This document shows, one piece after another, positions 1 through 64,000 of a stretch of 64,000 nucleotides of DNA. A program made the position numbers and the translations under genes. Location: contig JAQSCO010000057.1 of the NCBI GenBank assembly GCA_029945445.1, positions 108,985 to 172,984 on the forward strand, read 5' to 3'. Under the pieces are notes generated by a model, which was given only the letters and a program-made list of their open reading frames with translations, was not told the origin of the DNA and ran no database searches. The number at the start of each line of letters is the position of its first letter. The stretch's first letter is position 1. The DNA comes from Lacunisphaera sp. Its GTDB lineage: Bacteria > Verrucomicrobiota > Verrucomicrobiia > Opitutales > Opitutaceae.

Positions 1-1
1 G

Positions 2-709
2 CAAATGAGCCTGTGGTGGTTCGCTCAGACGGAGGGACTCATCGCCAACCATCTGCTCCCGGACCAGGCCGGCGAGTTCGCCCGCCGCGGCCTCACCAGC
101 CGCGATCTCCAGCTGCGCAGCATGATCGTCCGCAAGCTCAAACCGCTCACCATCGAGTGCGTCGCGCGTGGCTACCTTATCGGCAGCGCGTGGAGCGCCT
201 ACCAGCACAACGGCGAGGTTTGCGGCATTCCGCTCCCGGCCGGGCTCCGCCAGGCCGACCGGCTCCCCGTCCCCATCTTCACGCCCACCACCAAGGCGCC
301 CAAGGGCCAGCACGACGAGCCCATCACCGACGCCATCGGCGCCGACGCGATCGGCGAGGAACTTTACGCCAAGGTGAAGGCCGTGAGCCTCGCGCTCTAC
401 CAGTTCGGCCACGATCGCGCGCGAAAGGCCGGGATGATCCTGGCCGACACCAAGTTCGAATTCGGCACCGACGCCGCCGGCCGGCTCTATCTCATCGACG
501 AGGTGCTCACGCCGGATTCGTCGCGCTACTGGCCCGCCGCCGAATACCGCCCGGGCATCTCGCCGCCGAGCTATGACAAGCAGTTTGTGCGCGACCATCT
601 CCTCGCGCTCAAGTGGAACCAGACCCCGCCCGGCCCGCGCCTCCCGGCCGACGTCATCAGCCGCACGCAGGAAAAATACCTCGCGGCGCTGAAGAATCTG
701 CTTACCTGA
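2..709 (+). CDS. purC: Phosphoribosylaminoimidazole-succinocarboxamide synthase, 5' truncated
   Basis: This is the C-terminal ~235 residues of SAICAR synthase, which joins aspartate to CAIR in purine synthesis in the cytoplasm. The reading frame is open to the window edge and the first visible residues (QMSLWWF) match an internal segment of the family, so the true start lies upstream and the ATG at position 5 is not the start. Family segments seen include ECVARGYLIGSAW, the FTPTTKA stretch and LIDEVLTPDSSRYW near the C terminus. It is followed nine bases later by a small secreted protein gene. The window also holds purB, but far away and on the other strand. Identification is firm. Confidence 0.95.
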   Translation, partial: QMSLWWFAQTEGLIANHLLPDQAGEFARRGLTSRDLQLRSMIVRKLKPLTIECVARGYLIGSAWSAYQHNGEVCGIPLPAGLRQADRLPVPIFTPTTKAPKGQHDEPITDAIGADAIGEELYAKVKAVSLALYQFGHDRARKAGMILADTKFEFGTDAAGRLYLIDEVLTPDSSRYWPAAEYRPGISPPSYDKQFVRDHLLALKWNQTPPGPRLPADVISRTQEKYLAALKNLLT

Positions 710-718
710 TTCCGTTGC

Positions 719-1189
719 ATGAAACGTGTCCTCCTCGCTCTCGCGCTGGCCGGCCTGGCGGCCACCACCGGCCGGGCTGTGCTGGGCGAGACCCTCGCGC
801 AGCTGAAGGAGCACATGGGCAAGCCCGAGGCGCAGTCACGGAAGGACGCGGCGGTGTGGTTCTTCGAGGTGGAGGCCGGACGGCTGGTCTACACGGTCAC
901 GTTCAATGACAAGGGCCTGTCCATCGCCGAGGGCATCAAGCCGCTCAAGCAGGCCGTCTTCACCAGCAAGGCGGCGCAGGATTTCATCGACGCACAGCTC
1001 ACGCTGGCCAAGGACTCGAAGACTGTGCGTTCCTTCCAGCCGGGCGAGACCTACCTTTTTGGCGGCCAGCCCTTCACGTGCGCCCCCGAGGAATACGTCA
1101 CCGTGGACGAGGCCCGCGATCTCGTGGTCGTCTGGAACCGCAGCCGGGCGCCCTCCGTCATCGCCTTCCGCCGCGAGATGCTGAAGTGA
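719..1189 (+). CDS. Hypothetical secreted protein, 156 aa
   Basis: The protein starts with a clear export signal (MKRVLLALALAGLAATTGRA), with likely cleavage after residue ~20, and continues as a soluble domain of about 135 residues without repeats or recognisable catalytic motifs. The mature part opens with ETLAQLKEHMGKPEAQ and carries a central Lys/Thr-rich helix region. I do not recognise the family. The ATG lies nine bases after the purC stop, so the two are probably co-transcribed. The gene converges with the HD-GYP gene across a hairpin-rich element. Confidence 0.75.
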   Translation: MKRVLLALALAGLAATTGRAVLGETLAQLKEHMGKPEAQSRKDAAVWFFEVEAGRLVYTVTFNDKGLSIAEGIKPLKQAVFTSKAAQDFIDAQLTLAKDSKTVRSFQPGETYLFGGQPFTCAPEEYVTVDEARDLVVVWNRSRAPSVIAFRREMLK

Positions 1190-1193
1190 GGGC

Positions 1194-1246
1194 AGTGGCA
1201 CCGGCTTCCAGCCGGTGAAACCCTGCGGCCGGAAGCCGCCGCCACT
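1194..1246. repeat. Inverted-repeat element with two internal hairpins
   Basis: An outer stem (AGTGGC at 1194-1199, GCCACT at 1241-1246) encloses two perfect hairpins: ACCGGC/GCCGGT (1200-1216) and GCGGC/GCCGC (1225-1239). It fills the gap between two convergent genes, and its right end overlaps the TAG stop of the HD-GYP gene. It may act as a two-way terminator. The same three-stem layout recurs elsewhere in the window with different sequence. Confidence 0.6.
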
Positions 1247-2882
1247 ACTCCCCCGAATACCCGGGGATTTTCTTCACGTCGACCTCGTCGACCTGGGCGG
1301 GATCCATGAACTCCTTCGCGTAGCGCTCGTAGACGCGCGCGCGGACAAAGATGTCGAACAACTCCGGGTCGATGTGGCCGTTGAGGCGCATCTGCCCGAG
1401 GATCTGCAGCGACTCGGTGAGCGTCTTGCCCGGCTTGTAGGGGCGGTCGCGCGCGGTGAGGGCCTCGAAGATGTCCGCGATGCCCATGATGCGCGCCTGC
1501 ACCGACATCTGGGCGCCGGTCAGGCCGCGGGGATAGCCCTTGCCGTCCATCCGCTCGTGGTGGCCGCCGGCGTATTCCGGGACGTTCTGCAGATGGCGCG
1601 GCCAGGGCAGCGCCTCGAGCATCTGGATGGTGACATCGATGTGGTGGTTGATGATCTGCCGCTCGGCCGCCGTCAGGGTGCCGGCCTTGATGGTGAGGTT
1701 CTCGATCTCATCGGGCGTCAGGAAATCCACCACCTCGCCCAACGGGTTTTTCCAGCGGTATTTCGTGGCGATGTCGTGGACGCGGTCCTGGTTTTCGGGC
1801 GACATGGTCTCGCCGCCAATGTTGCAGAGGCGGAGGAACTCGCGGTCTTCCTGGATTTCCCAGAGCCGCTGGCGGTAGGCCTGATCGATGGCCTTGGCGT
1901 CGGCGTCCGGCGCGCGCTGCCGGCGCAGCATCGCGACCTCGGCGTCGCGCTTGAGCACCTCGAAGCGGGTGTCGATGAGGCCGATGCGGTCGAAGATGGT
2001 CTGGAGCTTCGTGGCCTTGTCGACGACATGGACGGGCGTCGTGACCTTGCCGCAGTCGTGCAGGAGCGCGGCGAGCTTGAGCTCGTAACGGTCGAGGTCG
2101 GTCATGTGCCACAGTGCGTGCGACCCGGCCTGCGTCTCGTGCACGGCCTCGGCCAGCAGCATCGTGAGCACGGGGACGCGGTGGCAGTGCCCGCCGGTGT
2201 AGGGCGACTTCTCGTCGATGGCCTTGTTGAGCAACCCGACGAAGGACTCGAAGAGGTTTTCCAGCTGGACGATGAGCAGCCGGTTGGTGAGGGCGACCGC
2301 GGCTTGCGACGCGAGCGACTCGGCGAGGCGCTGGTCGGTCTCGGTGAACGCCACCGTGGCGCCGGTCGTGCGGTCCTTGGCGTTGATGAGCTGGAGGACG
2401 CCGATGATCTCGTCCTCGTGGTTCTTCATCGGCACCGTAAGGAACGACGTCGAGTGGTAGCCGGTGTGCCGGTCGAAGGCCTTCGTGCCGGAAAAGTCGA
2501 AGCCCTTTTCCTGGTAGGCGTCGGCGATGTTGACCGTGCGGTCCTTCAGCACGGCGTAGGCGACCACCATCGACGTGTTCTCCCGGCCGCGCGGATCGCG
2601 GAGCTGGATGGGGGGGAACGGGATTTTCACGCCGGTCGTGCCGCCCATCGCGATGCCGAGCGAGTCGGTGCGGATGATCTCAAACGTCAGGATGTCCTTG
2701 CCCGCGGGCCGGCGGTAGAGCGTGCCGCCGTCGGCGTTGGTGATCTTTTTCGCCGCGATCAGGATGGTTTCCAGCAGCCGGTTCAGGTCCTTTTCCTGCG
2801 ACAGCGCGACGCCGATCTGGTTGAGCTCCGCCAGACGCCGGAGGAGGTCGTCGTTGTCTGACTGCGGCGGGGAGCGGTCCAT
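1245..2882 (-). CDS. GAF domain plus HD-GYP phosphohydrolase
   Basis: This is a predicted cytoplasmic cyclic-di-nucleotide phosphodiesterase or signalling protein. A GAF sensor domain fills roughly residues 25-195, followed by a helical linker and an HD-GYP output domain. The metal-binding and signature residues are present: LLHDCGKV for the HD pair, then NHHIDVTIQML and HHERMDGKGYPRGL. About 100 residues lie between the HD pair and the next conserved His, far more than in the shortest HD-GYP proteins; this looks like a subfamily insertion. I chose the ATG at 2882 (545 aa); the frame extends 12 codons further to a TTG at 2918. Which nucleotide it cleaves cannot be read from sequence. Confidence 0.93.
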   Translation of the reverse strand: MDRSPPQSDNDDLLRRLAELNQIGVALSQEKDLNRLLETILIAAKKITNADGGTLYRRPAGKDILTFEIIRTDSLGIAMGGTTGVKIPFPPIQLRDPRGRENTSMVVAYAVLKDRTVNIADAYQEKGFDFSGTKAFDRHTGYHSTSFLTVPMKNHEDEIIGVLQLINAKDRTTGATVAFTETDQRLAESLASQAAVALTNRLLIVQLENLFESFVGLLNKAIDEKSPYTGGHCHRVPVLTMLLAEAVHETQAGSHALWHMTDLDRYELKLAALLHDCGKVTTPVHVVDKATKLQTIFDRIGLIDTRFEVLKRDAEVAMLRRQRAPDADAKAIDQAYRQRLWEIQEDREFLRLCNIGGETMSPENQDRVHDIATKYRWKNPLGEVVDFLTPDEIENLTIKAGTLTAAERQIINHHIDVTIQMLEALPWPRHLQNVPEYAGGHHERMDGKGYPRGLTGAQMSVQARIMGIADIFEALTARDRPYKPGKTLTESLQILGQMRLNGHIDPELFDIFVRARVYERYAKEFMDPAQVDEVDVKKIPGYSGE

Positions 2883-2935
2883 TCGGGGAGGATGAGGGAA
2901 CTGCCCTAGGCGGTTCAATCCAAGACACGGTTATG

Positions 2936-4069
2936 TTACAGCATTTCGAGCTGCACGCCGCCCGGGCGGCGGAAATGGGCCGTGGAAAGCCTGCTCTCCT
3001 CACGATTTAGCCCAATCCGCCGGGTGACCACCTCGAACATCTGCCGGATCTGCTCCGCGAAGATGCCCTCGCCGCGCAGCCGGGTGCCGAAGGTGGCGTC
3101 GTAAAGCTTGCCGCCGTGCAGATCGCGCAGGCGTGAGAGCACCCTCGCCTTCTTGCCTGGCTCGTGGTCGTCCAGCCACTGGAGGAACAGGTCCTTCACG
3201 GCATAGGGCAGCCGCAGCAGGATGTAGCTGGCCCGGCTCGCCCCGGCCGCGGCGGCGGCCTCGAGGATGCCGGGCAACTCGTGGTCGGTCAGGCCCGGGA
3301 TCACGGGGGCCACAAGCACGTTGACCGGCACGCCGGCGTCCGCGAGCAGCCGGATGGCCCGCAAACGGTGCTCCGGCCGGGCCGCGCGCGGCTCGAGCTT
3401 GCCCGCGAGGCCGGCGTCGAGCGTGGTGAGGGTCAGGTTGACGGCGAGGCATTGCCAGCGCGCCAGCTCCGCCAGCAGGTCGAGGTCGCGCGTGATGAGG
3501 AAGTTCTTCGTGATGATGCCGACGGGCTGGCGGAACTCGGCCAGCACTTCCAGGCACTGGCGCGTCAGCCGAAAATACCGCTCGGCCGGCTGGTAGCAGT
3601 CGGTCACGCCGCTCATCATCACGGGCTCGGGCCGCCATTTCCTGGCCGACAGCTCGGCGCGCAGCAGCGCCGGCCCGTGCGTCTTCACGAGGATTTTCGT
3701 CTCGAAGTCTATCCCGCTGCTCCAGCCGAGGTAGTCATGGAACGGCCGCGCAAAGCAGTAGGCGCAGCCGTGCTCGCAGCCGCGATAGCAGTTGAGTCCC
3801 CAGCCCGGGCCGACGTCGGGACTGTCGTGGTGCGTCAGGATCGACTCGGTGGCGTCGTGGAAAAACTGCGTGCGCGGGTGCGGCACCGAGCCGGTCGCCG
3901 CGAACTCCGCGTCCAGCCACTCGCCGTCGGGCTCGACGCGGATGGACTCGAAGCGGTTCGCGGGATTGAGGTTCGGGCCGCGGCCGAGGATGACCGTGGA
4001 GGGGGCGCGTGGGTTCACGCCCCTACCGATTGCCCGGCGGCGCGGAAAAGCAAATCGCCCTTCGGCCAC
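2936..4069 (-). CDS. PA0069-type radical SAM protein
   Basis: The 377-residue protein resembles the PA0069/Rv2578c group, distantly related to spore photoproduct lyase; the reaction is unknown. The radical SAM CX3CX2C cluster motif is C98, C102 and C105 within CYRGCEHGCAYCF, with an extra Cys at 94. The family-typical lead-in is GRGPNLNPANRFE at about residue 29. The first ~25 residues look non-conserved and are partly encoded by an inverted repeat (4002-4023), so the annotated N terminus may be recent. It lies between the HD-GYP gene and a glycosyltransferase, all on the same strand. Confidence 0.92.
   Translation of the reverse strand: MAEGRFAFPRRRAIGRGVNPRAPSTVILGRGPNLNPANRFESIRVEPDGEWLDAEFAATGSVPHPRTQFFHDATESILTHHDSPDVGPGWGLNCYRGCEHGCAYCFARPFHDYLGWSSGIDFETKILVKTHGPALLRAELSARKWRPEPVMMSGVTDCYQPAERYFRLTRQCLEVLAEFRQPVGIITKNFLITRDLDLLAELARWQCLAVNLTLTTLDAGLAGKLEPRAARPEHRLRAIRLLADAGVPVNVLVAPVIPGLTDHELPGILEAAAAAGASRASYILLRLPYAVKDLFLQWLDDHEPGKKARVLSRLRDLHGGKLYDATFGTRLRGEGIFAEQIRQMFEVVTRRIGLNREESRLSTAHFRRPGGVQLEML
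4002..4023. repeat. Imperfect hairpin inside radical SAM gene start
   Basis: GGGGCGCGTG and CACGCCCC pair with a two-base bulge around a 4-base loop. Read on the minus strand, the flanking string GTAGGGGCGTG also occurs inside the larger element at 20703-20842, suggesting a shared repeat family that here became coding sequence. Confidence 0.45.
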
Positions 4070-4123
4070 GTCGCCGGGATTTTTTCGGAAATTAATTTGA
4101 CCACGGGCCGGACGAACCGGCGC

Positions 4124-5278
4124 TCAGAGCTTGTTCGCCCGGAGTTCCCTCAGCGGGTAATGCGTGCCGCGCCACACGATGCCGCCGCGCACGAGCGTCA
4201 GCACCATCGAGCGCACCATCGCGTAGTCGAGCACTGCGATGCCCACCGGCAGGAAGAACCCGTGCCAGGCCCGGCCGCCGTCGAACCGGTGGTTGTCGGC
4301 CGCGATCCCGAGCATCACGGCCACGACGCCCAGCCAGAGCCAGCGCGCGACCCCCGGCACCACGAAGACCGCGGCCAGCGGCCAGAAGACAAACGCCGCA
4401 TGGAGCCCCACCGCCAGCACGATGAGCCAGATGCGGTAGTCCACCCCGGCGAAGGCGTTTTTCTCCAGCCCACGCACGAGCCCGCCGACCGAGTCATACC
4501 ACGCGACCGAGATCGCGCCCACGCCGAGCACGATCTCGCTGAAGCCGCCCGACTTCATCAGCTTGCCGAGCTTCAGGTCATCATCCGGCCGGAGCCGGAT
4601 CGGCTCATGCCCGTCCATCTTGCGGTAGGTCGCGGTGCGCACGAGGTTGAAGGCGCCGATGCCGCCGTGGCAGTGGCTCGCGGGATTCGGCACGCGCCAC
4701 GGCCGCACGAACAGCGCGAACAACAGGCTGAACGCGCTGACGCAGATCCCGAGCAGCGTGCCGTGCTCGTGGAGCACCGGAACCGCGGCCAGGTGGTCGA
4801 GCGACTGCGCCCGCGCGTAGGCCACGGCGCGCTTCAGCACGTCCGGCTCGAAATGAATGTCGGCATCCGTGAACAAAATCCATTCGCCGGTCGCGGCCTC
4901 GCCGCCGAGCTGCAGCCCGTGCGTCTTGCCGAGCCAGCCCGGCGTCAGTTCTGTGACATGAATCACCTTCAGGCGCGGATCCGCCGCGGCAAACTTGTCG
5001 AGGATCGCCCCCGTGTCGTCCTCGGAGCGGTCGTTGATGACGATGAACTCGAGGTCGGGGTAATCCAGCGCGAGCATCGTCGGCACGGCGGCGCCGAGGG
5101 TCGCGCCCTCGTTGCGCGCCGTGAACACGAGGGAGACGCGCGGCCACTTGGCCGGCACCGGCGCCTTCAGCGTGGCGAGGTGGCGCATCTTCCGGTTGCC
5201 GTGCATCACCTCGAGCGCGACGCACAGCCAGCCCAGCAGGGCCAAGGCGGCAAAATACGTCATCGGGTCGGTCGGCAT
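4124..5278 (-). CDS. Family 2 glycosyltransferase, membrane-bound
   Basis: A GT-A glycosyltransferase of 384 residues that likely transfers sugar from a nucleotide donor at the inner membrane. An N-terminal membrane helix (residues ~6-25) precedes the catalytic domain, which starts at VSLVFTARNEG. The DXD-type motif is DADIHF and a downstream acidic motif is RPDDDLKLG, followed by WYDSVGGLVRGLEKN. Three or four hydrophobic segments occupy the C-terminal third, which ends in the family-typical IVWRGTHYPLREL. It resembles HpnB/CrtQ-like enzymes, but the acceptor cannot be inferred because no hopanoid or carotenoid genes are nearby. Confidence 0.93.
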   Translation of the reverse strand: MPTDPMTYFAALALLGWLCVALEVMHGNRKMRHLATLKAPVPAKWPRVSLVFTARNEGATLGAAVPTMLALDYPDLEFIVINDRSEDDTGAILDKFAAADPRLKVIHVTELTPGWLGKTHGLQLGGEAATGEWILFTDADIHFEPDVLKRAVAYARAQSLDHLAAVPVLHEHGTLLGICVSAFSLLFALFVRPWRVPNPASHCHGGIGAFNLVRTATYRKMDGHEPIRLRPDDDLKLGKLMKSGGFSEIVLGVGAISVAWYDSVGGLVRGLEKNAFAGVDYRIWLIVLAVGLHAAFVFWPLAAVFVVPGVARWLWLGVVAVMLGIAADNHRFDGGRAWHGFFLPVGIAVLDYAMVRSMVLTLVRGGIVWRGTHYPLRELRANKL

Positions 5279-5324
5279 GGCGCGCCACTCAAGCCAGTCC
5301 CGCGGCCGGGCTCCACCTAAATCC

Positions 5325-6659
5325 TCACCTCGCCGGGTTCGTGTCGGGCGTGGTGCGCTCGATCCTGACCCGGCGCGGGCGCTCGGCGTTGGCTTCCGTC
5401 ACGTTCAACCGGTATTCGCCCACCGTCGTCGTGTCGCCGCGCTTGGGCAGCCGGCCGAAATGCCGCACGGTCCACGTCGCCACGGTCTCGCGGGGCGTCC
5501 ATTCCAGCGGCCAGCCCGTCTCGGCCTGCAGTTCGCGCATCGTCAGCGTGGCGCTGACCGTGATGGCGTTGGTCGTGCGCTCGTAGATCGGGCCGCTCTC
5601 GATGTCCGTCTCGTCGCGGATGTCGCCGACGATCTCCTCGAGCACGTCCTCGAACGTGACGATGCCCGCCAGCGCCTGCCGGTCGTCGAGCACGACGGCA
5701 AGGTGGCTGCGGGCGGTGCGGAAACGCTCGATCATCGTGTGGATCGGCGTGGTGAGCGTGAACTCGAGCGCCGGCCGCATGAGCGGTTCGAACGACGCCT
5801 CGGGCCCGAGCGCGTTGATCTGCCAGAGCCATTCGCGGATCAGGAGCAGGCCCTCGACCTTGTCGAGCGAGCCGGAGCAGACCGGGTAGCGGCTGTGGCC
5901 GTTGGTCTGGGCGATGCGGAGGTTCTCGGCCAGCGGTCGGTCGAGCCACAGCGCCACCACTTGGTCGCGCGGGCGCATAATCTGCTGGGCCGTGGTGGCG
6001 CGGACGCGCAGCGACTGGACCATGAGCTTGTTGATCAGGGCGTCGCCGGGATGCGTGTGCCGGGCGTGGCTGAAGACGTATTCCAGCTCCTCCGCGCCGA
6101 GCGCGTGGTCGCTTTCGCCCGCGGGCTTCAGGCCGAACGCGCCGAGCAGCAGGTTCGCGGAGGTGTTGAGCAGCCAGATGAAAGGATAAAAGCAGCAGTA
6201 GAAAACCACGAGCGGCGCCGACGTCCACAGCGCCACGCCCTTCGGCCGCTGGATGGCGAGGGCCTTGGGGCCGAGTTCGCCAAAGGTGATGTGCACGAAG
6301 GTGATTACCGTGAAGGCCACGACGAACGACAGGGATGACACCATGGCCGGGTCCGTCACGCCCCAGCGGGCGAGCACCGGCCCCAGCTGATGCGCGAGAA
6401 ACGGTTCGCCCACCCACCCCAGTCCGAGGCTGGCCAGCGTCACGCCCAGCTGCGAGGCCGAGAGGACAGCGCCCAGGTGCTGGGTCGCCCACAGCGCCAT
6501 GCGGAGCCGCCAGCCGGCCTTGCCTTTCTTTACCAGCGGCTGGAGCTGGCTGGCCCGCAGCTTCACCAGCCCGAACTCAGCCGCCACGAAGAAACCGTTG
6601 GCGAGCACGAGCGCGACAATGCCGAAGGCCTGCAGGGTGTTGCCGAGAATGCCGTGCAT
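5325..6659 (-). CDS. CNNM/CorC (HlyC) family transporter
   Basis: This 444-residue inner-membrane protein has the standard order of a DUF21/CNNM transmembrane domain (residues ~1-195), a CBS pair (~215-340) and a C-terminal CorC_HlyC domain (~355-430). The start MHGILGNTLQAFGIVALVLANGFFVAAEF is typical for the N-terminal helix of the family. Members are linked to divalent cation (Mg2+/Co2+) export, often under adenine nucleotide sensing by the CBS domains; the hemolysin label is historical. It stands alone between the glycosyltransferase and a symporter, all on the minus strand. Confidence 0.95.
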   Translation of the reverse strand: MHGILGNTLQAFGIVALVLANGFFVAAEFGLVKLRASQLQPLVKKGKAGWRLRMALWATQHLGAVLSASQLGVTLASLGLGWVGEPFLAHQLGPVLARWGVTDPAMVSSLSFVVAFTVITFVHITFGELGPKALAIQRPKGVALWTSAPLVVFYCCFYPFIWLLNTSANLLLGAFGLKPAGESDHALGAEELEYVFSHARHTHPGDALINKLMVQSLRVRATTAQQIMRPRDQVVALWLDRPLAENLRIAQTNGHSRYPVCSGSLDKVEGLLLIREWLWQINALGPEASFEPLMRPALEFTLTTPIHTMIERFRTARSHLAVVLDDRQALAGIVTFEDVLEEIVGDIRDETDIESGPIYERTTNAITVSATLTMRELQAETGWPLEWTPRETVATWTVRHFGRLPKRGDTTTVGEYRLNVTEANAERPRRVRIERTTPDTNPAR

Positions 6660-6730
6660 GGGTGAGGACGCAGGAACCTAGGCCCGCGTTCCCGGCGGGC
6701 AATTCATTTGACCTCCCGCCACGCTAAACC

Positions 6731-6746
6731 GGGCCGCACAAGGCCC
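6731..6746 (-). terminator. Possible weak terminator after symporter gene
   Basis: GGGCC/GGCCC hairpin with a 6-base loop just downstream of the symporter stop. The following T run is poor (GGTTTAG), so a Rho-independent function is uncertain. Confidence 0.3.
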
Positions 6747-6754
6747 TTAGGCCA

Positions 6755-8065
6755 TTACGGCTTGGCGTCGCCGTTCGCCGCGAACTCGGCCGCCTTCTTG
6801 TCATCGAACTCCCCTTCCCAGCGCGCCACCACCACGCTGGCGAGGCAGTTGCCGAGCACGTTCACCGAGGTGCGGGCCATGTCGAGCAGCGCGTCGACGC
6901 CGAGGATGAGAAACGCGCCCGCGACCGGCAGCTTGAACGACTCCAGTGCCGCCACCAGCACGACGAACGACGCCCGCGGCACGGCCGCGACGCCCTTCGA
7001 GGTCAGCATGAGCACCAGCATCATCGTGATCTGGTCGCCGACCGTGAAGTGGATGCCGGTGGTCGTCTCCGCGGCCTGCGCGACGAAGACCGACGCCACC
7101 GCGAGGTGCAGCGTGGAGCCGTCGAGGTTGAACGAGTAACCCGCCGGCAGCACGAAGCCCACGATGCCGCGCGGCACGCCGACCTTTTCCATGTTCTCGA
7201 AGGCCTTGGGCAGCGCCGCCTCGCTGTTCGCCGTCGCAAACGCCAGCGTGAACGGCTCGCGCACGGCCTTGACGAAGGGCTTGAGCGGCACCTTGGCGAT
7301 CCAGATCACCGCGCCAAAGATGAACACGACGAAGATCACGAGCGCCCCATAGAGGGTGAGCACCAGCTTGCCGAGCGTGATGAGCGAGCCGAGGCCCTGC
7401 GCGCCGACGGTCACCGCGATGGCCGCGCCCACGCCGAACGGCGCGAATTTCATGATGATCCCGGCGAACTTGAACATCACCTGCGTGAGGCTGCCGCAGA
7501 AATCGAGCACCGGCTTCCCGGCGGCGCCGGCGGCAATCACCGCCAGGGCGAAGAGCACCGCGAACACCACGACCTGCAGCACGTCGTTGCGCGCCATGGC
7601 GTCCATCAGGCTCGTGGGGAACATGTGCAGGATGATTTCCCCGAGGGTCTGTGGCTTGGCGAGGCTCGCGGTGGACTGCGCGACGTTGGTCGCGAGCACC
7701 ACGCCCGCGCCGGGCTTCACGAGGTTGACGAACACCAAGCCGACGAAGAGCGCGAAGGTCGTAACAATCTCGAAGTAGAGCAGTGCCTTCCAGCCGATGC
7801 GGCCGACCTTCTTCATGTCGCCCGTGCCGGCGAAGCCCTGCACGACGCTCGCGAAGATCAGCGGCGCGATCATCACCTTGATGAGGTGGAGGAACACGTC
7901 GCGCACGACGCCGAGCCACTCATTCCAGCCCGTCTTTGCCTCCGGGGCTTGGGCGCTCAGCCACCAGCCGAGGATGACGCCCAGCGCGAGGCCGAGCATG
8001 ATCTGTTGCGTGAGGGAAAGCTGATACCACTTGCGCGGCGCGTGGGCTTCGGCGGGAGCGGACAT
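6755..8065 (-). CDS. Dicarboxylate/amino acid:cation symporter
   Basis: The protein (436 aa) belongs to the DAACS family (GltP/DctA/SdcS), which imports glutamate, aspartate or C4-dicarboxylates with H+ or Na+. Around eight membrane segments and two re-entrant loops are visible. The family signatures are present: the serine-rich hairpin region TANSEAALPKAFENMEK and the conserved stretch GFVLPAGYSFNLDGSTLHLAVASVFVAQA. Near the C terminus is the substrate-binding helix DALLDMARTSVNVLGNCLASVVVARWEGEF. Substrate preference cannot be decided. The start ATG gives a short polar N terminus before the first helix. Confidence 0.95.
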   Translation of the reverse strand: MSAPAEAHAPRKWYQLSLTQQIMLGLALGVILGWWLSAQAPEAKTGWNEWLGVVRDVFLHLIKVMIAPLIFASVVQGFAGTGDMKKVGRIGWKALLYFEIVTTFALFVGLVFVNLVKPGAGVVLATNVAQSTASLAKPQTLGEIILHMFPTSLMDAMARNDVLQVVVFAVLFALAVIAAGAAGKPVLDFCGSLTQVMFKFAGIIMKFAPFGVGAAIAVTVGAQGLGSLITLGKLVLTLYGALVIFVVFIFGAVIWIAKVPLKPFVKAVREPFTLAFATANSEAALPKAFENMEKVGVPRGIVGFVLPAGYSFNLDGSTLHLAVASVFVAQAAETTTGIHFTVGDQITMMLVLMLTSKGVAAVPRASFVVLVAALESFKLPVAGAFLILGVDALLDMARTSVNVLGNCLASVVVARWEGEFDDKKAAEFAANGDAKP

Positions 8066-8134
8066 AAGGGGGATGCGCGCGAATCTACGGCCCGCCCCCC
8101 GCGTGGCGAGTGAAAGTTATCCGAGCCGGCCGCT

Positions 8135-8317
8135 TTACTCGGCTTCGATTTCCAACCCCTCGATCTCGCCGTCGTTACTGACGCGCACCGCGAGCGTCAT
8201 CGGCCGGCAGCAGACCTCGCAATCGATCACGAAACTGGCGCTGCCCTCCGCGGCATCGAACGCCAGCGAGAAAGACTCCCCGCAATGCGGGCACTCAATG
8301 GACAAAGCATCGTTCAC
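8135..8317 (-). CDS. CPXCG-motif cysteine-rich small protein
   Basis: A 60-residue acidic protein with IECPHCGESF near its N terminus and a second DCEVCCRPM cluster, giving a zinc-ribbon-like CX2C...CX2C pattern typical of CPXCG-motif proteins. The function of the family is unknown. The start is taken as GTG at 8317 because it puts the CPXCG motif at the usual distance from the N terminus; no good ribosome-binding site is visible, so the start is uncertain. Confidence 0.7.
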   Translation of the reverse strand: MNDALSIECPHCGESFSLAFDAAEGSASFVIDCEVCCRPMTLAVRVSNDGEIEGLEIEAE

Positions 8318-8412
8318 CGCCGAAGTTGTGCCCAGCCGGGCCGGAAAAGCAAACGCGAGCCTTGCGGCGGCCCCGAAGTTCGGGCGCGAGCAAGCTCGTT
8401 GACTCATCAACT

Positions 8413-8733
8413 TCAGAACTTCGCCTGGCTGCTCTTGGCCGGCTCGTCGGGGCCGAAGCCCTCGTAATTGTGCGCGCTGCCGGCGCTGTCGGCCCATTTT
8501 GGCAGGTTGTCCTTGCGGGCCAGCTTGGTGTTGAGCACCTCGCCCCGCATGGCCGCGAAGTCGGTGTGGATCCGCCGGCATTCGGGGCCGCACTGGCCCG
8601 CGAAGTTGCCGAGGCGCAGCATGTATTCGTTGAGGGCGGTGTAGACCACATCCTCCACGTCGCAGCCGAAGGCCTCGGCGGTGCGCTTGAGGGGATCGTA
8701 TTCGGCGTAATCTAGGTGCAGTTTGACGTTCAT
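8413..8733 (-). CDS. Hypothetical protein, 106 aa
   Basis: Start chosen at the ATG at 8733, which has a GAGGA ribosome-binding site seven bases upstream. The protein begins MNVKLHLDYAEYDPLKRTAEAFGCDVEDVVYTALNEYMLRL, a layout that looks like a ribbon-helix-helix or small alpha/beta fold, followed by two Cys (GQCGPECRRIH) and a polar C-terminal tail. No signal peptide or membrane segment is seen. I do not recognise the family. A DNA-binding role is possible but unproven. Confidence 0.75.
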   Translation of the reverse strand: MNVKLHLDYAEYDPLKRTAEAFGCDVEDVVYTALNEYMLRLGNFAGQCGPECRRIHTDFAAMRGEVLNTKLARKDNLPKWADSAGSAHNYEGFGPDEPAKSSQAKF

Positions 8734-8894
8734 GGCGGGGTCCTCGCGGGTTGTGGGCGCGGATGATCCCGGCCCGGGGTTTGGCTTGGGGCCAGTATCC
8801 TCCTTCCCCGCCGGTTCCACTCCTCACATCTTGCCCAAGGCTGGGCGTCCTTTGGCCCCCGCCGACCACCGGGGAATCCCCTGGCGCAGGGCCG

Positions 8895-9236
8895 TCAGCT
8901 GTCCACCGACAGCGGCCCCGCCGCGCCCGGCGCAGTTCCGTCCCCGGGCGTGAGCCGCGCCGGCCACTTCGCCGCCACCGCCACAATCTCGACATACACC
9001 GCCGCGCTGCCAGCCGCCGCCACGGCGTCGATCGCCCCGGCCACTTCCTTGAACGCCCGGCCCTCGGCCAAGACCGCCCCGGGGCCGACGCGGCACTGCA
9101 GCTCCCACAGGTCGAAGCCCGCCGGCAGCGGCTTCCGCCGCTCGCGCTTCGCATACTTGCGGATGTCGTGCTTGATGGCCTCGACCACGCGCTGGTCGTC
9201 CTTGGCCGGATCCTTGAGCGGAAAGATCTTCTTCAT
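8895..9236 (-). CDS. DUF6172 family protein
   Basis: A 113-residue protein starting MKKIFPLKDPAKDDQRVVEAIKHDIRKYAKRERRKPLP, the characteristic opening of DUF6172 proteins, which are small and of unknown function. The body (FDLWELQCRVG...VYVEIVA) keeps the family pattern; the last 25 residues are a Pro/Gly-rich extension. I placed the start at the ATG at 9236 because the 29 residues encoded further upstream do not resemble the family. Confidence 0.85.
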   Translation of the reverse strand: MKKIFPLKDPAKDDQRVVEAIKHDIRKYAKRERRKPLPAGFDLWELQCRVGPGAVLAEGRAFKEVAGAIDAVAAAGSAAVYVEIVAVAAKWPARLTPGDGTAPGAAGPLSVDS

Positions 9237-9359
9237 GAAACCATGAGAACACAAAGCCGGGCAGAAACAAAGTTCCGAGCAGCTTGATCGGTGCTTTGGC
9301 GCCTGAGGCGGGTTTCGCCCCATTTCAGCCGGGTCCCCCGGTGGCGTAAGCTAGCTCCC

Positions 9360-9554
9360 ATGCCCGCCGAGGAGTCTCCCCAGTCTGCGCCCGCCACCTT
9401 CATCGGCATCCAGGAGGGGTTCGGCGTGCGGCCCCCCGAAGAGCTCTACACCCTCCATACCCCGGTCGGGGAGCATCCCGTCGGTTCGACCGTCTCGCGT
9501 TCGACGCTCGAAAAGCACGGCTTCAGCGTTTTTCCCGGCAGCCCCGAGCGCTAG
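9360..9554 (+). CDS. Hypothetical small protein, 64 aa
   Basis: Reads MPAEESPQSAPATFIGIQEGFGVRPPEELYTLHTPVG and ends SRSTLEKHGFSVFPGSPER. It has no signal peptide, membrane segment or cysteines. The frame extends 23 codons further upstream, but that part is basic and looks non-coding, so the inner ATG is preferred. The gene converges with the PPK2 gene 12 bases away. The regular composition suggests a real gene, but no family is recognised. Confidence 0.55.
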   Translation: MPAEESPQSAPATFIGIQEGFGVRPPEELYTLHTPVGEHPVGSTVSRSTLEKHGFSVFPGSPER

Positions 9555-9566
9555 CCTTGGGCGCCC

Positions 9567-10367
9567 TCACTTTCCGATCCGCACGCGGCTCAGATACTCC
9601 GCCGGCTTGGGCCATTTGAGCTTCAGGGCATCGAGGGCGCGGGCCACCGCGCCCGCCACGACATGGTCGCGATACCAGTTGCGGTCAGCGGGCACGAGAT
9701 GCCAGCGGGCCGCCGGGTGGCTCGTGGCGTTGAGCATGTCCTCGTAGGCGACGATGTAGTCATCCCAGCGCTGCCGGGTCGCCAGGTCGGCGTGCGAGAA
9801 CTTCCAGTTCTTCTCCGGGTTTGCCAGCCGCTCCCGGAACCGGACGGCCTGCTCCCGCCGGCTGATGTGCAGGTAGAATTTCAGCACGAGCACCTTGTTC
9901 GCCACCAGCATGCGCTCGAAGTCCACGATCTGCCCGTAGCGGCGGCGCCAGGTCTTTTCCGGCACCAACCCGAGCACGCGCTCGGCCAGCACCGCCTCGT
10001 AGTGGGAGCGGTTGAACACGCCGATGTTGCCGTGCCGCGGCACCGCGTGGTGGATCCGCCAGAGAAAGTCGTGGGCGCTTTCCTCGGCGGAAGGCACCTT
10101 GAAGTTCGCCGTCTCGACGCCGGCCGGGTTGACGCGGTGCAGCACGGTGCGGATCGCGCCGTCCTTGCCGCTGGCGTCCATGCCCTGGAAGATCAGCAGC
10201 ACGGCGTGGTGCCCGTTCGCGTAGAGCAACTGCTGCAGGTCGCCGATGTGCCGGCCCCGCTGGTCGGTCTTCTTCCGGGTCTGCTCCTTGTCCCGCCCGC
10301 CGCAATAATCGGGGGCGAAATCCTTCAGCCGGATCCGGCCCGTGATGATGACGCGCTGCTTTTTCAT
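9567..10367 (-). CDS. Polyphosphate kinase 2 family phosphotransferase
   Basis: This 266-residue cytoplasmic enzyme moves phosphate between polyphosphate and nucleotides. Walker A is at residues 62-69 in FQGMDASGKDGAI, and the second nucleotide-site motif is FNRSHYEAVLAERVLG. The lid-region arginines lie in the segment HISRREQAVRFRERL. The sequence order (N-terminal basic segment, GMDASGKD, NPAGVETANFKVPS) fits single-domain PPK2 proteins of the polyphosphate:AMP/ADP type. Which nucleotide is used cannot be told from these motifs alone. It is flanked by small stress-type genes. Confidence 0.93.
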   Translation of the reverse strand: MKKQRVIITGRIRLKDFAPDYCGGRDKEQTRKKTDQRGRHIGDLQQLLYANGHHAVLLIFQGMDASGKDGAIRTVLHRVNPAGVETANFKVPSAEESAHDFLWRIHHAVPRHGNIGVFNRSHYEAVLAERVLGLVPEKTWRRRYGQIVDFERMLVANKVLVLKFYLHISRREQAVRFRERLANPEKNWKFSHADLATRQRWDDYIVAYEDMLNATSHPAARWHLVPADRNWYRDHVVAGAVARALDALKLKWPKPAEYLSRVRIGK

Positions 10368-10383
10368 GCGGCGAAACCCGGCT

Positions 10384-10539
10384 TCAGGGTTTCTTGAGGG
10401 TGAAGCCGAAGCGCTGCAGCAGGAGCGCGGTGCCCGCGATCAGGGCGAGGAGCCCGATCACCCAGCTGGGGAGCGCAACCCCGAAAAGGATGTTGAGACC
10501 GAAAACGATGAGGAAGATGGCGAGGAAAAGCTGGGGCAT
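10384..10539 (-). CDS. Small membrane protein, 51 aa
   Basis: Translation gives MPQLFLAIFLIVFGLNILFG, then a second hydrophobic stretch (SWVIGLLALIAGTALLLQRFG) and a short basic tail (FTLKKP). Two membrane helices joined by a short turn fill the whole protein. The stop is 16 bases from the PPK2 start. It lacks an obvious ribosome-binding site. Its length equals that of two other tiny membrane proteins nearby (10639-10794 and 13872-14027). Confidence 0.6.
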   Translation of the reverse strand: MPQLFLAIFLIVFGLNILFGVALPSWVIGLLALIAGTALLLQRFGFTLKKP

Positions 10540-10638
10540 GGGGCGGCGGAAGTGGAAGGTGGCGAGTCCGGAGTTGAGGGAGGTGGAGGGAGCGCAGGAT
10601 GAATGCGGCGGAAAAACCAGCCCGGTTTGGACCTCAAC

Positions 10639-10794
10639 TTATAGCTTATCCGCCAGTACGAGCACGAGGAGGACGACGACCACGACGCCCAAACCGCCGC
10701 TCGGGCCATAGCCCCAACCGCGGCTGTGTGGCCACGCCGGAATGGAGCCGACCAGCATCAGGACGAGCAGAACCAGCAGAATGGTGCCTAACAT
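10639..10794 (-). CDS. DUF3309 family small membrane protein
   Basis: A 51-residue protein: MLGTILLVLLVLMLVGSIPAW, then the family hallmark PHSRGWGYGPSGGLG and a second hydrophobic helix ending in LADKL. AAGGA lies six bases before the ATG, supporting this start over a longer frame. DUF3309 proteins are common small inner-membrane proteins of unknown function in soil and freshwater bacteria. Confidence 0.8.
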   Translation of the reverse strand: MLGTILLVLLVLMLVGSIPAWPHSRGWGYGPSGGLGVVVVVLLVLVLADKL

Positions 10795-10897
10795 GATGTT
10801 CCTTTCATGGCGCCAGAGTAACCGCCCCAGCGCCCGGGCTCCATGGGGTGATGGCCTACTAGGCGTGGACCGCCGCAAGCGCTAGGCTTACCCGATC

Positions 10898-11056
10898 ATG
10901 AAAACTCTTCACGTCAAACAGACGAATCTCCGCCTTCTCACCGTCCTCGCTCTCGTGCTCGGCGCCCTCGCCTACTCCGGCTGCCAGACCATGAAGGGCG
11001 CGGGCAAGGACATCGAGAACGCCGGCGAACACATCCAGGACGCCGCCAAGAAGTAG
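10898..11056 (+). CDS. Entericidin-like lipoprotein
   Basis: A 52-residue protein with a signal peptide ending in the lipobox AYSGC (Cys29), followed by the entericidin pattern TMKGAGKDIENAGEHIQDAAKK. It would be lipid-anchored in the envelope. Entericidin A/B family members are stress-induced small lipoproteins, sometimes forming antidote/toxin pairs; only one copy is seen here. It is divergent from the DUF3309 gene, about 100 bases away. Confidence 0.8.
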   Translation: MKTLHVKQTNLRLLTVLALVLGALAYSGCQTMKGAGKDIENAGEHIQDAAKK

Positions 11057-11174
11057 ACGCCACGAGCCCCGCCGCTTCTCCCGGGAAGCACCACGGTGAA
11101 CGGAGCGGTTTTTCCGTTTTCCCTGTCGGCTCCTGTGCGCCTCGGGTTTCAGTTTTCAACATTCAGGTTTTCTT

Positions 11175-11576
11175 ATGACCACTCCCACCCACGACGAAAT
11201 ATCCAAGCGCGCCTTCCAGCTCTGGCATGAATACGGCAGCCCGGCCGGCCGCGAGAACGAGACCTGGCTCTCGGCCGAACGCCAGCTCACCGCGAAGGCG
11301 GCTGAGACCACCGCCACGCTCGCAACCCATGCGGCCCACGACGCCCAGCACGAATCCCAGGCCGCCGCCCGGGCCGAGCGGGTCGTGACTGCAACCGCCG
11401 CCAAGGACATGGCCGACGAACATCCCCTTTCCCCGGCCGTGCCGGACCAGAAGGCCCTCAACACTGCGCAGCAGAAGCACGCCGCCCGCGCGCCGCAGGT
11501 CCCGCACCACACCGGGCCTCAGTCCAAACCCGTTGAATCCGGCAAGCCGGTATGGAACAAGCCCCACTCATCCTAG
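11175..11576 (+). CDS. DUF2934 domain protein
   Basis: The first 45 residues (HDEISKRAFQLWHEYGSPAGRENETWLSAERQL) carry the DUF2934 pattern of a short helical domain with W and G anchors. The rest (~90 residues) is low-complexity, rich in Ala, His, Gln and Thr, and probably disordered. There is no signal peptide. DUF2934 proteins are small and of unknown function. Confidence 0.75.
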   Translation: MTTPTHDEISKRAFQLWHEYGSPAGRENETWLSAERQLTAKAAETTATLATHAAHDAQHESQAAARAERVVTATAAKDMADEHPLSPAVPDQKALNTAQQKHAARAPQVPHHTGPQSKPVESGKPVWNKPHSS

Positions 11577-11594
11577 GCGCCGCGCGGCCGTGGC

Positions 11595-11611
11595 CCGGCG
11601 CCTCGCGCCGG
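11595..11611 (+). terminator. GC-rich hairpin after DUF2934 gene
   Basis: CCGGCGC/GCGCCGG perfect 7-bp stem with a CTC loop, 19 bases past the stop. No T tract follows, so it may only be a structural barrier. Confidence 0.35.
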
Positions 11612-11709
11612 CGCCCGGCCGGCAATCTCAGCCGGTGGCGCAGTGCTGAATTCTCGCTGCGGGCTGGTCGGCTGTGGCGGCCACGGCCCGTCAGCCTGAC
11701 CAAGGCCGG

Positions 11710-12948
11710 ATGACGCCCGCCTCCGAACCGGTGGCTGATCCCACGCGCGCGGCGGTCCGGGTCGTGCGGTTCGAACTTTCCCCCTCGACGATGCTTACGG
11801 TCGGGCTCGTCGCCCTGTCGTTGTGGCTGCTGGTGCGGCTCATGCCGGTGCTGCTGGTGCTGGTGGCGGCGCTGATGCTCGTGGGCATGCTGAACCCGCT
11901 GGTTGCCGGGCTGGAAAGGCGCCGGTTCCGGCGCGGCCTGGCCATTGGCCTCGTGTTCGGCATCAGCATCGGCCTGACGGCGCTCGGGCTCTTTCTCACG
12001 CTGCCTACCCTGATCGCCCAGCTGCACTCCCTCATTGACCATGAGCCGGAGATCCGCAACCGGCTGGTGGGCTACTTGGACGGCTCGACGTTGACGCGAC
12101 CGCTGGCGGACTGGCTGAGCAACATGCAATATGGCGAAGTGCTCCGGAATTCACCGGCGCGACTGCTGACCGTGTCGTTGCGGGCGATCGAGATCGTCGC
12201 GTATGGCGTGGCGGCGGTTTTTCTCGCGCTCTACATCATGATCGACCGCGACCGGCTGCGCGGGGCGTTGTTCGCCGTGGTGCCGCGCCGGCACCACATC
12301 CGATTTTCGCGCGTGCTGCTGAACCTCGAGACCATCGTCGGCGGCTACATCCGCGGACAAGTGATCACGTGCGTCCTCATCGCGGTGTTCATGCTCGCCG
12401 TGTTGCTGGTGTGCCATGTGCCGAACGCGCTCGCGCTGGCGGTCTTCGGCGGCGTGATGGACGTGCTGCCCTACATCGGAGCCCTGCTCACGATCGTGCC
12501 CGCGGTGCTGGCGGCCTACGTGGTGGGGCCGGGCCCGGCCGCGCTCGTTTTTGTCCTGCTGCTGCTGTATGAGGAATTCGAGAGCCGGGTGCTGGTGCCG
12601 GTGGTTTACGGCCGGGCGCTGCGGCTGCCGTCCTCGGTCGTGTTCTTTTCGCTGCTGGCGGGCGGCGTGCTGGCGGGGGTCGTGGGCGCGCTGCTGGCGC
12701 TGCCGATCGCGGCGGCCGTGCTGATGCTGCTCGAGGAACTGCGGGTCGACCTTCCCGGCGAGACGGAGCAGGCCGCGGACCGGGCGGTGCGCCGGGAGGA
12801 CGAGCGCGAGGAACGGGAATACGAAAAGCGGACGGTGGCGGCCTCGACCGAGGACGCGTCGGCCATCGCCGTCGAGATCTCCCGCGAGCGCAAGGAGTCG
12901 GAGGACGCGGCCGAGGCGAAGGACCGCCAGACGGAAAACACGAAGTAG
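11710..12948 (+). CDS. AI-2E family transporter (PerM/TqsA-like)
   Basis: This inner-membrane protein has about eight membrane segments arranged as in the AI-2E exporter family: a pair near the N terminus (LTVGLVALSLWLLVRLMPVL), a long amphipathic central part, and a C-terminal helical bundle containing GGVMDVLPYIGALLTIVPAV. The last ~60 residues are highly charged (Glu/Arg/Lys-rich) and cytoplasmic. The substrate is unknown; the family name should not be taken as proof of quorum-signal export. I prefer the ATG at 11710 (412 aa) to a GTG 12 codons upstream. Confidence 0.92.
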   Translation: MTPASEPVADPTRAAVRVVRFELSPSTMLTVGLVALSLWLLVRLMPVLLVLVAALMLVGMLNPLVAGLERRRFRRGLAIGLVFGISIGLTALGLFLTLPTLIAQLHSLIDHEPEIRNRLVGYLDGSTLTRPLADWLSNMQYGEVLRNSPARLLTVSLRAIEIVAYGVAAVFLALYIMIDRDRLRGALFAVVPRRHHIRFSRVLLNLETIVGGYIRGQVITCVLIAVFMLAVLLVCHVPNALALAVFGGVMDVLPYIGALLTIVPAVLAAYVVGPGPAALVFVLLLLYEEFESRVLVPVVYGRALRLPSSVVFFSLLAGGVLAGVVGALLALPIAAAVLMLLEELRVDLPGETEQAADRAVRREDEREEREYEKRTVAASTEDASAIAVEISRERKESEDAAEAKDRQTENTK

Positions 12949-13035
12949 CCCTCACCGGTTTTGCGGTTTTGCGGCTTTGCTTCTTTGTGTGAAGAATCTG
13001 GCATCCTGCCCTTACTCCGGTAATCCTCACCAACC

Positions 13036-13692
13036 ATGCCGCAAGATCCCCATGCGACGTTCGACCAGACCGTCCTCGAGATGATCGAGCACAGCCCCGT
13101 CGGCGCCGTGCCTTTCACCCCCACCTACCAGGACGCGCTCAAGCGCCTCTACGCCTCGCACCAGGTCTACGCCTCGGCCGACTTCAAGGACGGCCACGTC
13201 ACCGTCCGCTCGTTGGCCAAACGGCCGCTCTTCCACGCCGCGAACGTCGACGCCCTGGTCGCCGGCTCCGCCGAGGCGGCGGCGCTGGAGTCCAATTCCG
13301 GCATTTTCGACCGCTATCTCTCCCATTTGCCTGACGCGCTGCGCGCGAAGGCTGAGGCTCACCGGCTCAAGGTCGTCGGCCGCCCGCTCCACCACCGCAA
13401 GCATGGCGCGGCCACGCCCGCGGTCCACGATCCGGTGCACAGCCTGTTCCTGGTGCCTGGCACGGGCCCGCACCACGGGCTGCCCGGCAATTACCTCTAC
13501 GGCTCGCTCTTCGAAATCGCCCACCAAGGCGCGCCCGCCACGTGGGCCATCCAGCTCCACGACACCGACGACGGCGCGTCGACCTACGACGCCGCCACGC
13601 TGGCCGGGGCTTTGGAGAAATTGCAGGAAGTCTTCGCCAGCGCCCCGTTCCACCTGAGCGAACTCGCGGCGCTCGGGTTCAAGGCGAACTGA
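13036..13692 (+). CDS. Hypothetical protein, 218 aa
   Basis: A soluble alpha/beta-looking protein with no signal peptide. It starts MPQDPHATFDQTVLEMIEHSPVG, has a His-rich segment (GRPLHHRKHGAATPAVHDPVH) around residues 115-135 and a PGTGPHHGLPGNYLYGSLFEI stretch that could be a ligand site. I do not recognise the family. Its last 14 bases overlap a small lipoprotein gene on the other strand. Confidence 0.75.
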   Translation: MPQDPHATFDQTVLEMIEHSPVGAVPFTPTYQDALKRLYASHQVYASADFKDGHVTVRSLAKRPLFHAANVDALVAGSAEAAALESNSGIFDRYLSHLPDALRAKAEAHRLKVVGRPLHHRKHGAATPAVHDPVHSLFLVPGTGPHHGLPGNYLYGSLFEIAHQGAPATWAIQLHDTDDGASTYDAATLAGALEKLQEVFASAPFHLSELAALGFKAN

Positions 13693-13840
13693 GCGGAGAA
13701 CGCGCGGTCTGGATCTGTGCCGCGGACGGGCTCTTGGACTGGCTCGTCCACAGCGGGGAGTTCGCGCAACCCGCCAGCAACGCGGCCAGCCCGAGAAGCA
13801 GGGCGACCCGGCGGAAGGTGCGGTGGAGATCAGCGCTCAT
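13679..13840 (-). CDS. Small putative lipoprotein, 53 aa
   Basis: From the ATG at 13840 the product has a basic N terminus, a hydrophobic core and a lipobox (LAALLAGC, Cys25), then a Ser/Pro-rich tail of ~28 residues. The lipobox makes it credible despite its size and the 3' overlap with the convergent gene. The function is unknown. Confidence 0.5.
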   Translation of the reverse strand: MSADLHRTFRRVALLLGLAALLAGCANSPLWTSQSKSPSAAQIQTARSPLSSP

Positions 13841-13871
13841 CGAGTAATCTTCGTGGGCCACGGTGTTTCCA

Positions 13872-14027
13872 TTACTTCTTCGCGCTGAAGCCGCCCATCA
13901 GGTAAATGACGATGCAGATTACCAGGATCAGGCCCACGCTGCCGCCGCCAATCGCCGGCCCGCCGATGTAGAAACCGCCGCCACCGAAAAGCAGGAGCAA
14001 GACAATGATGAGCAGCAGTAAGTTCAT
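13872..14027 (-). CDS. Small membrane protein, 51 aa
   Basis: Translation: MNLLLLIIVLLLLFGGGGFY, a Gly-rich turn (IGGPAIGGGSVG), then LILVICIVIYLMGGFSAKK. Two membrane helices separated by a glycine-rich linker resemble the DUF3309-type layout seen at 10639-10794, but the PHSRGWGYGPSGG signature is replaced. No ribosome-binding site stands out. Confidence 0.6.
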   Translation of the reverse strand: MNLLLLIIVLLLLFGGGGFYIGGPAIGGGSVGLILVICIVIYLMGGFSAKK

Positions 14028-14125
14028 GGCCGCAGGTTAGCAGCCCATGACCCCTGCTCCAATGGGGCGTTCACCTAACCTGCGCGCCATTCCCTCAACC
14101 CGCCAAGGAAGGGGCGGCCTGGCGA

Positions 14126-14728
14126 CTAGTGCCGCCAGCCGCCGTGGTGACCGCCGTGATAGCCGCCGTGGCCGCCGGTCACCCAGCCGATGCCCACGCC
14201 GAGGACCAGGGGGCCCCAGAAATTGTCGACGGGATCGTAATAACGATAGCGCGGCGCGTAGTAGACCGGCGCGGGCTCGTAGGAAATCACGGTGTAGGTT
14301 GGCGGCGCCGGCCTAACCGCCGGCGCGGCCGTGGAAGGCGTCACCGCGGCTGGTTCGTCCTGCGTGCTGGCCGTGGCGAGGGTTGTGTAGCCAAAGGTGT
14401 CGGTGCGGCCGTCAGCGTATTTGTAGACCACGACGACGCTGTCGTCCGTGCGGTCGATACGCGTGATGGTCGTGCCTTGGGCCTTGGCTTCCTTGATCAG
14501 TGCCGCGGGCGTGGGCAGCAGGTCGAGATAGACCAGGTGATTGACCGGTGGGAGCGCGCCGGCGGCCACGACGCCTGGCTCCGTTGCGGCCGGCTTGTCT
14601 TCGGCCCGGGCCAAGGGTGTCGCAAGGAAGGCGAGCAAGGTGACGATGGCCGTCAGGGCCAAGGCGACGCGCCGGGGGCTAAAAATATTTGCCCGCGGGG
14701 CGACGGAAACAAGGGAGGAGGATTTCAT
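14126..14728 (-). CDS. Secreted protein with Gly/His-rich C terminus, 200 aa
   Basis: The start at 14728 gives a basic N region and a signal helix (VALALTAIVTLLAFLATPLARA) with cleavage after about residue 42. The mature part has a domain containing VNHLVYLDLLPTPAALIKEAKAQGTTI and YKYADGRTDTFGYTTL, then a Tyr/Pro segment (YEPAPVYYAPRYRYYDPVDNFWGP) and a tail GGHGGYHGGHHGGWRH that could bind metal. Similar tails occur in small periplasmic proteins of unknown role. The frame continues upstream into a tRNA gene, which rules out a longer start. Confidence 0.75.
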   Translation of the reverse strand: MKSSSLVSVAPRANIFSPRRVALALTAIVTLLAFLATPLARAEDKPAATEPGVVAAGALPPVNHLVYLDLLPTPAALIKEAKAQGTTITRIDRTDDSVVVVYKYADGRTDTFGYTTLATASTQDEPAAVTPSTAAPAVRPAPPTYTVISYEPAPVYYAPRYRYYDPVDNFWGPLVLGVGIGWVTGGHGGYHGGHHGGWRH

Positions 14729-14805
14729 GGCGGGAGCTGGGTTGGCTTTACTGGTTTTGACCATACACCAGAAAGTTTGTGCCGTCAAAATCCCCAGCGG
14801 AAACG

Positions 14806-14881
<76 letters not shown>

Positions 14882-14993
14882 AGACCAACCCGTTCATTGT
14901 GAACCGGGAATGACGGGGTGAGTCAACTGGGTTGAGCAGCCGGCGGGCCGGCGGCAGCCACGCAGCTTGAACCTTAACGCTTGCTCCCTGCGC

Positions 14994-15446
14994 CTATTCA
15001 ATCTGCGGCGCCGGGATGCCGAGGGCGTCGGCGAGGTCCATCAAATGTTCCTGTTCCTGCGCGATGATCTTGCGGAGCACCTCGCTGAGCGCATATTCGC
15101 CCATGGCCTCGGCCTGCAGGATGCGCTCGCGGTAATGGCCGATGGTCTCCTGCTCGTTCCGCAGGTCGAAGCGGAGCATGTCCGTGGGCTTGTCCGACAT
15201 GCGGACCTTGGCGGGCACCGTGACGGGCGTGCCGTTGAAATAATCGATCTGCTTCGCGATGGCGATCGCGTGGCTGAGTTCCTCGGCGGCATGGACCTCG
15301 AGTTCGCCGGCGATGGCGGTAAAGGCGGCGCCGCGCATCGTCTGGCTGTAGACGGTGTAGGCGATAATGGCCTGGTATTCGCGGGCGAGGTCCTCGTTGA
15401 GGAGCGCGACCATGCGCTGGCGGGTGATTTTGTATTTGGTGCTCAT
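14994..15446 (-). CDS. Ferritin-like / bacterioferritin-type protein
   Basis: A 150-residue four-helix-bundle protein with candidate di-iron ligands in each helix: NEDLAREYQAI, VHAAEELSHA, NEQETIGHYRERI and IIAQEQEHLMDLADAL. The EExxH pattern and the C-terminal QEQEH motif fit ferritin-like carboxylate di-iron proteins that store iron or detoxify peroxide. It lies among envelope and stress genes. Which ferritin subgroup it belongs to is not certain. Confidence 0.9.
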   Translation of the reverse strand: MSTKYKITRQRMVALLNEDLAREYQAIIAYTVYSQTMRGAAFTAIAGELEVHAAEELSHAIAIAKQIDYFNGTPVTVPAKVRMSDKPTDMLRFDLRNEQETIGHYRERILQAEAMGEYALSEVLRKIIAQEQEHLMDLADALGIPAPQIE

Positions 15447-15495
15447 AAGAAACGGGGCGGGAATGCGGAGGGCTTAAACCGTGAATGCCGGGCGC

Positions 15496-15765
15496 TCACG
15501 GCCGCCCGCGCACGGCGGATGCTGGGCGCGATGCGGACCGTATCGTAGCCGCGCGGGCGGTGCATCCCGGGGCCGTCGTTATACCTGCGGTCATGGCCGT
15601 GGCCGCGGTGCGGTTGAGCGGGGAAAACGACGCCGCACGGACCGGGATCGGCACCGCGAGGCCCAGCAGGGTGGCGAGGGTGAACAGGATCGCCGCCCAG
15701 GCGGCGAAACGGTAGAGGTGGGAGGAAACCTGCCTGGCGGGGTTGGACTGGTCGGCGGCGGCCAT
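15496..15765 (-). CDS. Hypothetical protein with one membrane segment, 89 aa
   Basis: The start MAAADQSNPARQVSSHLYRFAA leads into one hydrophobic helix (AWAAILFTLATLLGLAVPI), then a low-complexity Ala/Thr/Arg tail of 45 residues that looks poorly conserved. It begins eight bases after the lipoprotein stop upstream, which supports co-transcription. The tail makes its coding status uncertain. Confidence 0.45.
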   Translation of the reverse strand: MAAADQSNPARQVSSHLYRFAAWAAILFTLATLLGLAVPIPVRAASFSPLNRTAATAMTAGITTAPGCTARAATIRSASRPASAVRGRP

Positions 15766-15773
15766 CGTGGATT

Positions 15774-16250
15774 TCAGTTTTTGCTTTCCCGCACCTTGGT
15801 GAGGGCGCCGGCGAAATTCTGCCAGCAGTTGACGAGGGCCGACTTGACCGAGTCCCAGGTGTCGGCGGACACATTGTCGAGCGCGTGAGCCTGGGTCTTG
15901 AAATCCGCGGCGGCCTTGGTGAGGTTCTCCATGGCGGTGCGGCGGGCCGGGGTGACCAGCATCGAGTTGTAGCCCATGTTCAATTTGGTGACCACCGCAT
16001 CGCTTTGGGCGGTGAGTTCATTGACGAACCCTTTGAACTCGGCGCGCTGCTCGAAGGTGTAGGCCTTCAGCTTGTCGGACGTCTCGGTGGAGGTGGGTGC
16101 CGGGGTGGCGGGCGGGACCGGCGCCGGGGCTTGCACCGGGGCAACGACGACCGGCAGGGTGGCGTCCGGTTGGGCCGGGGCGGCCTTGCTGCAGGCGACG
16201 ACGGCCAGGATAGCGGCGGAAAGAAAAAACGCGAGGCGGAGGGTCTTCAT
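15774..16250 (-). CDS. Putative lipoprotein, 158 aa
   Basis: A signal peptide ends in AVVAC (lipobox Cys20), followed by a Pro/Ala/Val-rich linker (residues ~24-55) and a helical domain beginning DKLKAYTFEQRAEFKGFVNELTAQ. The domain has the heptad-like spacing of a helical bundle. It would sit in the periplasm, lipid-anchored. No family is recognised. Confidence 0.75.
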   Translation of the reverse strand: MKTLRLAFFLSAAILAVVACSKAAPAQPDATLPVVVAPVQAPAPVPPATPAPTSTETSDKLKAYTFEQRAEFKGFVNELTAQSDAVVTKLNMGYNSMLVTPARRTAMENLTKAAADFKTQAHALDNVSADTWDSVKSALVNCWQNFAGALTKVRESKN

Positions 16251-16382
16251 GACGGGGATGGGCTGGGGGGGGTGCGGTGAATGGTTTCATCCACCATTGC
16301 CCTACAGGGTAGCCCAACCCGCCACCCCGCCGATATGGGGCGAAACCCGAACGGGGAGCGCACCCGGCGCTCGCGATTTGCG

Positions 16383-16415
16383 TAAATAAAAAAGCCGGCC
16401 CGCGCGGACCGGCTT
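16383..16415 (-). terminator. Rho-independent terminator of the phosphofructokinase gene
   Basis: On the minus strand, AAGCCGG pairs with CCGGCTT around a GC-rich loop and is followed by TTTTTATTTA. It starts 25 bases past the phosphofructokinase stop, a textbook arrangement. Confidence 0.85.
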
Positions 16416-16440
16416 GTAAACTTGGCCAGCGGCCTGACGC

Positions 16441-17700
16441 TCAGCCTTCGTAGCCCGGCATCGACTTGCCGACGGATTCCTTGCCCAGGCGCGCGTAGGC
16501 GGGCAGGCCGTTGTCGTAGGGCACGGTGACCTCGCCCTGGATGAGCGGGGTGGCGTAGCGGAAGAACTGGAAGTTCAGGCTGACGCCGTCCTCGTTGACC
16601 CACTCCTTGGGCAGCTTCTTGAGGTTGCCGACGACATCGGTGAGGGCCGAGAGGCCGGTCTCGCAGGTGTAGTTGTCGCCGTCGCCGCGCACGAGCGTGA
16701 CGAGCTTGTCGGACTCGCCGTTGACGGCGGCCTTGACCGCGGCCTGGCCGACGAGAAACGCCTCATCGGCGTCCGTCTTCGAGGCGAGATGGGCGGCGGC
16801 ACGCTGGGCCACGCCGAGGCGGGCGACGCGGGCCTTCGCCCCCACCTGCGACTCGACGAGATCCTTCATGAACTCGCCGACGCCACCGAGCTGGGCGTGG
16901 CCGGCCGCATCGGCCGAGGAGGTCTCGACGGAGACGTAGTTGCCGTCCTTGTCCACGAGGCCCTCGCTGGCGACGACGACGCAGTGTTTCTCGCGCTTCA
17001 GGACGCGGCGGACGTCATCGAGGAACTTCTCGTTGGTGAAAGGAACCTCGGGGAGATAGACGAGATGCGGCGGATCATTCGGGTGGTCGCGGCGCTTGGC
17101 GAGCGAGGCGCCGGCGGCGAGCCAGCCGGTGTTGCGGCCCATGACCTCGACGATGGTGACGAGGTCGCCCTGGCCCATCGCGTCGGCATCGAGCGCGAGC
17201 TCCTTGACGGTGGCGCCGATGTATTTGAGGGCGCTGCCGTAGCCGGGGCAATGGTCGGTGGCAGGCATGTCATTCTCCACGGTCTTCGGCACGCCGATGA
17301 CACGGAGATCGTAGCCGGCGGCCTTGGCGAGCTCGCCGAGCTTGGCGGCGGTCTCCTGGGAGTCGGCGTCGCCGATGTGGAAATAGTAGCGGATGTTGTG
17401 CGCCTTGAACACCTCGAGCACGCGGTCGAACTCGGCGGGCTTCTTCAGTTTCGTGCGGCAGGTGCCGAGCGCCGCGCCGGGGGTGAAGCGGAGGCCGCGG
17501 ATGGCCTGCTGCGACTCGGCGGCGAGATCGACAAAATCCTCGTTCAGGAGACCGAGCACGCCGTTGAGCGCGCCGTAGACTTCCTCGATGCAGGAATGGT
17601 TGAGCGCTTCGGCGACAACGCCGGCGACGCTGGCGTTGATGACGGCGGTGGGGCCGCCGGATTGGCCGATCAAACAATTACCGACTAGTTCTTCTGCCAT
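16441..17700 (-). CDS. Phosphofructokinase, PPi-dependent type
   Basis: A 419-residue phosphofructokinase for fructose-6-phosphate to fructose-1,6-bisphosphate in glycolysis. The N-terminal loop is GQSGGPTAVINAS. The phosphoryl-donor motif reads GDADSQ, with Asp where ATP enzymes have Gly, and the catalytic segment is PKTVENDMPATDHCPGYGSA with the Lys of PKT that marks PPi use. The substrate motif is MGRNTGWLAA. These residues together favour pyrophosphate over ATP. The start at 17700 (MAEELVGNCLIGQSGG) is preferred; the 66 codons further upstream look like non-coding leader. Confidence 0.93.
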   Translation of the reverse strand: MAEELVGNCLIGQSGGPTAVINASVAGVVAEALNHSCIEEVYGALNGVLGLLNEDFVDLAAESQQAIRGLRFTPGAALGTCRTKLKKPAEFDRVLEVFKAHNIRYYFHIGDADSQETAAKLGELAKAAGYDLRVIGVPKTVENDMPATDHCPGYGSALKYIGATVKELALDADAMGQGDLVTIVEVMGRNTGWLAAGASLAKRRDHPNDPPHLVYLPEVPFTNEKFLDDVRRVLKREKHCVVVASEGLVDKDGNYVSVETSSADAAGHAQLGGVGEFMKDLVESQVGAKARVARLGVAQRAAAHLASKTDADEAFLVGQAAVKAAVNGESDKLVTLVRGDGDNYTCETGLSALTDVVGNLKKLPKEWVNEDGVSLNFQFFRYATPLIQGEVTVPYDNGLPAYARLGKESVGKSMPGYEG

Positions 17701-17825
17701 GGTGTAGTGTGGTTTAAAGCTGGGAAAGAAACGAAAAGAGGGTTCAAAAAAGGCTGACCGCGGAGCGCTGGCAAACCAAATCTCCCCAAAATTACCCGGC
17801 GGCCAAGTTGTCCTCCGCCGCCGAA

Positions 17826-17900
17826 GGTGGCGCGCGGCCTCCGGCCGTGCTCGCCGCCCGACAAACAAAACGCGTCCGGAGGCCGCGTTCCGCCCCACCG
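17826..17900. repeat. Long inverted repeat between PFK and purB
   Basis: CGCGGCCTCCGG (17833-17844) and CCGGAGGCCGCG (17876-17887) are perfect 12-base arms; outer bases GGTGG and CCACC extend the pairing. The right end read on the minus strand (GGCGGTGGGGCGG) resembles the start of the element at 20634 (GCGGTGGGGCGAG). It lies between two minus-strand genes. The remaining intergenic bases back to 17701 show no gene. Confidence 0.6.
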
Positions 17901-17915
17901 CCTAAAAAAAGAATC

Positions 17916-19355
17916 TCACAACAGCTTGCCCGGCCGGTAGTCCGCCGCGCCCTTGTGTTTTTTTGCGAGCGGCTGGATCGCGGCGACAAAGGCGTCCACC
18001 TGGTGGGGCGCGGCGCCGACGAAGCGTTCGCTCTCCGCGAGCACGTCCGACAATTTCTTTTTGCCCAGCCCGACGCGCTTGTCGCCGGCGAGCCGGTTGA
18101 GGAGATCGGCGGCGCCACCGGAACGCAGCGCCTTGGCCGCGGCCAGTGCGTGCGCCTTGATCGCCTCATGCGCGGTCTCGCGGCCCGCGCCGCCCTTCAC
18201 GGCCTCCATCAAAATCGTGGTCGTGGCGAGGAACGGCAGGTTGCGCTCGTTCTCCGCCGCGATGGCCGCCGGGAAGACCTCCAGCTGCCGCAGCACCGTG
18301 AGCAGGGTCTCGAGCAGGCCGTCGATCGCGAAGAAGGCATCCGGCAGCGCCACGCGGCGCACGACCGAGCACGACACGTCGCCCTCGTTCCATTGGTGGC
18401 CGGCGAGACTCGCCGTCATCGTGACGTAGCCCGACAGGATCGTGGAGAAGCCGCAGACGCGCTCGCAGTTCCGCGCGTTGACCTTGTGCGGCATCGCGGA
18501 GGAACCCACCTGCCCTTCCTGGAAACCTTCCGTCAGCAAACCGGCGCCGGCCATGAGTCGCAGCGTGGTCGCGAAACTCGCGCCGGCGGCGCCCGCCTGG
18601 TGCAGCGCGCTGACGACGTCGAAGTCGAGCGAGCGCGGATAAACCTGGCCGACCGCGGCGAGCGAGGACTTGAAGCCGAGGTGCTTCACGATGCGCGCCT
18701 CAAGCTGGTCCACCTTGCCGGCGTCGCCGCCGAGCAGCGTGAGCTGGTCGAGCTGCGTGCCGACCGCGCCCTTGAGGCCGCGCACCGGGTAGCGCGCGAT
18801 GAGCTCATCGAGGCGCGTGTGGGCAATGAGCAGTTCCTGCCCGAACATCGCGAGCCGCTTGCCGAGCGTCGTCGGCTGCGCCGGGACGTTGTGCGTCCGG
18901 CCCGTGATCATCACATCGCGGTGCTTCGCGGCCTGCTTCGCGAGCGCGAGGAGCGCGGCGGCGACCTTGAACTGCACGAGCGCCAGTCCGCGGGCCACCT
19001 GCAGCTGCTCGACGTTCTCGGTCAGGTCGCGGCTGGTGAGGCCGAGGTGGATGAACTGGCGCTTGGCCAGTTCGGAGAATTCCTCGAGGCGCGCCTTCAC
19101 GTCGTGAAGTGTCACGCGCTCACGCTCGGCGATGCGGGCGACGTCGACGTCGGCGCGCACGCGCTCGTAGTCCTTGATGGCCTCGGCGGGGATGGCGACG
19201 CCGAGGTCGCGCTGCGCCTTCATGACGGCGATCCAGAAATCGCGCTCGAGCAAAATGCGCCCGTGGGCCGACCAGATCTCGCGCATCGCCGGCGAGGCAT
19301 AGCGCCCAGCTAGGACATTGGGGATGGATTCGGCGGAGGGTTCAGGCGGCTTCAC
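17916..19355 (-). CDS. purB: Adenylosuccinate lyase
   Basis: The 479-residue enzyme cleaves SAICAR and adenylosuccinate in purine synthesis. The fumarase/aspartase superfamily signature is GSSAMPHKVNARNCERV, with the catalytic Ser loop; other landmarks are FIHLGLTSRDLTENVEQLQ and TGRTHNVPAQPTTLGKRL. The conserved N terminus SIPNVLAGRYASPAMREIWS needs a start upstream of the internal ATG, so the GTG at 19355 is chosen (MKPPEPSAE...). The frame remains open further upstream, antisense to holA, but this part does not look like purB. purC at the window start acts just before it in the pathway. Confidence 0.95.
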   Translation of the reverse strand: MKPPEPSAESIPNVLAGRYASPAMREIWSAHGRILLERDFWIAVMKAQRDLGVAIPAEAIKDYERVRADVDVARIAERERVTLHDVKARLEEFSELAKRQFIHLGLTSRDLTENVEQLQVARGLALVQFKVAAALLALAKQAAKHRDVMITGRTHNVPAQPTTLGKRLAMFGQELLIAHTRLDELIARYPVRGLKGAVGTQLDQLTLLGGDAGKVDQLEARIVKHLGFKSSLAAVGQVYPRSLDFDVVSALHQAGAAGASFATTLRLMAGAGLLTEGFQEGQVGSSAMPHKVNARNCERVCGFSTILSGYVTMTASLAGHQWNEGDVSCSVVRRVALPDAFFAIDGLLETLLTVLRQLEVFPAAIAAENERNLPFLATTTILMEAVKGGAGRETAHEAIKAHALAAAKALRSGGAADLLNRLAGDKRVGLGKKKLSDVLAESERFVGAAPHQVDAFVAAIQPLAKKHKGAADYRPGKLL

Positions 19356-19433
19356 GGCGGCGAAACCGTTAGTGCCTGCCCCGGGGGTTGCCAATGGAAA
19401 AGCGTGGCGGCGCGAGCGGCTGCGTTGCCGTGG

Positions 19434-19463
19434 TGGAGGGCCCGTCAGGAGACCGGCCCTCCA
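19434..19463. repeat. Short TGGAGGG-type inverted repeat
   Basis: TGGAGGG and CCCTCCA enclose a hairpin GGCCCGTC/GACCGGCC with one mismatch. It is the shortest member of a family also seen at 38184, 42645 and 43877, and lies eight bases downstream of the holA stop. Confidence 0.6.
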
Positions 19464-19471
19464 AAAATCCC

Positions 19472-20581
19472 TCAAGTCAAACACCGTACCGCCATCTCGC
19501 GCAGGACGGTTGCCTGGTCGTTGGGGCGGCGGATGATTTCCTCGAAGGCGGCGATGAACTCCAGCTGGTTGTCGATCAACCGGCGCAGCGGCGGCAGCCG
19601 GCCGGCGCTGGCCAGCTTGCCGACATACCACTGGTTCTGCGTGAAGAGCTGGTAGGCGCTCTTCGCCGCGTCGCCGCCGAAGTGCTTCGCGTGGTTCTCC
19701 GCCGCGCGGGCCCACGCGGCCTTGTCGAACCCGTAGGGGCCGGGCGCACGGAGTTCGCCGGTGTCGAGCAGCACGCGGACTTGGATCAGGATGCGGTTGC
19801 GGTTCTGCAGTGCGCTGAGGACGGGACGGGCGTCGCCGCCGTTGAAGAAGTGCCGCTCCAGCGCCGCGATGGTGCCGCGCAGGTCGCCGGCGAAGAATTT
19901 TTCCGCCGACTCGAAGAAATCGCCCTCGGCGAAGTTCGGCGTCAGCTCGTCGACAAACGCCGGCTCGATCACCGCGGCCTCGCCCGCATAGGTGGCGAGC
20001 TTGCGCGTCTCCTCGGTGAGCAGGCGGGTGTTCGGGCCGACCTTGGCGAGCAGCAGTTCGAGCGCGCCCTCGCCGAAGGTCGCGCCGCTGGTGCGCGCCT
20101 CCTCGAGGGCGACGCCCGCCAGCGCCTCGCCCGCGGATTCGCCGTCGCTGCCCGCCAGCGTGAAGTCGGCCTGGCCCTCGCACCATTTCGGAAAGGAGCG
20201 ACGGCGGTCGATCGGTGCGGCGGTGATGACGATCGCGACCTCGTCCGCGTTCACCTTCTCCAGCAGTTCCTGCAGCGCCTCGACCTGCGCGAGCGTGCCC
20301 TCGGCCCGGCCGGTCACCGTGTCGGCGAGGAAATTGACGTCCTTGAACCACACGACGCGCTTGCCGCCAAACATCGGGACGGTCTGCACAGCGTCGCGGA
20401 AACGGTTCACCGCCGCCCCGACCTCGTCGACGTTGGCCGCGAAGCCGCTGATGATCTCGCGCGAGAAGTCGTCGGCATTGGCCTCGGCCGCCAGGGCCGC
20501 GAAGCGCTCCGCGCCGAGCCGGTTGACGATGAAGTCGTCGGGCCCGCAGAGGAACGCGAAGTTTTTCGTGGCGGCGGGCAT
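19472..20581 (-). CDS. holA: DNA polymerase III delta subunit
   Basis: The 369-residue protein is the clamp-loader delta subunit, which opens the sliding clamp during replication. It has the HolA order: an N-terminal AAA+-like domain starting FAFLCGPDDFIVNRLGAERF, the segment PMFGGKRVVWFKDVNFL, and a C-terminal helical domain (NRNRILIQVRVLLDTGEL). The start at 20581 matches the usual short N terminus; the frame is open further upstream into repeat sequence. It precedes purB on the same strand with ~110 bases between them. Confidence 0.9.
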   Translation of the reverse strand: MPAATKNFAFLCGPDDFIVNRLGAERFAALAAEANADDFSREIISGFAANVDEVGAAVNRFRDAVQTVPMFGGKRVVWFKDVNFLADTVTGRAEGTLAQVEALQELLEKVNADEVAIVITAAPIDRRRSFPKWCEGQADFTLAGSDGESAGEALAGVALEEARTSGATFGEGALELLLAKVGPNTRLLTEETRKLATYAGEAAVIEPAFVDELTPNFAEGDFFESAEKFFAGDLRGTIAALERHFFNGGDARPVLSALQNRNRILIQVRVLLDTGELRAPGPYGFDKAAWARAAENHAKHFGGDAAKSAYQLFTQNQWYVGKLASAGRLPPLRRLIDNQLEFIAAFEEIIRRPNDQATVLREMAVRCLT

Positions 20582-20633
20582 CGGGCGGGGATTTGCCCAC
20601 GAAACGCGCGAAAGCGCACGAAAAAAGTTAAGC

Positions 20634-20698
20634 GGTGGGGCGAGTCGTCCCCCGCCGAGCCGTTCCCTGCGGCTCACCCGGAGGATTCGCCCTACCCC
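20634..20698. repeat. GGTGGGGCGA-type inverted repeat
   Basis: Outer arms GGTGGGGCGAGTC and GATTCGCCCTACC pair with G-T wobbles; inside, GAGCCG/CGGCTC forms a second hairpin. It sits between holA and the larger element at 20703, upstream of the holA start. Confidence 0.6.
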
Positions 20699-20702
20699 AA
20701 GG

Positions 20703-20842
20703 CTAGAGCGGTTCAAATAGAAGTGTAGCCGTTGGATTGCCCCCAAACCGGGCGCGCACAAGGCGCGCCCCTACGATGAGGCATGTAGGGGCGTGGCTCG
20801 TCCACGCCCGATTCGGCTACGACATTTCTTAAACCGCCCTAG
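20703..20842. mobile_element. MITE-like element with CTAG ends
   Basis: A 140-bp sequence bounded by CTAG on both sides, with imperfect ~29-base terminal inverted repeats (inner ends TAGCCG/CGGCTA, outer ends AGCGGTT/AACCGC). Inside are three strong hairpins: GGGCGCGC/GCGCGCCC, CCCCTAC/GTAGGGG and GGGCGTGG/CCACGCCC. It encodes no protein. CTAG is a typical 4-bp target duplication of IS5-type elements, so a non-autonomous derivative is plausible. Its right end supplies the TAG stop codon of cinA. Confidence 0.6.
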
Positions 20843-22143
20843 TTCGCCAGCGGCAGCGCGGCCTTGCGGGCTTCCTTGAACACCTCGCGGCGGAGCCAGT
20901 CGATGGCGGCGGTCACGGCGCGCTCCTTCACGGCGCAGCGCGGGCCGGGATAATTGAGCTTCTTCGCCCAGCAGCCGCCGGGCGTGTGCAGGCCGATGTA
21001 GATCGTGCCGACGGGGTTCTCGCCCACGCCACCGGTCGGCCCGGCGAAGCCGGTGATGGCCACGCCGTAGTCCGCGCCGAGCTGCTCCGCGACGCCGGTG
21101 GCCATCGCCACGGCGCATTCCTCGCTGACGGCGCCGTGCTGCGAGAGCAGGCACTCGGGGCAGTCGAGCAGGAGCATCTTCGAGTCATTACTGTAGGAGA
21201 CGATGCCGCCCTGGAAAAATTTGGACGCGCCGCAGACATCGGTGAACGAGTTGGCCAGCAGGCCGCCGGTGCAGGACTCCGCGACGGCGAGCGTGCGGTT
21301 CTGCGCACGGAGCCCGTCGGCTACAACCTTCACCATGCTGTCGTGCCCAAAGCCCACGAAGTCGTCGCCGAGCAGCGCGGCGCAGTCGTCGGCCAGCGAG
21401 CGCAGGATGTCCATGGCGTATTGGCCGTCGGGCGAGCTGATGCGGCAGTCGACCTGGCCGAGGTGGGCGCAGAACGCGATGCTGATGCCGGGCAGCCGAT
21501 CGAAGAGCGGCTGGAACTTCGTCTCGAGCGCCGACTCGCCGACGCCGGCGGTGCGGATCTGGATGTAGGCCTCGCTCTCGGCGAGCAGCCCCATCTGCGT
21601 CAGGCGCGGCACCACCTGCTCGGTGAACATCGGGCGCATTTCGTTCGGCGGGCCGGGCAGCATGATGAGCACCTTGCCGTCCTGCTCGACCCAGAGGCCC
21701 GGCGCGGTGCCATTGGCGTTGGGCAAAACCTCGCCGCGCTCGAACTTGTAGGCCTGCTTGAGATTGTTGGCGGTGGGAACGCGGCCGAACTTCGCGAAGC
21801 GGTCGTTGATCGCGCGCTCGATGGCCGGATCAAAGACGAGCGGCTGGCCCAGCGCCGCGGCCAGCACCTCGCGGGTGCGGTCGTCGCAGGTCGGTCCGAG
21901 GCCGCCGGTGGTGATGAGCACGTCGGCCTGCGCCCAGCTCTCGCGGAATTGCGCGGCGATGGCCGGCGCCTCGTCGGAAATCGTGACATTGCGGGCCAGT
22001 TGCACCCCGCGGCGGCCGAGTTCGGCGCCGATCCACGTCAGGTGGCCATTGGCCGTCAGCCCGAGCAGCAGCTCATCGCCCAGCGTGAGCAGTTCGTAGC
22101 GTAGCGCGGCGCGGCGCGATTTTGACGTTTCCGGTGTGGCCAT
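20839..22143 (-). CDS. cinA: CinA family protein (nicotinamide-nucleotide amidase)
   Basis: A 434-residue two-domain protein. The N-terminal MoaB-like (COG1058) domain has LTLGDELLLG and ITTGGLGPTCDDRTREVLA; the C-terminal PncC domain has the catalytic segment VAESCTGGLLANSFTDVCGAS and the loop ITGFAGPTGGVGENPVGTIYIG. PncC converts NMN to NaMN; the N domain can have pyrophosphatase activity. The natural-competence name is historical. The stop codon TAG lies in the CTAG border of the adjacent repeat element. It is divergent from uvrC, 39 bases apart. Confidence 0.93.
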   Translation of the reverse strand: MATPETSKSRRAALRYELLTLGDELLLGLTANGHLTWIGAELGRRGVQLARNVTISDEAPAIAAQFRESWAQADVLITTGGLGPTCDDRTREVLAAALGQPLVFDPAIERAINDRFAKFGRVPTANNLKQAYKFERGEVLPNANGTAPGLWVEQDGKVLIMLPGPPNEMRPMFTEQVVPRLTQMGLLAESEAYIQIRTAGVGESALETKFQPLFDRLPGISIAFCAHLGQVDCRISSPDGQYAMDILRSLADDCAALLGDDFVGFGHDSMVKVVADGLRAQNRTLAVAESCTGGLLANSFTDVCGASKFFQGGIVSYSNDSKMLLLDCPECLLSQHGAVSEECAVAMATGVAEQLGADYGVAITGFAGPTGGVGENPVGTIYIGLHTPGGCWAKKLNYPGPRCAVKERAVTAAIDWLRREVFKEARKAALPLAN

Positions 22144-22182
22144 ACGGTGTGTGGACGCGCAACGTAGCCTGTTTTCCGCAAA

Positions 22183-23679
22183 ATGCCAGCCGTCCCACGC
22201 AGTGAATTACTCCGCGAAAAGGTCCGCGCCCTGCCGGACGGGCCGGGCGTTTACCTGATGAAGGACCGCCTGGGCCGCATCATCTACGTCGGCAAGGCCA
22301 AGAGCCTGAAGAAGCGCGTGTCGACCTACTTCCAGACCGGCCGCGAACGGGCGCTGCGCCACCAGCCGAAGATCCGCACGCTGATCGAGATGATCGCGGA
22401 CTTCGAGATCCTCGAGGTGAAGTCCGAGCCCGAGGCGCTGTTGCTCGAAGGCAAGCTGATCAAGCAGTGGCGGCCGAAATACAACACGGACTTCACCGAC
22501 GACAAGCGCTTCCTCCTCGTCCGCATCGACCTCGAGGCCGAGCTGCCGCGGTTCGTGCTCACGCGCTTCAAGAAGGACACCCGCTCGCGCTACTTCGGCC
22601 CGTTCGCCCACTCCGGCCTGTTGCGGAAAACCCTCGCGACGATGCGCGCGAAATTCGGCGTGCTGCTCAACGACACCCTCCCGAAGAAAATGCCCGACGG
22701 CCGCTGGCAACTCTACGACGACGCGCGCGCCGAGATCTACGGCTGGCCCAACACCGTCACCGCCGCCGAATACCGCGAACGCGCCGAGGCGGCCTGCGCC
22801 TTCCTCGACGGCAAGAGCCGCGAGTGGCTGGCGGCGCTCCGCGCGGAGATGCAAGCCCGATCCGCGAAGCAGGAATTCGAGAAGGCCGCCGAGCTGCGCG
22901 ATGTCGTGCTGGCCCTGGAGCGCACCCTCGCCAAGACGCGGAAGTTCACCCGCGACCTCACGCAACTGCAGCCGAACCGGGCCGCGTTGAAGGAACTGCA
23001 GGGCTCGCTCGGGCTCTCCGCGCCGCCGGCGCACATGGAATGCTTCGACATCTCGCACATCAGCGGGACGTTCGTCGTCGCCTCGATGGTGCATTTCACC
23101 GATGGCCGGCCGGACAAGGACCACTACCGGCGCTTCTCCATCAAGAGCTTCATCGGCAATGACGACTTCAAGGCCATGGAGGAGGTCGTCGCGCGCCGTT
23201 ACCACCGGCTCATCGCGGAGCGGAAGGAATTTCCCGACCTTGTGGTGATCGACGGCGGCAAGGGCCAGGTTGCCGCGGCGCTGAAGGCCTTCGTCGGACT
23301 CGAGTGCATGCCACCGCCGATCATCGGCCTCGCGAAGAAACTGGAGACGATCATCTTTCCCGACGACCGCGCGCCGCTCAACCTGCCGCTCGGCAATCCC
23401 GGGCTCGGCCTGCTGCAGCGCCTGCGCGACGAGGCGCACCGCTTCGCCAACACCTACAACGCCGACCTGCAGTCGAGAAAGATCAGGGAGAGCGTGCTCG
23501 ACGATTTCCCCGGCCTCGGCCCGAAACGGAAGCTCGCGCTCCTCGCCCACTTCGGCTCGCTCGATAAACTGCGGGCCGCGTCCGTGGAAAAAATCGGCGC
23601 GGTGCCGGGTTTCGGTGAAAAGGCCGCGGCGCGACTGCACGCGTTTTTCGCGAACACCAAGCCAGCCGCACCTAGTTGA
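22183..23679 (+). CDS. uvrC: UvrABC excinuclease subunit C, short form
   Basis: The dual-incision nuclease of nucleotide excision repair. The GIY-YIG domain (GVYLMKDRLGRIIYVGKAKSLKKRV) lies at residues ~22-50, a UVR motif (KQEFEKAAELRDVVLALE) at ~227-245, the RNase H-like domain has FDISH and VVIDGGKGQ, and a helix-hairpin-helix end reads LDDFPGLGPKRKLALLAHFG. At 498 residues it is ~100 shorter than the E. coli protein. The Cys-rich segment that holds a 4Fe-4S cluster in E. coli UvrC is replaced here by a Cys-free stretch (TLPKKMPDGRWQLYDDARAE). The 3' end overlaps the tspO gene by eight bases. Confidence 0.95.
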   Translation: MPAVPRSELLREKVRALPDGPGVYLMKDRLGRIIYVGKAKSLKKRVSTYFQTGRERALRHQPKIRTLIEMIADFEILEVKSEPEALLLEGKLIKQWRPKYNTDFTDDKRFLLVRIDLEAELPRFVLTRFKKDTRSRYFGPFAHSGLLRKTLATMRAKFGVLLNDTLPKKMPDGRWQLYDDARAEIYGWPNTVTAAEYRERAEAACAFLDGKSREWLAALRAEMQARSAKQEFEKAAELRDVVLALERTLAKTRKFTRDLTQLQPNRAALKELQGSLGLSAPPAHMECFDISHISGTFVVASMVHFTDGRPDKDHYRRFSIKSFIGNDDFKAMEEVVARRYHRLIAERKEFPDLVVIDGGKGQVAAALKAFVGLECMPPPIIGLAKKLETIIFPDDRAPLNLPLGNPGLGLLQRLRDEAHRFANTYNADLQSRKIRESVLDDFPGLGPKRKLALLAHFGSLDKLRAASVEKIGAVPGFGEKAAARLHAFFANTKPAAPS

Positions 23680-24154
23680 GCCGCACGATGGCCGCGTTCA
23701 GCACGGTGGCGAAGCCGACCCAGAGCACATAGGGCAGCCACAGGGCCGCCGCCCCGCGGTCCACGCGCCAAAGGCCGCGCTGCAACCAGACGAGCAGGCC
23801 CCCGAGGACGACAATGTCCACCAAGGCCCAGGCTGGCTGCTTGAGCCCGAAGAAAAGGACCGACCAGAGCGCATTAAAGGCCAGTTGGACGAAGTAGAGC
23901 CGGGCGAGCGCGGGTGCCGCCGGGGCGCGCGTCCGCCACGCCCGCCAGATGGCGACCCCCATCAGCACATAGAGGGTGGTCCACACGGGGGCAAAGAGCC
24001 AGCCGGGCGGATTCCATGACGGCTTGTTGAGCAGGGGAAACCAAGTGCGGACATTGGCGTAGGTCGCCCACGAGCCGATCGCGCCGGCCGCGAAGGCGGC
24101 GGCGATGAACCCAATGAGCGCCACCCACGGGCGGGTGATCTTATCCGTGTTCAT
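23672..24154 (-). CDS. tspO: TspO/MBR family tryptophan-rich sensory protein
   Basis: A 160-residue membrane protein with five helices and the TspO hallmarks FPLLNKPSWNPPGWLFAPVWTTLY (the conserved W/P loop) and FNALWSVLFFGL. Family members bind porphyrins and cholesterol-like ligands and modulate stress or photosynthesis genes. It is convergent with uvrC and lies three bases downstream of the SDR gene on the same strand, suggesting one transcript. Confidence 0.93.
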   Translation of the reverse strand: MNTDKITRPWVALIGFIAAAFAAGAIGSWATYANVRTWFPLLNKPSWNPPGWLFAPVWTTLYVLMGVAIWRAWRTRAPAAPALARLYFVQLAFNALWSVLFFGLKQPAWALVDIVVLGGLLVWLQRGLWRVDRGAAALWLPYVLWVGFATVLNAAIVRLN

Positions 24155-24157
24155 TGG

Positions 24158-25000
24158 CTACTTCCTCAACCGGACAATGAACCCGAGCATCCGGTCCGGC
24201 AGGATCCACTTCAGGAAAAGGAAAACCTTGGCGTGAAAGGGGCCGCTGTCGCGCGGTGCGGGATTGTCGGCGGTCAGCGCGCGCTCGACCAGTTGCGCGA
24301 TGTCGTCGGGTTCGCCGGCGATAAGCCGCAGCTTCTGGTAGCCGACGCGGAAGCCGTCGAGATAGGGCGCATAGGGCCCGGCGTTATCCGTGTATTGGTC
24401 CGACGCCCTGCTCGCCGCGTCGATGAACTCGGTGATGATGAACCCCGGCCGGATGAGCGTCACCCGGATGCCGAAGGGCTTCAGCTCGCCGCGCAAGCCG
24501 TCGGTGATGGCCTCGAGCGCGTGCTTGGTGGAATCGTAGATACTGGAGAGCGGGCGCGCGATCTTCCCGGCGACGGAGCCGATGTTGACGATGCAGCCGT
24601 CACCGCGGCCGCGCATGTGTGGCAGCACGAGCTGGGTGAGCGCGATGAGGGAAAAGAAATTGGTCTCGAAGTTTTTCCGAATGGCGTCGATCGGCACGAC
24701 CTCGACGGGCCCGCGCGTGCCGTAGCCGGCGTTGTTCACGAGCCCGTCGATGCAGCCGAATTTTCCCAGCGTCGCCGCGACCAGTTTCTCGCGGTCGGCC
24801 GGGCTGGTCACGTCGCCCACCACGGCGAGCACGTTCGCGCCGGTCGGGTCGAGTTCCCGGGCCAGCGCCTGCAGCGGGTCCGCACGGCGCGCGGCGATGA
24901 CGACTTTCGCGCCGCCGCGGACCAGCCGGCGGGCGGTCTCCTCGCCGATGCCCGACGAGGCGCCCGTGACGATGATGACCTGGCCGGATAATTGCCGCAT
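24158..25000 (-). CDS. SDR family oxidoreductase
   Basis: A classical short-chain dehydrogenase of 280 residues using NAD(P)H. The nucleotide loop is TGASSGIGEETA and the catalytic pattern is a Ser in IVNIGSVAGKI plus YDSTK (YxxxK). NNAGYG is also present. The C-terminal part has a hydrophobic end (KVFLFLKWILPDRMLGFIVRL) like SDRs that attach to membranes. The substrate is unknown. It is probably co-transcribed with tspO. Confidence 0.92.
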   Translation of the reverse strand: MRQLSGQVIIVTGASSGIGEETARRLVRGGAKVVIAARRADPLQALARELDPTGANVLAVVGDVTSPADREKLVAATLGKFGCIDGLVNNAGYGTRGPVEVVPIDAIRKNFETNFFSLIALTQLVLPHMRGRGDGCIVNIGSVAGKIARPLSSIYDSTKHALEAITDGLRGELKPFGIRVTLIRPGFIITEFIDAASRASDQYTDNAGPYAPYLDGFRVGYQKLRLIAGEPDDIAQLVERALTADNPAPRDSGPFHAKVFLFLKWILPDRMLGFIVRLRK

Positions 25001-25048
25001 GGGGCCGACAGTTGCGGGTGGCCGGAGGGGCGTCGAAACTTTTCCGCC

Positions 25049-26068
25049 TCAGCCGGCGGCGAAGAGCCACTGGGCGAAGCTGAAGTAGGCGGGAATGCCG
25101 AGCACGACATTGAACGGGAAGGTGATGGCCAGCGCCGCGGTGAGATAGAGCGCCGGGTTGGCCTCCGGCAGCGCCACCCGCACCGCCGCCGGCGCGGCGA
25201 TGTAGGACGCGCTGGCGGCGAGCGCGCCCAGCACCGTCGCCCCGCCGACGCCGAGCCCGGCCCACTGCCCCAAGCCGACGCCGAGCAAGCCGTGGAGGAA
25301 GGGCATGATGATCGCGAACCCGCACAGGAACGGCCCGGCGGACTTCAGGTCGCGCAGCCGGCGGCCGGTGACGAGACCGATCTCGAGGAGGAAGACGGTA
25401 AGCACGCCGCGAAAAGGCGCGTCGAAGAGCGGCGCCACCTGGTCGTAGCCCTTCTTGCCCGAGAGCAGGCCGATGGCCATGCCGCCCAGCAGCAGGACGA
25501 GGCCCTTGCCTGTCAGCAACTCGTGCAGCACGCCGGGGCGCAGCCCGGGCCAGGCGGCCGGCACGATCCCGGTCGCGCCCAGCGGGCGGAGCGCCGCGGG
25601 GCTCTTCGCCAACCCGGCCAGATAGAGCGCGACGATGATCGCCGGGACCTCCATGATCGCAAGCAGCGCCGGCAGGAACGCCTCATGCGCCACGCTGCGC
25701 GCATCAAGAAAGGCCAGGCCGGCGCCGAAAGTCACGACCGAGACGGATCCATAGTGGGCGGCCAACGCTGCCGCATCGACGGGAGACAGGCGTCCCACCC
25801 GCCGCAGAATCGCATAGGTCCACACCGGGATCGTCAGGCACAGGCCCAAGGCAGCCGCGAGCGGCCGCGCGAAATCGGCCAACACCACCCCCTCGAGCTT
25901 GGCGCCGCCCTTCAGCCCGATGGCGAAAAGCAGGTAGATCGTCAGGGCCGCCTGGAGTTGCTCCGGGATCTTCAGGTCGCTGCGCACCAGCGTGGCGACG
26001 ATGCCCAGCAGGAAGGCCAGCACCATCGGGGAGAGCAGGCTGAAGAGGAGGGAATTCAGGAGATCCAT
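25049..26068 (-). CDS. SbtA-like sodium-dependent bicarbonate permease
   Basis: This 339-residue inner-membrane protein with ~10 helices matches the DUF897/SbtA family; the best marker is LRSDLKIPEQLQAALTIYLLFAIGLKGG-type sequence in the first third (seen here as VRSDLKIPEQLQAALTIYLL, then FAIGLKGG). A second repeat half starts near GVLTVFLLEIGLVTGRRL. SbtA imports HCO3- with Na+ in cyanobacteria, but many heterotroph homologues have unknown substrates. The start at 26068 (MDLLNSLLFSLLSP) is preferred to an ATG 14 codons upstream. A winged-helix regulator diverges from it. Confidence 0.85.
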   Translation of the reverse strand: MDLLNSLLFSLLSPMVLAFLLGIVATLVRSDLKIPEQLQAALTIYLLFAIGLKGGAKLEGVVLADFARPLAAALGLCLTIPVWTYAILRRVGRLSPVDAAALAAHYGSVSVVTFGAGLAFLDARSVAHEAFLPALLAIMEVPAIIVALYLAGLAKSPAALRPLGATGIVPAAWPGLRPGVLHELLTGKGLVLLLGGMAIGLLSGKKGYDQVAPLFDAPFRGVLTVFLLEIGLVTGRRLRDLKSAGPFLCGFAIIMPFLHGLLGVGLGQWAGLGVGGATVLGALAASASYIAAPAAVRVALPEANPALYLTAALAITFPFNVVLGIPAYFSFAQWLFAAG

Positions 26069-26157
26069 GGGCGGATGAGACTGAAGTATATTACATGAAG
26101 TCAAATTCATTATTTAGTTTTCTTGAAGGCCGCGCGCCACCCCGGCATCCTCCCCGC

Positions 26158-26454
26158 ATGGCTGCTCCCACCCCGCCGGCCCCCGGCTGGACCTTCCTGA
26201 CCAACCACACCCATGTGCTGGTGTGCCTCGCGCAGCACGAGGCCATCACCCTGCGCGAGGTGGCCCGGCACGTTGGCATCACCGAGCGCGCCGTCCATGC
26301 GATCGTCACGGCCCTGGAGAAGGAGGGGGTGTTGACCCGCACCCGCGAAGGCCAGCGCAACCGCTACCGGCTGAACCGCGGCTACCGCCTGCGTCACCCG
26401 CTTGAATCGCACCGCAAGATCGGTGACTTGCTCGATCTGGTCGAAAAGCCCTGA
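26158..26454 (+). CDS. Winged-helix transcriptional regulator (MarR-like)
   Basis: A 98-residue DNA-binding protein whose core reads HVLVCLAQHEAITLREVARHVGITERAVHAIVTALEKEGVLTRTREGQ..., i.e. a helix-turn-helix followed by a wing (RNRYRLN). There is no added sensor domain. The start at 26158 is chosen; a frame extension to 26095 looks unlike protein and overlaps the promoter region of the permease. Its divergent position next to the SbtA-like permease suggests it controls that gene. Confidence 0.8.
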   Translation: MAAPTPPAPGWTFLTNHTHVLVCLAQHEAITLREVARHVGITERAVHAIVTALEKEGVLTRTREGQRNRYRLNRGYRLRHPLESHRKIGDLLDLVEKP

Positions 26455-26591
26455 CCACTTCGCGGCCCGGCCGGCGGTTGCCTGGATTGTTTTACACGCC
26501 GTTCATGCTTTTGTCTCTCAATCGGGCCTTTCTTGTCCTAAGCTTTTCCCTCGCGGTGCGTATTATCCCCACAATCCCTTCCATCAATACC

Positions 26592-28271
26592 ATGAAATCA
26601 TTCCGCGTTCTCCCGACCGTCCTCTGGCTTCTGTCCTCCGTCCTCTGGCTCCGTGCGGCGCCGGTCAGCTCCACGATCTCCGCCGTGACGGTCTACACCG
26701 ACCGCGCGGTCGTCACGCGCACGGCCAGCGTCGAGCTGGCGGGCGGCATCACCGAGCTGGTCTTTGCCAACCTGCCCCAGGCGCTCAACGAACACTCGCT
26801 CCAGGTCAGCGGGCGCGGCACGGCACAGGCGCTCATCCTCGATGTCAGCGCGAAGCAGACCTACGTGGACTTCACGCCCAATCCCCGCGTGAAGGAAATT
26901 GAAGACCTGCTCAAGGGCTACGGCAAGCAGGTGCGCGGCCTCGACGACCGGACCGCCCTCCTGCAGACGCAGCGCGGCACGCTCGACCGCATGGAGGCCG
27001 CGCTCACCGCGCAACCGGCCAAAGATGTGCCCCGCCCCGCCGTCACCGACCTGGCCAGCGCCATGAGTTTCCTCGTCGAGCAGCGCGCCAAGATCACCGC
27101 CGACCTCGCGGGCCTCGACGAAGCGCGCGAGGAGCTGCAGAACAAGATCGCCACGGCGCAGGCCCAGCTCAACGAGCTGCGCGGCGCCGGCCGCGCCGGC
27201 AAGGCCTACAAGTCCGTCACCGTGCGCGTGTCCGCCCCGCAGGCGGGTTCGCTCGAGGTCGCCCTCGCCTACACCGTCCCCGGCGCCAGCTGGTCGCCCA
27301 GTTACGACGCCCGCGTGCTGAGCACCGAGCGCGCCGTGGCCCTCGGCTACTTTGGCGTCGTCCGCCAGAGCACCGGCGAGGACTGGAAGGACGTCATGCT
27401 CACCCTCTCGACCGCCCGCCCCGGCCTCGGCGGCGCCGCACCGCAGCTTGGCGTATGGAACCTGGATGTGTTCAATCCGATCGCGCTGCGGCAAATGGCG
27501 GAGCGCGATCGTCGGGACGAAATGGCGATGCGCAAATCGGTTGCCCCCGCCGCGATGGCCGCCGGCAGCGTGAACATGCAGCAGTTCACCAATGACGCCC
27601 CCGCGGAACTGAAGGACGCCGAGATGGCCTCCGCCACCATGGAAGCCGGCGCGACGAGCGCGTCATTCAAGCTCACTATCGCCTCCTCCGTCCCGAGCGA
27701 CAACTCGCCGCAGAAGGTGCCGATCACCTCGGCCAAGTTCGCAGCCAACCCGGAATACCTCACCGTGCCGAAGCGCCTCGCGACCGCCTACCTGACCGCG
27801 AAGGTCTATAACAACTCCGAGTTCCCGCTGCTCGCCGGCACGATGAACGTGTTCCTTGACGGCACCTTTGTCGCCACCAGCGGGCTCCGCACCGTGATGG
27901 CGGGCGAGAAGTTCGACCTCGCGCTCGGCGCCGACGAGGGCATCAGCGTGAAATACAAGCGCGTGAACCGTTTCGCCGAGGACACCGGCTTGACCAACTC
28001 CGGCAAGCGCCTCACCTACGAATATCTGCTCACGGTCCAGAACAACAAGAAGACCGCCGAGCGTGTGATCGTCGTCGACCAGGTGCCGCTCTCCCGCAAC
28101 GAGAAGATCGTGGTGAAGCTCCTCTCGCCCGACGCGAAGGACGTGAAGCCCACCGACGAGGGCTCGCTCAAGTGGTCGCTCGACCTCAAGCCCGGCGAGA
28201 AACGCGAACTCACCGTGAAGTTCGCCATCGAATACGACAAGGACACCAACGTGTCCGGTCTGGAACCCTGA
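26592..28271 (+). CDS. DUF4139 domain protein (mucoidy inhibitor MuiA family)
   Basis: An exported 559-residue protein. A signal peptide (VLPTVLWLLSSVLWLRAA) precedes a DUF4140-type N-terminal domain (STISAVTVYTDRAVVTRTASVEL), a coiled-coil middle rich in Glu/Arg (residues ~100-200) and a DUF4139 beta domain containing ALAYTVPGASWSPSYDARV. The end has TVQNNKKTAERVIVVDQVPLS and LDLKPGEKRELTVKF. The role is unknown; the family name comes from one mucoidy phenotype. The CbiX-like gene follows after eight bases. Confidence 0.9.
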   Translation: MKSFRVLPTVLWLLSSVLWLRAAPVSSTISAVTVYTDRAVVTRTASVELAGGITELVFANLPQALNEHSLQVSGRGTAQALILDVSAKQTYVDFTPNPRVKEIEDLLKGYGKQVRGLDDRTALLQTQRGTLDRMEAALTAQPAKDVPRPAVTDLASAMSFLVEQRAKITADLAGLDEAREELQNKIATAQAQLNELRGAGRAGKAYKSVTVRVSAPQAGSLEVALAYTVPGASWSPSYDARVLSTERAVALGYFGVVRQSTGEDWKDVMLTLSTARPGLGGAAPQLGVWNLDVFNPIALRQMAERDRRDEMAMRKSVAPAAMAAGSVNMQQFTNDAPAELKDAEMASATMEAGATSASFKLTIASSVPSDNSPQKVPITSAKFAANPEYLTVPKRLATAYLTAKVYNNSEFPLLAGTMNVFLDGTFVATSGLRTVMAGEKFDLALGADEGISVKYKRVNRFAEDTGLTNSGKRLTYEYLLTVQNNKKTAERVIVVDQVPLSRNEKIVVKLLSPDAKDVKPTDEGSLKWSLDLKPGEKRELTVKFAIEYDKDTNVSGLEP

Positions 28272-28278
28272 ACCCATT

Positions 28279-29100
28279 ATGCCCGCCGGACCGCTGACCC
28301 TCCTCGTTGACAACGGTTCGCTCGAACCCGCCGCCACGCTCGCCCTGCGCAAGCTGGCGGCGCGGCTTTGCGGGCGCCTCGGGCAGAAGGTCGAGCCGGT
28401 CTCGCTGCTGCATTCCTCGAGCATCGATCCGAAGCTCCTCGCCGGCTCGCCCGCGAAACTGCTGCTCCCTGTGATGGAGCGTCGGCTCGCGGCCAATCGC
28501 GGCGAGTTCACGATCATCCCGCTCTTTTTCGGCCCGAGCAATGCGGTGACGGAATACCTGCCGGAGAACGTCACCCGGCTGCGGGAAAAACATCCCAAGC
28601 TAAAGATCTCGGTGGCCGCACCGCTTTTCGCCAGCGGCGACGAGCGCCTGGCGCAGATCCTCGAGGACCAGGTGGTGGCCCAGCTCGGCCCGGTCCCGTC
28701 GCGCGTCGCTTTGGTCGACCACGGCAGCCCGGTCGCCGCCGTCACGGCCGTGCGCAACGAACTCGCGGCGCAACTGGCGGTGCGGCTCGGTTCGCGCGTG
28801 ATCGCGGTGGCACCGTGCAGCATGGAGCGCCGGCCGGAGCCGGCCTACGACTTCAACGAGCCGCTGCTCGCAGGTTTGCTGGACACGGCGCCGTGGACCG
28901 AGGGCCGGGTGATCGTCGCGCTGCAGTTCCTTTCACCGGGCCGGCATGCCGGGAAAGACGGCGACGTGGCGAAAATTTGCCGCGACGCGGAAGCGAAGCA
29001 CCCGAAGCTGAAGACCCAGCCGACTGCGCTGGTCGGCGTTCACCCACTGCTGATTGAGATTCTGGCGGACCGCTGGCGCTCGGCGAGCCCGCTGGCTTGA
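28279..29100 (+). CDS. CbiX/SirB-like sirohydrochlorin chelatase
   Basis: A 273-residue protein made of two chelatase-like halves. The C-terminal half keeps both family histidines: LVDHGSP (His148) and FLSPGRHAGKDGD (His223). The N-terminal half has LVDNGSL at the equivalent place (Asn12) and FFGPSNAVTEYLP with no His, so only one half looks catalytic. CbiX/SirB enzymes insert cobalt or iron into sirohydrochlorin. With cobA and the sirohaem enzyme CysI next door, ferrochelation to make sirohaem is the likely role. Confidence 0.85.
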   Translation: MPAGPLTLLVDNGSLEPAATLALRKLAARLCGRLGQKVEPVSLLHSSSIDPKLLAGSPAKLLLPVMERRLAANRGEFTIIPLFFGPSNAVTEYLPENVTRLREKHPKLKISVAAPLFASGDERLAQILEDQVVAQLGPVPSRVALVDHGSPVAAVTAVRNELAAQLAVRLGSRVIAVAPCSMERRPEPAYDFNEPLLAGLLDTAPWTEGRVIVALQFLSPGRHAGKDGDVAKICRDAEAKHPKLKTQPTALVGVHPLLIEILADRWRSASPLA

Positions 29101-29258
29101 ACAATGTGCGCCGGCGCGCTGCCGGCCGGTTGCACGAAGGCGGTGGCCGGCAGCTCCGGCTCGAACTCGGAGCCGGCGGCGAGATCGCTCGCGAGCACAT
29201 CGGCCCAGCGGCGCCGGAGGAAGGCGGTGATTTTCTGGAAAAGATCAGGCAAGGACAT
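29040..29258 (-). CDS. Possible small protein overlapping chelatase and cobA
   Basis: The frame from 29258 gives 72 residues starting MSLPDLFQKITAFLRRRWADVLASDLAAG and containing FEPELPATAFVQPAG. The first 55 residues look protein-like; the rest runs antisense into the chelatase gene for ~60 bases. It starts 14 bases inside the cobA 3' end, as in coupled genes. It may be a real short gene, or chance. Confidence 0.3.
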   Translation of the reverse strand: MSLPDLFQKITAFLRRRWADVLASDLAAGSEFEPELPATAFVQPAGSAPAHIVQASGLAERQRSARISISSG

Positions 29259-30051
29259 GGGCGGAGGAGTTGGCCCGGGCCTGCGACGACAGGTCCGGGA
29301 TGGTGGCGGCGAACGAGGCGAGGCGCACGACCTCGCCCACGATGATGAGCGCGGGTTGGCCGATGAGGCCGACGGAAAGTTTCTCGGCGTCGCGCAGCGA
29401 GCCCGTGAGGATTTTCTGCGTCGGCAGCGAGACCTCGCTGATGACAGCAATCGGCATGTCCTCGGTCATGCCGTGACCGGTCAGGTTGCGGGCGATCTCT
29501 GGCAGGCGGCGCACGCCCATATAGAAGCAGAGGGTCGCGCGGAGCTGCGCGAGCGCGGCCCAGTCGAGGACGTTGGTGTTCGCCGCGCACTGGTGGCCGG
29601 TAACAAAGACGACGGCCGAGGAATGATCGCGGTGCGTCAGCGGCAAACCGGCGGCGGCGCTGGATGCGGTCGCGGCGGTCACGCCCGGCACGATCTCGTA
29701 GGGAATGCCCGCCTCGCGCAGCGCCTGCAACTCCTCGCCGGCGCGGCCGAAGATGAGCGGATCGCCGCCCTTGAGGCGCACGACCTTCTTGCCGGCGCAG
29801 GCCAGCGCAACGAGCAGGGCGTTGATCTGGCTTTGGGCCGCGCTGTGCTGGCCGGCGCGCTTGCCGACGAAGTGTTGTTCGCAGTTCGCCAGGCAGTGGT
29901 TCAGTAACTCCCGGTTGACCAAGTCGTCACACACCACGGCGTCCGCCAGCTGTAAAAGCCTGAGCCCCCGCACCGTGATAAGGTCGGACGCGCCCGGCCC
30001 GGCCCCTACGAGCCAGACAAAACCAGCGCTGGACTCTGTGGAGTCTAACAT
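29245..30051 (-). CDS. cobA: Uroporphyrinogen-III C-methyltransferase
   Basis: A 268-residue SUMT that adds two methyl groups from SAM to uroporphyrinogen III, giving precorrin-2 for sirohaem or B12. The family motifs are VWLVGAGPGASDLITVRG at the N terminus, VRLKGGDPLIFGRAGEE and EIVPGVTAATA. No fused precorrin-2 dehydrogenase (CysG) domain is present, so that step must be provided elsewhere. I use the ATG at 30051; a TTG five codons upstream lies inside a palindrome likely to be regulatory. It is divergent from cysI. Confidence 0.93.
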   Translation of the reverse strand: MLDSTESSAGFVWLVGAGPGASDLITVRGLRLLQLADAVVCDDLVNRELLNHCLANCEQHFVGKRAGQHSAAQSQINALLVALACAGKKVVRLKGGDPLIFGRAGEELQALREAGIPYEIVPGVTAATASSAAAGLPLTHRDHSSAVVFVTGHQCAANTNVLDWAALAQLRATLCFYMGVRRLPEIARNLTGHGMTEDMPIAVISEVSLPTQKILTGSLRDAEKLSVGLIGQPALIIVGEVVRLASFAATIPDLSSQARANSSAHVLA

Positions 30052-30054
30052 AAG

Positions 30055-30077
30055 TTGTTTAGTCAATATGACAACAA
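30055..30077. promoter_or_regulatory. Candidate operator between cobA and cysI
   Basis: A 23-base near-perfect palindrome: TTGTT-TA-GTCA, centre ATA, TGAC-A-ACAA. It lies just upstream of the cobA ATG and 46 bases before the cysI ATG, well placed to control both divergent genes. The Rrf2 regulator encoded at the end of the sulfur operon is the obvious candidate protein. AT-rich composition stands out from the surrounding GC-rich DNA. Confidence 0.55.
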
Positions 30078-30122
30078 TTAGACTTTACCCCGTTTAAGGA
30101 GGAAGCAAGCCTTCTCTTCTTT

Positions 30123-31862
30123 ATGTCAGTCCAGCCATCCGCACCGCCCAGCAAGAACGAGGTCCTCAAGCAGAATGACCCCACCCTAGGGGGCACATTG
30201 GGGGAGACCATGGCTGATTCGACGCTGGCCTGTTTCTCGTCCGACGACGAGCAGTTCCTAAAATTCCACGGTATCTACCAGCAGGACGACCGCGACCGGC
30301 GAAAGACCGGCAAGCAATACATCATGATGATCCGCGCCCGCATCCCGGGCGGCCTCATCCCGCCGGACCAATACCTGGCGTTCGACGATCTCTCGGAGCG
30401 CTACGGCAACCAGACGCTGCGCATCACCTCGCGCCAGTCCTTCCAGTGGCACGGCGTGGTGAAGGACAAGCTCGGCCCGCTGATGAAGGGCCTCAACGAC
30501 GCGCTGTGCACCACGATCGCCGCCTGCGGTGATGTCGCGCGTAACGTCATGGCTCCGTCCACGCCGGCCATGAGCGCGCTCGCCGAGCGCGTGCTCGAGG
30601 ACGCCCGCCGCGTGGACGCCGCGGTGAAGCCGCAGACCGCCGCCTATCATTCCATCTGGATCGACGGCGAGCCGCTGAAGCTTTCGCCGGAAGGAAAGCA
30701 GGCGTTCGAGGACCCGCTCTACGGCAAGACCTACCTGCCCCGGAAATTCAAGATCGCCTTCGCCCTCCCGCCGCTGAACGACACCGACGTCTTCACGAAC
30801 TGCCTCGGCTTCGTGGCGATTCCGGACCCCGCCGAGCCGAGCCGCGTGCTGGGCTACAACGTGCTGGTCGGCGGCGGCCTCGGTATGAGCCACGGCAACA
30901 AGGAAACCTTCCCGCGCACCGCCGACGTGCTGGGTTTCATCGCGCCGGAGGAAATCGTCGCCGTCACCAAGGCCGTGCTCACCGCTTACCGCGACTCCGG
31001 CGACCGCACGAACCGCAAACACGCGCGCCTCAAGTATGTCATCGAGGAGCTTGGCGTGGACTGGTTCCGCGCCGAGGTCGAACAGCGCGCGGGCTTCAAG
31101 CTCGCACCGGCGCGCCCGATGGACTTCACGCACCAGGGCGACCGCTTCGGCTGGCACCAGCAGAGTGACGGCCGCTGGTTCCTCGGCCTCTACGTCGAGA
31201 CCGGCCGCATCAAGGACGTGCCGCAACGCCAGCTGAAGACCGCACTCCGCCGCGTCGTCGCCAAGTTCCGCCCCGAGGTGCGCCTGACTCCTTCGCAAAA
31301 CCTCCTGCTCGCCGGCCTCACCGCCGCGCAGAAGGCCGGCCTCACCGCGCTGCTCGCCGAGCACGGCATCCCGGTGGAAAACCAGGCTGGCGCCATCCGC
31401 CGCGCCTCGATGGCGTGCCCGTCGATGCCCACCTGCGGCCTCGGCCTCGCCGAGAGCGAGCGGGCGCTGCCCGGCATCCTGGACAGCCTTGAGACAGTGC
31501 TCGCCGAGCTCGGGCTCAGCGACGAGGAGATCATCATCCGCATGACCGGCTGCCCGAACGGCTGCGCGCGGCCTTACATGGCCGAGATCGGCTTCGTCGG
31601 GAAGGCGCCGGGCAAATACAACCTCTACCTCGGCGGCAACGCCGGCACCACGCGCCTCAACCGCGAATACCGCGCGAGCGTGAAGACCGAGGACCTCAGC
31701 AAGGAACTTCGCCCCCTGCTGACCCGGTGGAAAAACGAGCGCCGGTCTGGCGAGCGTTTCGGTGACTTTTGTTCGCGGACTGTGTTGCCCGAACAAATAC
31801 CGGTGGGCGCGGCTGGGGATGCCGCGCCCACCACACTCTCCCCCGCGGCCCCTCTGTCATGA
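30123..31862 (+). CDS. cysI: Assimilatory sulfite reductase, haemoprotein subunit
   Basis: The 579-residue protein reduces sulfite to sulfide using a 4Fe-4S cluster coupled to sirohaem. Cluster Cys are C432, C438, C477 and C481 (CPSMPTCGL and GCPNGCARP). The sirohaem/sulfite Arg-Lys regions are visible (RITSRQSFQWHGV, GMSHGNKETFPR). No flavoprotein partner (CysJ) is encoded here, so the electron donor is unknown (ferredoxin is possible). The last ~33 residues are encoded by an inverted-repeat element and look like an added tail. An AAGGAGG lies 20 bases before the ATG, unusually far for a ribosome-binding site. The stop overlaps the cysH start. Confidence 0.95.
   Translation: MSVQPSAPPSKNEVLKQNDPTLGGTLGETMADSTLACFSSDDEQFLKFHGIYQQDDRDRRKTGKQYIMMIRARIPGGLIPPDQYLAFDDLSERYGNQTLRITSRQSFQWHGVVKDKLGPLMKGLNDALCTTIAACGDVARNVMAPSTPAMSALAERVLEDARRVDAAVKPQTAAYHSIWIDGEPLKLSPEGKQAFEDPLYGKTYLPRKFKIAFALPPLNDTDVFTNCLGFVAIPDPAEPSRVLGYNVLVGGGLGMSHGNKETFPRTADVLGFIAPEEIVAVTKAVLTAYRDSGDRTNRKHARLKYVIEELGVDWFRAEVEQRAGFKLAPARPMDFTHQGDRFGWHQQSDGRWFLGLYVETGRIKDVPQRQLKTALRRVVAKFRPEVRLTPSQNLLLAGLTAAQKAGLTALLAEHGIPVENQAGAIRRASMACPSMPTCGLGLAESERALPGILDSLETVLAELGLSDEEIIIRMTGCPNGCARPYMAEIGFVGKAPGKYNLYLGGNAGTTRLNREYRASVKTEDLSKELRPLLTRWKNERRSGERFGDFCSRTVLPEQIPVGAAGDAAPTTLSPAAPLS
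31768..31832. repeat. Double-hairpin element inside the cysI 3' end
   Basis: TTTGTTCG/CGAACAAA (31768-31797) is followed by a perfect 12-bp hairpin GGTGGGCGCGGC/GCCGCGCCCACC (31802-31832, 7-base loop). Both lie inside the cysI reading frame, just before cysH. Confidence 0.65.
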
Positions 31863-32521
31863 TGAACTCCACCGCCCTCCCCCGCTGGAACGCCGAACTG
31901 CGCACCAAGTCGCCGCGGGAGATCGTCCGCTGGGCCGTCGCCCAGGCCGGCGGCCGCGCCGTGGTCTCGACCAACTTTCGCCCCTACGAGGCCGCCATCC
32001 TGCACCTCGCCGTGTCGGTTCAGCCCGACATCCCGGTGCTCTGGGTCGACCACGGCTACAACCGCCCCGCCACCTACCGGCACGCCGAGGAACTCCGCGC
32101 GCGCCTCGGACTCAACCTCAAGCCCTTCCTGCCGCGCCTCACGCCCGCCCACCGCGACGCCCTCCACGGCCCCGTCCTCCCAACGACCGAGGACGAGGCC
32201 GGCCTGAAGAAATTCAGCGTGCTGATGAAGCTCGAGCCTTTCCAGCGCGGCATGCGCGAGCTCGCGCCGACCGTGTGGATCACCGCGTTGCGCCAAGTGC
32301 AGAACCCGAACCGCGCGGGGCTTGATATCGTGTCGCTCGACGAGAACTTCGGCGCGCTCAAGGTCAGTCCGCTCTTTTATGCCACCGACGCCGACCTCGA
32401 GGCCTACCTCGCGGCGCACCGCTTGCCTAACGAGTGGGATTACTTCGATCCGGCCAAGGCCGACGAGAAGCGCGAATGCGGCCTCCACGCCGCGTGGGGC
32501 AAGCAGGCGGTCAGCGCCTGA
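31859..32521 (+). CDS. cysH: Phosphoadenylyl-sulfate (PAPS) reductase
   Basis: A 220-residue thioredoxin-dependent reductase in sulfate assimilation. The P-loop-like region is AVVSTNFRPYEAAIL and the catalytic C-terminal motif is KRECGLH. The paired Cys (CC...CxxC) that bind 4Fe-4S in APS reductases are absent, so the PAPS-specific type is inferred. That requires an APS kinase (CysC), which is not in this window and is not fused to CysN. The start ATG overlaps the cysI stop (ATGA); a second ATG follows directly. Confidence 0.9.
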   Translation: MMNSTALPRWNAELRTKSPREIVRWAVAQAGGRAVVSTNFRPYEAAILHLAVSVQPDIPVLWVDHGYNRPATYRHAEELRARLGLNLKPFLPRLTPAHRDALHGPVLPTTEDEAGLKKFSVLMKLEPFQRGMRELAPTVWITALRQVQNPNRAGLDIVSLDENFGALKVSPLFYATDADLEAYLAAHRLPNEWDYFDPAKADEKRECGLHAAWGKQAVSA

Positions 32522-32562
32522 GTCCTCCGGCCGCGCACCAGGCGACGGCTCCACCATCGACC

Positions 32563-33465
32563 ATGCCTTCCTACCATCTCGACCACCTGCAGCACCTCGA
32601 AACCGAGGCGATCCACATCATGCGCGAGGTCGCCGGCGAATTTGAGCGGCCCGCGCTGCTCTTTTCCGGCGGCAAGGATTCGATCTGCCTCCTGCGCCTC
32701 GCGGAAAAGGCCTTCCGCCCGTCCGACCTGCCGACGCCGCTGCTCAACGTCGACACCGGCCACCATTTCCCCGAGCTGAACGAGTTCCGCGACCGCCGCG
32801 CCAAGCAGCTCGGCGCGAAGCTCATCGTCCGCACCGTCGAGGACGCGATCGCGAAGGGTATCGCCCAGCCCGCGCCGGGCGAGATCAGCCGCAACCAGCT
32901 GCAGATCCCCGTCCTGCTCGCGGCCATCGAGGAGTTTCGTTTCGACTGCTGCATCGGCGGCGCGCGGCGCGACGAGGAGAAGGCCCGCGCGAAGGAGCGC
33001 TTCTTCAGCTTCCGCGACAGCTTCGGCCAGTGGGACCCGAAGAACCAGCGCCCCGAGATCTGGAACCTCTATAACGGCCGCCTGAATCCCGGCGAGAACA
33101 TGCGCGTCTTTCCGCTCAGCAACTGGACGGAGATGGACGTGTGGGAATACATCAAGCGCGAAAAGCTCGAGGTGCCGTCGATCTATTTCAGCCACCGCCG
33201 CTCGGCCGTGCGCCGCGCCGGCCAGTGGCTGCCGGTCAATGATCTCATCCCGCCGCGTCCGAACGAGGAGGTGCGCGAGCTCACCGTCCGCGTCCGCACC
33301 ATCGGCGACATCATCAGCACCGGCCTCGTCGAGTCGCCGGCCGAGGATGTCGATGACATCATCGCCGAGATTGCCGCCGCCCGCGTGACCGAGCGCGGCT
33401 CGCGCGCCGACGACAAGGCCTCCGAGGCCGCCATGGAGGACCGCAAGAAGGCGGGTTATTTCTAA
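32563..33465 (+). CDS. cysD: Sulfate adenylyltransferase subunit 2
   Basis: The 300-residue ATP-sulfurylase catalytic subunit makes APS from ATP and sulfate. The PP-loop is LLFSGGKDSICLLRL; other family segments are VDTGHHFPELNEFRD, CIGGARRDEEKARAKER and VFPLSNWTEMDVWEYI. The start is the ATG at 32563 (MPSYHLDHLQHLETEAIHIMRE), matching the family N terminus. The cysN ATG follows the stop codon without a gap. Confidence 0.96.
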   Translation: MPSYHLDHLQHLETEAIHIMREVAGEFERPALLFSGGKDSICLLRLAEKAFRPSDLPTPLLNVDTGHHFPELNEFRDRRAKQLGAKLIVRTVEDAIAKGIAQPAPGEISRNQLQIPVLLAAIEEFRFDCCIGGARRDEEKARAKERFFSFRDSFGQWDPKNQRPEIWNLYNGRLNPGENMRVFPLSNWTEMDVWEYIKREKLEVPSIYFSHRRSAVRRAGQWLPVNDLIPPRPNEEVRELTVRVRTIGDIISTGLVESPAEDVDDIIAEIAAARVTERGSRADDKASEAAMEDRKKAGYF

Positions 33466-34809
33466 ATGTTCACCGAAGACGCCCTGTCCGCCCCGCCCGT
33501 GACGATCCCCGTCGACATCCTCCGCTTCAACACCTGCGGCAGCGTCGACGACGGCAAGTCCACGCTCATCGGCCGCCTGCTCTACGATTCAAAGTCGCTG
33601 ATGGAGGACCAGCTCGAGGCGCTCGAGCGCTCGGCCGACATCACCGGCGGGGGCCAGATCAATCTCGCCAACCTCACCGACGGCCTCCGCGCCGAGCGCG
33701 AGCAGGGCATCACGATCGACGTCGCCTACCGCTACTTCGCCACGCCACGCCGCAAGTTCATCATCGCGGACACCCCGGGCCACGTCCAATACACGCGCAA
33801 CATGGTGACGGGCGCATCGCTCTCCAACCTTTCCATCGTGCTGGTCGACGCCCGCCTCGGCGTCATCGAGCAGAGTCGCCGCCACACCGCTCTCGCCGCA
33901 CTGCTGCGCATTCCCCACCTCGTCGTCGCCATCAACAAGATGGATCTCGTCGGTTGGAGCGAGGCACGCTTCCACGAGATCCGCGCGCAGTTCGAGGAGT
34001 TCCTGCCGCGCCTCGCCATCAAGGACGTGAAATTTATTCCGCTGAGCGCGCTCAATGGCGACAACGTCGTCGAGCCTTCGGTGCACACGCCGTGGTACGT
34101 GGGCCCGACGCTGCTCGGTCACCTCGAGTCCGTGCACATCGCGAGCGACTGGAACCTCAGCGGCTTCCGTTTCCCCGTGCAGTGGGTCAACCGCCCGCAC
34201 AACCCGAAGGACGCCGCGCTGCACGACTTCCGCGGCTTCAGCGGCCAGATCGCCGGCGGCATCGTCCGCGCCAGCCAGAAGGTCGTGGCGCTCCCCGCCG
34301 GCATCACGACCACCGTGAAGCAGATCTGGACCTACGACGGCCCGGTGCCGGAGGCGTTCTGCCCGCAGTCGGTCACGCTCGTGCTCGAGCATGACATCGA
34401 CATCAGCCGTGGCTCGATGCTCATCGGTCTCGACGACAACCTGCCGGGCGCGAGCAGCGATTTGCAGGCGGAGATTTGTTGGATGCACCCCCGTCCGCTA
34501 CAGAAGGGGAAAAAATATTATCTCAAGCACACGGCGCAGACCGTGCAGGTCGTGGTCGCGGAAATTACGCACCGGCTCAATCTGAGCACCTTTGACGCCG
34601 AGCCGGAACCCGCCGAGCTGGCGGTCAACGATCTCGGTCAGGTCCGCCTGCGCGCGGCGAAGCCGCTCGTATTCGACGGTTACGCGACCAACCGGCTGAC
34701 CGGTTCCTTCATCCTCATCGAGCCGGGCACCAACGCCACGGTCGCAGCCGGCATGCTGCACCCGCCGCGCGAGGTCGTGAAGCCCGAGAACGGCGACTAC
34801 GTCATCTGA
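33466..34809 (+). CDS. cysN: Sulfate adenylyltransferase subunit 1 (GTPase)
   Basis: The 447-residue GTPase drives the CysD reaction. G motifs are present: SVDDGKSTLIGRLLYD (P-loop), DTPGHVQYTRNM (G3) and NKMD (G4), followed by EF-Tu-like beta domains. The length fits CysN alone, with no C-terminal CysC (APS kinase) fusion. Translation is directly linked to cysD. Confidence 0.96.
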   Translation: MFTEDALSAPPVTIPVDILRFNTCGSVDDGKSTLIGRLLYDSKSLMEDQLEALERSADITGGGQINLANLTDGLRAEREQGITIDVAYRYFATPRRKFIIADTPGHVQYTRNMVTGASLSNLSIVLVDARLGVIEQSRRHTALAALLRIPHLVVAINKMDLVGWSEARFHEIRAQFEEFLPRLAIKDVKFIPLSALNGDNVVEPSVHTPWYVGPTLLGHLESVHIASDWNLSGFRFPVQWVNRPHNPKDAALHDFRGFSGQIAGGIVRASQKVVALPAGITTTVKQIWTYDGPVPEAFCPQSVTLVLEHDIDISRGSMLIGLDDNLPGASSDLQAEICWMHPRPLQKGKKYYLKHTAQTVQVVVAEITHRLNLSTFDAEPEPAELAVNDLGQVRLRAAKPLVFDGYATNRLTGSFILIEPGTNATVAAGMLHPPREVVKPENGDYVI

Positions 34810-34872
34810 CGCCGGCCGCCCGGCTGCCAAAAAGGTTGCCCGGTCCGGCCGCGCGGCTAGCTTGCCCTTCCC

Positions 34873-35286
34873 TTGAAGATTTCCGTCAAAGTCGATTATG
34901 CCTGCCGCGTCATGGCGGAGCTCGCGCGGCTGCACGGCTCGGGGCGGCTCGCGCAGATCGAGCATCTGGCGAAGACTGAGGCGGTGCCGGCGAACTTCCT
35001 TGCGCAGATCCTCGGCAAGCTCCGCACGCACGGGCTCATCACCAGCCGCCGCGGTAACCAGGGCGGCTACCTGCTCGCCCGTTCGCCCGAGGAGATTTCA
35101 CTCCACGACATTTTGCTGGCCGTCGAGGGCGGCCACCTCCACCTGAGCGGCAACTTCCAGGGCCGCAGCGGCCGGCGGCTCAAGCAGGTGTGGGCCGAGA
35201 TCAGCGAGACCCTCGAGGAAAAAACCAAAAGCTACACGCTCGATCAACTCCGCACGAAGAACCCGGCGGAGATGTATTATATCTGA
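34873..35286 (+). CDS. Rrf2 family transcriptional regulator (CymR-like)
   Basis: A 137-residue winged-helix regulator starting MKISVKVDYACRVMAELARLHG, with HTH region VPANFLAQILGKLRTHGLITSRRGNQGGYLL. The three Fe-S Cys of IscR/NsrR are absent, pointing to a CymR-like regulator sensing sulfur status. The start codon is TTG. It follows cysN by 63 bases and may bind the palindrome at 30055-30077; this is inference. Confidence 0.88.
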   Translation: MKISVKVDYACRVMAELARLHGSGRLAQIEHLAKTEAVPANFLAQILGKLRTHGLITSRRGNQGGYLLARSPEEISLHDILLAVEGGHLHLSGNFQGRSGRRLKQVWAEISETLEEKTKSYTLDQLRTKNPAEMYYI

Positions 35287-35342
35287 GGTGGGCGGCGGTT
35301 TCCCTAACGCCGCCTGTCGTCGTTGTGGAGATCGGCGACCAC

Positions 35343-36149
35343 TTACTTCTGCTTCAGCGGCAGCATCCATTTCAGCACGTCGGCGATGCGCGCCGCCCAG
35401 GCGTACTCGGTGTGCTCCTTGTCGGGTTCTTCGCGGTAGGCGAGGTCGGCGCCTTCCTTCCAACCCTTGCCGACGAGGATGTCGCGGAACGGGCGGATGC
35501 CTTCCCAGCCTGGCTCGGCCGTGCCCATGTCGAGCCAGAGGCGGACGGCGGATTTCTTGCGCAGCCGCGAAAATTCCTTGAAGACAGTGTGATCGTCCCA
35601 CCACAGCGAGGGGGACATCGCGGCGACGTGGCCGAAGACCCGCGGATACCACAGCGCGAAGTAGAGCGAGACCAGTCCGCCCATCGAGGAGCCGATCACG
35701 CCCGTGTGTCGTGGACCGGGCAGCGTGAGATAGTGCGTGTCGATGAACGGCTTCAGCTCCGTCGCCACGAATTTCGCGTAGCGCTTCGCATCGCCGGTGC
35801 TCGTGCACTTCTCGCCGTCCCAGCCGGAGAACTCCGCCGGAGTCGGCGCGTATTCGTTCATGCGGTTGAAGCCGGTGTTGTAGATGCCGACCATGATCGG
35901 CGCAGCGATCGCGTGCGCGCCGATGAGCTCCCGGGCGCGGTCGCCGGCGTGCCAGGCGTTGCCAAGGAAGGCGGTCAGCGGGTCGAAGATGTTCTGCCCG
36001 TCCTGAAAATAGACGACCGGGTGCCGCCGGCGCATGAGGCCGTAGCCGGGCGGCAGCCACACGACGATGTCGCGCTGGTTGCGCAGCACCCGCGAAAGGA
36101 AGCGGCGGTGCAGACAGAGCGGGGGCTGGGGCTTGGGCGCGGGCGGCAT
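35343..36149 (-). CDS. Esterase of the alpha/beta hydrolase fold
   Basis: A 268-residue putative esterase (esterase D / Fes-like). The nucleophile elbow is GVIGSSMGGLVSLYFALWYP, the acid is probably in LWLDMGTAEPG and the His in KEHTEYAWAARI. RNQRDIVVWLPPGY near the N terminus is typical of the family. No signal peptide is seen from the chosen ATG at 36149. It faces away from the ligase cluster to its right, so membership in that cluster is uncertain. Confidence 0.88.
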   Translation of the reverse strand: MPPAPKPQPPLCLHRRFLSRVLRNQRDIVVWLPPGYGLMRRRHPVVYFQDGQNIFDPLTAFLGNAWHAGDRARELIGAHAIAAPIMVGIYNTGFNRMNEYAPTPAEFSGWDGEKCTSTGDAKRYAKFVATELKPFIDTHYLTLPGPRHTGVIGSSMGGLVSLYFALWYPRVFGHVAAMSPSLWWDDHTVFKEFSRLRKKSAVRLWLDMGTAEPGWEGIRPFRDILVGKGWKEGADLAYREEPDKEHTEYAWAARIADVLKWMLPLKQK

Positions 36150-36219
36150 GACGTTCCGTCGCACGCTGCAAGCCGCCCCGGGCGAAGCCAAGCGGTTTTT
36201 GAAAGGTGGAACTCGACCT

Positions 36220-36261
36220 CCGGGCGGGTTGGTTCGACGTGCGCCCTGCAAGCCCGTCCGG
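36220..36261. repeat. Imperfect inverted repeat upstream of ligase cluster
   Basis: CCGGGCGGG (36220-36228) and CCCGTCCGG (36253-36261) pair with one G-T wobble around a 24-base loop. It lies in the 235-base gap between the two divergent esterase genes. No promoter is evident in the rest of the gap. Confidence 0.45.
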
Positions 36262-36384
36262 CCTGTCAGCCATAGCCGGGGCGGCGGCTGAAGGCCGGGC
36301 TCCAGCTTCATTCATGCGTTGACCCGGCATGGGAATTGCGTGACAGCGGAGCTGCCCCGGTTTCCCGGGGCGGACCCACACCGC

Positions 36385-37107
36385 ATGAATGAGCAACATG
36401 TCCGCTGGTATACGCGCCACCTGAGCCGCGATTTCGACATGCTGGTCTTCGGGCATGCGGGCTATCCGGTCATCCTGTTCCCGACCTCGCTCGGCCGCTA
36501 TTATCAGAACAAGGATTTCGGGCTCGTCGGGTCGGTCGCGCACCTGATCGACGCGGGGAAGATCCGGATCTACTGTCCCGATGGCATCGACGCCGAGAGC
36601 TGGTATAACAAGTCCATCAGTCCGGCCGACCGCGTGCGCACGCACCTGGCCTATGAGCGGGTCATCCTGCACGACGTGCTGCCGCTCGCCCAGCGCGAGG
36701 CGGGCCGGCACCAGGTCGCCGTGGCGGGCGCAAGCTTCGGCGGCTACCACGCGGTAAACTTCGCGCTGCGGCACCCCGACCTCACGGGCTATTGCTTCAG
36801 CCTCGGCGGGTCGTTCGACATCCGGCAGTTCCTCGACGGTCATGCCGACGACAACAGCTACTTCAACAATCCCGTCGAATACCTGCCCAACCTCAACGAT
36901 CCGTGGTTCCTCGACCGGCTCCGCGGTATGGGTATCGTGCTCGGCACCGGCGACTGGGATGTCTGCCGCGACCGCAACCTCCACCTCTCCCACCTGCTCC
37001 ACGCGAAGGGTATCCCGCATTTCCTTGATGACCGCAAGTGGTGCGGGCATGATTGGAATTACTGGAGGGACATGTTCCCGCACTACCTGTCCCTGATCAA
37101 CCCCTGA
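36385..37107 (+). CDS. Esterase-like hydrolase at head of ligase cluster
   Basis: A 240-residue alpha/beta hydrolase with nucleophile elbow VAVAGASFGGYHAVNFALRHP, a candidate acid in LGTGDWDVCRDRN and His in WCGHDWNYWRDMFPHYL. The opening MNEQHVRWYTRHLSRDFDMLVFGHAGYPVILFPTSLGRYYQ is distinctive for a group usually annotated as esterase. The start at 36385 is preferred to a frame extension of 22 codons. The ATP-grasp gene follows after seven bases, so it is probably the first gene of that operon. It may hydrolyse an ester or amide of the product. Confidence 0.88.
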   Translation: MNEQHVRWYTRHLSRDFDMLVFGHAGYPVILFPTSLGRYYQNKDFGLVGSVAHLIDAGKIRIYCPDGIDAESWYNKSISPADRVRTHLAYERVILHDVLPLAQREAGRHQVAVAGASFGGYHAVNFALRHPDLTGYCFSLGGSFDIRQFLDGHADDNSYFNNPVEYLPNLNDPWFLDRLRGMGIVLGTGDWDVCRDRNLHLSHLLHAKGIPHFLDDRKWCGHDWNYWRDMFPHYLSLINP

Positions 37108-37114
37108 CCTCCCC

Positions 37115-38089
37115 ATGAAAAAGATCGGCATCCTCCACGGCAAGGAACGCAGCTTCCCCACCGCGCTCATCGAGCGCATCAACGCCCTGAACGAACCCGG
37201 CATCACCGCCGAGGAGGTTGTGATCAACCAGGTCACCCAGGGCGAGCCCACGCCCTACGCCGTCATCCTCGACCGCATCTCGCAGGATGTGCCGTTCTAC
37301 CGCGCCTACCTCAAGAACGCCGTGCTCAACGGCACCGCCGTCGTCAACAACCCGTTCTGGTGGTCGGCCGATGAGAAGTTCTTCAACAACTGCCTCGCGA
37401 CCAAGGTCGGCGTCGCCGTGCCGAAGACCGTCATCCTCCCCTCGAAGGACATGCCGGCCGACTGTTCGGCCGAGTCGTTCTCCAACCTGGCCTACCCGCT
37501 CGATTGGGACGGGATCTTCCACTACATCGGCTGGCCCGCGTATTTCAAACCACACTCGGGCGGCGGCTGGAAGAACGTCTACAAGGTCCGCGACCGCGAC
37601 GAGTTCTTCAAGGCCTACAACGAGACCGGCCAGCTCGTCATGTTGCTGCAATCCGAGGTGCACTTCGACGACTACTACCGCTGCTACTGCATCGGCGGCA
37701 CCGACGTCCGCATCATGCAGTATGAGCCGCGCAACCCGCACCACCTCCGCTACGTCGTGGACCGCCCGCCCGGCTCGCCCGAGCTGCTGGCGCGCATCAC
37801 GCAGGACGTGCTCACGCTCAACCACGCGCTCGGCTACGAGTTCAACACTGTGGAATTCGGCGTGAGCGGCGGCGTGCCCTACGCGATCGACTTCTGCAAC
37901 CCCGCGCCCGATGCCGACCGCAAGTCCGTCGGCGAGGAAAACTTCGCCTGGGTCGTCGAGGCCGCGGCCCAGATGCTCGTCCGCAAGGCCAAGGCAAATA
38001 ACCCGGCGCAGAACAACACCACCTGGGGCGGCTACGTGCAGGGCGCGGTCAAGACCGGCCAGCCCGCCGCGGTGCCGAAGAAAAAATGA
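37115..38089 (+). CDS. ATP-grasp ligase (RimK-like)
   Basis: A 324-residue carboxylate-amine/thiol ligase. ATP-grasp features: the phosphate-binding stretch YFKPHSGGGWKNVYKV with its Lys, the adenine-side LLQSEVHFDDYYRC, and a metal-binding end NTVEFGVSGGVPYAIDFCNPAPDAD (Glu, Asp, Asn). The N-terminal part MKKIGILHGKERSFPTALIERIN is a pre-ATP-grasp Rossmann-like domain. The enzyme should form an amide through an acyl-phosphate. The substrate is unknown; the neighbours (YbdK-like ligase, aminopeptidase) suggest a peptide-like product. Confidence 0.9.
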   Translation: MKKIGILHGKERSFPTALIERINALNEPGITAEEVVINQVTQGEPTPYAVILDRISQDVPFYRAYLKNAVLNGTAVVNNPFWWSADEKFFNNCLATKVGVAVPKTVILPSKDMPADCSAESFSNLAYPLDWDGIFHYIGWPAYFKPHSGGGWKNVYKVRDRDEFFKAYNETGQLVMLLQSEVHFDDYYRCYCIGGTDVRIMQYEPRNPHHLRYVVDRPPGSPELLARITQDVLTLNHALGYEFNTVEFGVSGGVPYAIDFCNPAPDADRKSVGEENFAWVVEAAAQMLVRKAKANNPAQNNTTWGGYVQGAVKTGQPAAVPKKK

Positions 38090-38109
38090 AACCGTCGTCG
38101 CCATATTTC

Positions 38110-38164
38110 TGGCGGGCTCGCGGCCCTGCGCACCGTCATGGCCCGCAGGGACGCGGGCCCGCCA
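38110..38164. repeat. TGGCGGG-type inverted repeat after ATP-grasp gene
   Basis: TGGCGGG/CCCGCCA ends enclose one long imperfect hairpin (CCCTGCG/CGCAGGG core). Its reverse complement shares CGCGTCCCTGCGGGCCA with the element at 43877, showing common origin. Confidence 0.65.
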
Positions 38165-38183
38165 AACTTCACCAACCCCTCAT

Positions 38184-38235
38184 TGGAGGGCCCGTCTCCT
38201 GACGGGCCGCGGCCCACCAGGAGGTGGGCCCTCCA
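38184..38235. repeat. TGGAGGG-type three-stem element before ybdK-like gene
   Basis: TGGAGG...CTCCA closes two perfect hairpins, GCCCGTC/GACGGGC (loop TCCT) and GGCCCACC/GGTGGGCC (loop AGGA). It ends 16 bases before the YbdK-like start codon, so it lies within the presumed operon and could affect transcript processing or translation. Confidence 0.75.
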
Positions 38236-38251
38236 TTAATCACCTTCGCCC

Positions 38252-39370
38252 ATGGCCGCCAAGAAAGCCCACAAGTTCACCCTCGGCATCGAGGAGGAGT
38301 TCCAGATCGTCGACCCGGTCTCGCGTGAGCTGAAGTCGCACATCGAGGAGATCATCGAGGGCGGCAAGATCATCCTGAAGGAACGCGTGCGGCCCGAGCT
38401 GCACCAGTCGGTCGTCGAGGTCGGCACCGACATCTGTGAAAATATTGCCGCGGCCCGCAAGTCCGTGACGGGCCTGCGCCGCGATCTCGCGGGTCTCGCC
38501 CAGAAATCCAACCTCCGCATCGCCGCCGCCGGCACACACCCGTTCTCGCACTGGATCGACCAGAAGATCTCCAGCGGCGAGCGCTACCAGGGCGTGCTGA
38601 ACGATCTCCAGCAGATCGCGCGCGCCAACCTCATCTTCGGCCTCCACGTCCACGTCGGTATGCCCGACCGCGAGACGGCCATCCAGCTGCAGAACACCGC
38701 GCGCTATTTCCTGCCGCACATCTTCGCGCTCTCGACCAACTCGCCGTTCTGGGTCGGCCGCAACACCGGCTTCGCGTCGTATCGCTTGCAGGTTTTCCAG
38801 CGCTTCCCGCGCACCGGCATCCCCGACCTCTTCGACTCCGTCAACGAATTCGATGACTACGTCAGCCTGCTCATCAAGACCGGGTGCATCGACAACGCCA
38901 AAAAAATCTGGTGGGACATCCGCCTCCACCCGATTTTCCACACGCTGGAGTTTCGCGTCTGCGATATCCCGATGCGCGTCGACGAGACCATCTGTCTCGC
39001 CGCCATCATGCAGGCGGTCATCGCCAAGCTCTACAAGCTGCACCGGAAAAACCTCGGTTTCCGCACCTATCGCGCCCGTCTCATCAACGAAAACCGCTGG
39101 CGCGCCTCCCGCTACGGCATCAACGGCAAGATGATCGATTTCGGCAAATCGGAGGAGGTGCCGACCCGCGACCTCATCACCGAGCTGCTCGAATTCATTG
39201 ATGACGTGGTGGATGACCTTGGCTCCCGCGAGGAGGTCGACTACGTCCACCAGATCCTCCGTCTCGGCACCGGCGCCGACCGGCAGGTTGAGGTTTACAA
39301 CCGCACGAAAGATCTCAAGCAAGTCGTCGACTACATTATTTCCGAAACCCACCACGGCCTTGATCTCTGA
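38252..39370 (+). CDS. Carboxylate-amine ligase, YbdK/GCS2 family
   Basis: A 372-residue glutamine-synthetase-fold amidoligase, the same length as E. coli YbdK, which makes gamma-glutamyl-type bonds weakly. Marker segments: FTLGIEEEFQIVDP (metal-binding Glu cluster), RPELHQSVVEVGTDIC, AAGTHPFSHW, GLHVHVGMPDRETAI and FHTLEFRVCDIPMRVDET. It is flanked by two ATP-grasp-type proteins and an aminopeptidase. The physiological amine and acid are unknown. Confidence 0.93.
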   Translation: MAAKKAHKFTLGIEEEFQIVDPVSRELKSHIEEIIEGGKIILKERVRPELHQSVVEVGTDICENIAAARKSVTGLRRDLAGLAQKSNLRIAAAGTHPFSHWIDQKISSGERYQGVLNDLQQIARANLIFGLHVHVGMPDRETAIQLQNTARYFLPHIFALSTNSPFWVGRNTGFASYRLQVFQRFPRTGIPDLFDSVNEFDDYVSLLIKTGCIDNAKKIWWDIRLHPIFHTLEFRVCDIPMRVDETICLAAIMQAVIAKLYKLHRKNLGFRTYRARLINENRWRASRYGINGKMIDFGKSEEVPTRDLITELLEFIDDVVDDLGSREEVDYVHQILRLGTGADRQVEVYNRTKDLKQVVDYIISETHHGLDL

Positions 39371-39392
39371 TATTCCGCCCGCCCACGCCTCC

Positions 39393-40415
39393 ATGCCGCA
39401 AAGCGCCTCGCTGCCCACCACCTTCGATCCCGCACTGACCCAGGGCGCCGCCAACGCCATCCACGTCTGCCTGAAGCTGCAGCCGACCGAGCGGATGACG
39501 CTGATCACGGACCAAGCCAGCGCCGAGATCGCCGCCGCGCTCGTCAACGAGATCGAGCAGACCGGCGCCGACTACCACGTCTTCGTCCTCGAGGAATACG
39601 GCGCCCGCCCGCACCGTGACATGCCGCGCCCCGTCCTCGACGACCTCGCCCAATCGCAGGTCAGCATCTACGCCTGCCTCACCCAGACCGGCGAGCTCCG
39701 CACCCGCATGCAGATGATGGACGTCATCAACCCGCACCGCATCCGGCACGGGCACATGGTGAACATCAACAAGCAGATCATGGTCGAGGGCATGCGCGCC
39801 GACTTCGTCGAGGTCGATCGCCTCTCGCAGAAGCTCATTGAGAAATGCCGCCGCGCCCAGCGCGTCACCTGCAAGACCGCCGCCGGCACCGACTACGTCG
39901 CCGAGCTCTCGCCCAAGCTCAACTGGGTGAAGACCGCCGGCCTCATCACGCCCGCGAAATGGGGCAACCTGCCTGGCGGCGAGATCTTCACCTCGCCCTT
40001 CAACTCCAACGGCCGCTTCGTCGTCGACGGCGTCGTCGGCGACTACCTCTGCCAGAAATACGGCGACATCGGGGCGACGCCCCTGACGATCGACATCAAG
40101 GACAACCGCATCGCCAGCCTCGCGTGCGCGAACCAGGAGTTGCTCGAAGAATTCGACAAATATTGCCACACGGACGAGAACTCGGACCGCGTCGGCGAAT
40201 TCGCCATCGGCACCAATCTCGCCTGCACGCGCATCATCGGCCACATCCTGCAGGACGAGAAGCTCCCCGGCATCCACATCGCCTTCGGTCACCCCTATAG
40301 CGAACACACCGGCCAGGCCTGGAAGAGCACGACCCACATCGACTGCGTCGGTCGTTTCTTCGACATCTGGCTCGACGACGAACAAGTCATGGCGCAGGGA
40401 ACGTTTTTGATCTGA
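39393..40415 (+). CDS. M29-like aminopeptidase
   Basis: A 340-residue metallopeptidase of the aminopeptidase T/PepS type, somewhat shorter than the usual ~410. Candidate metal ligands lie in LPGGEIFTSP, VGEFAIGTN and the end segment HIAFGHPYSEHTGQAWKSTTHID. The ATG at 39393 is used; the open frame upstream overlaps the ligase gene. No signal peptide, so it acts in the cytoplasm. In this operon it may trim or recycle the peptide made by the ligases. Confidence 0.88.
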   Translation: MPQSASLPTTFDPALTQGAANAIHVCLKLQPTERMTLITDQASAEIAAALVNEIEQTGADYHVFVLEEYGARPHRDMPRPVLDDLAQSQVSIYACLTQTGELRTRMQMMDVINPHRIRHGHMVNINKQIMVEGMRADFVEVDRLSQKLIEKCRRAQRVTCKTAAGTDYVAELSPKLNWVKTAGLITPAKWGNLPGGEIFTSPFNSNGRFVVDGVVGDYLCQKYGDIGATPLTIDIKDNRIASLACANQELLEEFDKYCHTDENSDRVGEFAIGTNLACTRIIGHILQDEKLPGIHIAFGHPYSEHTGQAWKSTTHIDCVGRFFDIWLDDEQVMAQGTFLI

Positions 40416-40431
40416 CCGGCGGCCTTCCGCG

Positions 40432-40731
40432 ATGAGCTACACGCTGCGGCCAGAAGTCGTCTCAGAAGCTCAGCGCATTTTTTCCCCCGAACTGACCGGG
40501 ATCGTCCTGGAAAAACTGGCCGCGACCCAACTCCCCTTGGACCAGGGCGGGCCGCCGCCGCGCGTGCATATTGCCGTGCTTTGGCTTTCCCAAGGGAATC
40601 TCCCGAAACTCGAGGACGCGTTGGCGGTCGCCGCGACCGACTGGCGCGATTCGCTGGTCGCCGCCGGGCTGGCCCACGCCAACTGGCGCTCCATTCTCGC
40701 CAGCAAGGGCATCGACACCACACACTGGTAG
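40432..40731 (+). CDS. Hypothetical protein in ligase cluster, 99 aa
   Basis: A soluble 99-residue protein starting MSYTLRPEVVSEAQRIFSPELTGIVLEKL and ending RSILASKGIDTTHW. It has mixed alpha/beta composition and no Cys or membrane segment. The layout (helix, VHIAVLWLSQGN strand, helix LEDALAVAATDWRDSLVAAGL) suggests a compact single domain. It sits 16 bases after the aminopeptidase and 19 bases before the second ATP-grasp-like gene, so it is firmly part of the operon. No family is recognised. Confidence 0.8.
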   Translation: MSYTLRPEVVSEAQRIFSPELTGIVLEKLAATQLPLDQGGPPPRVHIAVLWLSQGNLPKLEDALAVAATDWRDSLVAAGLAHANWRSILASKGIDTTHW

Positions 40732-40750
40732 ACCCAACCCTCCTGCCGCC

Positions 40751-41944
40751 ATGATTCCCGCCCTCCGCCAGCGCTACAATGCCGCGTTCACCGCGCCGCG
40801 CTACGCGGCGTTCACGGCGGAGCTGAAAACCGCGATGTATTGGCCGGTGGATTTCCGCGTCGCGGAATCGCCGCTGTTCCTTGACGAGGCCACGACGCGC
40901 GAGTTGGTGAAGGCGGCCGACGACATTGTCCGCCAGCTGGCCACGCCCGCCTTCCGTCAACACGCGATGACTGCCATTCCCACGGGACTCACCGTGCCGG
41001 AGGAAACGGAGTGGCCGCACTTCCTCGCGGTGGACTTCGCGCTCTGCCACGACGCTTCCGGCCGGGTCCTGCCACAGCTGATCGAGTTGCAGGGCTTCCC
41101 GACCGTCGCCTGCTGGCAGGCGTTGCTGGCGCAAACTTATCGGAAACACTTCCCGGAAATCCCCACGGACTTCACGCCCTATTTCGGCGGACTCGAACAG
41201 GAGGGCTACCTCAACGACCTGCGCCACGCGATGCTCGGCGAGTGTCTGCCGGAGAACACCGTCCTGCTCGAAATCACGCCCGCGGAACAGAAGACCCGCA
41301 TCGATTTCGCGTGCACGCACTCCTACCTTAATGTCCGGCCGATGTGCGTCACGAAGGTCATCAAGCGCGGCCGGCAGCTTTTCTATCCGTCCGGCGGCCG
41401 CGAGGTGCGCATCGAGCGCATTTTTAACCGCGTCATCTTCGACGAGCTGCTGCGCAAAAAACCGCCGATGAAGTTCAGCTTCTTCGACGACCTCGACGTG
41501 CAGTGGGCCGGCCACCCCAACTGGTATTTCCGCATCAGCAAACACACGCTGCCTTTCCTCAAGAGCCCCTACGTGCCGGATTGTCGTTTCGTCAGCGAAC
41601 TCGGCGGCAACATTCCCGCCGACCTGGAGAACTACGTCCTCAAACCGCTCTACTCCTTCGCCGGCCTCGGCGTGGATATCGCGCCGACGCGCGAAAAAAT
41701 CGCCGCCGTGGCAAAGCCCGCCGAGTGGCTGCTCCAGCGCAAGGTCACCTACGCGCCGGTGATGGAGACGCCCGACGGCCCGGCCAAGGCGGAGATCCGC
41801 CTCATTTTCGCCGGCGACGGCACCGGGATGCCGAAGCTGCTCAACCAGCTTGTGCGTTTGACGAAAGGCGCGATGCACGGCGTGGATTTCAACAAGGGCC
41901 GCACCTGGGTCGGCGCCAGCGCGGGCTTCCATCCCGCGATTTAA
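40751..41944 (+). CDS. Divergent ATP-grasp-like protein, 397 aa
   Basis: A soluble protein whose C-terminal half looks like an ATP-grasp core: NYVLKPLYSFAGLGVDIAP (Lys and Gly-rich loop), EWLLQRKVTYAPVM and AEIRLIFAGD. The N-terminal half has QLIELQGFPTVACWQALLAQTY, reminiscent of circularly permuted ATP-grasp enzymes in which the metal site precedes the nucleotide loop. This assignment is by motif and is less certain than for the first ATP-grasp protein. The start ATG at 40751 follows the 99-residue gene. It likely adds another residue to the same product. Confidence 0.75.
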   Translation: MIPALRQRYNAAFTAPRYAAFTAELKTAMYWPVDFRVAESPLFLDEATTRELVKAADDIVRQLATPAFRQHAMTAIPTGLTVPEETEWPHFLAVDFALCHDASGRVLPQLIELQGFPTVACWQALLAQTYRKHFPEIPTDFTPYFGGLEQEGYLNDLRHAMLGECLPENTVLLEITPAEQKTRIDFACTHSYLNVRPMCVTKVIKRGRQLFYPSGGREVRIERIFNRVIFDELLRKKPPMKFSFFDDLDVQWAGHPNWYFRISKHTLPFLKSPYVPDCRFVSELGGNIPADLENYVLKPLYSFAGLGVDIAPTREKIAAVAKPAEWLLQRKVTYAPVMETPDGPAKAEIRLIFAGDGTGMPKLLNQLVRLTKGAMHGVDFNKGRTWVGASAGFHPAI

Positions 41945-42066
41945 TTGGCGGGCTCTGCTTCTGCTGCGCCGCGATCGGACCAGACTTTACCCTGACAAAT
42001 CTGCCGCGGACGCTGACCCCGCCTCGCCACTTGCATTGCGGCCTGATGCGGCTAGCTTGCCGTCCC

Positions 42067-42585
42067 ATGAAAGTTACCCGCCTCCTCGCCCTCCTCACCA
42101 CCATGTCACTCTTCTCTGTGTTTGCCTCCGCCGATCCGCTCAAGGTCGGCGACGCGGCCCCCGCCGCCACCGGCGTGACCGACACCGGCGCCAAGCTCGC
42201 GCTGGCCGATGTCTATAAAAAGCAGCCCTACACGCTCGTCTATTTCTATCCTAAGGCCGATACCCCGGGCTGCACCAAGCAGGGCTGCTCGCTCCGCGAC
42301 AGCTATGAGGCGCTGACCAAGAAGGGCGTCGCCGTCATCGGTGTCAGCCACGACGACGTCGCCGCGCAGGCGGCCTTCAAGGCCAAATACAACCTGCCGT
42401 TCACGCTCATCGCCGACATGGACAAGGCCTTCATGAACGCCTTCGGCGTCCCGTCCGCGATGCCGATGACCGACATGGCCCACCGCTCGGCCTACCTCAT
42501 CAAGGACGGCAAGATCGTCTACGCCGACTACAAAGGCACGACCGACAAGCAGGCCGACGCCATCCTCGCTGAGCTGAGCAAGTAA
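42067..42585 (+). CDS. Exported peroxiredoxin (Bcp/PrxQ type)
   Basis: A 172-residue thiol peroxidase with a signal peptide (LLALLTTMSLFSVFASA). The active site is YPKADTPGCTKQGCSLRD, with peroxidatic C69 and a second Cys five residues later (C74), as in PrxQ/Bcp enzymes. IGVSHDDVAAQAAFKAKYNLPF is also typical. A periplasmic location is predicted. It has its own terminator and may not belong to the ligase operon. Confidence 0.93.
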   Translation: MKVTRLLALLTTMSLFSVFASADPLKVGDAAPAATGVTDTGAKLALADVYKKQPYTLVYFYPKADTPGCTKQGCSLRDSYEALTKKGVAVIGVSHDDVAAQAAFKAKYNLPFTLIADMDKAFMNAFGVPSAMPMTDMAHRSAYLIKDGKIVYADYKGTTDKQADAILAELSK

Positions 42586-42610
42586 GCGGACCTTTCCCCG
42601 CAGATTCCCG

Positions 42611-42641
42611 AGCCGCGGCCCTGTGCCGCGGCTTTTTGTTT
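42611..42641 (+). terminator. Rho-independent terminator of peroxiredoxin gene
   Basis: AGCCGCGGC/GCCGCGGCT perfect 9-bp stem with a CCTGT loop, followed by TTTTGTTTT, 26 bases past the stop codon. Confidence 0.88.
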
Positions 42642-42644
42642 TCT

Positions 42645-42695
42645 GGAGGGTTCGCTTCCCGGCGAACTGCGGCCCGCACAGCGGCGGGCCCTCCC
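42645..42695. repeat. TGGAGGG-type three-stem element
   Basis: TGGAGGG/CCCTCC ends enclose GTTCGC/GCGAAC and GGCCCGC/GCGGGCC hairpins. It follows the peroxiredoxin terminator and precedes the P1 peptidase gene. Confidence 0.75.
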
Positions 42696-42733
42696 TATTT
42701 GCCTTTCCAGCGGCACTTGCCATTTTCCGTTCC

Positions 42734-43870
42734 ATGCCACGCCGCCTTACCCTGCTAGTTGTCCTGGTTGTTTCACCGCTGGTTCTGCTCGCTTCCGCCA
42801 AGCCGCGCGCACGCGACCTCGGCGTGCCGTTCGACGGAAAACCTGGCGCGCTCAACGCCATCACGGATGTCGCCGGCGTGGAGGTGGGCCAGACCACGCT
42901 CATCCGCGGCGAGGGCAAGCTGGTGGTCGGTGAGGGCCCGGTGCGCACCGGCGTGACGGTCGTCCTGCCGCGCGGCAAGGCCAACCACACGCCGGTTTTT
43001 GCCGGCTGGTTCTCGCTCAACGGCAACGGCGAGATGACCGGCACCGCGTGGCTCGACGAGTCCGGCATCCTCGACGGCCCGATCGCGCTCACCAACACCC
43101 ACAGCGTCGGCGTGGTGCGCGACGCCATCATCCAGTGGCAGGTCAAGAAGGGCCGCGGCGACGGCGAGGTCTGGTGGTCGCTGCCGGTGGTCGCCGAGAC
43201 CTGGGACGGCTGGCTGAACGACCTCAACGGCTTTCACGTGAAACCCGGGCACCTGTTCGCCGCCCTCGACGGCGCGAAAGGCGGCCCGGTCGACGAGGGC
43301 GGGGTGGGCGGCGGCACCGGCATGATCTGCCACGAGTTCAAGGGCGGCATCGGCACCGCCTCGCGCACGGCGCACGGTCACACCGTCGGCGTGCTCGTGC
43401 AGGCCAACTATGGCCTGCGCCGCCAGCTGCGCATCGCCGGCGTGCCCGTCGGCCAGGAGATTCCCGAAGGTGCCTTCCGACCCGATGAGGACGGCTCCAT
43501 CATCGTCGTGATCGCCACCGATGCGCCGCTGCTGCCTCACCAGCTCAAGCGGCTCGCGCGCCGCGCCGCGCTCGGACTTGGCCGCATGGGTTCCATCTCG
43601 GGCGACGGCTCGGGCGATTTGTTCATCGCGTTCTCCACGGCCAACGCCGTGCCCGCCGAGCGCGGCAAGGCCGGCACGGTGCAGATGATGAACACCGAGG
43701 ATCTCGGCCCGGTCTTTGCCGGCGTGGTCGAGGCGACCGAGGAGGCCATCGTCAACGCGCTGGTCGCGGGCGAGACGATGACCGGCCGCGACGGCCACGT
43801 GGTCCAAGGCCTGCCACACGACAAGTTGCGCGAGGTTTTGAAAAAATACGGGCGGTTGACGGAAAAGTGA
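42734..43870 (+). CDS. P1 family peptidase (DmpA/BapA-like), exported
   Basis: A 378-residue N-terminal-nucleophile peptidase, exported by its signal peptide (RLTLLVVLVVSPLVLLASA). The expected autocleavage site is the Gly-Ser bond in EDGSIIVVIATDAPL, making Ser255 the nucleophile of the small subunit. Other family segments are NAITDVAGVEVGQTTL, ALTNTHSVGVVRDAII and GGVGGGTGMICHEFKGG. DmpA/BapA enzymes remove D- or beta-amino acids from peptides. Its position after the amidoligase cluster is suggestive, but separate promoters are likely. Confidence 0.93.
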   Translation: MPRRLTLLVVLVVSPLVLLASAKPRARDLGVPFDGKPGALNAITDVAGVEVGQTTLIRGEGKLVVGEGPVRTGVTVVLPRGKANHTPVFAGWFSLNGNGEMTGTAWLDESGILDGPIALTNTHSVGVVRDAIIQWQVKKGRGDGEVWWSLPVVAETWDGWLNDLNGFHVKPGHLFAALDGAKGGPVDEGGVGGGTGMICHEFKGGIGTASRTAHGHTVGVLVQANYGLRRQLRIAGVPVGQEIPEGAFRPDEDGSIIVVIATDAPLLPHQLKRLARRAALGLGRMGSISGDGSGDLFIAFSTANAVPAERGKAGTVQMMNTEDLGPVFAGVVEATEEAIVNALVAGETMTGRDGHVVQGLPHDKLREVLKKYGRLTEK

Positions 43871-43876
43871 TTTGTC

Positions 43877-43928
43877 TGGAGGGCTCGCGTCCCTGCGGGC
43901 CAGGGCCTGCACAGAGGCGGGCCCTCCA
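43877..43928. repeat. TGGAGGG-type three-stem element between convergent genes
   Basis: TGGAGGG/CCCTCCA ends enclose GCTCGC/GCGGGC and GGGCCTG/CGGGCCC hairpins (wobble pairs included). It fills the gap between the peptidase and the kinase-like gene, which converge. Confidence 0.72.
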
Positions 43929-43930
43929 AA

Positions 43931-44863
43931 CTATAGTTCGTCGTCGTTGCCAGCGGCGAAGATCTCCGCGCGTGGATCACGCCGTGCCCGCTCGATCCAG
44001 TCGCGAAACAGCGTCATCTGCGCCAGCCACTCCGCCGGCAGCGGCGCGGCGACGAGGTCAATCACTCGCCAGGCGCCAGACTCGTCGGCCACGACATTGC
44101 GGTCGTGCGTGTCCGCCACGAGCCACGGCATGTCATCCAAAAACGCCAGACGTGGATGGTCGCGGTCGGCGCGGAGGAAGCGCGAGGGGATCGGGATGAG
44201 CCGCGCGGGATCGAGGCCCGACATGTCGGTCTTTTCCGGCAGCAGCCGGCCGAAGGTTTGCTTGGCCACAAGGATACCCTCGGGCGTGATGCCGGTGATC
44301 TCGGTCGGAATGCCGAACTGGTGCGTGAGCCGGAGTTTTTCGAAAAGCATCCGGTAGCTGCCCGGCACGGCGGTGGCGTTGAGCAGGCCCTCCTCGCCCC
44401 GCCGGAAGGCGAACGTCGCGCCGACGTCGCCGCCTTCGCGGAACAGGAAGAATTTGTAGACCGAGTGGGCGGCATCGACGAAAGCCAGCGCCTCCACGCC
44501 GCCGCCGATGCGCCGCAGTTTTACACTGTCGACCTCGAAGGGATCCTCAGCTTCCGAACTGAAGCCGAAAGTCTCGAACGGGATTACCGGCAAGTGCCGC
44601 CGGAACGCCCGGATGGCGTCGCCAAAAGCCGCCCACTCGGGCCCGGTGGACTCCAGCAGGCTTACTTCGTCTTCCGCGACGAGGATGAGATCGCGGTCTT
44701 TATCTGCTCGGATACTGCATTGGGCCGCTGTTTGGCCCAGGTGATCGAACGCCCGAAGTCGTTGCCGGTGACCGTCCAGAACAGCGGCCCATCCTTCCGG
44801 GCCCGGGAGGCGGGCGCCGGTGAGGCAGGTTGGCCTGCCGGAGAAGGGGTCGGTGTTTTGCAT
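43931..44863 (-). CDS. Kinase-like protein of unknown function, 310 aa
   Basis: The C-terminal half contains WLVADTHDRNVVADESGAWRVIDLVAAPLP, which resembles the catalytic loop (D-x4-N) and metal-binding Asp of kinase-fold proteins, similar to domains called polyvalent protein kinase in databases. The middle part (RRIGGGVEALAFVDAAHSVYKFFLFREGG) would carry the nucleotide-binding Lys. The N-terminal part is unrecognised. The start ATG at 44863 is chosen; the frame is open for 50 codons upstream but looks non-coding. The identification is tentative. Confidence 0.7.
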   Translation of the reverse strand: MQNTDPFSGRPTCLTGARLPGPEGWAAVLDGHRQRLRAFDHLGQTAAQCSIRADKDRDLILVAEDEVSLLESTGPEWAAFGDAIRAFRRHLPVIPFETFGFSSEAEDPFEVDSVKLRRIGGGVEALAFVDAAHSVYKFFLFREGGDVGATFAFRRGEEGLLNATAVPGSYRMLFEKLRLTHQFGIPTEITGITPEGILVAKQTFGRLLPEKTDMSGLDPARLIPIPSRFLRADRDHPRLAFLDDMPWLVADTHDRNVVADESGAWRVIDLVAAPLPAEWLAQMTLFRDWIERARRDPRAEIFAAGNDDEL

Positions 44864-45059
44864 GACTCGGCCATGCGCCCAAAGTCGCGTTGGTCGCGCC
44901 CGGAGGCAAAGGATTTTTGTGCGCAGGCTGTTCACAGCGGAAAACCAAGGCGAGAAAGTAACTGCCGGAGGCTTGCGACGGGGCGTTTTAAGGGGAAACC
45001 TCTCGCTTGACACCCCCCCGCCCCTGCCCTGACTTTGGCCCTCTTTTTCCCATCAACCT

Positions 45060-45197
45060 ATGCAACCTACATTCCGCCCGCATCGCAAGAAACGCGCCCG
45101 CAAGATCGGTTTCCGCGCCCGCAAGGCCACCCGCGGTGGCCGCAAGGTCCTCGCCGCCCGCCGCCGCAAGGGCCGCAAACGCCTCACGGTCGTCTGA
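45060..45197 (+). CDS. rpmH: Ribosomal protein L34
   Basis: The 45-residue basic protein [20 protein letters not shown], then [25 protein letters not shown], is a standard L34 apart from a Pro-Thr-Phe-Arg-Pro opening. It heads the conserved rpmH-rnpA-yidD-yidC block. A TTGACA lies ~50 bases upstream (45006-45011) as a possible -35 box, with no convincing -10. rnpA starts one base after the stop. Confidence 0.97.
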
Positions 45198-45198
45198 A

Positions 45199-45555
45199 AT
45201 GCGCCTGCGCCCCGGCCAGCACCTGCGGCGCAACGCTGATTTCGGCGCCGTCCGGGAACAGGGCCGCCGCGTCGATTGCGGGGCCTTTCTCCTGACCTGG
45301 CGGGTGCGATCCACCGCCGGCCCGGCCCGGGTCGGGTTCGTCGCCTCCCGCGCTTCGGTCGGCAATGCCGTCCACCGCAACCGCGCCAAGCGCCGCCTCC
45401 GTGAAATCTACCGCCAGCACCAGAACCTCGTGCCTCCCGGCCTCGACCTCGTGTTGACCGCCCGCGCTGCCCTGCTGCGGCTCGAATTCTCCGTGGTGGA
45501 GGAACGCTTCACCTCAGCCTGCCAGAAGTTTCGCCCGCCCGCGCCCGCCGCCTAA
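45199..45555 (+). CDS. rnpA: Ribonuclease P protein component
   Basis: A 118-residue basic protein with the RNR motif RVGFVASRASVGNAVHRNRAKRRLREIYR, the RNA-contacting signature of RnpA, and N-terminal start MRLRPGQHLRRNADFGAVREQG. It helps the RNase P RNA process tRNA 5' ends. It is packed between rpmH and yidD (its stop overlaps the yidD start by one base). Confidence 0.95.
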   Translation: MRLRPGQHLRRNADFGAVREQGRRVDCGAFLLTWRVRSTAGPARVGFVASRASVGNAVHRNRAKRRLREIYRQHQNLVPPGLDLVLTARAALLRLEFSVVEERFTSACQKFRPPAPAA

Positions 45556-45854
45556 TGCCCGACCCCCTCCAAGCCCTGATCTCCCTCCCCGCCCGCACCG
45601 CGAGCGGGTTGGTCTGGGTCTATCAGCGCACGGTGTCGCCCGCGCTCACCGCGGCCTTTCCCAACTCCGGCTGCCGCTTTGCCCCGACCTGCTCGTGCTA
45701 TGCCCGCGAGGCGCTGCGCGCGCACGGTTTCTTCAGCGGCCTCTTCCTTACGGTCATCCGGCTCGCCAAGTGCGGCCCGTGGCACGCCGGCGGCCTCGAT
45801 CCCGTTCCGCCTTCGCGCCGCCGTCCGGTGTGCGCCCGGGTCACCCACGCCTAA
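45555..45854 (+). CDS. yidD: Membrane protein insertion efficiency factor
   Basis: A 99-residue protein with the YidD Cys pattern: NSGCRFAPTCSCYAREALRAHGFFSG and LAKCGPWHAGGLDPVP. An N-terminal amphipathic helix would place it on the inner face of the membrane. Start and previous stop overlap as TAATG, showing coupled translation. The C terminus is slightly Arg-rich. Confidence 0.95.
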   Translation: MPDPLQALISLPARTASGLVWVYQRTVSPALTAAFPNSGCRFAPTCSCYAREALRAHGFFSGLFLTVIRLAKCGPWHAGGLDPVPPSRRRPVCARVTHA

Positions 45855-45865
45855 TCCCCCTTTTC

Positions 45866-47668
45866 ATGGACAAAAAGAATACCGCGATCGGCGTGCTGCT
45901 GCTCGCCGCCGCCATCGCCAGCTTTTATTTCAGCGCCAAGTATGCCGCGCCCGCGCCAACCACCGCCGCGCCCGCGCCAACGGCCACGGCCCGTGCGTCG
46001 GCCGGCACGCCGGCGGCGGGACCGGCCACCACCACATCGGCCAGTGCCGCCGGCGCACCGGCGGCTTCGATTCCGGCCGCGACTTCCCTCTCCGCGGCCG
46101 TTACGCCCGCCGAGTATGTGACGCTCGCCAATGACTTCATCGAGGTCCGCTTCACCAACCACGGCGGCGCCATTGACCGCGTCGGCCTCAAGAAGCACCC
46201 CGCGATCCAAGGCCACCCCGAGCCCTACCTGCTCAACGCGGCGCAGGCCGCTCCCGCGCTCAGCTTCGCCGACTTCCCCGGCGTCGACAGCCACACGGCC
46301 TATACGCTGGTTTCGCAGACCGCCACCGAGGTGGTCTACCGCGCGGTCTCCGACAGCCTCGAGGTCACCCGCCGCTACTCGCTGGCCAAAACCGCGGGAC
46401 AGGACGACTACCAGATCCGCCAGGAGACGGTCTTCCGCAACCTCTCCGACAAGTCCCTGCCGCTGCCGCGCGCCTCGCTCAACCTCGGCACCGCCGCCCC
46501 GCTCAACGAAAACGATCTGGGCCAATACCTCAACGCCGGCTTCTCCGACGGCAAGGACGCCACCTTCGTCGCGCGGAGCGACCTGCAGGGTGGCGGCATC
46601 CTGGCCGGTGTCGGCCTGAAGGACGGCACCCCGCCTGCGTTCATTGAGAAGCCCGCCGCACTGGTCTGGGCCTCGGTGAAAAACCAGTTCTTTGCCATGA
46701 TCCTCACGCCCGACCAGCCCGGCACGGGCATCCGGGTCGAACGCGTGAAGCTCAATCCGCTGGCAGATCCGCTCGATTCCAAGGCCTACGGCGTCACCAG
46801 CTATGCGCGCTTCGAGCTCAAGCCGCTCGCCGCCGGCGCCAGCCAGACCTTCGGCGCGAACTACTTCACCGGCCCGAAGGAATACAAGCGCCTCTCGAAC
46901 ACCGATGTTTTCAAGCAGGGCGAGTCGAAGGTGATGCAGTTCGACACCTATTTCTTCAACCGGATCTTCTTCTCCGGCTTCTTCGCGCCGCTGCTGCTGA
47001 CCATCATGACCTGGGTCCACTCGGTCGTGAGCAACTGGGGCTGGGCCATCGTCATCACCACGCTGTTCCTGAAGATCGTCTTCATGCCGTTCACCATCGC
47101 CGCCTCCCGCTCCGCGAAGCGCATGGCGAAGCTGAACCCGCTCATGCAGGCCATGCGCGAGAAATACAAGGACAACCCCCAGAAGATCCAGACCGAGACG
47201 TTGCGGCTGTTTAAGGAGAACAAGGTCAACCCGCTCGGCGGCTGCATCCCGATCCTGATCACGATCCCGTTCTTCGTCGGCTTCTTCGCCATGCTGCAGA
47301 GCGCCTCCGACCTGCGCTTCGCCTCCTTCCTGTGGGTGCACGATCTTTCCGCGCCCGACACCGTGGCGCATGTCTTCGGCCTGCCGCTGAACATCATGCC
47401 GCTGCTCATGGGCGCGACGATGATCTTCCAGATGCGGCTCACGCCCACGCCGACCACCGACAATGCCCAGGCCACGATGATGAAGATCATGCCGTGGATG
47501 TTCACGCTGTTCTGCTACACCTTCGCCTCCGGCCTCGCGCTCTACTCGACGATCAACGGCCTCTTCACCATCGGCCAGCAGCTCATCATCAACCGCATGC
47601 CGGAAGTCGAGCTGCCCGCCGTGGCCAGCGACGGCCTGAAGAACGTCACGCCGAAGAAAAAGAAGTGA
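45866..47668 (+). CDS. yidC: Membrane protein insertase YidC
   Basis: A 600-residue insertase. An N-terminal helix (residues ~6-24) is followed by an Ala/Thr/Pro linker (~28-78), a periplasmic beta-sandwich domain (~80-360), then the conserved core with five helices, including FFSGFFAPLLLTIMTW, WGWAIVITTLFLKIVFMPF and the Arg-bearing groove region. The cytoplasmic hairpin NPLMQAMREKYKDNPQKIQTETLRLFKENKVNPLGGC is intact. The C terminus ends in Lys (TPKKKK). It folds and inserts membrane proteins with or without SecYEG. Confidence 0.97.
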   Translation: MDKKNTAIGVLLLAAAIASFYFSAKYAAPAPTTAAPAPTATARASAGTPAAGPATTTSASAAGAPAASIPAATSLSAAVTPAEYVTLANDFIEVRFTNHGGAIDRVGLKKHPAIQGHPEPYLLNAAQAAPALSFADFPGVDSHTAYTLVSQTATEVVYRAVSDSLEVTRRYSLAKTAGQDDYQIRQETVFRNLSDKSLPLPRASLNLGTAAPLNENDLGQYLNAGFSDGKDATFVARSDLQGGGILAGVGLKDGTPPAFIEKPAALVWASVKNQFFAMILTPDQPGTGIRVERVKLNPLADPLDSKAYGVTSYARFELKPLAAGASQTFGANYFTGPKEYKRLSNTDVFKQGESKVMQFDTYFFNRIFFSGFFAPLLLTIMTWVHSVVSNWGWAIVITTLFLKIVFMPFTIAASRSAKRMAKLNPLMQAMREKYKDNPQKIQTETLRLFKENKVNPLGGCIPILITIPFFVGFFAMLQSASDLRFASFLWVHDLSAPDTVAHVFGLPLNIMPLLMGATMIFQMRLTPTPTTDNAQATMMKIMPWMFTLFCYTFASGLALYSTINGLFTIGQQLIINRMPEVELPAVASDGLKNVTPKKKK

Positions 47669-47686
47669 GGGGCGCGTCAGCGCCCC
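47669..47686. terminator. Hairpin between yidC and arsR-type gene
   Basis: GGGGCGC/GCGCCCC 7-bp stem with loop GTCA, directly after the yidC stop and overlapping the stop of the convergent regulator gene. No T run, so a bidirectional barrier is only possible. Confidence 0.45.
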
Positions 47687-48015
47687 GCGTCGAAGTGCGC
47701 GGCCTGCCGGGAGAGCGACTTCTCCAGGCTGCCGCAGACGAGGTCGCACAATTTCGCAATGGAAGGATCGGCGATGCGGTAGAAGACCTGCAGGCCTTCC
47801 TTGCGCCGGTCAAGCACATGGGCCGCGATCAGCGTCTGGAGGTGCCGCGAGATGTTGGCCTGTGTGCCCCCGGTCAGGGCGGTGAGTTCGGTCACGTTCT
47901 TCTCGCCGTCGAAAAGTGACTGGATCAGCCGCAGCCGCATGGGCTCCGCCAGCACGGCGAAGCGGCGGGCGACAATCTCGATGCTTTGGTCATTGAGCGG
48001 AATCCGGCGGGACAT
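47677..48015 (-). CDS. ArsR family winged-helix regulator
   Basis: A 112-residue regulator with ArsR layout: AVLAEPMRLRLIQSLFDGEKNVTELTALTGGTQANISRHLQTLIAAHVLDRRKEGLQVFYRI. Two Cys lie close together near the C terminus (KLCDLVCGSL), a possible metal or thiol sensor, while the N-terminal Cys of SqrR/BigR-type persulfide sensors is missing. It is divergent from the DUF2892-RND cluster and likely represses it. Confidence 0.9.
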   Translation of the reverse strand: MSRRIPLNDQSIEIVARRFAVLAEPMRLRLIQSLFDGEKNVTELTALTGGTQANISRHLQTLIAAHVLDRRKEGLQVFYRIADPSIAKLCDLVCGSLEKSLSRQAAHFDAGR

Positions 48016-48034
48016 GCCGTCAGCAAAAGCACGC

Positions 48035-48064
48035 TTGACAATAAATCAAGTATATACGTATTTG
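48035..48064. promoter_or_regulatory. Candidate promoter/operator of the ArsR-RND divergon
   Basis: TTGACA (48035-48040) is followed by an AT-rich imperfect palindrome CAAGTATATACGTATTTG (48047-48064) in the 62-base gap between the regulator and the DUF2892 gene. An ArsR dimer could bind here. A clear -10 box at the right distance is not seen, and the DUF2892 ATG lacks a ribosome-binding site. Confidence 0.5.
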
Positions 48065-48077
48065 CTCATTCACTATT

Positions 48078-48305
48078 ATGAAAATTGACCACCTGATCCG
48101 CATCCTGGCCGGCTCCATGACTCTGCTGAGTGTGGCGCTGGTCTATTTCGTCAGCCCCTGGTGGCTGCTGCTCACCTGCTTCGTGGGCGTAAACCTGATC
48201 CAATCGGCGTTCACCGGGTTCTGCCCGCCGAGCATCATCCTGCGCAAGCTCGGCTGGCTGGGCGACGACGGCATCATCCACTGGGGCGGCGGCCGCAAAG
48301 CGTGA
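48078..48305 (+). CDS. DUF2892 membrane protein
   Basis: A 75-residue protein with two helices (IRILAGSMTLLSVALVYFV and WWLLLTCFVGVNLIQSAFTG) and the DUF2892 end pattern FCPPSIILRKLGW. The family often occurs beside or fused to rhodanese (YgaP). It opens the cluster controlled by the ArsR regulator. The TGA stop is 15 bases from the next ATG. Confidence 0.9.
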   Translation: MKIDHLIRILAGSMTLLSVALVYFVSPWWLLLTCFVGVNLIQSAFTGFCPPSIILRKLGWLGDDGIIHWGGGRKA

Positions 48306-48319
48306 CCCGCTCCACTCCC

Positions 48320-48490
48320 ATGCCTCGTTTTATCCTGACCATTCTTGCCGGCGCCGCCTTGGGCGCTGCTCTGGGTTACTTCGGCCAGTGCAACTCAGGC
48401 ACCTGCCCGCTGACCTCCACATGGTGGCGGGGCGCGCTTTATGGCGGAATGATGGGCCTGATCGTCGCGTTCAACGGCCGCTCCACCTAA
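48320..48490 (+). CDS. DUF6132 family membrane protein
   Basis: A 56-residue protein RFILTILAGAALGAALGYFG, then QCNSGTCPLTSTWWRGALYGGMMGLIVAF. Two helices flank the CNSGTCPL motif characteristic of DUF6132. An alternative GTG start at 48302 would overlap the previous stop (GTGA) and add six residues. The two Cys may be exposed at the membrane surface. Confidence 0.85.
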   Translation: MPRFILTILAGAALGAALGYFGQCNSGTCPLTSTWWRGALYGGMMGLIVAFNGRST

Positions 48491-48497
48491 TCCTGCC

Positions 48498-49814
48498 ATG
48501 TCCCTTTCCCCTGGGCTTCTCTCCCTCCTGATAATTGCCGGTCCGGTCGGCCTGTTTGCGGCCCCTTGGACCCTTGATCGTGCCGTCGCGACCGCGCTGG
48601 AAAACAGCCCCGACGCCCGGGTCGCCCGAGCCCGGGTTGAAGGGGCTCAGGCCTACGTGGAACAGGCCGGCGCCGCCTGGATGCCGCAGCTTTCCGTCTC
48701 GGGCCGCTATACCGACACCAATAGTCCCATGATGGCTTTTGGATCCATTCTCAACCAACGCGCCTTCAGCTTCGGCCTTGATTTCAACCACCCCGGCCGG
48801 ATCGACAGCCTGAATGCCACCGGCACGGTAGCCTACAATCTCTACAGTGGCGGCCGTGCCACCGCGGGTCGCACCGCCGCTCGCGCCGGCGCCGACGCCG
48901 CTGGCCATGACCTGCGCACCGCGCAACAGCAGCTGGCTACCGAAGTGGTCAAGGCCGTGCTCAATCTCCGCAAGGCCCGCGAAGCCGTCACTGCCGTCGA
49001 GGGCGGTGTGCAGGCCTATGAGGCCGCCGTCACTGCGGCGTCGGCCCGCTTCGACGCCGGCCAGTTGCTCAAGTCCGATCTTCTCAGCCTCCAAGTCCAG
49101 CTCGCGCAGACGCGGGAAAACCTCAGCGCCGCCAAACATGGCGCCGCTCTTGCCGGACTCGCCTTTCAATATGTGCTCGGGCTCGAGCCCACCGGCGTTC
49201 CCGTAGAATTAGTGGAGGACGACCCGGCCCTAGCACGCCTGGCCACTCCGGACACCCGCGACTTTTCACAGCGCCCCGAACTTTTGGGCCTGCAGGCCCG
49301 GGTCCGCGCCGCCGGAGCGATGACCGAGGTCGCCCGTGGTGCCCACCGCCCGACCGTCAACGCCTTCGCCAGCTACCAATATGACCAGGGTTGGAAGACC
49401 GACCGTCACGGCGACAGCTGGCTGGCCGGCTTGTCCGTCGACGTGAACCTCTTTGATGGCGGCCAGACCTCCGGCAAGATCCGCCAAGGCAACGCCGAAC
49501 TCACACAGGTCAAGGAAATGCTCCGCAAGGCCACCCTGGGTATCGGCCTCGAGGTCGAGCAGGCCCGTCTCGCGCACGCCGACGCCGCCGAACGTCTGGC
49601 GGTCAGCGCCAGCGCCGTCGAGCAGGCGGAGGAAAGCGCCCGGCTCAGCCGCGCCCGGTTTGAAAAGGAAGCCTTGCTCACCGCCGACCTGATCGGGGTC
49701 GAGAGCCGCCTCCTTGAGGCGCGTCTCCGCCGCACCATCGCCGGCGCCGACGAGCGTCTCGCGCTGGTCGAACTCCGGCGGGCCCTCGGCCTTGAACCCC
49801 TTCCCCAACCCTGA
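48498..49814 (+). CDS. TolC family outer-membrane efflux protein
   Basis: A 438-residue outer-membrane channel subunit. A signal peptide ends near LFAAPW, then two OEP repeats with the expected long coiled coils: ARARVEGAQAYVEQAGAAWMPQLSVSG and the second half starting at ELLGLQARVRAAGAMTEVARGAHRPTVNAF, ending TADLIGVESRLLEARLRRTIA. It would work with the next two gene products as a tripartite pump across both membranes. Confidence 0.92.
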   Translation: MSLSPGLLSLLIIAGPVGLFAAPWTLDRAVATALENSPDARVARARVEGAQAYVEQAGAAWMPQLSVSGRYTDTNSPMMAFGSILNQRAFSFGLDFNHPGRIDSLNATGTVAYNLYSGGRATAGRTAARAGADAAGHDLRTAQQQLATEVVKAVLNLRKAREAVTAVEGGVQAYEAAVTAASARFDAGQLLKSDLLSLQVQLAQTRENLSAAKHGAALAGLAFQYVLGLEPTGVPVELVEDDPALARLATPDTRDFSQRPELLGLQARVRAAGAMTEVARGAHRPTVNAFASYQYDQGWKTDRHGDSWLAGLSVDVNLFDGGQTSGKIRQGNAELTQVKEMLRKATLGIGLEVEQARLAHADAAERLAVSASAVEQAEESARLSRARFEKEALLTADLIGVESRLLEARLRRTIAGADERLALVELRRALGLEPLPQP

Positions 49815-49827
49815 CCCTTTGTCTAAA

Positions 49828-50853
49828 ATGAAATCTCTCCTTTTTCTCCTCTTGGCCCTCGTGTTGTTTGCAGGTTGTTCCAAGCAGACCGGCCCCGAAG
49901 CCGTCATCGGCGCCAATCTACCCCCGGCCAAGGTCCGGACCGCCACGGTCGGCGCGGAAATCATCGCCAGCCTCACCGAGGTCACCGGCACTGTCCGTCC
50001 GGTCCAGCGGGCCCAACTCGCCGCGAAGCTGATGGGCGCCATCGAGGAGATGCCCGTCACCCTCGGCCAACCCGTGCACGCCGGCGACCTGCTGGTGAAG
50101 ATTTCTGCCGGTGAGATCACCGCCCGCCTCGCCCAGGCCCAGGCGCAGCTCAACGTCGTCCGCCGCGATCTTGAGCGGGAGCGCGACCTCCTGCCCAAGG
50201 GCGCCAGCACCGCTGATATGGTGCGCGGCCTTGAGGATCGCTTCACCATGGCGCAGGCGATGGTGCGCGAGGCCGAAGTTATGCTGGGTTATGCTGAGAT
50301 CCGGGCGCCGTTCGATGGCGTCGTCGCCCGCAGATCCGCTCATCCCGGTGACATGGCCGCCCCGGGGATGGTGCTGCTCGAGGTCGAGGGCACCGCCGAT
50401 TTTCAGGTTGAGGTTGCGGTGCCGGACTCCCTTGCAGCCGGGCTCGTCCGCAACGCTGCGCTCAGCGTCGAGCTGCCCGCCACGGGCTTGAAGTTCACCG
50501 GCGCTGTCGCCGAGCTTTCTTCAGCAGCTGACACTCAGTCCCGTTCCGTGCTCGCGAAAATTTCCGTGCCCGCCGGCACCGTGGTGCATTCGGGCGAGTT
50601 CGCCCGGGTGCTACTGCCCGGCGCTCCAGTTCCCTCTCTCTTGGTCCCCGCCTCCGCCCTTTCTCCCCTCGGTCAGATGGAGCGTGTCTTTGTCGCCGGG
50701 ACCGGCCAGCGGGCGGTCCTCCGCCTGGTTAAATCCGGGGTGGTCCGGGGTGACCGCGTCGAGATCCTCGCCGGCCTCGATGCCGGCGAACAAGTCGTCG
50801 TCAATCCACCCGCGGGTCTCCGCGAAGGCCAGCTCCTCGAGATCCAGCCGTGA
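49828..50853 (+). CDS. RND efflux periplasmic adaptor (lipoprotein)
   Basis: A 341-residue membrane fusion protein anchored by a lipid: [10 protein letters not shown] (Cys17). It shows the HlyD-type split biotinyl/lipoyl half-motifs [37 protein letters not shown] and [21 protein letters not shown]..., a short coiled coil between, and a beta-barrel domain ([10 protein letters not shown]). The start ATG lies 14 bases after the TolC stop. The RND start overlaps its stop. Confidence 0.92.
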
Positions 50854-53800
50854 ACCCCTCCGCCTACTCCGTGTTTCCCGATCAGACGAAATATGGCTTC
50901 GCGGGCCGTCTGGCCGCGATGTTCATCAACTCCAAGCTGACGCCGATGATCGTGGCAGCCTCGCTGCTGCTCGGCTTCTTCGCCATCCTGATGCTGCCCC
51001 GCGAGGAGGAGCCGCAGATCAAGGTGCCGATGATCGACATCATGGTCGCCATGCCCGGCGCCTCCGCTGCTGAGGTGGAGAACCGCGTTACGCGCCCGAT
51101 GGAGAAACTTCTCTGGGAAATTGCCGGCGTCGAATACCTCTACTCCACCGCCAGCCCGGGCGGCAACATGACTATCGTCCGCTTCAAGGTTGGTACCGAC
51201 CTTGAGGCCGCGCTCATCCGCCTCAACCAGAAGCTGCAGGCCAACTTCGACCGCATTCCCCTCGGTGTCACCCCGCCGCTCGTCAAGCCGCGCACCATTG
51301 ACGATGTGCCCATCCTGGCCCTCACGTTTCACAGCGCGCGCTATGATCACGCCACGCTCCGCCGCGTCGCCGCGCAGGTCGACGACGCTATCAAGGTTCT
51401 GCCCGCGGTGGCTGAGACCACACTCATCGGCGGGCAGGCCCGCCTGATCCGCGTGCAACTGGATCCCGCCCGCCTGACGTCGCGCAATCTCAGCGCGGGC
51501 TACATCATCCCATTGCTCCAGCAGGCCAACGCCCAGACCCACACCGGGGCGCAGTCCGCCGCCAACCAAGAAACCCTCCTGCAGACCGGCACCTTCTTTC
51601 GTGACACCCGCGACGTCGGGGCCGTCGTGCTTGGAGTCTCCGACGGCCATCCCGTCTACCTGCGCGATGTCGCCACCATCACGGACGCCCCAGCCGAGCC
51701 CTCTGATTATGTCCTCTTCGGACGTGGCGGCGCCCAGCCGGCCGATGAGCAGGCAGCAGTCACCCTCAGCCTCGCCAAGCGTCCCGGTGCCAATGCCGTC
51801 GATGTCGTTTCTGCCGTCATCGCCAAGGTTGACGCCCTGAAGGGCACGCTGATCCCGGCCGATATCTCTGTTTCCGTCACCCGCAATTACGGCGCCACAG
51901 CGTCCGAGAAATCCAACGAGCTGCTCCTGCACATGGGGATCGCGGTCTTCGGCGTGGCGCTGCTCATCCTGCTCTTCCTCGGCTGGCGCGAGTCGCTCGT
52001 CGTGCTGCTGGCCATCCCGGTCACCCTCGGCCTGACGCTGCTGGTTTTCTACCTCTACGGCTATACCCTGAACCGCATCACGCTCTTCGCGCTGATCTTC
52101 TCCATCGGCATCCTGGTGGACGACGCGATCGTCGTGGTGGAAAATATCGTCCGCCACCTGGGCCTGCCGAGTTGCCGCCGCAAGCGCCTGCTCCAGATCG
52201 CCGTCGAGGCCGTCGACGAGGTCGGCAACCCGACCATCCTCGCGACCTGGGCCGTCATTGCGGCCGTTCTCCCGATGGCCTTCGTGAGCGGCCTGATGGG
52301 CCCTTATATGCGCCCGATCCCGATCGGCTCGAGCGCCGCCATGATCTTCTCTCTCCTGGTTGCCTTCGTGGTCACGCCGTGGGCCGCCCTGCAGATGCTC
52401 CGCGGCCACGCCAAGTCCGACCCCAACGCCGCCGGCTTTGTCGATGCCCCGCTCACTGAGGAGGAGGAGGCCGCCGATGAGACAATGCCTGACACCGCCT
52501 TCACGCGCCTCTATCAGCGCTTCATGCAGCCGCTGCTGTCGCACCGCGGTTGGCGCTGGGCGTTTCTTGTCGTGGTGGCCGCCGCCACCGTCGGCGCCAT
52601 GGCCCTCGTTGGGGTTGGCGCGGTGAAGGTGAAGATGCTGCCCTTCGACAACAAGTCGGAGTTCCAGGTGATCCTCAACATGCCCGAGGGCAGCACACTG
52701 GAGCAGACTGCCCGCGTGGCCCGTGAGATGGCCGCCGCCATCCGCTCCGAGCCCGAGGTGCGCGACTACCAGGTCTACGCCGGCACCGCTTCGCCCTTTA
52801 ATTTCAACGGCCTCGTTCGTCACTATTTCATGCGCCGCGGCTCCAATGTGGCCGACCTCCAGGTTAATCTCCTGCCCAAGCACGAGCGCAGCGCCCAGAG
52901 CCACGATATCGCCAAGCGCGTCCGCCCGCGACTCACCGTCATCGCGGAGAAGTTCGGCGCCGTCGTGGTCGTCGCCGAGGTGCCGCCCGGCCCGCCCGTG
53001 CTTTCCACGCTTGTCGCCGAAGTCTACGGCCCGACCGAGGACGCCCGCCTCAAGCTCGCCGCCAAGGTCCGCGACATCTACCGCGCGACGCCGGGCGTCG
53101 TTGACATCGACTGGTATGTCGAGGACCGGCAGCCCAAGACCGTTTTCCACATCGACAAGGAAAAGGCCGCGCTCCGCGGGATCACCGAGGCCGCCATCGC
53201 GCGCACCATCCAACTTGCCGTGCAGGGTTACCCGGTGACTCTGCTCCACGCGCCCGCCGACCGGGAAGACGTGAAAGTCGTCCTGGAGGTGCCTCGGGCC
53301 CAGCGCGCCCGGCCCGACGACCTGCTTGCCCTTTCCGTTCGTTCCGAGATGAACCCGATGGCCCCGCTCGTGCCGCTGCGCGAACTCGTCACCGTCGAGT
53401 CAACCCTGGGTGAGCGGAACATCTACCACAAAAACCTCCAGAACGTCACCTACGTCACGGCTGATGTCGCCGGGGTCGTCGAGAGTCCGGTCTACGCCAT
53501 CTTCGCCATGAACCGCGAACTCGCGCAACTCGACGGCCGCGACTTCGGTGGCACGCAGCGCGAGGTGAAGATCTACAACGCCACGATGCCTACCGATGAC
53601 CACGAACCCGCCATGAAGTGGGACGGCGAATGGCAGGTCACCCTCGAGGTCTTCCGCGACCTTGGCCTGGCCTTCGCCGCGGTGTGCATCCTGATCTACA
53701 TGCTCATGGTCGGCTGGTTTAAGAACTACTCCACGCCGCTCATTGTGATGACGGTGATTCCATTCTCCCTGGTCGGCATCCTGCCCGCGCACGCCCTGAT

Positions 53801-54176
53801 GGGCGCCTTCTTTACCGCCACGTCGATGATCGGCTTCATGGCCGGCGCCGGTATCGTGGTCCGCAACTCGATCATCCTCGTGGATTTCATCGAGCTGCGC
53901 CTCAGTCACGGCCGCACCCTGGCCGAAGCCTGCCTCGAGTCCGGCGCCGTGCGCTTCCGCCCGATGATGCTCACGGCGTTCGCCGTGGTAGTCGGCGGCC
54001 TCGTTATCCTCGCCGATCCCATTTTTCAGGGCCTGGCCATCTCCCTGCTCTTCGGCGCTATCGCCTCGCTGGTCATCAGTCCGCTCGCCGTGCCGCTCAT
54101 CTACTACATGACCCACGCCGGCCGCACCCCCAAGCCCGCACCCGCTCCTGACGCCAACTGCGACACTCCTGCATGA
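50850..54176 (+). CDS. RND efflux transporter permease
   Basis: A 1108-residue inner-membrane pump with 12 helices and two large periplasmic loops. The N-terminal part reads [53 protein letters not shown]; the proton-relay helix is [17 protein letters not shown]. An acidic cytoplasmic insert ([17 protein letters not shown]) lies between the halves. It resembles HAE1-type pumps more than metal CusA-type, as no Met cluster is evident, but the substrate cannot be assigned. The start is GTG overlapping the adaptor stop (GTGA). Confidence 0.95.
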
Positions 54177-54580
54177 ACTTCCTCCTCACTCTCTTCGCCC
54201 TCCTCGCCGTTGCCTTCGTGGTGCGCACGCTCTGGCGCGCCCGTCCGCAAATCAAGCCTGAGGCCCTCCGGGCCGCGCTCAAGGCCGGTACCGCCGTCCT
54301 CATCGACGTGCGCGAGCCGTCCGAATGGCCCACCACCGGCGTGGCCAAACACGCTGCGCTCCTGCCCCTGAGCGATCTCCGCGGTTCACGCGGGCAATGG
54401 CATTCCTTCCTCGAGAGAAACCACGGCAAGCAGCTTCTTCTCTACTGCCTCTCGGGTAGCCGCTCCGCGTCCGCCGCCGCCCAGCTCCGCCGCGAAGGGC
54501 TCGATGCCCTCAATGCCGGCTCCCTCGCCGCCCTCGACCGCGCCGGTTTGCCCGTCTGCCGGCCCAAAGGTCTCCGCTGA
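54173..54580 (+). CDS. Membrane-anchored rhodanese-like protein
   Basis: A 135-residue protein with an N-terminal membrane helix ([18 protein letters not shown]) and a rhodanese domain carrying the active-site loop [12 protein letters not shown] (catalytic Cys) and [15 protein letters not shown]. Its ATG overlaps the RND stop (ATGA), so it is translated with the pump. Rhodaneses transfer sulfane sulfur, which hints at persulfide or thiosulfate handling by this cluster. Confidence 0.92.
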
Positions 54581-54617
54581 CCACCCCGTCCTTTTTCCTC
54601 AACCCCGAATCCATCCC

Positions 54618-54818
54618 ATGAAACCCAATGTTGGCGGCATCGACCGCATCCTCCGTTACCTCGTCGGCCTCTCCCTGCTCGGCGCGGGCTTCTACTTCAA
54701 ATCTTGGTGGGGCCTCGTCGGCCTCGTGCCCATCATCACCGCCACCTTCCGCTTCTGCCCGGCCTACCTGCCCTTCGGCCTGAACACCTGTGCGGTGACA
54801 CCGGAGAAGAAGGCATAA
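54618..54818 (+). CDS. DUF2892 membrane protein, second copy
   Basis: A 66-residue protein starting MKPNVGGIDRILRYLVGLSLLGAG, with two helices and the end FRFCPAYLPFGLNTC typical of DUF2892 proteins next to rhodanese genes. It is distinct from the first copy at 48078-48305, being shorter and with the GLNTC motif. Confidence 0.9.
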   Translation: MKPNVGGIDRILRYLVGLSLLGAGFYFKSWWGLVGLVPIITATFRFCPAYLPFGLNTCAVTPEKKA

Positions 54819-54903
54819 GCCACCGCCGAGGCGTGCTCCTCATTCCCGGATTGCGGCCGGCGGTGCCTTGCGCCGTTGGTCGTCGGGGCTGGTTTTGACT
54901 CTC

Positions 54904-55860
54904 ATGTGGACCTGGGCTGAATGGATTGCCGACGCGGTGCTGCGGGTGACCGGGCTGGATCCGGCGGCGGGCCCGGGCGCGGTGCTGCATTTTTTCGTCT
55001 ACGATCTGTTGAAGATCACCGTGTTGATCGCCGGCGTGGCCTTCCTCATGGCGCTGATCCGCGGGGCCCTGCCGTTGGAAAAAATCCGCCGCGGCCTGGA
55101 CCGTCCCGGCGGCCGGCTCCTGGGTTACCCCGCCGCGGCGCTCTTCGGCGCGCTGACGCCCTTTTGCTCCTGCTCTTCCGTGCCGGTCTTCCTCGGCTTC
55201 GTGCAGGCGCGCTTTCCCATCGGGGTGGCCTTCGCCTTCCTGATCACCTCACCGCTGGTCAACGAAATTGCGGTCGCCCTGCTGGCCGCGGTCTTTGGCT
55301 GGAAGTTCGCGCTGGCCTACGCGATGTCAGGGATCGGCCTCGGCATCGCCGGCGGGCTGACCCTCACGCTGCTGCACGCAGAACGCTGGCTGGTGCCCGG
55401 CGCCGTGGCGCCCGCGGGGGAGGAGGAAGAGGCCCCGCTGCACGGCTGGAGGGCCCGGTTGCGGGATGCCGCCGCGACCAGCGGCCACATTCTGCGCAAG
55501 ATCGCGCCGTGGCTGGTGGGCTCGCTGGCGCTCGGCGCCTCCCTGCACGGGTTCGTGCCCGAGGGGTTTTTCCAGAAATTGTTTGCCGGCCGCAGTGCGT
55601 GGACGGTTCCACTGGCTTCGCTGGCCGGGCTGCCGCTCTATGTCAGCGCCAACGCGACGGTGCCGCTGCTCGAGGCCTTTGTGGCCAAGGGTGTGCCGCT
55701 CGGCACCGCGCTGGCCTTCCTGCTTTCGGCCGTGGGGGTGTCTTTGCCCGAGCTGATCATGCTCCGCAGTGTGATGACCGTCAGGTTGCTGGTGGTCTTT
55801 TCCCTGGTGGTGGTGGTGGGCACCACGCTGATTGGCTGGCTCTTCAACGCCCTGCAGTGA
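54904..55860 (+). CDS. Permease with CPFCSCS-type motif (ArsP/DUF318 family)
   Basis: A 318-residue inner-membrane protein with ~8 helices and the signature LTPFCSCSSVPVFLGF, repeated in modified form as LASLAGLPLYVSANATVPLLEAF in the second half. Relatives include ArsP (organoarsenical export) and SO_0444-type Cu/Zn permeases; the substrate here is unknown. The ATG at 54904 is used; a TTG 12 codons upstream is less likely. It ends the ArsR-associated cluster. Confidence 0.85.
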   Translation: MWTWAEWIADAVLRVTGLDPAAGPGAVLHFFVYDLLKITVLIAGVAFLMALIRGALPLEKIRRGLDRPGGRLLGYPAAALFGALTPFCSCSSVPVFLGFVQARFPIGVAFAFLITSPLVNEIAVALLAAVFGWKFALAYAMSGIGLGIAGGLTLTLLHAERWLVPGAVAPAGEEEEAPLHGWRARLRDAAATSGHILRKIAPWLVGSLALGASLHGFVPEGFFQKLFAGRSAWTVPLASLAGLPLYVSANATVPLLEAFVAKGVPLGTALAFLLSAVGVSLPELIMLRSVMTVRLLVVFSLVVVVGTTLIGWLFNALQ

Positions 55861-55864
55861 TGCG

Positions 55865-55982
55865 GCCCGGGACCCGCTCCTGTAATACGGACGAACAGCT
55901 GAAGTAATTTGTGCCCGGGCAGGCCGACGCGATGCCGACTTCGGGTGGTTTCCTGCGCAGACTCGGTGCAACCAAACCACCC
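55865..55982 (+). promoter_or_regulatory. Structured leader of cystathionine gamma-synthase-family gene
   Basis: Two strong helices fill the 123-base gap. Stem A: GCCCGGG (55865-55871) with CCCGGGC (55914-55920). Stem B: GGGTGGTTT (55943-55951) with AAACCACCC (55974-55982), containing an inner TGCGC/GTGCA hairpin. Stem B ends one base before the ATG and would mask the translation start. The arrangement suggests a riboswitch or attenuator responding to sulfur amino acids, but it matches no riboswitch class I can name with confidence. Confidence 0.5.
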
Positions 55983-55983
55983 C

Positions 55984-57282
55984 ATGTCAAAATTGACCGA
56001 GGCCGAATCCGCCCGGCTGCACCCCGAGACTCTCGCCCTCAGCCATGGCTTTGACCCGTGGCTGAGCGAGGGCGCCGTGAAGCCGCCGGTGTTCCTCACC
56101 TCCACCTTCGCCTTCAAGTGCGCCGCCGACGGCAAGCGTTTCTTCGCCTGGGCCCACGGCGAGGGCACACCGCCACCCCGCCGGGAGCAGGGCCTCATCT
56201 ACTCCCGCATCAACAACCCGAACCTCGAGATCCTCGAGGACCGCGTCGCCGCTTGGGAGGGCATGAAGGATGCCTACAGTTTCTCGAGCGGCATGGCCGC
56301 CATCGCCACGACCCTCCTCGCCACCCACCGGCCGGGGGACGAGATGATTGTCTGCGCGCCGGTCTACGGCGGCACCGACTCACTCATCCATCATTTCCTG
56401 AAGAGCTTTGGCATCGCGGCGCACTTCGTGCCGGCGGGCGTCCATGCCCCGGCGCGGGCGGAGCCGCTGATCACGGCGCGCACCCGGTCGATCTTCATTG
56501 AGAGCCCGGCGAACCCCAACAACCGGCTCACCGACATCGGCCGCATGAAGGAACTCGCGCTGCACCATGCGCCCGCGGCGCCCGGTGCGGTCACCGGCCG
56601 TATCCTCGTGATCGTCGACAACACGATGGCGGGGCCCGTCTTCGCCCAACCCGCGAAGGTCGGCGCGGACATCGTGCTGTATTCCGCCACAAAATTCATC
56701 GGCGGTCACTCGGACGTGGTCGGCGGAATCGCCCTCGCCAACGACCCCGTCCTGCTGGCCGCCCTCGCGCAACACCGCGCGCTGCTCGGCGGCATGCCCA
56801 ATCCCTACACGGCGTGGCTGCTGACCCGCTCCCTCGAGACCCTCAAGATCCGCGCCGAGCAACAGCAGCGCAACGCGCAGCACGTGGCCGTGTTCCTCGC
56901 GTCCCACCCGAAGGTGCGCCAAGTCTGCTATCTCGGACTGCTCGCGCCGGCCGACCCCGAATACGCCATCTACCGGAAACAGCACACCGGACCGGGCTCG
57001 CTCATCTCTTTCTATATCCGCGGCGGCGAGCCCGAGGCCTTTGCGTTCCTCGACCACCTCAAGGTGTTCAAGCTCGCCGTTTCGCTCGGCTCCACCGAAT
57101 CGCTGGCGCAGCACCCGGCGGCCATGACCCACTCGGGGCTCACGCCGGACGACCGGTGCAGCAGCGGCATCACCGAGGATCTGGTGCGGCTTTCCATTGG
57201 GATCGAGAACCACGAGGACCTGATCTGGGACCTGCGCCAGGCCCTGGACCAGGGTGAACCTGGGCGCGCAGTTCCAGCATGA
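55984..57282 (+). CDS. Cystathionine gamma-synthase family PLP enzyme
   Basis: A 432-residue Cys/Met-metabolism PLP enzyme of the transsulfuration family. The PLP Lys is in YSATKFIGGHSDVVGG, the cofactor phosphate site in FSSGMAAIATTLL, and the Tyr/Arg pair in LIYSRINNPNLEILE. The N-terminal SEGAVKPPVFLTSTFAFK is characteristic of a ~430-residue subgroup annotated only as cystathionine gamma-synthase family, so synthase, lyase or methionine gamma-lyase activity is undecided. A hairpin overlaps its translation start region. Confidence 0.92.
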   Translation: MSKLTEAESARLHPETLALSHGFDPWLSEGAVKPPVFLTSTFAFKCAADGKRFFAWAHGEGTPPPRREQGLIYSRINNPNLEILEDRVAAWEGMKDAYSFSSGMAAIATTLLATHRPGDEMIVCAPVYGGTDSLIHHFLKSFGIAAHFVPAGVHAPARAEPLITARTRSIFIESPANPNNRLTDIGRMKELALHHAPAAPGAVTGRILVIVDNTMAGPVFAQPAKVGADIVLYSATKFIGGHSDVVGGIALANDPVLLAALAQHRALLGGMPNPYTAWLLTRSLETLKIRAEQQQRNAQHVAVFLASHPKVRQVCYLGLLAPADPEYAIYRKQHTGPGSLISFYIRGGEPEAFAFLDHLKVFKLAVSLGSTESLAQHPAAMTHSGLTPDDRCSSGITEDLVRLSIGIENHEDLIWDLRQALDQGEPGRAVPA

Positions 57283-57360
57283 GCGATGCCCGCCGCTGCG
57301 CATGAATTGTCTTTTCCTCCTCCCAGTGACTTCCTCCTGCTGAAGGTATATACTGAACCC

Positions 57361-58026
57361 ATGAAAACTACCCCCGCCCTTTTCCTTCTTTCCTTGCTGC
57401 TTGGTGTCCGCGTGCTGGGGATCGCGCCGGATGAACCGCTCGCCCAGTTGCAATTCACCTGGGTGGACCCCGCTGATCCCGCCGTGGCCACCATCCGGCA
57501 GGCCGGGGAGAAGACGATCCAGCTGGTCGGCGGCCGCTTGATTTCGGAGGTCAACCAGGTGCTCGCCGCCAAGGGCGCGGAGGAAGCTATTGATGTGCTG
57601 CACTTGAAAACCCTTTCGCTCCCGGCGTCGGCTCCCGGCCAGCCGGTCATCATCGCCGTCAAGCGCACCAGCCTCCGCATCCGCAACCTGGTCAATGCAC
57701 CCGACAGCGCCGACCTGGCCGCGCTGATGTCTATCGAGAAGGAATTGATGGATGGCAACAACCCGCCCAAGGTACTCGTGCAGCATGTCGCAGCCTCGGG
57801 CCTGATCCCGGCAGAATGGCGCGTCTATCGGCCCATTGGTGTCGTGTCCGCCTGCCTCGTGTGCCACGGCCCCGCCGACTCACTCTTGCCCAGCGTGAAG
57901 GCCAAGCTTGCGCGGCTTTATCCCGCGGACCATGCCCTTAATTACGCCACCTACGACTGGCGCGGCGTCATCCGGGTCTCCATCGTGGCGGCCGCCGTCG
58001 CCCCCGGCAAAAAAACCCAACCCTGA
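57361..58026 (+). CDS. Exported c-type haem protein, DUF3365 (Tll0287-like)
   Basis: A 221-residue protein with signal peptide (LFLLSLLLGVRVLG) and a Tll0287-like domain. A single haem-attachment motif CLVCHG lies near residue 165, and RIRNLVNAPDSAD plus YRPIGVVSACLVCH are typical for the family. These proteins are proposed redox or gas/ligand sensors in the periplasm. The rhodanese gene follows five bases later, suggesting one transcript. Confidence 0.88.
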   Translation: MKTTPALFLLSLLLGVRVLGIAPDEPLAQLQFTWVDPADPAVATIRQAGEKTIQLVGGRLISEVNQVLAAKGAEEAIDVLHLKTLSLPASAPGQPVIIAVKRTSLRIRNLVNAPDSADLAALMSIEKELMDGNNPPKVLVQHVAASGLIPAEWRVYRPIGVVSACLVCHGPADSLLPSVKAKLARLYPADHALNYATYDWRGVIRVSIVAAAVAPGKKTQP

Positions 58027-58031
58027 CCAGC

Positions 58032-58439
58032 ATGCGCCGCCTCCTCACCCTCTTCAGCCTCAGCTTCATCACCGCGCTCGCCGCCGACGTGCCGCCAGTC
58101 ACGCCGGTGGCGGCCGCCAAGCTCGTCGCCGCGGGCACAGCCGTGCTGGTGGATGTGCGCGAACCGGCCGAATGGGCCGAGACCGGCGTCGCCGCCCCGG
58201 CCGTGCTGCTGCCCAAGAGCGCGTTTGACGCAGATCAGGCGGGCGACTGGAAACCCTTCCTGGAAAAATCCCGCGGCAAGGAAATCATCCTCTACTGTCG
58301 CTCCGGCCGGCGCTCCGCCGCCGTGGCCGCGGTTCTTGCCACCCAGGGCTTCACGGTGGCCAACGCCGGCGGGTTCAAGGATTGGCAGGCGGCCGGACTG
58401 CCGGTGCGCCCGGTCACACCCCCACCACCCAAAAATTGA
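58032..58439 (+). CDS. Exported rhodanese-like protein
   Basis: A 135-residue periplasmic sulfurtransferase: signal peptide (LLTLFSLSFITALAA), VLVDVREPAEWAETG and the active-site loop YCRSGRRSAAVA. It ends in a Pro-rich tail. It is similar in size and layout to the membrane-anchored rhodanese at 54173-54580, so they are probably paralogues acting at different places. Confidence 0.92.
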   Translation: MRRLLTLFSLSFITALAADVPPVTPVAAAKLVAAGTAVLVDVREPAEWAETGVAAPAVLLPKSAFDADQAGDWKPFLEKSRGKEIILYCRSGRRSAAVAAVLATQGFTVANAGGFKDWQAAGLPVRPVTPPPPKN

Positions 58440-58445
58440 TCGCGC

Positions 58446-58685
58446 TTGGACTCCTCCAGCCTGTTCGCGCAAGGTAAAGGCTATCCGGTGCCGGCGCTGG
58501 TTGAAATTATCCAGCCATGTTCCGAGGCCTGCGTGTGTTTCCAGCGCCTGCCCGGCGCCGGTTGGTCGGACTACGGCCTCTGCACGAACCCGCGGTCGGC
58601 GTCCTGCGGCTTCCCGGCGCTCATCGGCCAGGAATGCCGCGTTTACCGGCCGGCCGGGCCGGGGGCTCACCCCCGCCAAGTCTGA
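58446..58685 (+). CDS. Cysteine-rich small protein, 79 aa
   Basis: Starting at TTG (58446), the protein has seven Cys in IIQPCSEACVCFQRLPGAG, YGLCTN, SASCGFP and GQECRVYRP. Such spacing suggests metal binding or several disulfides. No signal peptide is visible. It follows the exported rhodanese by six bases and overlaps the 3' end of the convergent methyltransferase gene by 19 bases. The start codon is unsure and no family is recognised. Confidence 0.5.
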   Translation: MDSSSLFAQGKGYPVPALVEIIQPCSEACVCFQRLPGAGWSDYGLCTNPRSASCGFPALIGQECRVYRPAGPGAHPRQV

Positions 58686-59560
58686 AGCCGGTGCGCCTGC
58701 ACGAGGCACACGCAGTCCTCGCCGTCCGCCGTGTGCAGCCAGTGCAGGTCCAGCTCGGGAAAGGCCCGGTCCATGGCCAGGCGCAGGCCGCCGACCTCGA
58801 GCACCACGATGCCGTGCGGCTGCAGCCGGTCGCGTGACTGGCGCAGCAGCTTGCGGATGACATCGAGCCCGTCGCGGCCGCCGTCGAGCGCCAGCGCGGG
58901 CTCGTTCTTGAACTCGGCCGGCAGGTCGCGCAGCTCGCGCGTCGGCACATAGGGCGGGTTGCTGAGGATGAGGTCGTATTTCACGCGCGGCACGGCGTCG
59001 AACACGTCGGAGTGGAACAGCTTCACGCGCGCGGTCAGGTGGTGGGCTGCGATGTTGAACTTCGCCACCGCCGCCGCGTCGGGCGAAAGCTCGATCGCAT
59101 CGATCTTCGCCGCCGGGAACTGGTGCGCGAGCAGGATGGCGAGGCAGCCCGAGCCGGTGCACACGTCGACCGCGCGCTTCACCGGTTTTTTCGCCGGCAG
59201 CCAGTGCGGCAGCTGCTCCGGGATTATTTCCAGGAAATAGGAGCGCGGGATGATGACCCGCTCGTCCACGTAGAAGCGGTGCTCGCCGAGCCAGGCCTCG
59301 CGCGTGAGGTAGGCCGCGGGCACATGCTCCTCCAGCCGGCGGCGGAACAGCGCCCCGAGGCGCGTATTTTCATCGGGCGTGGTTTTCCGGCGCAACACGG
59401 CGGGCTTGCTGTCGAGCGGCAGCTCGAGCCCGCGCAGCAGCAGGTAGAGCGCCTCGTCGTGCGCGGTGGTCGCCACCTGGCCGAGCGCGACCTTGCGCCG
59501 GGCGTATTGTTTTTCCGCCCACGAGAGCCACTCGCCGATGGTGCGGGGTTGCGTGGCCAT
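58667..59560 (-). CDS. prmB: N5-glutamine methyltransferase (PrmB/PrmC family)
   Basis: A 297-residue SAM-dependent methyltransferase. The catalytic motif is LILSNPPYV and the SAM site is AVDVCTGSGCLAILLA. The segment VPAAYLTREAWLGEHRFYVDERVIIPRSYFLEII matches PrmB, which modifies ribosomal protein L3, better than PrmC, which modifies release factors; the two are close enough that PrmC cannot be excluded. It is the last gene of a minus-strand group with the rhomboid-like and TPR genes. Confidence 0.88.
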   Translation of the reverse strand: MATQPRTIGEWLSWAEKQYARRKVALGQVATTAHDEALYLLLRGLELPLDSKPAVLRRKTTPDENTRLGALFRRRLEEHVPAAYLTREAWLGEHRFYVDERVIIPRSYFLEIIPEQLPHWLPAKKPVKRAVDVCTGSGCLAILLAHQFPAAKIDAIELSPDAAAVAKFNIAAHHLTARVKLFHSDVFDAVPRVKYDLILSNPPYVPTRELRDLPAEFKNEPALALDGGRDGLDVIRKLLRQSRDRLQPHGIVVLEVGGLRLAMDRAFPELDLHWLHTADGEDCVCLVQAHRLQTWRG

Positions 59561-59563
59561 GGC

Positions 59564-60385
59564 TCAGCCCTTCGGGGGCAGCGTGACGTGCTCGTGGTGG
59601 CCGATGTGCTCGGGGCAGTAGCACTCGTCGCCGGCGCACTTGGAACAGTAGCGGAAGTCCATCGCGGGATCCGAGACGTCGGTCTTGCCGCAGACGTGGC
59701 AGCGGTGGCGCGGATCGCGGTCGTTGCGCTCCTTGGCGAACTGCTGGGCCTGCCACTCCATCCGCCGGCGGCCGGACTTGATCGAGAGCACGATGTCGCG
59801 CGAGAAGAAGCAGAGGAAATTGCCGACCGACGCCAGCACCATGAGCCGCTGCGACAGGTCGCCGACAGCCACGAGGTAGGCGTAGCCGAGCCACTGCAGG
59901 AGCGCCAGCCACTTGATCTTCACCGGCAGGATGAAGAAGATATACATCACGAAATCCGGGTTCAGATAGGCGAACGCCAGGAACACCGTCGCCGCGATGT
60001 AGCCGTTGGTGGCGTATTCGCTGGGCGTGATGAACGACACCGCGACCGTGAGCAGCCAGCCGAGGAAGATGAAGGCGTTGAAGCGGAAGACGCCCCAGTG
60101 GTGCTCGAGCGCGCTGCCCATCAGGTAGAAAAGATACCACCCGAACGCCAGGAAGATGGCGCCCGTCATCGTGATCGAGGTCACCGGCGGCACGAAGATG
60201 AACGTGAAGGGCCGCCAGATCTGCCCGGTCAGCACCGCGTCGGGCCGCAGCATGATCCGCTCGACGTCGAAGCCGCCGAACATCGCCAGGGCGAGCACGA
60301 TCAGCTGCCCGGCCACGAGGTAGAGCGAGAGATCGTTGAGCGCGAGGCGCCCGAGGGCGCGTTCGAGGCGGGTGAGGAGCGGCAT
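59564..60385 (-). CDS. Rhomboid-like membrane protein with zinc-ribbon tail
   Basis: A 273-residue protein with six hydrophobic segments followed by a Cys/His-rich tail (HRCHVCGKTDVSDPAMDFRYCSKCAGDECYCPEHIGHHEH), probably binding one or two zinc ions. The helix arrangement and the IFFILPVKIKWLALL segment look like a rhomboid, but the catalytic GxSG is absent: the place reads TNGYIAATVFLAFAYL. It is therefore likely a pseudoprotease or derlin-like protein. It lies three bases from prmB. Confidence 0.8.
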   Translation of the reverse strand: MPLLTRLERALGRLALNDLSLYLVAGQLIVLALAMFGGFDVERIMLRPDAVLTGQIWRPFTFIFVPPVTSITMTGAIFLAFGWYLFYLMGSALEHHWGVFRFNAFIFLGWLLTVAVSFITPSEYATNGYIAATVFLAFAYLNPDFVMYIFFILPVKIKWLALLQWLGYAYLVAVGDLSQRLMVLASVGNFLCFFSRDIVLSIKSGRRRMEWQAQQFAKERNDRDPRHRCHVCGKTDVSDPAMDFRYCSKCAGDECYCPEHIGHHEHVTLPPKG

Positions 60386-60391
60386 GACTCC

Positions 60392-61249
60392 TTACTTCTC
60401 GGTCTTCGGCGCCATCTGGTCGAGCAAAGTTTGCTTTTGCTTCAGCAGCACGCCCTCGGTGACCGTGGTGAGCAGGGCGGAGGCGCGGTCCTTCTGTCCC
60501 TTTTTGATCAACACATTGGCCGCCTGCAGCCGGATCGTCTGCTGCTCGACGCCGGGCTTGGCGCGCTCCTCGAGCGCGGCCCAGACCTTGAGGGCGTCAT
60601 CCCACTGCGGCGTTTCCAAATCGTAGTAGGCTTCGGCGGCACGGTAGGCGTAGGCGAATTTGTCCGGCGCCAGCTCCGCCGCCTTGCGGAAGGCCTCGAG
60701 CATGGCCCGGTCGAGCGCGGGCCGGGTGAACTGCCCGGTGCGGATGAATTCATCACGACCCTCCGTGAGGAGCAGGCCGAAGTGATAATGGTAGAGCGGC
60801 TCTTTCGGCTCGAGATCGAGCGCGGCCATGATCCATGGCAGGGCCTCGACGGGCTTGCCGTCCTCCGCGAGGTGCTTGGCGAGCTGGTTTTTCACGACCG
60901 GGATGTGTGGGTCGAGCTTGTTGGCCTTGAGCAGGATTCCGACCGCCTCCTTGGTCATGCCGACCTGGCCGAGCAGCATCCCGTAGGCGACGTAGGCCGG
61001 GGCGAACTCCGGGCTCTTCTGGATGAGAATGTCGTAGCTGTTGACGACGTTCTGCAGTTCCCCGCGCAACCGCGCTTCGTCAAGGTGCTCGCCCTCGGCA
61101 CTGGCGCGGGCGAGGATGTCCCACTGGCGCGCCACGATCTCCTTGAGGGACTTTTCCGCAAGGGTCTCGGCGGGCGCCGCCGGGGCCAGCCAGAGCAGCC
61201 CGGCCAGCAACCAGCCGAGGCGCGCGGTGTTTTTTCCAAAATATCTCAT
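60392..61249 (-). CDS. Exported TPR-repeat protein
   Basis: A 285-residue protein with signal peptide (LGWLLAGLLWLAPAAPAE) and at least three TPR-like helical repeats, e.g. PEFAPAYVAYGMLLGQVGMTKEAVGILLKANKLDP and PLYHYHFGLLL. It probably scaffolds periplasmic or envelope proteins. It is six bases upstream of the rhomboid-like gene and likely the first gene of that transcript. Confidence 0.85.
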   Translation of the reverse strand: MRYFGKNTARLGWLLAGLLWLAPAAPAETLAEKSLKEIVARQWDILARASAEGEHLDEARLRGELQNVVNSYDILIQKSPEFAPAYVAYGMLLGQVGMTKEAVGILLKANKLDPHIPVVKNQLAKHLAEDGKPVEALPWIMAALDLEPKEPLYHYHFGLLLTEGRDEFIRTGQFTRPALDRAMLEAFRKAAELAPDKFAYAYRAAEAYYDLETPQWDDALKVWAALEERAKPGVEQQTIRLQAANVLIKKGQKDRASALLTTVTEGVLLKQKQTLLDQMAPKTEK

Positions 61250-61673
61250 GCCGCTACGACATGGAGTCCGCCGGTTCGTTCAAGGATTTATGCCGGAACC
61301 GGGCCGGGGCTCATTTAACCCGAACGGCACGTGCCAGATGGCACCATCCCTGCTATCTTGGAGTCAGTCACCTGACTATTGCTTTCAAGGAACTCCCCAA
61401 GGTTAGAGCTAGAGTTCTTTGACTTTTGGTTGCTCCGGCGCGAGGCCGCCGGATCGACCGGGACCTGTGTCCTTGCTGTTGGACAACCGGCAACGCGTGC
61501 TGGCGAGCACGCCGCGCCGGGCCGAGCCCCAAAACTCGACTTTCACCGTCGGTCAGCCGTTCTGCGGCCGGCCGGGGGTGGAACGGGGCGTTCGTCTGCG
61601 GCCATTCCGGCCGGTGGTGGCGCCTTGCCTGAAACAGAAAACAACCCCCGCCTCACCGCGGGGATTAAAGCCA
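61250..61673. other. 424-base intergenic region with palindromes
   Basis: No convincing gene is seen. Notable sites: the perfect palindrome GGCACGTGCC (61326-61335), the hairpin AGTCAG/CTGACT (61362-61377), and CCCCGC/GCGGGG (61646-61663) just before the TonB-like ATG. A TTGACT at 61419-61424 lacks a clear -10 partner. The region separates divergent genes, so it probably carries both promoters. Confidence 0.5.
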
Positions 61674-62069
61674 ATGAACACAAAGTCCAAACTCGCCCTC
61701 AGCCTCGGTCTGCTCGTGGTGCCCCTCGCCTTGGTGGCGAAGTCGCCCGAGAGGGCCTATGTCGAGTCCTACCAGGGTCGCTCGGGAACTCCGGTGCCCG
61801 TCTCGGTCGTCACGCCCGAGGTCGCAACCCGGTTCGCGGGCCAGCTGGTAATGCTCGAGTTCGTCGTTGATCCGACAGGCAAGCCGACGCACCTCGCGTC
61901 GGCCACGCCCGGCGCCGACGCCGAACTGGTGGCCGCGGTCGCCGCCGCCGTCGCGCAGTGGAAATTCGCCCCTGCGCTCGTCGACGGCAAGCCCGTGGCC
62001 CGCAAGGTCGTGTTGCCGGTGAACATTGTCGACAGTCTCGACAATGCCAGCCGGCTCGCGATGCGCTAA
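61674..62069 (+). CDS. TonB C-terminal-like exported protein
   Basis: A 131-residue protein with a signal peptide (KLALSLGLLVVPLALVAK) and a TonB_C-type domain: FAGQLVMLEFVVDPTGKPTHLASATPGADAELVAAVAAAVAQWKFAPALVDGKPVARKVVLPV. There is no ExbB/ExbD nearby and no N-terminal anchor with a Pro-rich linker, so it is not a complete energy-transducing TonB. A hairpin precedes its start by ten bases. Confidence 0.85.
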   Translation: MNTKSKLALSLGLLVVPLALVAKSPERAYVESYQGRSGTPVPVSVVTPEVATRFAGQLVMLEFVVDPTGKPTHLASATPGADAELVAAVAAAVAQWKFAPALVDGKPVARKVVLPVNIVDSLDNASRLAMR

Positions 62070-62106
62070 ACAGTGAACCAGTAAACCACCAGGGCCGTCC
62101 TTCGCG

Positions 62107-64000
62107 TCAGCGGGGGGCGGCCCTGTCATTTTGGGCCGGCGGCGCGAGCAGCCGGGCGAATTCCTCCGTCTTGATCTCGCGATAAAGCTGCTGCTGGAAA
62201 AGATAGCTCGCGGCCTGGTAGTAACTGACCGCCTCCCTCGCGAAGGCCGGGTCGAGCGGCTCGTCCGTCAGCGTGTAACTGGTGCGGTCGTAGAGGTATT
62301 GGTTTTGCCGCCGGACCGGCGTCAGCACGAGGAAGTCATCATCCTTCAACAGGCCGAGTTTCTGATAGGTCCCGACGAGGACGCGCGCTTCCTTCGGGTC
62401 GGTCGCCCGGACATCGCGGCCAAAAAAGCGGCTCGGGTAGCTCCAGTTCAGCAGGCCGAGCAGCGTTGGTGCATAATCCACCTGGCTGGTGAGCTCGCGG
62501 ATGTGGCCGGGCGCGATCTGCCCGCCGGGCGCGAAGATGATGAGCGGGATGTGGTAGTTCTGCACCGGCAGCGCCGTCTTGCCGGCGCTCGAGGCGCAGT
62601 GGTCGGCCACGATCACGAACACGGTGTTCTTGAACCAGGGCTTCGCGGACGCGTCGCGGATGAACTTGCCGATCGCGTAGTCCGTGTATTTCACCGCGCC
62701 AGCCCGGCCGGAGGTCTTCGACGGGAGGTCGATCCGACCCGCGGGGAAGGTGTAGGGCCGGTGGTTCGACGTCGTCATCACGAAATAATGGAACGGCTTG
62801 CCGCCCGCCGTGCTCGCGTCGGCCTCGCGCAGCGTCCAGCGGAAGAGATCCTCGTCGCACACGCCCCAGACGTTGGCGAAGGTGATGTCCTCCTTGGGCA
62901 CGCCGGTGCGGTCGATCACGCGGTAGCCGTTGTGCCCGAAAAAGTAGTTCATGTTGTCGAAGTAGCCGAAGCCGCCGTAGATGAACGCCGTGTCGTAGCC
63001 CTTGGCGCGGAAGACGGAGCCGAGCGTGAACATGTCCTCGTTCTTCGGGCGCTTGACGAGCGAGCGGCCGGGCGTCGGCGGCACGGCGAGCGTGAGCGCC
63101 TCCATGCCGCGGTCCGTGCGCGTGCCGGTCGCATAGAAATTGTCGAACACGAGGCTCTGTCCCGCGATCTCCGCGAGGTTGGGCGTGAGGTTCGAGGCGC
63201 GGTTGAAGATGCTGAGGAAATCCGCGCTCAGGCTCTCGACCGTGATCTGGATGACGTTGGGCCGCAGCTCGGCGCCCTCGTGGCGCACGACGCGCAGCGT
63301 GTCCCGCGCCTCCGGGCCGGAGGGAAAGCTGGCGGACTTGTCGCGCGCGATCTCGCGCCGCACGGTGGCGAAGGCCTCGTCGACCGGCCGCGTCAGGTAG
63401 AACTGCTCGTAGGCGAGCTCGTTGTCCTTGAAGGCGGAGAAAAGCGACCAGAGGCCGTTTTTCGCCAGCTCGCGGTTGAAGTTGTTCCGGAAGGCCGGCA
63501 GCCAGTCGTCATCCAGCACCGCGCCGAACACCAGCGGCACCACGAACCAGACCGCGCCGGCCCTCAGGCGCCGGGCGACGGGTTCGGGTGGCGCGGTGAA
63601 CCACTGCGCCGGCAGTCCCGAGCGCACGACGATCCAGTGCAGGACGACCGCCAGGGCGCCGACCCCGCTGAAGATCAGCGGCAGGTTGTAGGATTCGCGG
63701 ATGTTGCCGATGACCTCGGTCGTGTAGACGAGGTAGTCCACCGCGATGAAGTTGAACCGCACCCCGAATTCATCCCAGAACGTCCACTCGGACACCGTGC
63801 CGAAAAGCAGGAGGTAGATGAGGCCGAAGCCGAACAGGTGCGCGAGCGCCTGCTGCCAGCGCCGCGCGAACCAGCCGGCGGGCAGGAACGTGAGCAGCAC
63901 CACCAGCGGCAACGCGGCGAAAGCGGCCGCCCCCAGATCAAACAGCATGCCCCAGCCGAATGCCGCCAGCAGGCTCAGCGTCCAGGTGGCGTCGTGCCCG
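62107..64000 (-). CDS. LTA-synthase-family sulfatase, 5' end beyond window
   Basis: At least 631 residues of a membrane-anchored phosphoglycerol transferase/sulfatase. The C-terminal catalytic domain has VIQITVESLSADFL (metal Glu), GTRTDRGMEALTLAVPPTPG (nucleophile Thr) and VIVADHCASSAGK. Several hydrophobic segments precede it. The frame is open to the window edge, where the sequence reads HATWTLSLLAAFGWGMLFDLGAA, so the ATG at 63948 is probably internal. In Gram-negative bacteria such enzymes modify periplasmic glucans or lipids; the substrate is unknown here. Confidence 0.9.
   Translation of the reverse strand, partial: GHDATWTLSLLAAFGWGMLFDLGAAAFAALPLVVLLTFLPAGWFARRWQQALAHLFGFGLIYLLLFGTVSEWTFWDEFGVRFNFIAVDYLVYTTEVIGNIRESYNLPLIFSGVGALAVVLHWIVVRSGLPAQWFTAPPEPVARRLRAGAVWFVVPLVFGAVLDDDWLPAFRNNFNRELAKNGLWSLFSAFKDNELAYEQFYLTRPVDEAFATVRREIARDKSASFPSGPEARDTLRVVRHEGAELRPNVIQITVESLSADFLSIFNRASNLTPNLAEIAGQSLVFDNFYATGTRTDRGMEALTLAVPPTPGRSLVKRPKNEDMFTLGSVFRAKGYDTAFIYGGFGYFDNMNYFFGHNGYRVIDRTGVPKEDITFANVWGVCDEDLFRWTLREADASTAGGKPFHYFVMTTSNHRPYTFPAGRIDLPSKTSGRAGAVKYTDYAIGKFIRDASAKPWFKNTVFVIVADHCASSAGKTALPVQNYHIPLIIFAPGGQIAPGHIRELTSQVDYAPTLLGLLNWSYPSRFFGRDVRATDPKEARVLVGTYQKLGLLKDDDFLVLTPVRRQNQYLYDRTSYTLTDEPLDPAFAREAVSYYQAASYLFQQQLYREIKTEEFARLLAPPAQNDRAAPR

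Follow-up and report, generated by a model that had tools for sequence, protein, structure and literature searches.

The stretch of Lacunisphaera sp. DNA analyzed here (64,000 nucleotides, referred to as the window) harbors six plus-strand reading frames at positions 36385-41944, i.e., E, A, Y, M, a 99-aa ORF and G, where the gaps between successive genes are 7, 162, 22, 16 and 19 nt. The original prediction, which described these frames as a set of six genes, is partly confirmed: all frames exist and the genes are real, but the 99-aa ORF is not a member, and a divergently transcribed esterase upstream (E2) had been left out. The features are the following:

E2: 35343-36149, minus strand, PF00756 alpha/beta hydrolase with a GSSMG nucleophile motif, divergently transcribed
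E: 36385-37107, plus strand, small PF00756 esterase-like hydrolase with a GASFG motif; optional member
A: 37115-38089, plus strand, RimK-like ATP-grasp ligase
A-Y gap repeats: 38110-38235, palindromic interspersed repeats; not a conserved operon element
Y: 38252-39370, plus strand, YbdK/GCS2 carboxylate-amine ligase
M: 39393-40415, plus strand, M29-like metallopeptidase
99-aa ORF: 40432-40731, plus strand, no Pfam or NCBIfam match; judged to lie outside the system
G: 40751-41944, plus strand, ATP-grasp ligase of the glutathione-synthetase/glutathionylspermidine-synthetase/YgiC fold

The A-Y gap was considered as a regulatory element, a candidate that was dropped because its palindromic repeats (an inverted repeat) are not confined to this gap: relatives have them, as do other parts of the window, with partial copies at 43874-43932, 19439-19464 and in loci L009, L010 and L013. 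A promoter scan yielded no sigma-70-like sites (0.7 expected), and terminator-like sites numbered nine (4.7 expected), one of which is located at the end of G (41920-41938).

Assignment of Y to the YbdK/GCS2 ligases holds, as the protein scores above the curated cut-offs of the family models NF010039 (541 bits vs 371), TIGR02050 (294 vs 176.4) and PF04107 (205 vs 21); it is the single GCS2-type match in its own genome. E. coli YbdK (1r8g), which matches Y at 9.5e-49, belongs to the same family and shares the signature residues with Y, but the best match of Y is a distinct NCBIfam model (PRK13515), and Y sits in an operon. E. coli YbdK is a weak gamma-glutamylcysteine ligase, and we know of no established true substrate of this enzyme. 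The residues G12, E14 and E16 of Y, which make up the GhExE metal/ATP signature of the family as given in PMC2588565, are found in at least 97% of 101 aligned rows.

For ligase A, the name RimK-like ATP-grasp is borne out by the predicted structure (AF2 pLDDT 84), the top structural match of which is RimK (4iwx; Z 20.7, rmsd 3.0 over 267 aligned residues). Sequence comparisons with the PDB (phmmer and profile searches) gave weak matches at best, and the score against rimK_fam (2.5e-4) is 20.5 bits vs a cut-off of 143.4, i.e., the protein is RimK-like and is not filed as RimK. The ATP-grasp ligases RimK, LysX and ArgX thus provide the closest fold, but their identity to A is 11-18%, A falls far under the NCBIfam cut-off, and the gene context is another one. 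Residues E247, D259 and N262 of A are invariant in 40 sequences.

The second ATP-grasp-like protein, G, gave no Pfam or NCBIfam match and no clear match against PDB sequences (phmmer and profile searches), and its identity likewise follows from the predicted structure (AF2 pLDDT 90.7), which is closest to YgiC (Z 25.8), Gss (24.8) and human GSS (24.5). The first 26 structural matches (Z 25.8-19.6), all of which belong to the glutathione synthetase/GspS/YgiC superfamily as judged by their titles, and for Cp1B by its classification in PMC12568646, are followed by a drop to 12.7 (3k1t) and then 8.2. The glutathionylspermidine synthetase/amidase and the YgiC/YjfC peptide-spermidine ligases display the closest fold over the full length (Z 22.7-25.8), but at 12-15% identity, and the motifs A-x-D95 and E112-x-Q114 replace R-x-D and E-x-N, respectively (positions set by motif rather than by residue-level structure alignment). 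In all 32 aligned rows D95 and E112 are kept, while R is changed to A, C or Q, and N to Q. Profile alignment gave only a short local match to YgiC and no global alignment to YgiC or Gss. Loss of the R and N types of Gss and YgiC suggests that G may act on another substrate than these enzymes or that its catalysis may be altered.

Gene M matches Peptidase_M29 (PF02073; 2.9e-14, 53.1 bits vs 27, residues 155-306 only) and no NCBIfam model. Residues E197, E269, H295, H315 and D317 are near-invariant (34 rows); the first three align with the metal ligands of AmpS, and the last two are assigned as metal ligands by motif. The predicted M29-like family is hence supported, but peptidase activity is not certain because 2,5-dihydroxypyridine dioxygenase matches M nearly as well as does AmpS. 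Among 52 linked loci, the peptidase slot is occupied by M in 15 and by T, a class-I glutamine-amidotransferase-like hydrolase, in 27, while 10 loci harbor neither and none harbors both; i.e., two unrelated hydrolases, each with its catalytic residues kept, replace each other in one slot. The 99-aa ORF, which had been counted as a member of the set, matches only itself in its own genome and has no protein relative in 87 loci or in viral contigs; at the DNA level, 132 loci yielded only copies of the same place. The gap in which it lies ranges in length from 23 to 1557 nt among the other loci. It is judged to be a lineage-specific insert, and its candidacy as a precursor or accessory was dropped for lack of relatives.

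The esterase-like nature of E is supported by its PF00756 match (5.8e-11). This gene is present in 34 of the 52 linked loci and 9 of the 14 Verrucomicrobiota loci, and its nucleophile Ser is lost in three loci (L116, L129 and L130). The match of E2 to PF00756 is stronger (1.2e-29 for the stretch 35343-36218). Of 96 testable loci, 70 have a divergent E2 homologue upstream of A when six search seeds are used, five of them drawn from the loci themselves; the window protein as the sole query recovers 50. Such a homologue is found in 14/14 Verrucomicrobiota loci (L008-L021), beyond which the identity is only 24-35%, often over partial length.

The three ligases are inherited together. In Opitutaceae, A is found in 12 of 120 genomes, and exactly these 12 also have Y, G and a strong match to M; elsewhere in this sample only a weak Y-like match (G127) and a G fragment (G078) were seen. 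Among 198 Bacteroidota genomes, 72 carry A, 62 carry Y and 60 carry G; the full trio is present in 54, and Fisher tests of co-occurrence give p 2e-31 to 2e-37 (relatedness not removed). Culturable Bacteroidota in which A, Y and G were each found include Flavihumibacter petaseus, Segetibacter aerophilus, Parafilimonas terrae and Sediminibacterium ginsengisoli. Partial sets also occur in Bacteroidota, i.e., A without Y and G (10/72), A and G without Y (4) and A and Y without G (4), and these point to a modular pathway or a separate role for A. In 24 of the 58 Bacteroidota genomes that have both A and G, the two genes lie on separate contigs or more than 8 kb from each other. Where the genes are linked, the order is A-Y-G on a single strand in 49/49 loci, and in six compact loci Y and G are separated by -1 to 9 nt, which suggests translational coupling of these genes. 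The search for this order in other genomes, a check set beforehand, recovered it in Verrucomicrobiota, Bacteroidota and an Ignavibacterium contig. The interpretation of the ligases as a set therefore stands, with co-inheritance far above chance (relatedness uncorrected).

Clustering of neighboring genes, based on simple ORF calls of at least 80-90 aa (small or divergent genes could be missed) and judged by eye, revealed no gene for a transporter, carrier protein or precursor that recurs across lineages. In Chitinophagaceae and near kin, along with other syntenic genes, 22/80 loci have a TonB-plug protein near A and 18/80 a sigma factor near Y; a MalK-like ABC ATPase is found in 3/20 loci. In 10/10 fetched Opitutaceae genomes, the 19 kb upstream of the set contain a homologue of the gene that lies at 26478, which indicates a settled chromosomal place. 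Phage or plasmid origin was dropped, as tblastn gave no match of A in plasmids and G has no match in phages. Sulfate assimilation genes upstream (29-35 kb) accompany the set only in the window, in L009, in L011/L137 (a single genome) and in L135, and are not found in the fetched upstream flanks of L139, L141 and L143-L147; this link, attractive for a thiol product, is too sparse among the loci to carry an argument.

Our main reading, to which we assign even odds (a probability of about 0.5), is that the genes constitute one pathway to an intracellular, amide-bonded small molecule, made by a glutathione-like logic without a ribosome or NRPS; the product is best read as a gamma-glutamyl pseudo-peptide. 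The gene families, folds, co-inheritance and gene order are observed; a single common product and its class are inferred from them, as are the substrates and the sequence of steps. Ligase Y would activate the gamma-carboxylate of glutamate, or of a similar acid, and join an amino acid to it. The C-terminal carboxylate of this product would be coupled by G to a further amine (an amino acid or polyamine), and the RimK-like A would add another residue, probably acidic. The slot hydrolase (M or T) together with E2 and E may recycle or deprotect the product, or hydrolyze its esters or thioesters.

The original prediction also held that the set is hard to explain by primary metabolism, which is doubtful, as Y combined with a ligase of glutathione-synthetase fold follows the logic of glutathione synthesis; the earlier interpretation is upheld for the ligases as a set, but not for the 99-aa ORF. 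Glutathione biosynthesis (GshA/GCS2 and glutathione synthetase) similarly combines a GCS2-family ligase and a ligase of eukaryotic GSS fold, but the present set has an extra RimK-like ligase, a peptidase slot, esterases and changed motif residues in G. The bacterial glutathione synthetase domain GSH-S_ATP (PF02955) was not matched in the organism's own genome (0/1), where the same search in a control matched 9 of 14 genomes, 8 of them over the cut-off. The glutathionylspermidine synthetase/amidase also pairs an amide-forming ligase with a hydrolase, but in the present set the hydrolase is encoded on its own, as an M29 or GATase-like protein. Gene clusters in which ATP-grasp and GS-fold amidoligases reside beside peptidases of unrelated folds were reportedly predicted by Iyer et al. 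in 2009 and are of the same general kind. Among the matches listed in a literature search, no title or abstract describes this gene set or gives its product.

RimK modifies a protein, and A together with Y or G could equip a cellular protein with added residues or a tag, to be removed by the peptidases; this alternative we regard as unlikely. It would agree with RimK being the top match of A, with the crystallization of RimK with RpsF (5zk6), with the resemblance of a ligase-peptidase pair to a reversible tag and with the use of a GCS2-superfamily ligase in pupylation (PMC2588565), but no small tag gene recurs beside the set among the clustered ORFs of at least 80-90 aa, the 99-aa ORF is not conserved and G resembles small-molecule ligases. 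A secreted natural product, as implied by the title of the original prediction, is also unlikely. Stand-alone amide ligases do serve natural products, as exemplified by Cp1B (G fold) in E-64 synthesis (PMC12568646), and the TonB-plug, sigma factor and ABC ATPase neighbors would fit secretion, but none of these recurs across lineages. Furthermore, the set is widespread in Bacteroidota, dispersed in 24/58 genomes and settled in the Opitutaceae chromosome; the wide, partly unlinked distribution and the lack of a cross-lineage transporter argue against secretion and make the set look more like a cofactor pathway.

Three further explanations are less likely. In PuuA/PuuD, a GS-fold ligase is paired with a GATase-I hydrolase, and a GS-fold ligase likewise adjoins a GATase-I hydrolase in the loci with T; Y could glutamylate an amine in a catabolic route and T later remove the glutamate. 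This scheme is very unlikely, as it explains neither the two ATP-grasp ligases nor the loci that harbor neither T nor M (10/52), and the recurring neighbors (judged by eye, few run against family libraries) include no recognizable amine oxidase or aldehyde dehydrogenase. That unrelated housekeeping genes are neighbors by inheritance only would be consistent with the partly syntenic Opitutaceae flanks and with the trees, which give one Opitutaceae group, but is highly improbable given the co-occurrence of unlinked genes, the all-or-none, patchy distribution and the same order in several phyla. Least credible is a RiPP cluster of the graspetide type, in which A or G would be the macrocyclase and the 99-aa ORF the precursor: PsnB, AMdnB and MdnC are among the Foldseek matches of A, but RimK outscores PsnB and MdnC, the 99-aa ORF is found in this genome only, and a precursor would not fit between A, Y and G in six compact loci, where the gaps measure -1 to 80 nt. 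This reading is largely refuted because neighbor clustering across lineages (ORFs of at least 80-90 aa) found no conserved precursor peptide gene.

Within the pathway reading, i.e., an intracellular small molecule, a tentative and by itself doubtful specification is that Bacteroidota, Ignavibacteriota and Opitutaceae make a glutathione-like cofactor not described before, either a low-molecular-weight thiol or a peptidyl-polyamine, where the YbdK-type ligase would make a gamma-glutamyl dipeptide, to be completed by the glutathione-synthetase-fold enzyme with its altered active site and the RimK-like ligase. Members of Bacteroidota are reported to make bacillithiols (PMC6282198), a point against the pathway reading, since these bacteria might have no need of another thiol. 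For Verrucomicrobiota, the same 2018 survey states that no low-molecular-weight thiol is documented or predicted, and the cofactor could, if the explanation is correct, be the first for the carriers in this phylum. The three-ligase set is found in about one quarter of the sampled Bacteroidota and a patchy tenth of the sampled Opitutaceae, and if its product is an intracellular cofactor, common bacteria of soil and freshwater would contain a metabolite that still has no name.

All six reading frames of the original prediction exist in the window sequence (the genome comprises 4.17 Mb in 66 contigs). Their refined starts and the flanking genes are:

29245-35286, assimilatory sulfate reduction run (SUMT, CysI, CysH, CysD, CysN, Rrf2/CymR-like regulator), just upstream of the cluster
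35343-36149 (-), E2, divergent PF00756-type esterase
36385 (refined start), E, small esterase-like hydrolase, PF00756
37115 (refined start), A, RimK-like ATP-grasp ligase, weak Pfam/NCBIfam match
38252 (refined start), Y, YbdK/GCS2 ligase, strong match
39393-40415 (+, refined start), M, M29-like metallopeptidase, PF02073
40432-40731 (+, refined start), 99-residue reading frame, no match at all in Pfam or NCBIfam
40751 (refined start), G, glutathione-synthetase/YgiC-fold ATP-grasp ligase, no match at all in Pfam or NCBIfam
42034-42585, peroxiredoxin (AhpC-TSA), directly downstream of the cluster

The earlier naming of A as RimK-like and of G as ATP-grasp-like is supported by the predicted folds. 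The A model (pLDDT 84, from 40 sequences) aligns with RimK (4iwx) at Z 20.7 (rmsd 3.0 over 267 residues), with LysX/ArgX at Z 18-19.6 and with graspetide ligases at Z about 17-18; its top Foldseek entry is a D-Ala-D-Ala ligase (1.9e-13). The G model (pLDDT 90.7, from 32 sequences) aligns with YgiC and YjfC (Z 25.8), Gss (24.8), human glutathione synthetase (24.5), homoglutathione synthetase (24.2) and Cp1B (22.9), and outside the glutathione-synthetase/Gss/YgiC group the score falls to 12.7 (3k1t) and then 8.2; the top Foldseek entry is 3n6x (1.1e-14). G retains D95 and E112 in 32/32 rows, but where Gss and YgiC have Arg it carries A, C or Q, and where they have Asn it carries Q (32/32 rows each), positions that were matched by motif spacing, not by residue-level structure alignment. 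As stated in a passage of PMC12568646, an Ala swap at each of the four residues that make up these motifs in Cp1B abolished or significantly attenuated activity. In one genome (G017:C1:1768280-1769545) the G match is split into two parts with 87 nt between them, both within one open frame of 441 aa, i.e., with an in-frame insertion near residue 147, and extra residues occur at that place also in L010 and L018.

A search of genome contigs with A gave at least 595 pattern matches, 576 of them confirmed, of which the best 80 were used; among the matches listed, the closest named records are Opitutaceae. The same gene order, for which the original prediction had proposed a search, was found across Verrucomicrobiota, Bacteroidota and an Ignavibacterium contig. 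In the 87 loci read, Verrucomicrobiota have A-Y-M-G, frequently with E ahead, many Bacteroidota loci and the Ignavibacterium contig have A-Y-T-G, and many Chitinophagaceae loci have A-Y alone, where T is a class-I glutamine amidotransferase-like hydrolase of ~270-280 aa (PF00117; three such proteins scanned).

These genes are also inherited together. Among 120 Opitutaceae genomes, taken out of a larger group, A, Y and G are found in the same 12, the only further matches being a weak one for Y (G127, 1.4e-4) and a C-terminal fragment of G (G078). M is found at 3.9e-191 or better in exactly these 12, while weaker M29 paralogues are near-universal (any M match in 113/120). Within the genus, Y is present in 7 of 21 genomes, once as a 20-residue end fragment. 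In 198 Bacteroidota genomes, A (better than 1e-60; four genomes at 4.4e-5 to 8.7e-4 left out) occurs in 72, Y (every match counted, including two at 35 and 42% identity) in 62 and G (better than 1e-50; one at 1.2e-5 left out) in 60. The pairs A+G, A+Y and Y+G are found in 58, 58 and 56 genomes, respectively, and all three genes in 54 (Fisher p 2e-31 to 2e-37, inflated by relatedness); the exceptions are A alone (10), A+G without Y (4), A+Y without G (4), Y+G without A (2) and Y alone (2). A separate check found G in 28 of 29 Bacteroidota genomes known to have A, once as a fragment. In 24 of the 58 genomes with A and G the two lie more than 8 kb apart or on separate contigs, some of which contig breaks may explain.

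G lies within 8 kb of A, in the retrieved stretch, in 52 of 99 loci with A. The order A-Y-G holds in 49/49 linked loci that have all three; the other three (L124-L126) read A-T-G with no Y beside A. In six compact loci (L113-L116, L129, L130) the A-Y gap is 7 to 80 nt and the Y-G gap -1 to 9 nt. E is optional (34/52 linked loci; 9/14 Verrucomicrobiota loci), and its homologues in L116, L129 and L130, which have no nucleophile serine, are perhaps non-catalytic partners. An E2 counterpart, upstream of A or (if present) E, was identified in 70/96 loci (99 looked at, three too short), a count from six seed proteins of which five came from the loci, so that their source loci match by construction; the window protein as sole query matched 50/96, namely each of the 14 Verrucomicrobiota loci (L008-L021) and, at 24-35% identity, 36 further ones. 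Common ancestry of the E2 genes at this position is likely, but not proven. The loci come mostly from a few families.

The hydrolase slot of the 52 linked loci holds T in 27, M in 15, neither in 10 and both in none. T keeps C103, H206 and E208 (38 rows), and M keeps E197, E269, H295, H315 and D317 (34 rows, some being overlapping copies of one locus); the AmpS alignment covers the first three of these, and H315 and D317 are placed by the M29 motif. Because the match of M to a 2,5-dihydroxypyridine dioxygenase (0.006) is almost as good as that to AmpS (0.004), peptidase activity of M is likely but not certain. That two unrelated hydrolase types exchange in one slot suggests amide hydrolysis as its task.

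The 99-residue frame, originally counted as a cluster member, must be set apart: it finds only itself in its own genome, no protein or DNA relative among the compared loci and none in viral contigs. Its third-position GC is 0.79 vs 0.86-0.93 in neighbouring genes; although possibly a genuine gene, it does not belong to this set. The M-G gap is an insertion-prone spot; in L011, L017 and L018 it holds a different gene of ~120 aa, a PDDEXK_3 nuclease-superfamily protein (L018 copy scanned). Imperfect palindromic interspersed repeats lie at 38110-38235, 43874-43932 and 19439-19464, and were matched also directly after A in L009, L010 and L013.

Trees were built from 100 rows of A and 54 of G; in both, Opitutaceae form one fully supported group. 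Nearest to them in the G tree (100/96) are L064 and L120, both with M; in the A tree their closest neighbours are instead the main Bacteroidota rows (84/98), with L064 and L120 branching off one step further out (83/98). L131, also with M, is distant and on a long branch in both. In 10/10 Opitutaceae genomes compared, the 19 kb upstream contain a homologue of the gene at 26478, and several of them also have counterparts of the genes at 42-47 kb downstream. This single group and the recurring flanks fit a single gain with numerous losses; the genes probably also passed between phyla.

We give about an even chance (0.5) that the gene set serves one shared small-molecule pathway. All genes would then contribute to one product, presumably intracellular, given the frequent dispersal of the genes and the lack of any transporter common to several lineages. 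That the set comes entirely without transporter or regulator is harder to maintain in view of a TonB-plug protein near A (22/80 loci), an ECF-type sigma factor near Y (18/80), both among Chitinophagaceae and their close relatives (one representative of each scanned), and a MalK-like ABC ATPase (3/20 loci). The neighbour comparison of the loci found none of these common to several lineages, and the genes accompanying the first two were taken as local synteny. The TonB and sigma-factor neighbours raise the odds of a secreted product slightly, to a level that we still regard as quite improbable.

Other recurring neighbours include a ~403-aa protein upstream of E in L127 (5396-6607) and L128 and downstream of G, on the opposite strand, in L124; its Pfam ATP-grasp match is weak and sub-threshold (8e-5, L127 copy scanned), and it is possibly a third ATP-grasp ligase in some lineages. 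Flavihumibacter loci L023, L036, L061 and L062 have an amidohydrolase ahead of T (L023 copy scanned) and a cupin-like protein, judged by eye, after G.

Among the literature matches listed, no paper describes the gene set by title or abstract; the work of Iyer et al. 2009, reportedly a catalogue of predicted amidoligase-peptidase clusters, lay outside this comparison.

From the enzyme families, the product of the shared pathway would be amide-linked and gamma-glutamyl-like; that it is a new glutathione-like cofactor is a rather doubtful proposition. The window's genome has one GCS2-type match, and no GSH-S_ATP domain was found in it. The sulfate-assimilation run, linked to the cluster in a few close relatives only, and the peroxiredoxin, whose homologues (51-77% identical) likewise lie downstream in several Opitutaceae loci, would suit a thiol product. 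Such a thiol would be less needed in Bacteroidota, members of which produce bacillithiols, or are predicted to, according to a passage of a 2018 survey (PMC6282198). Since that survey gives no documented or predicted low-molecular-weight thiol for Verrucomicrobia, it is there that the thiol reading is of interest.
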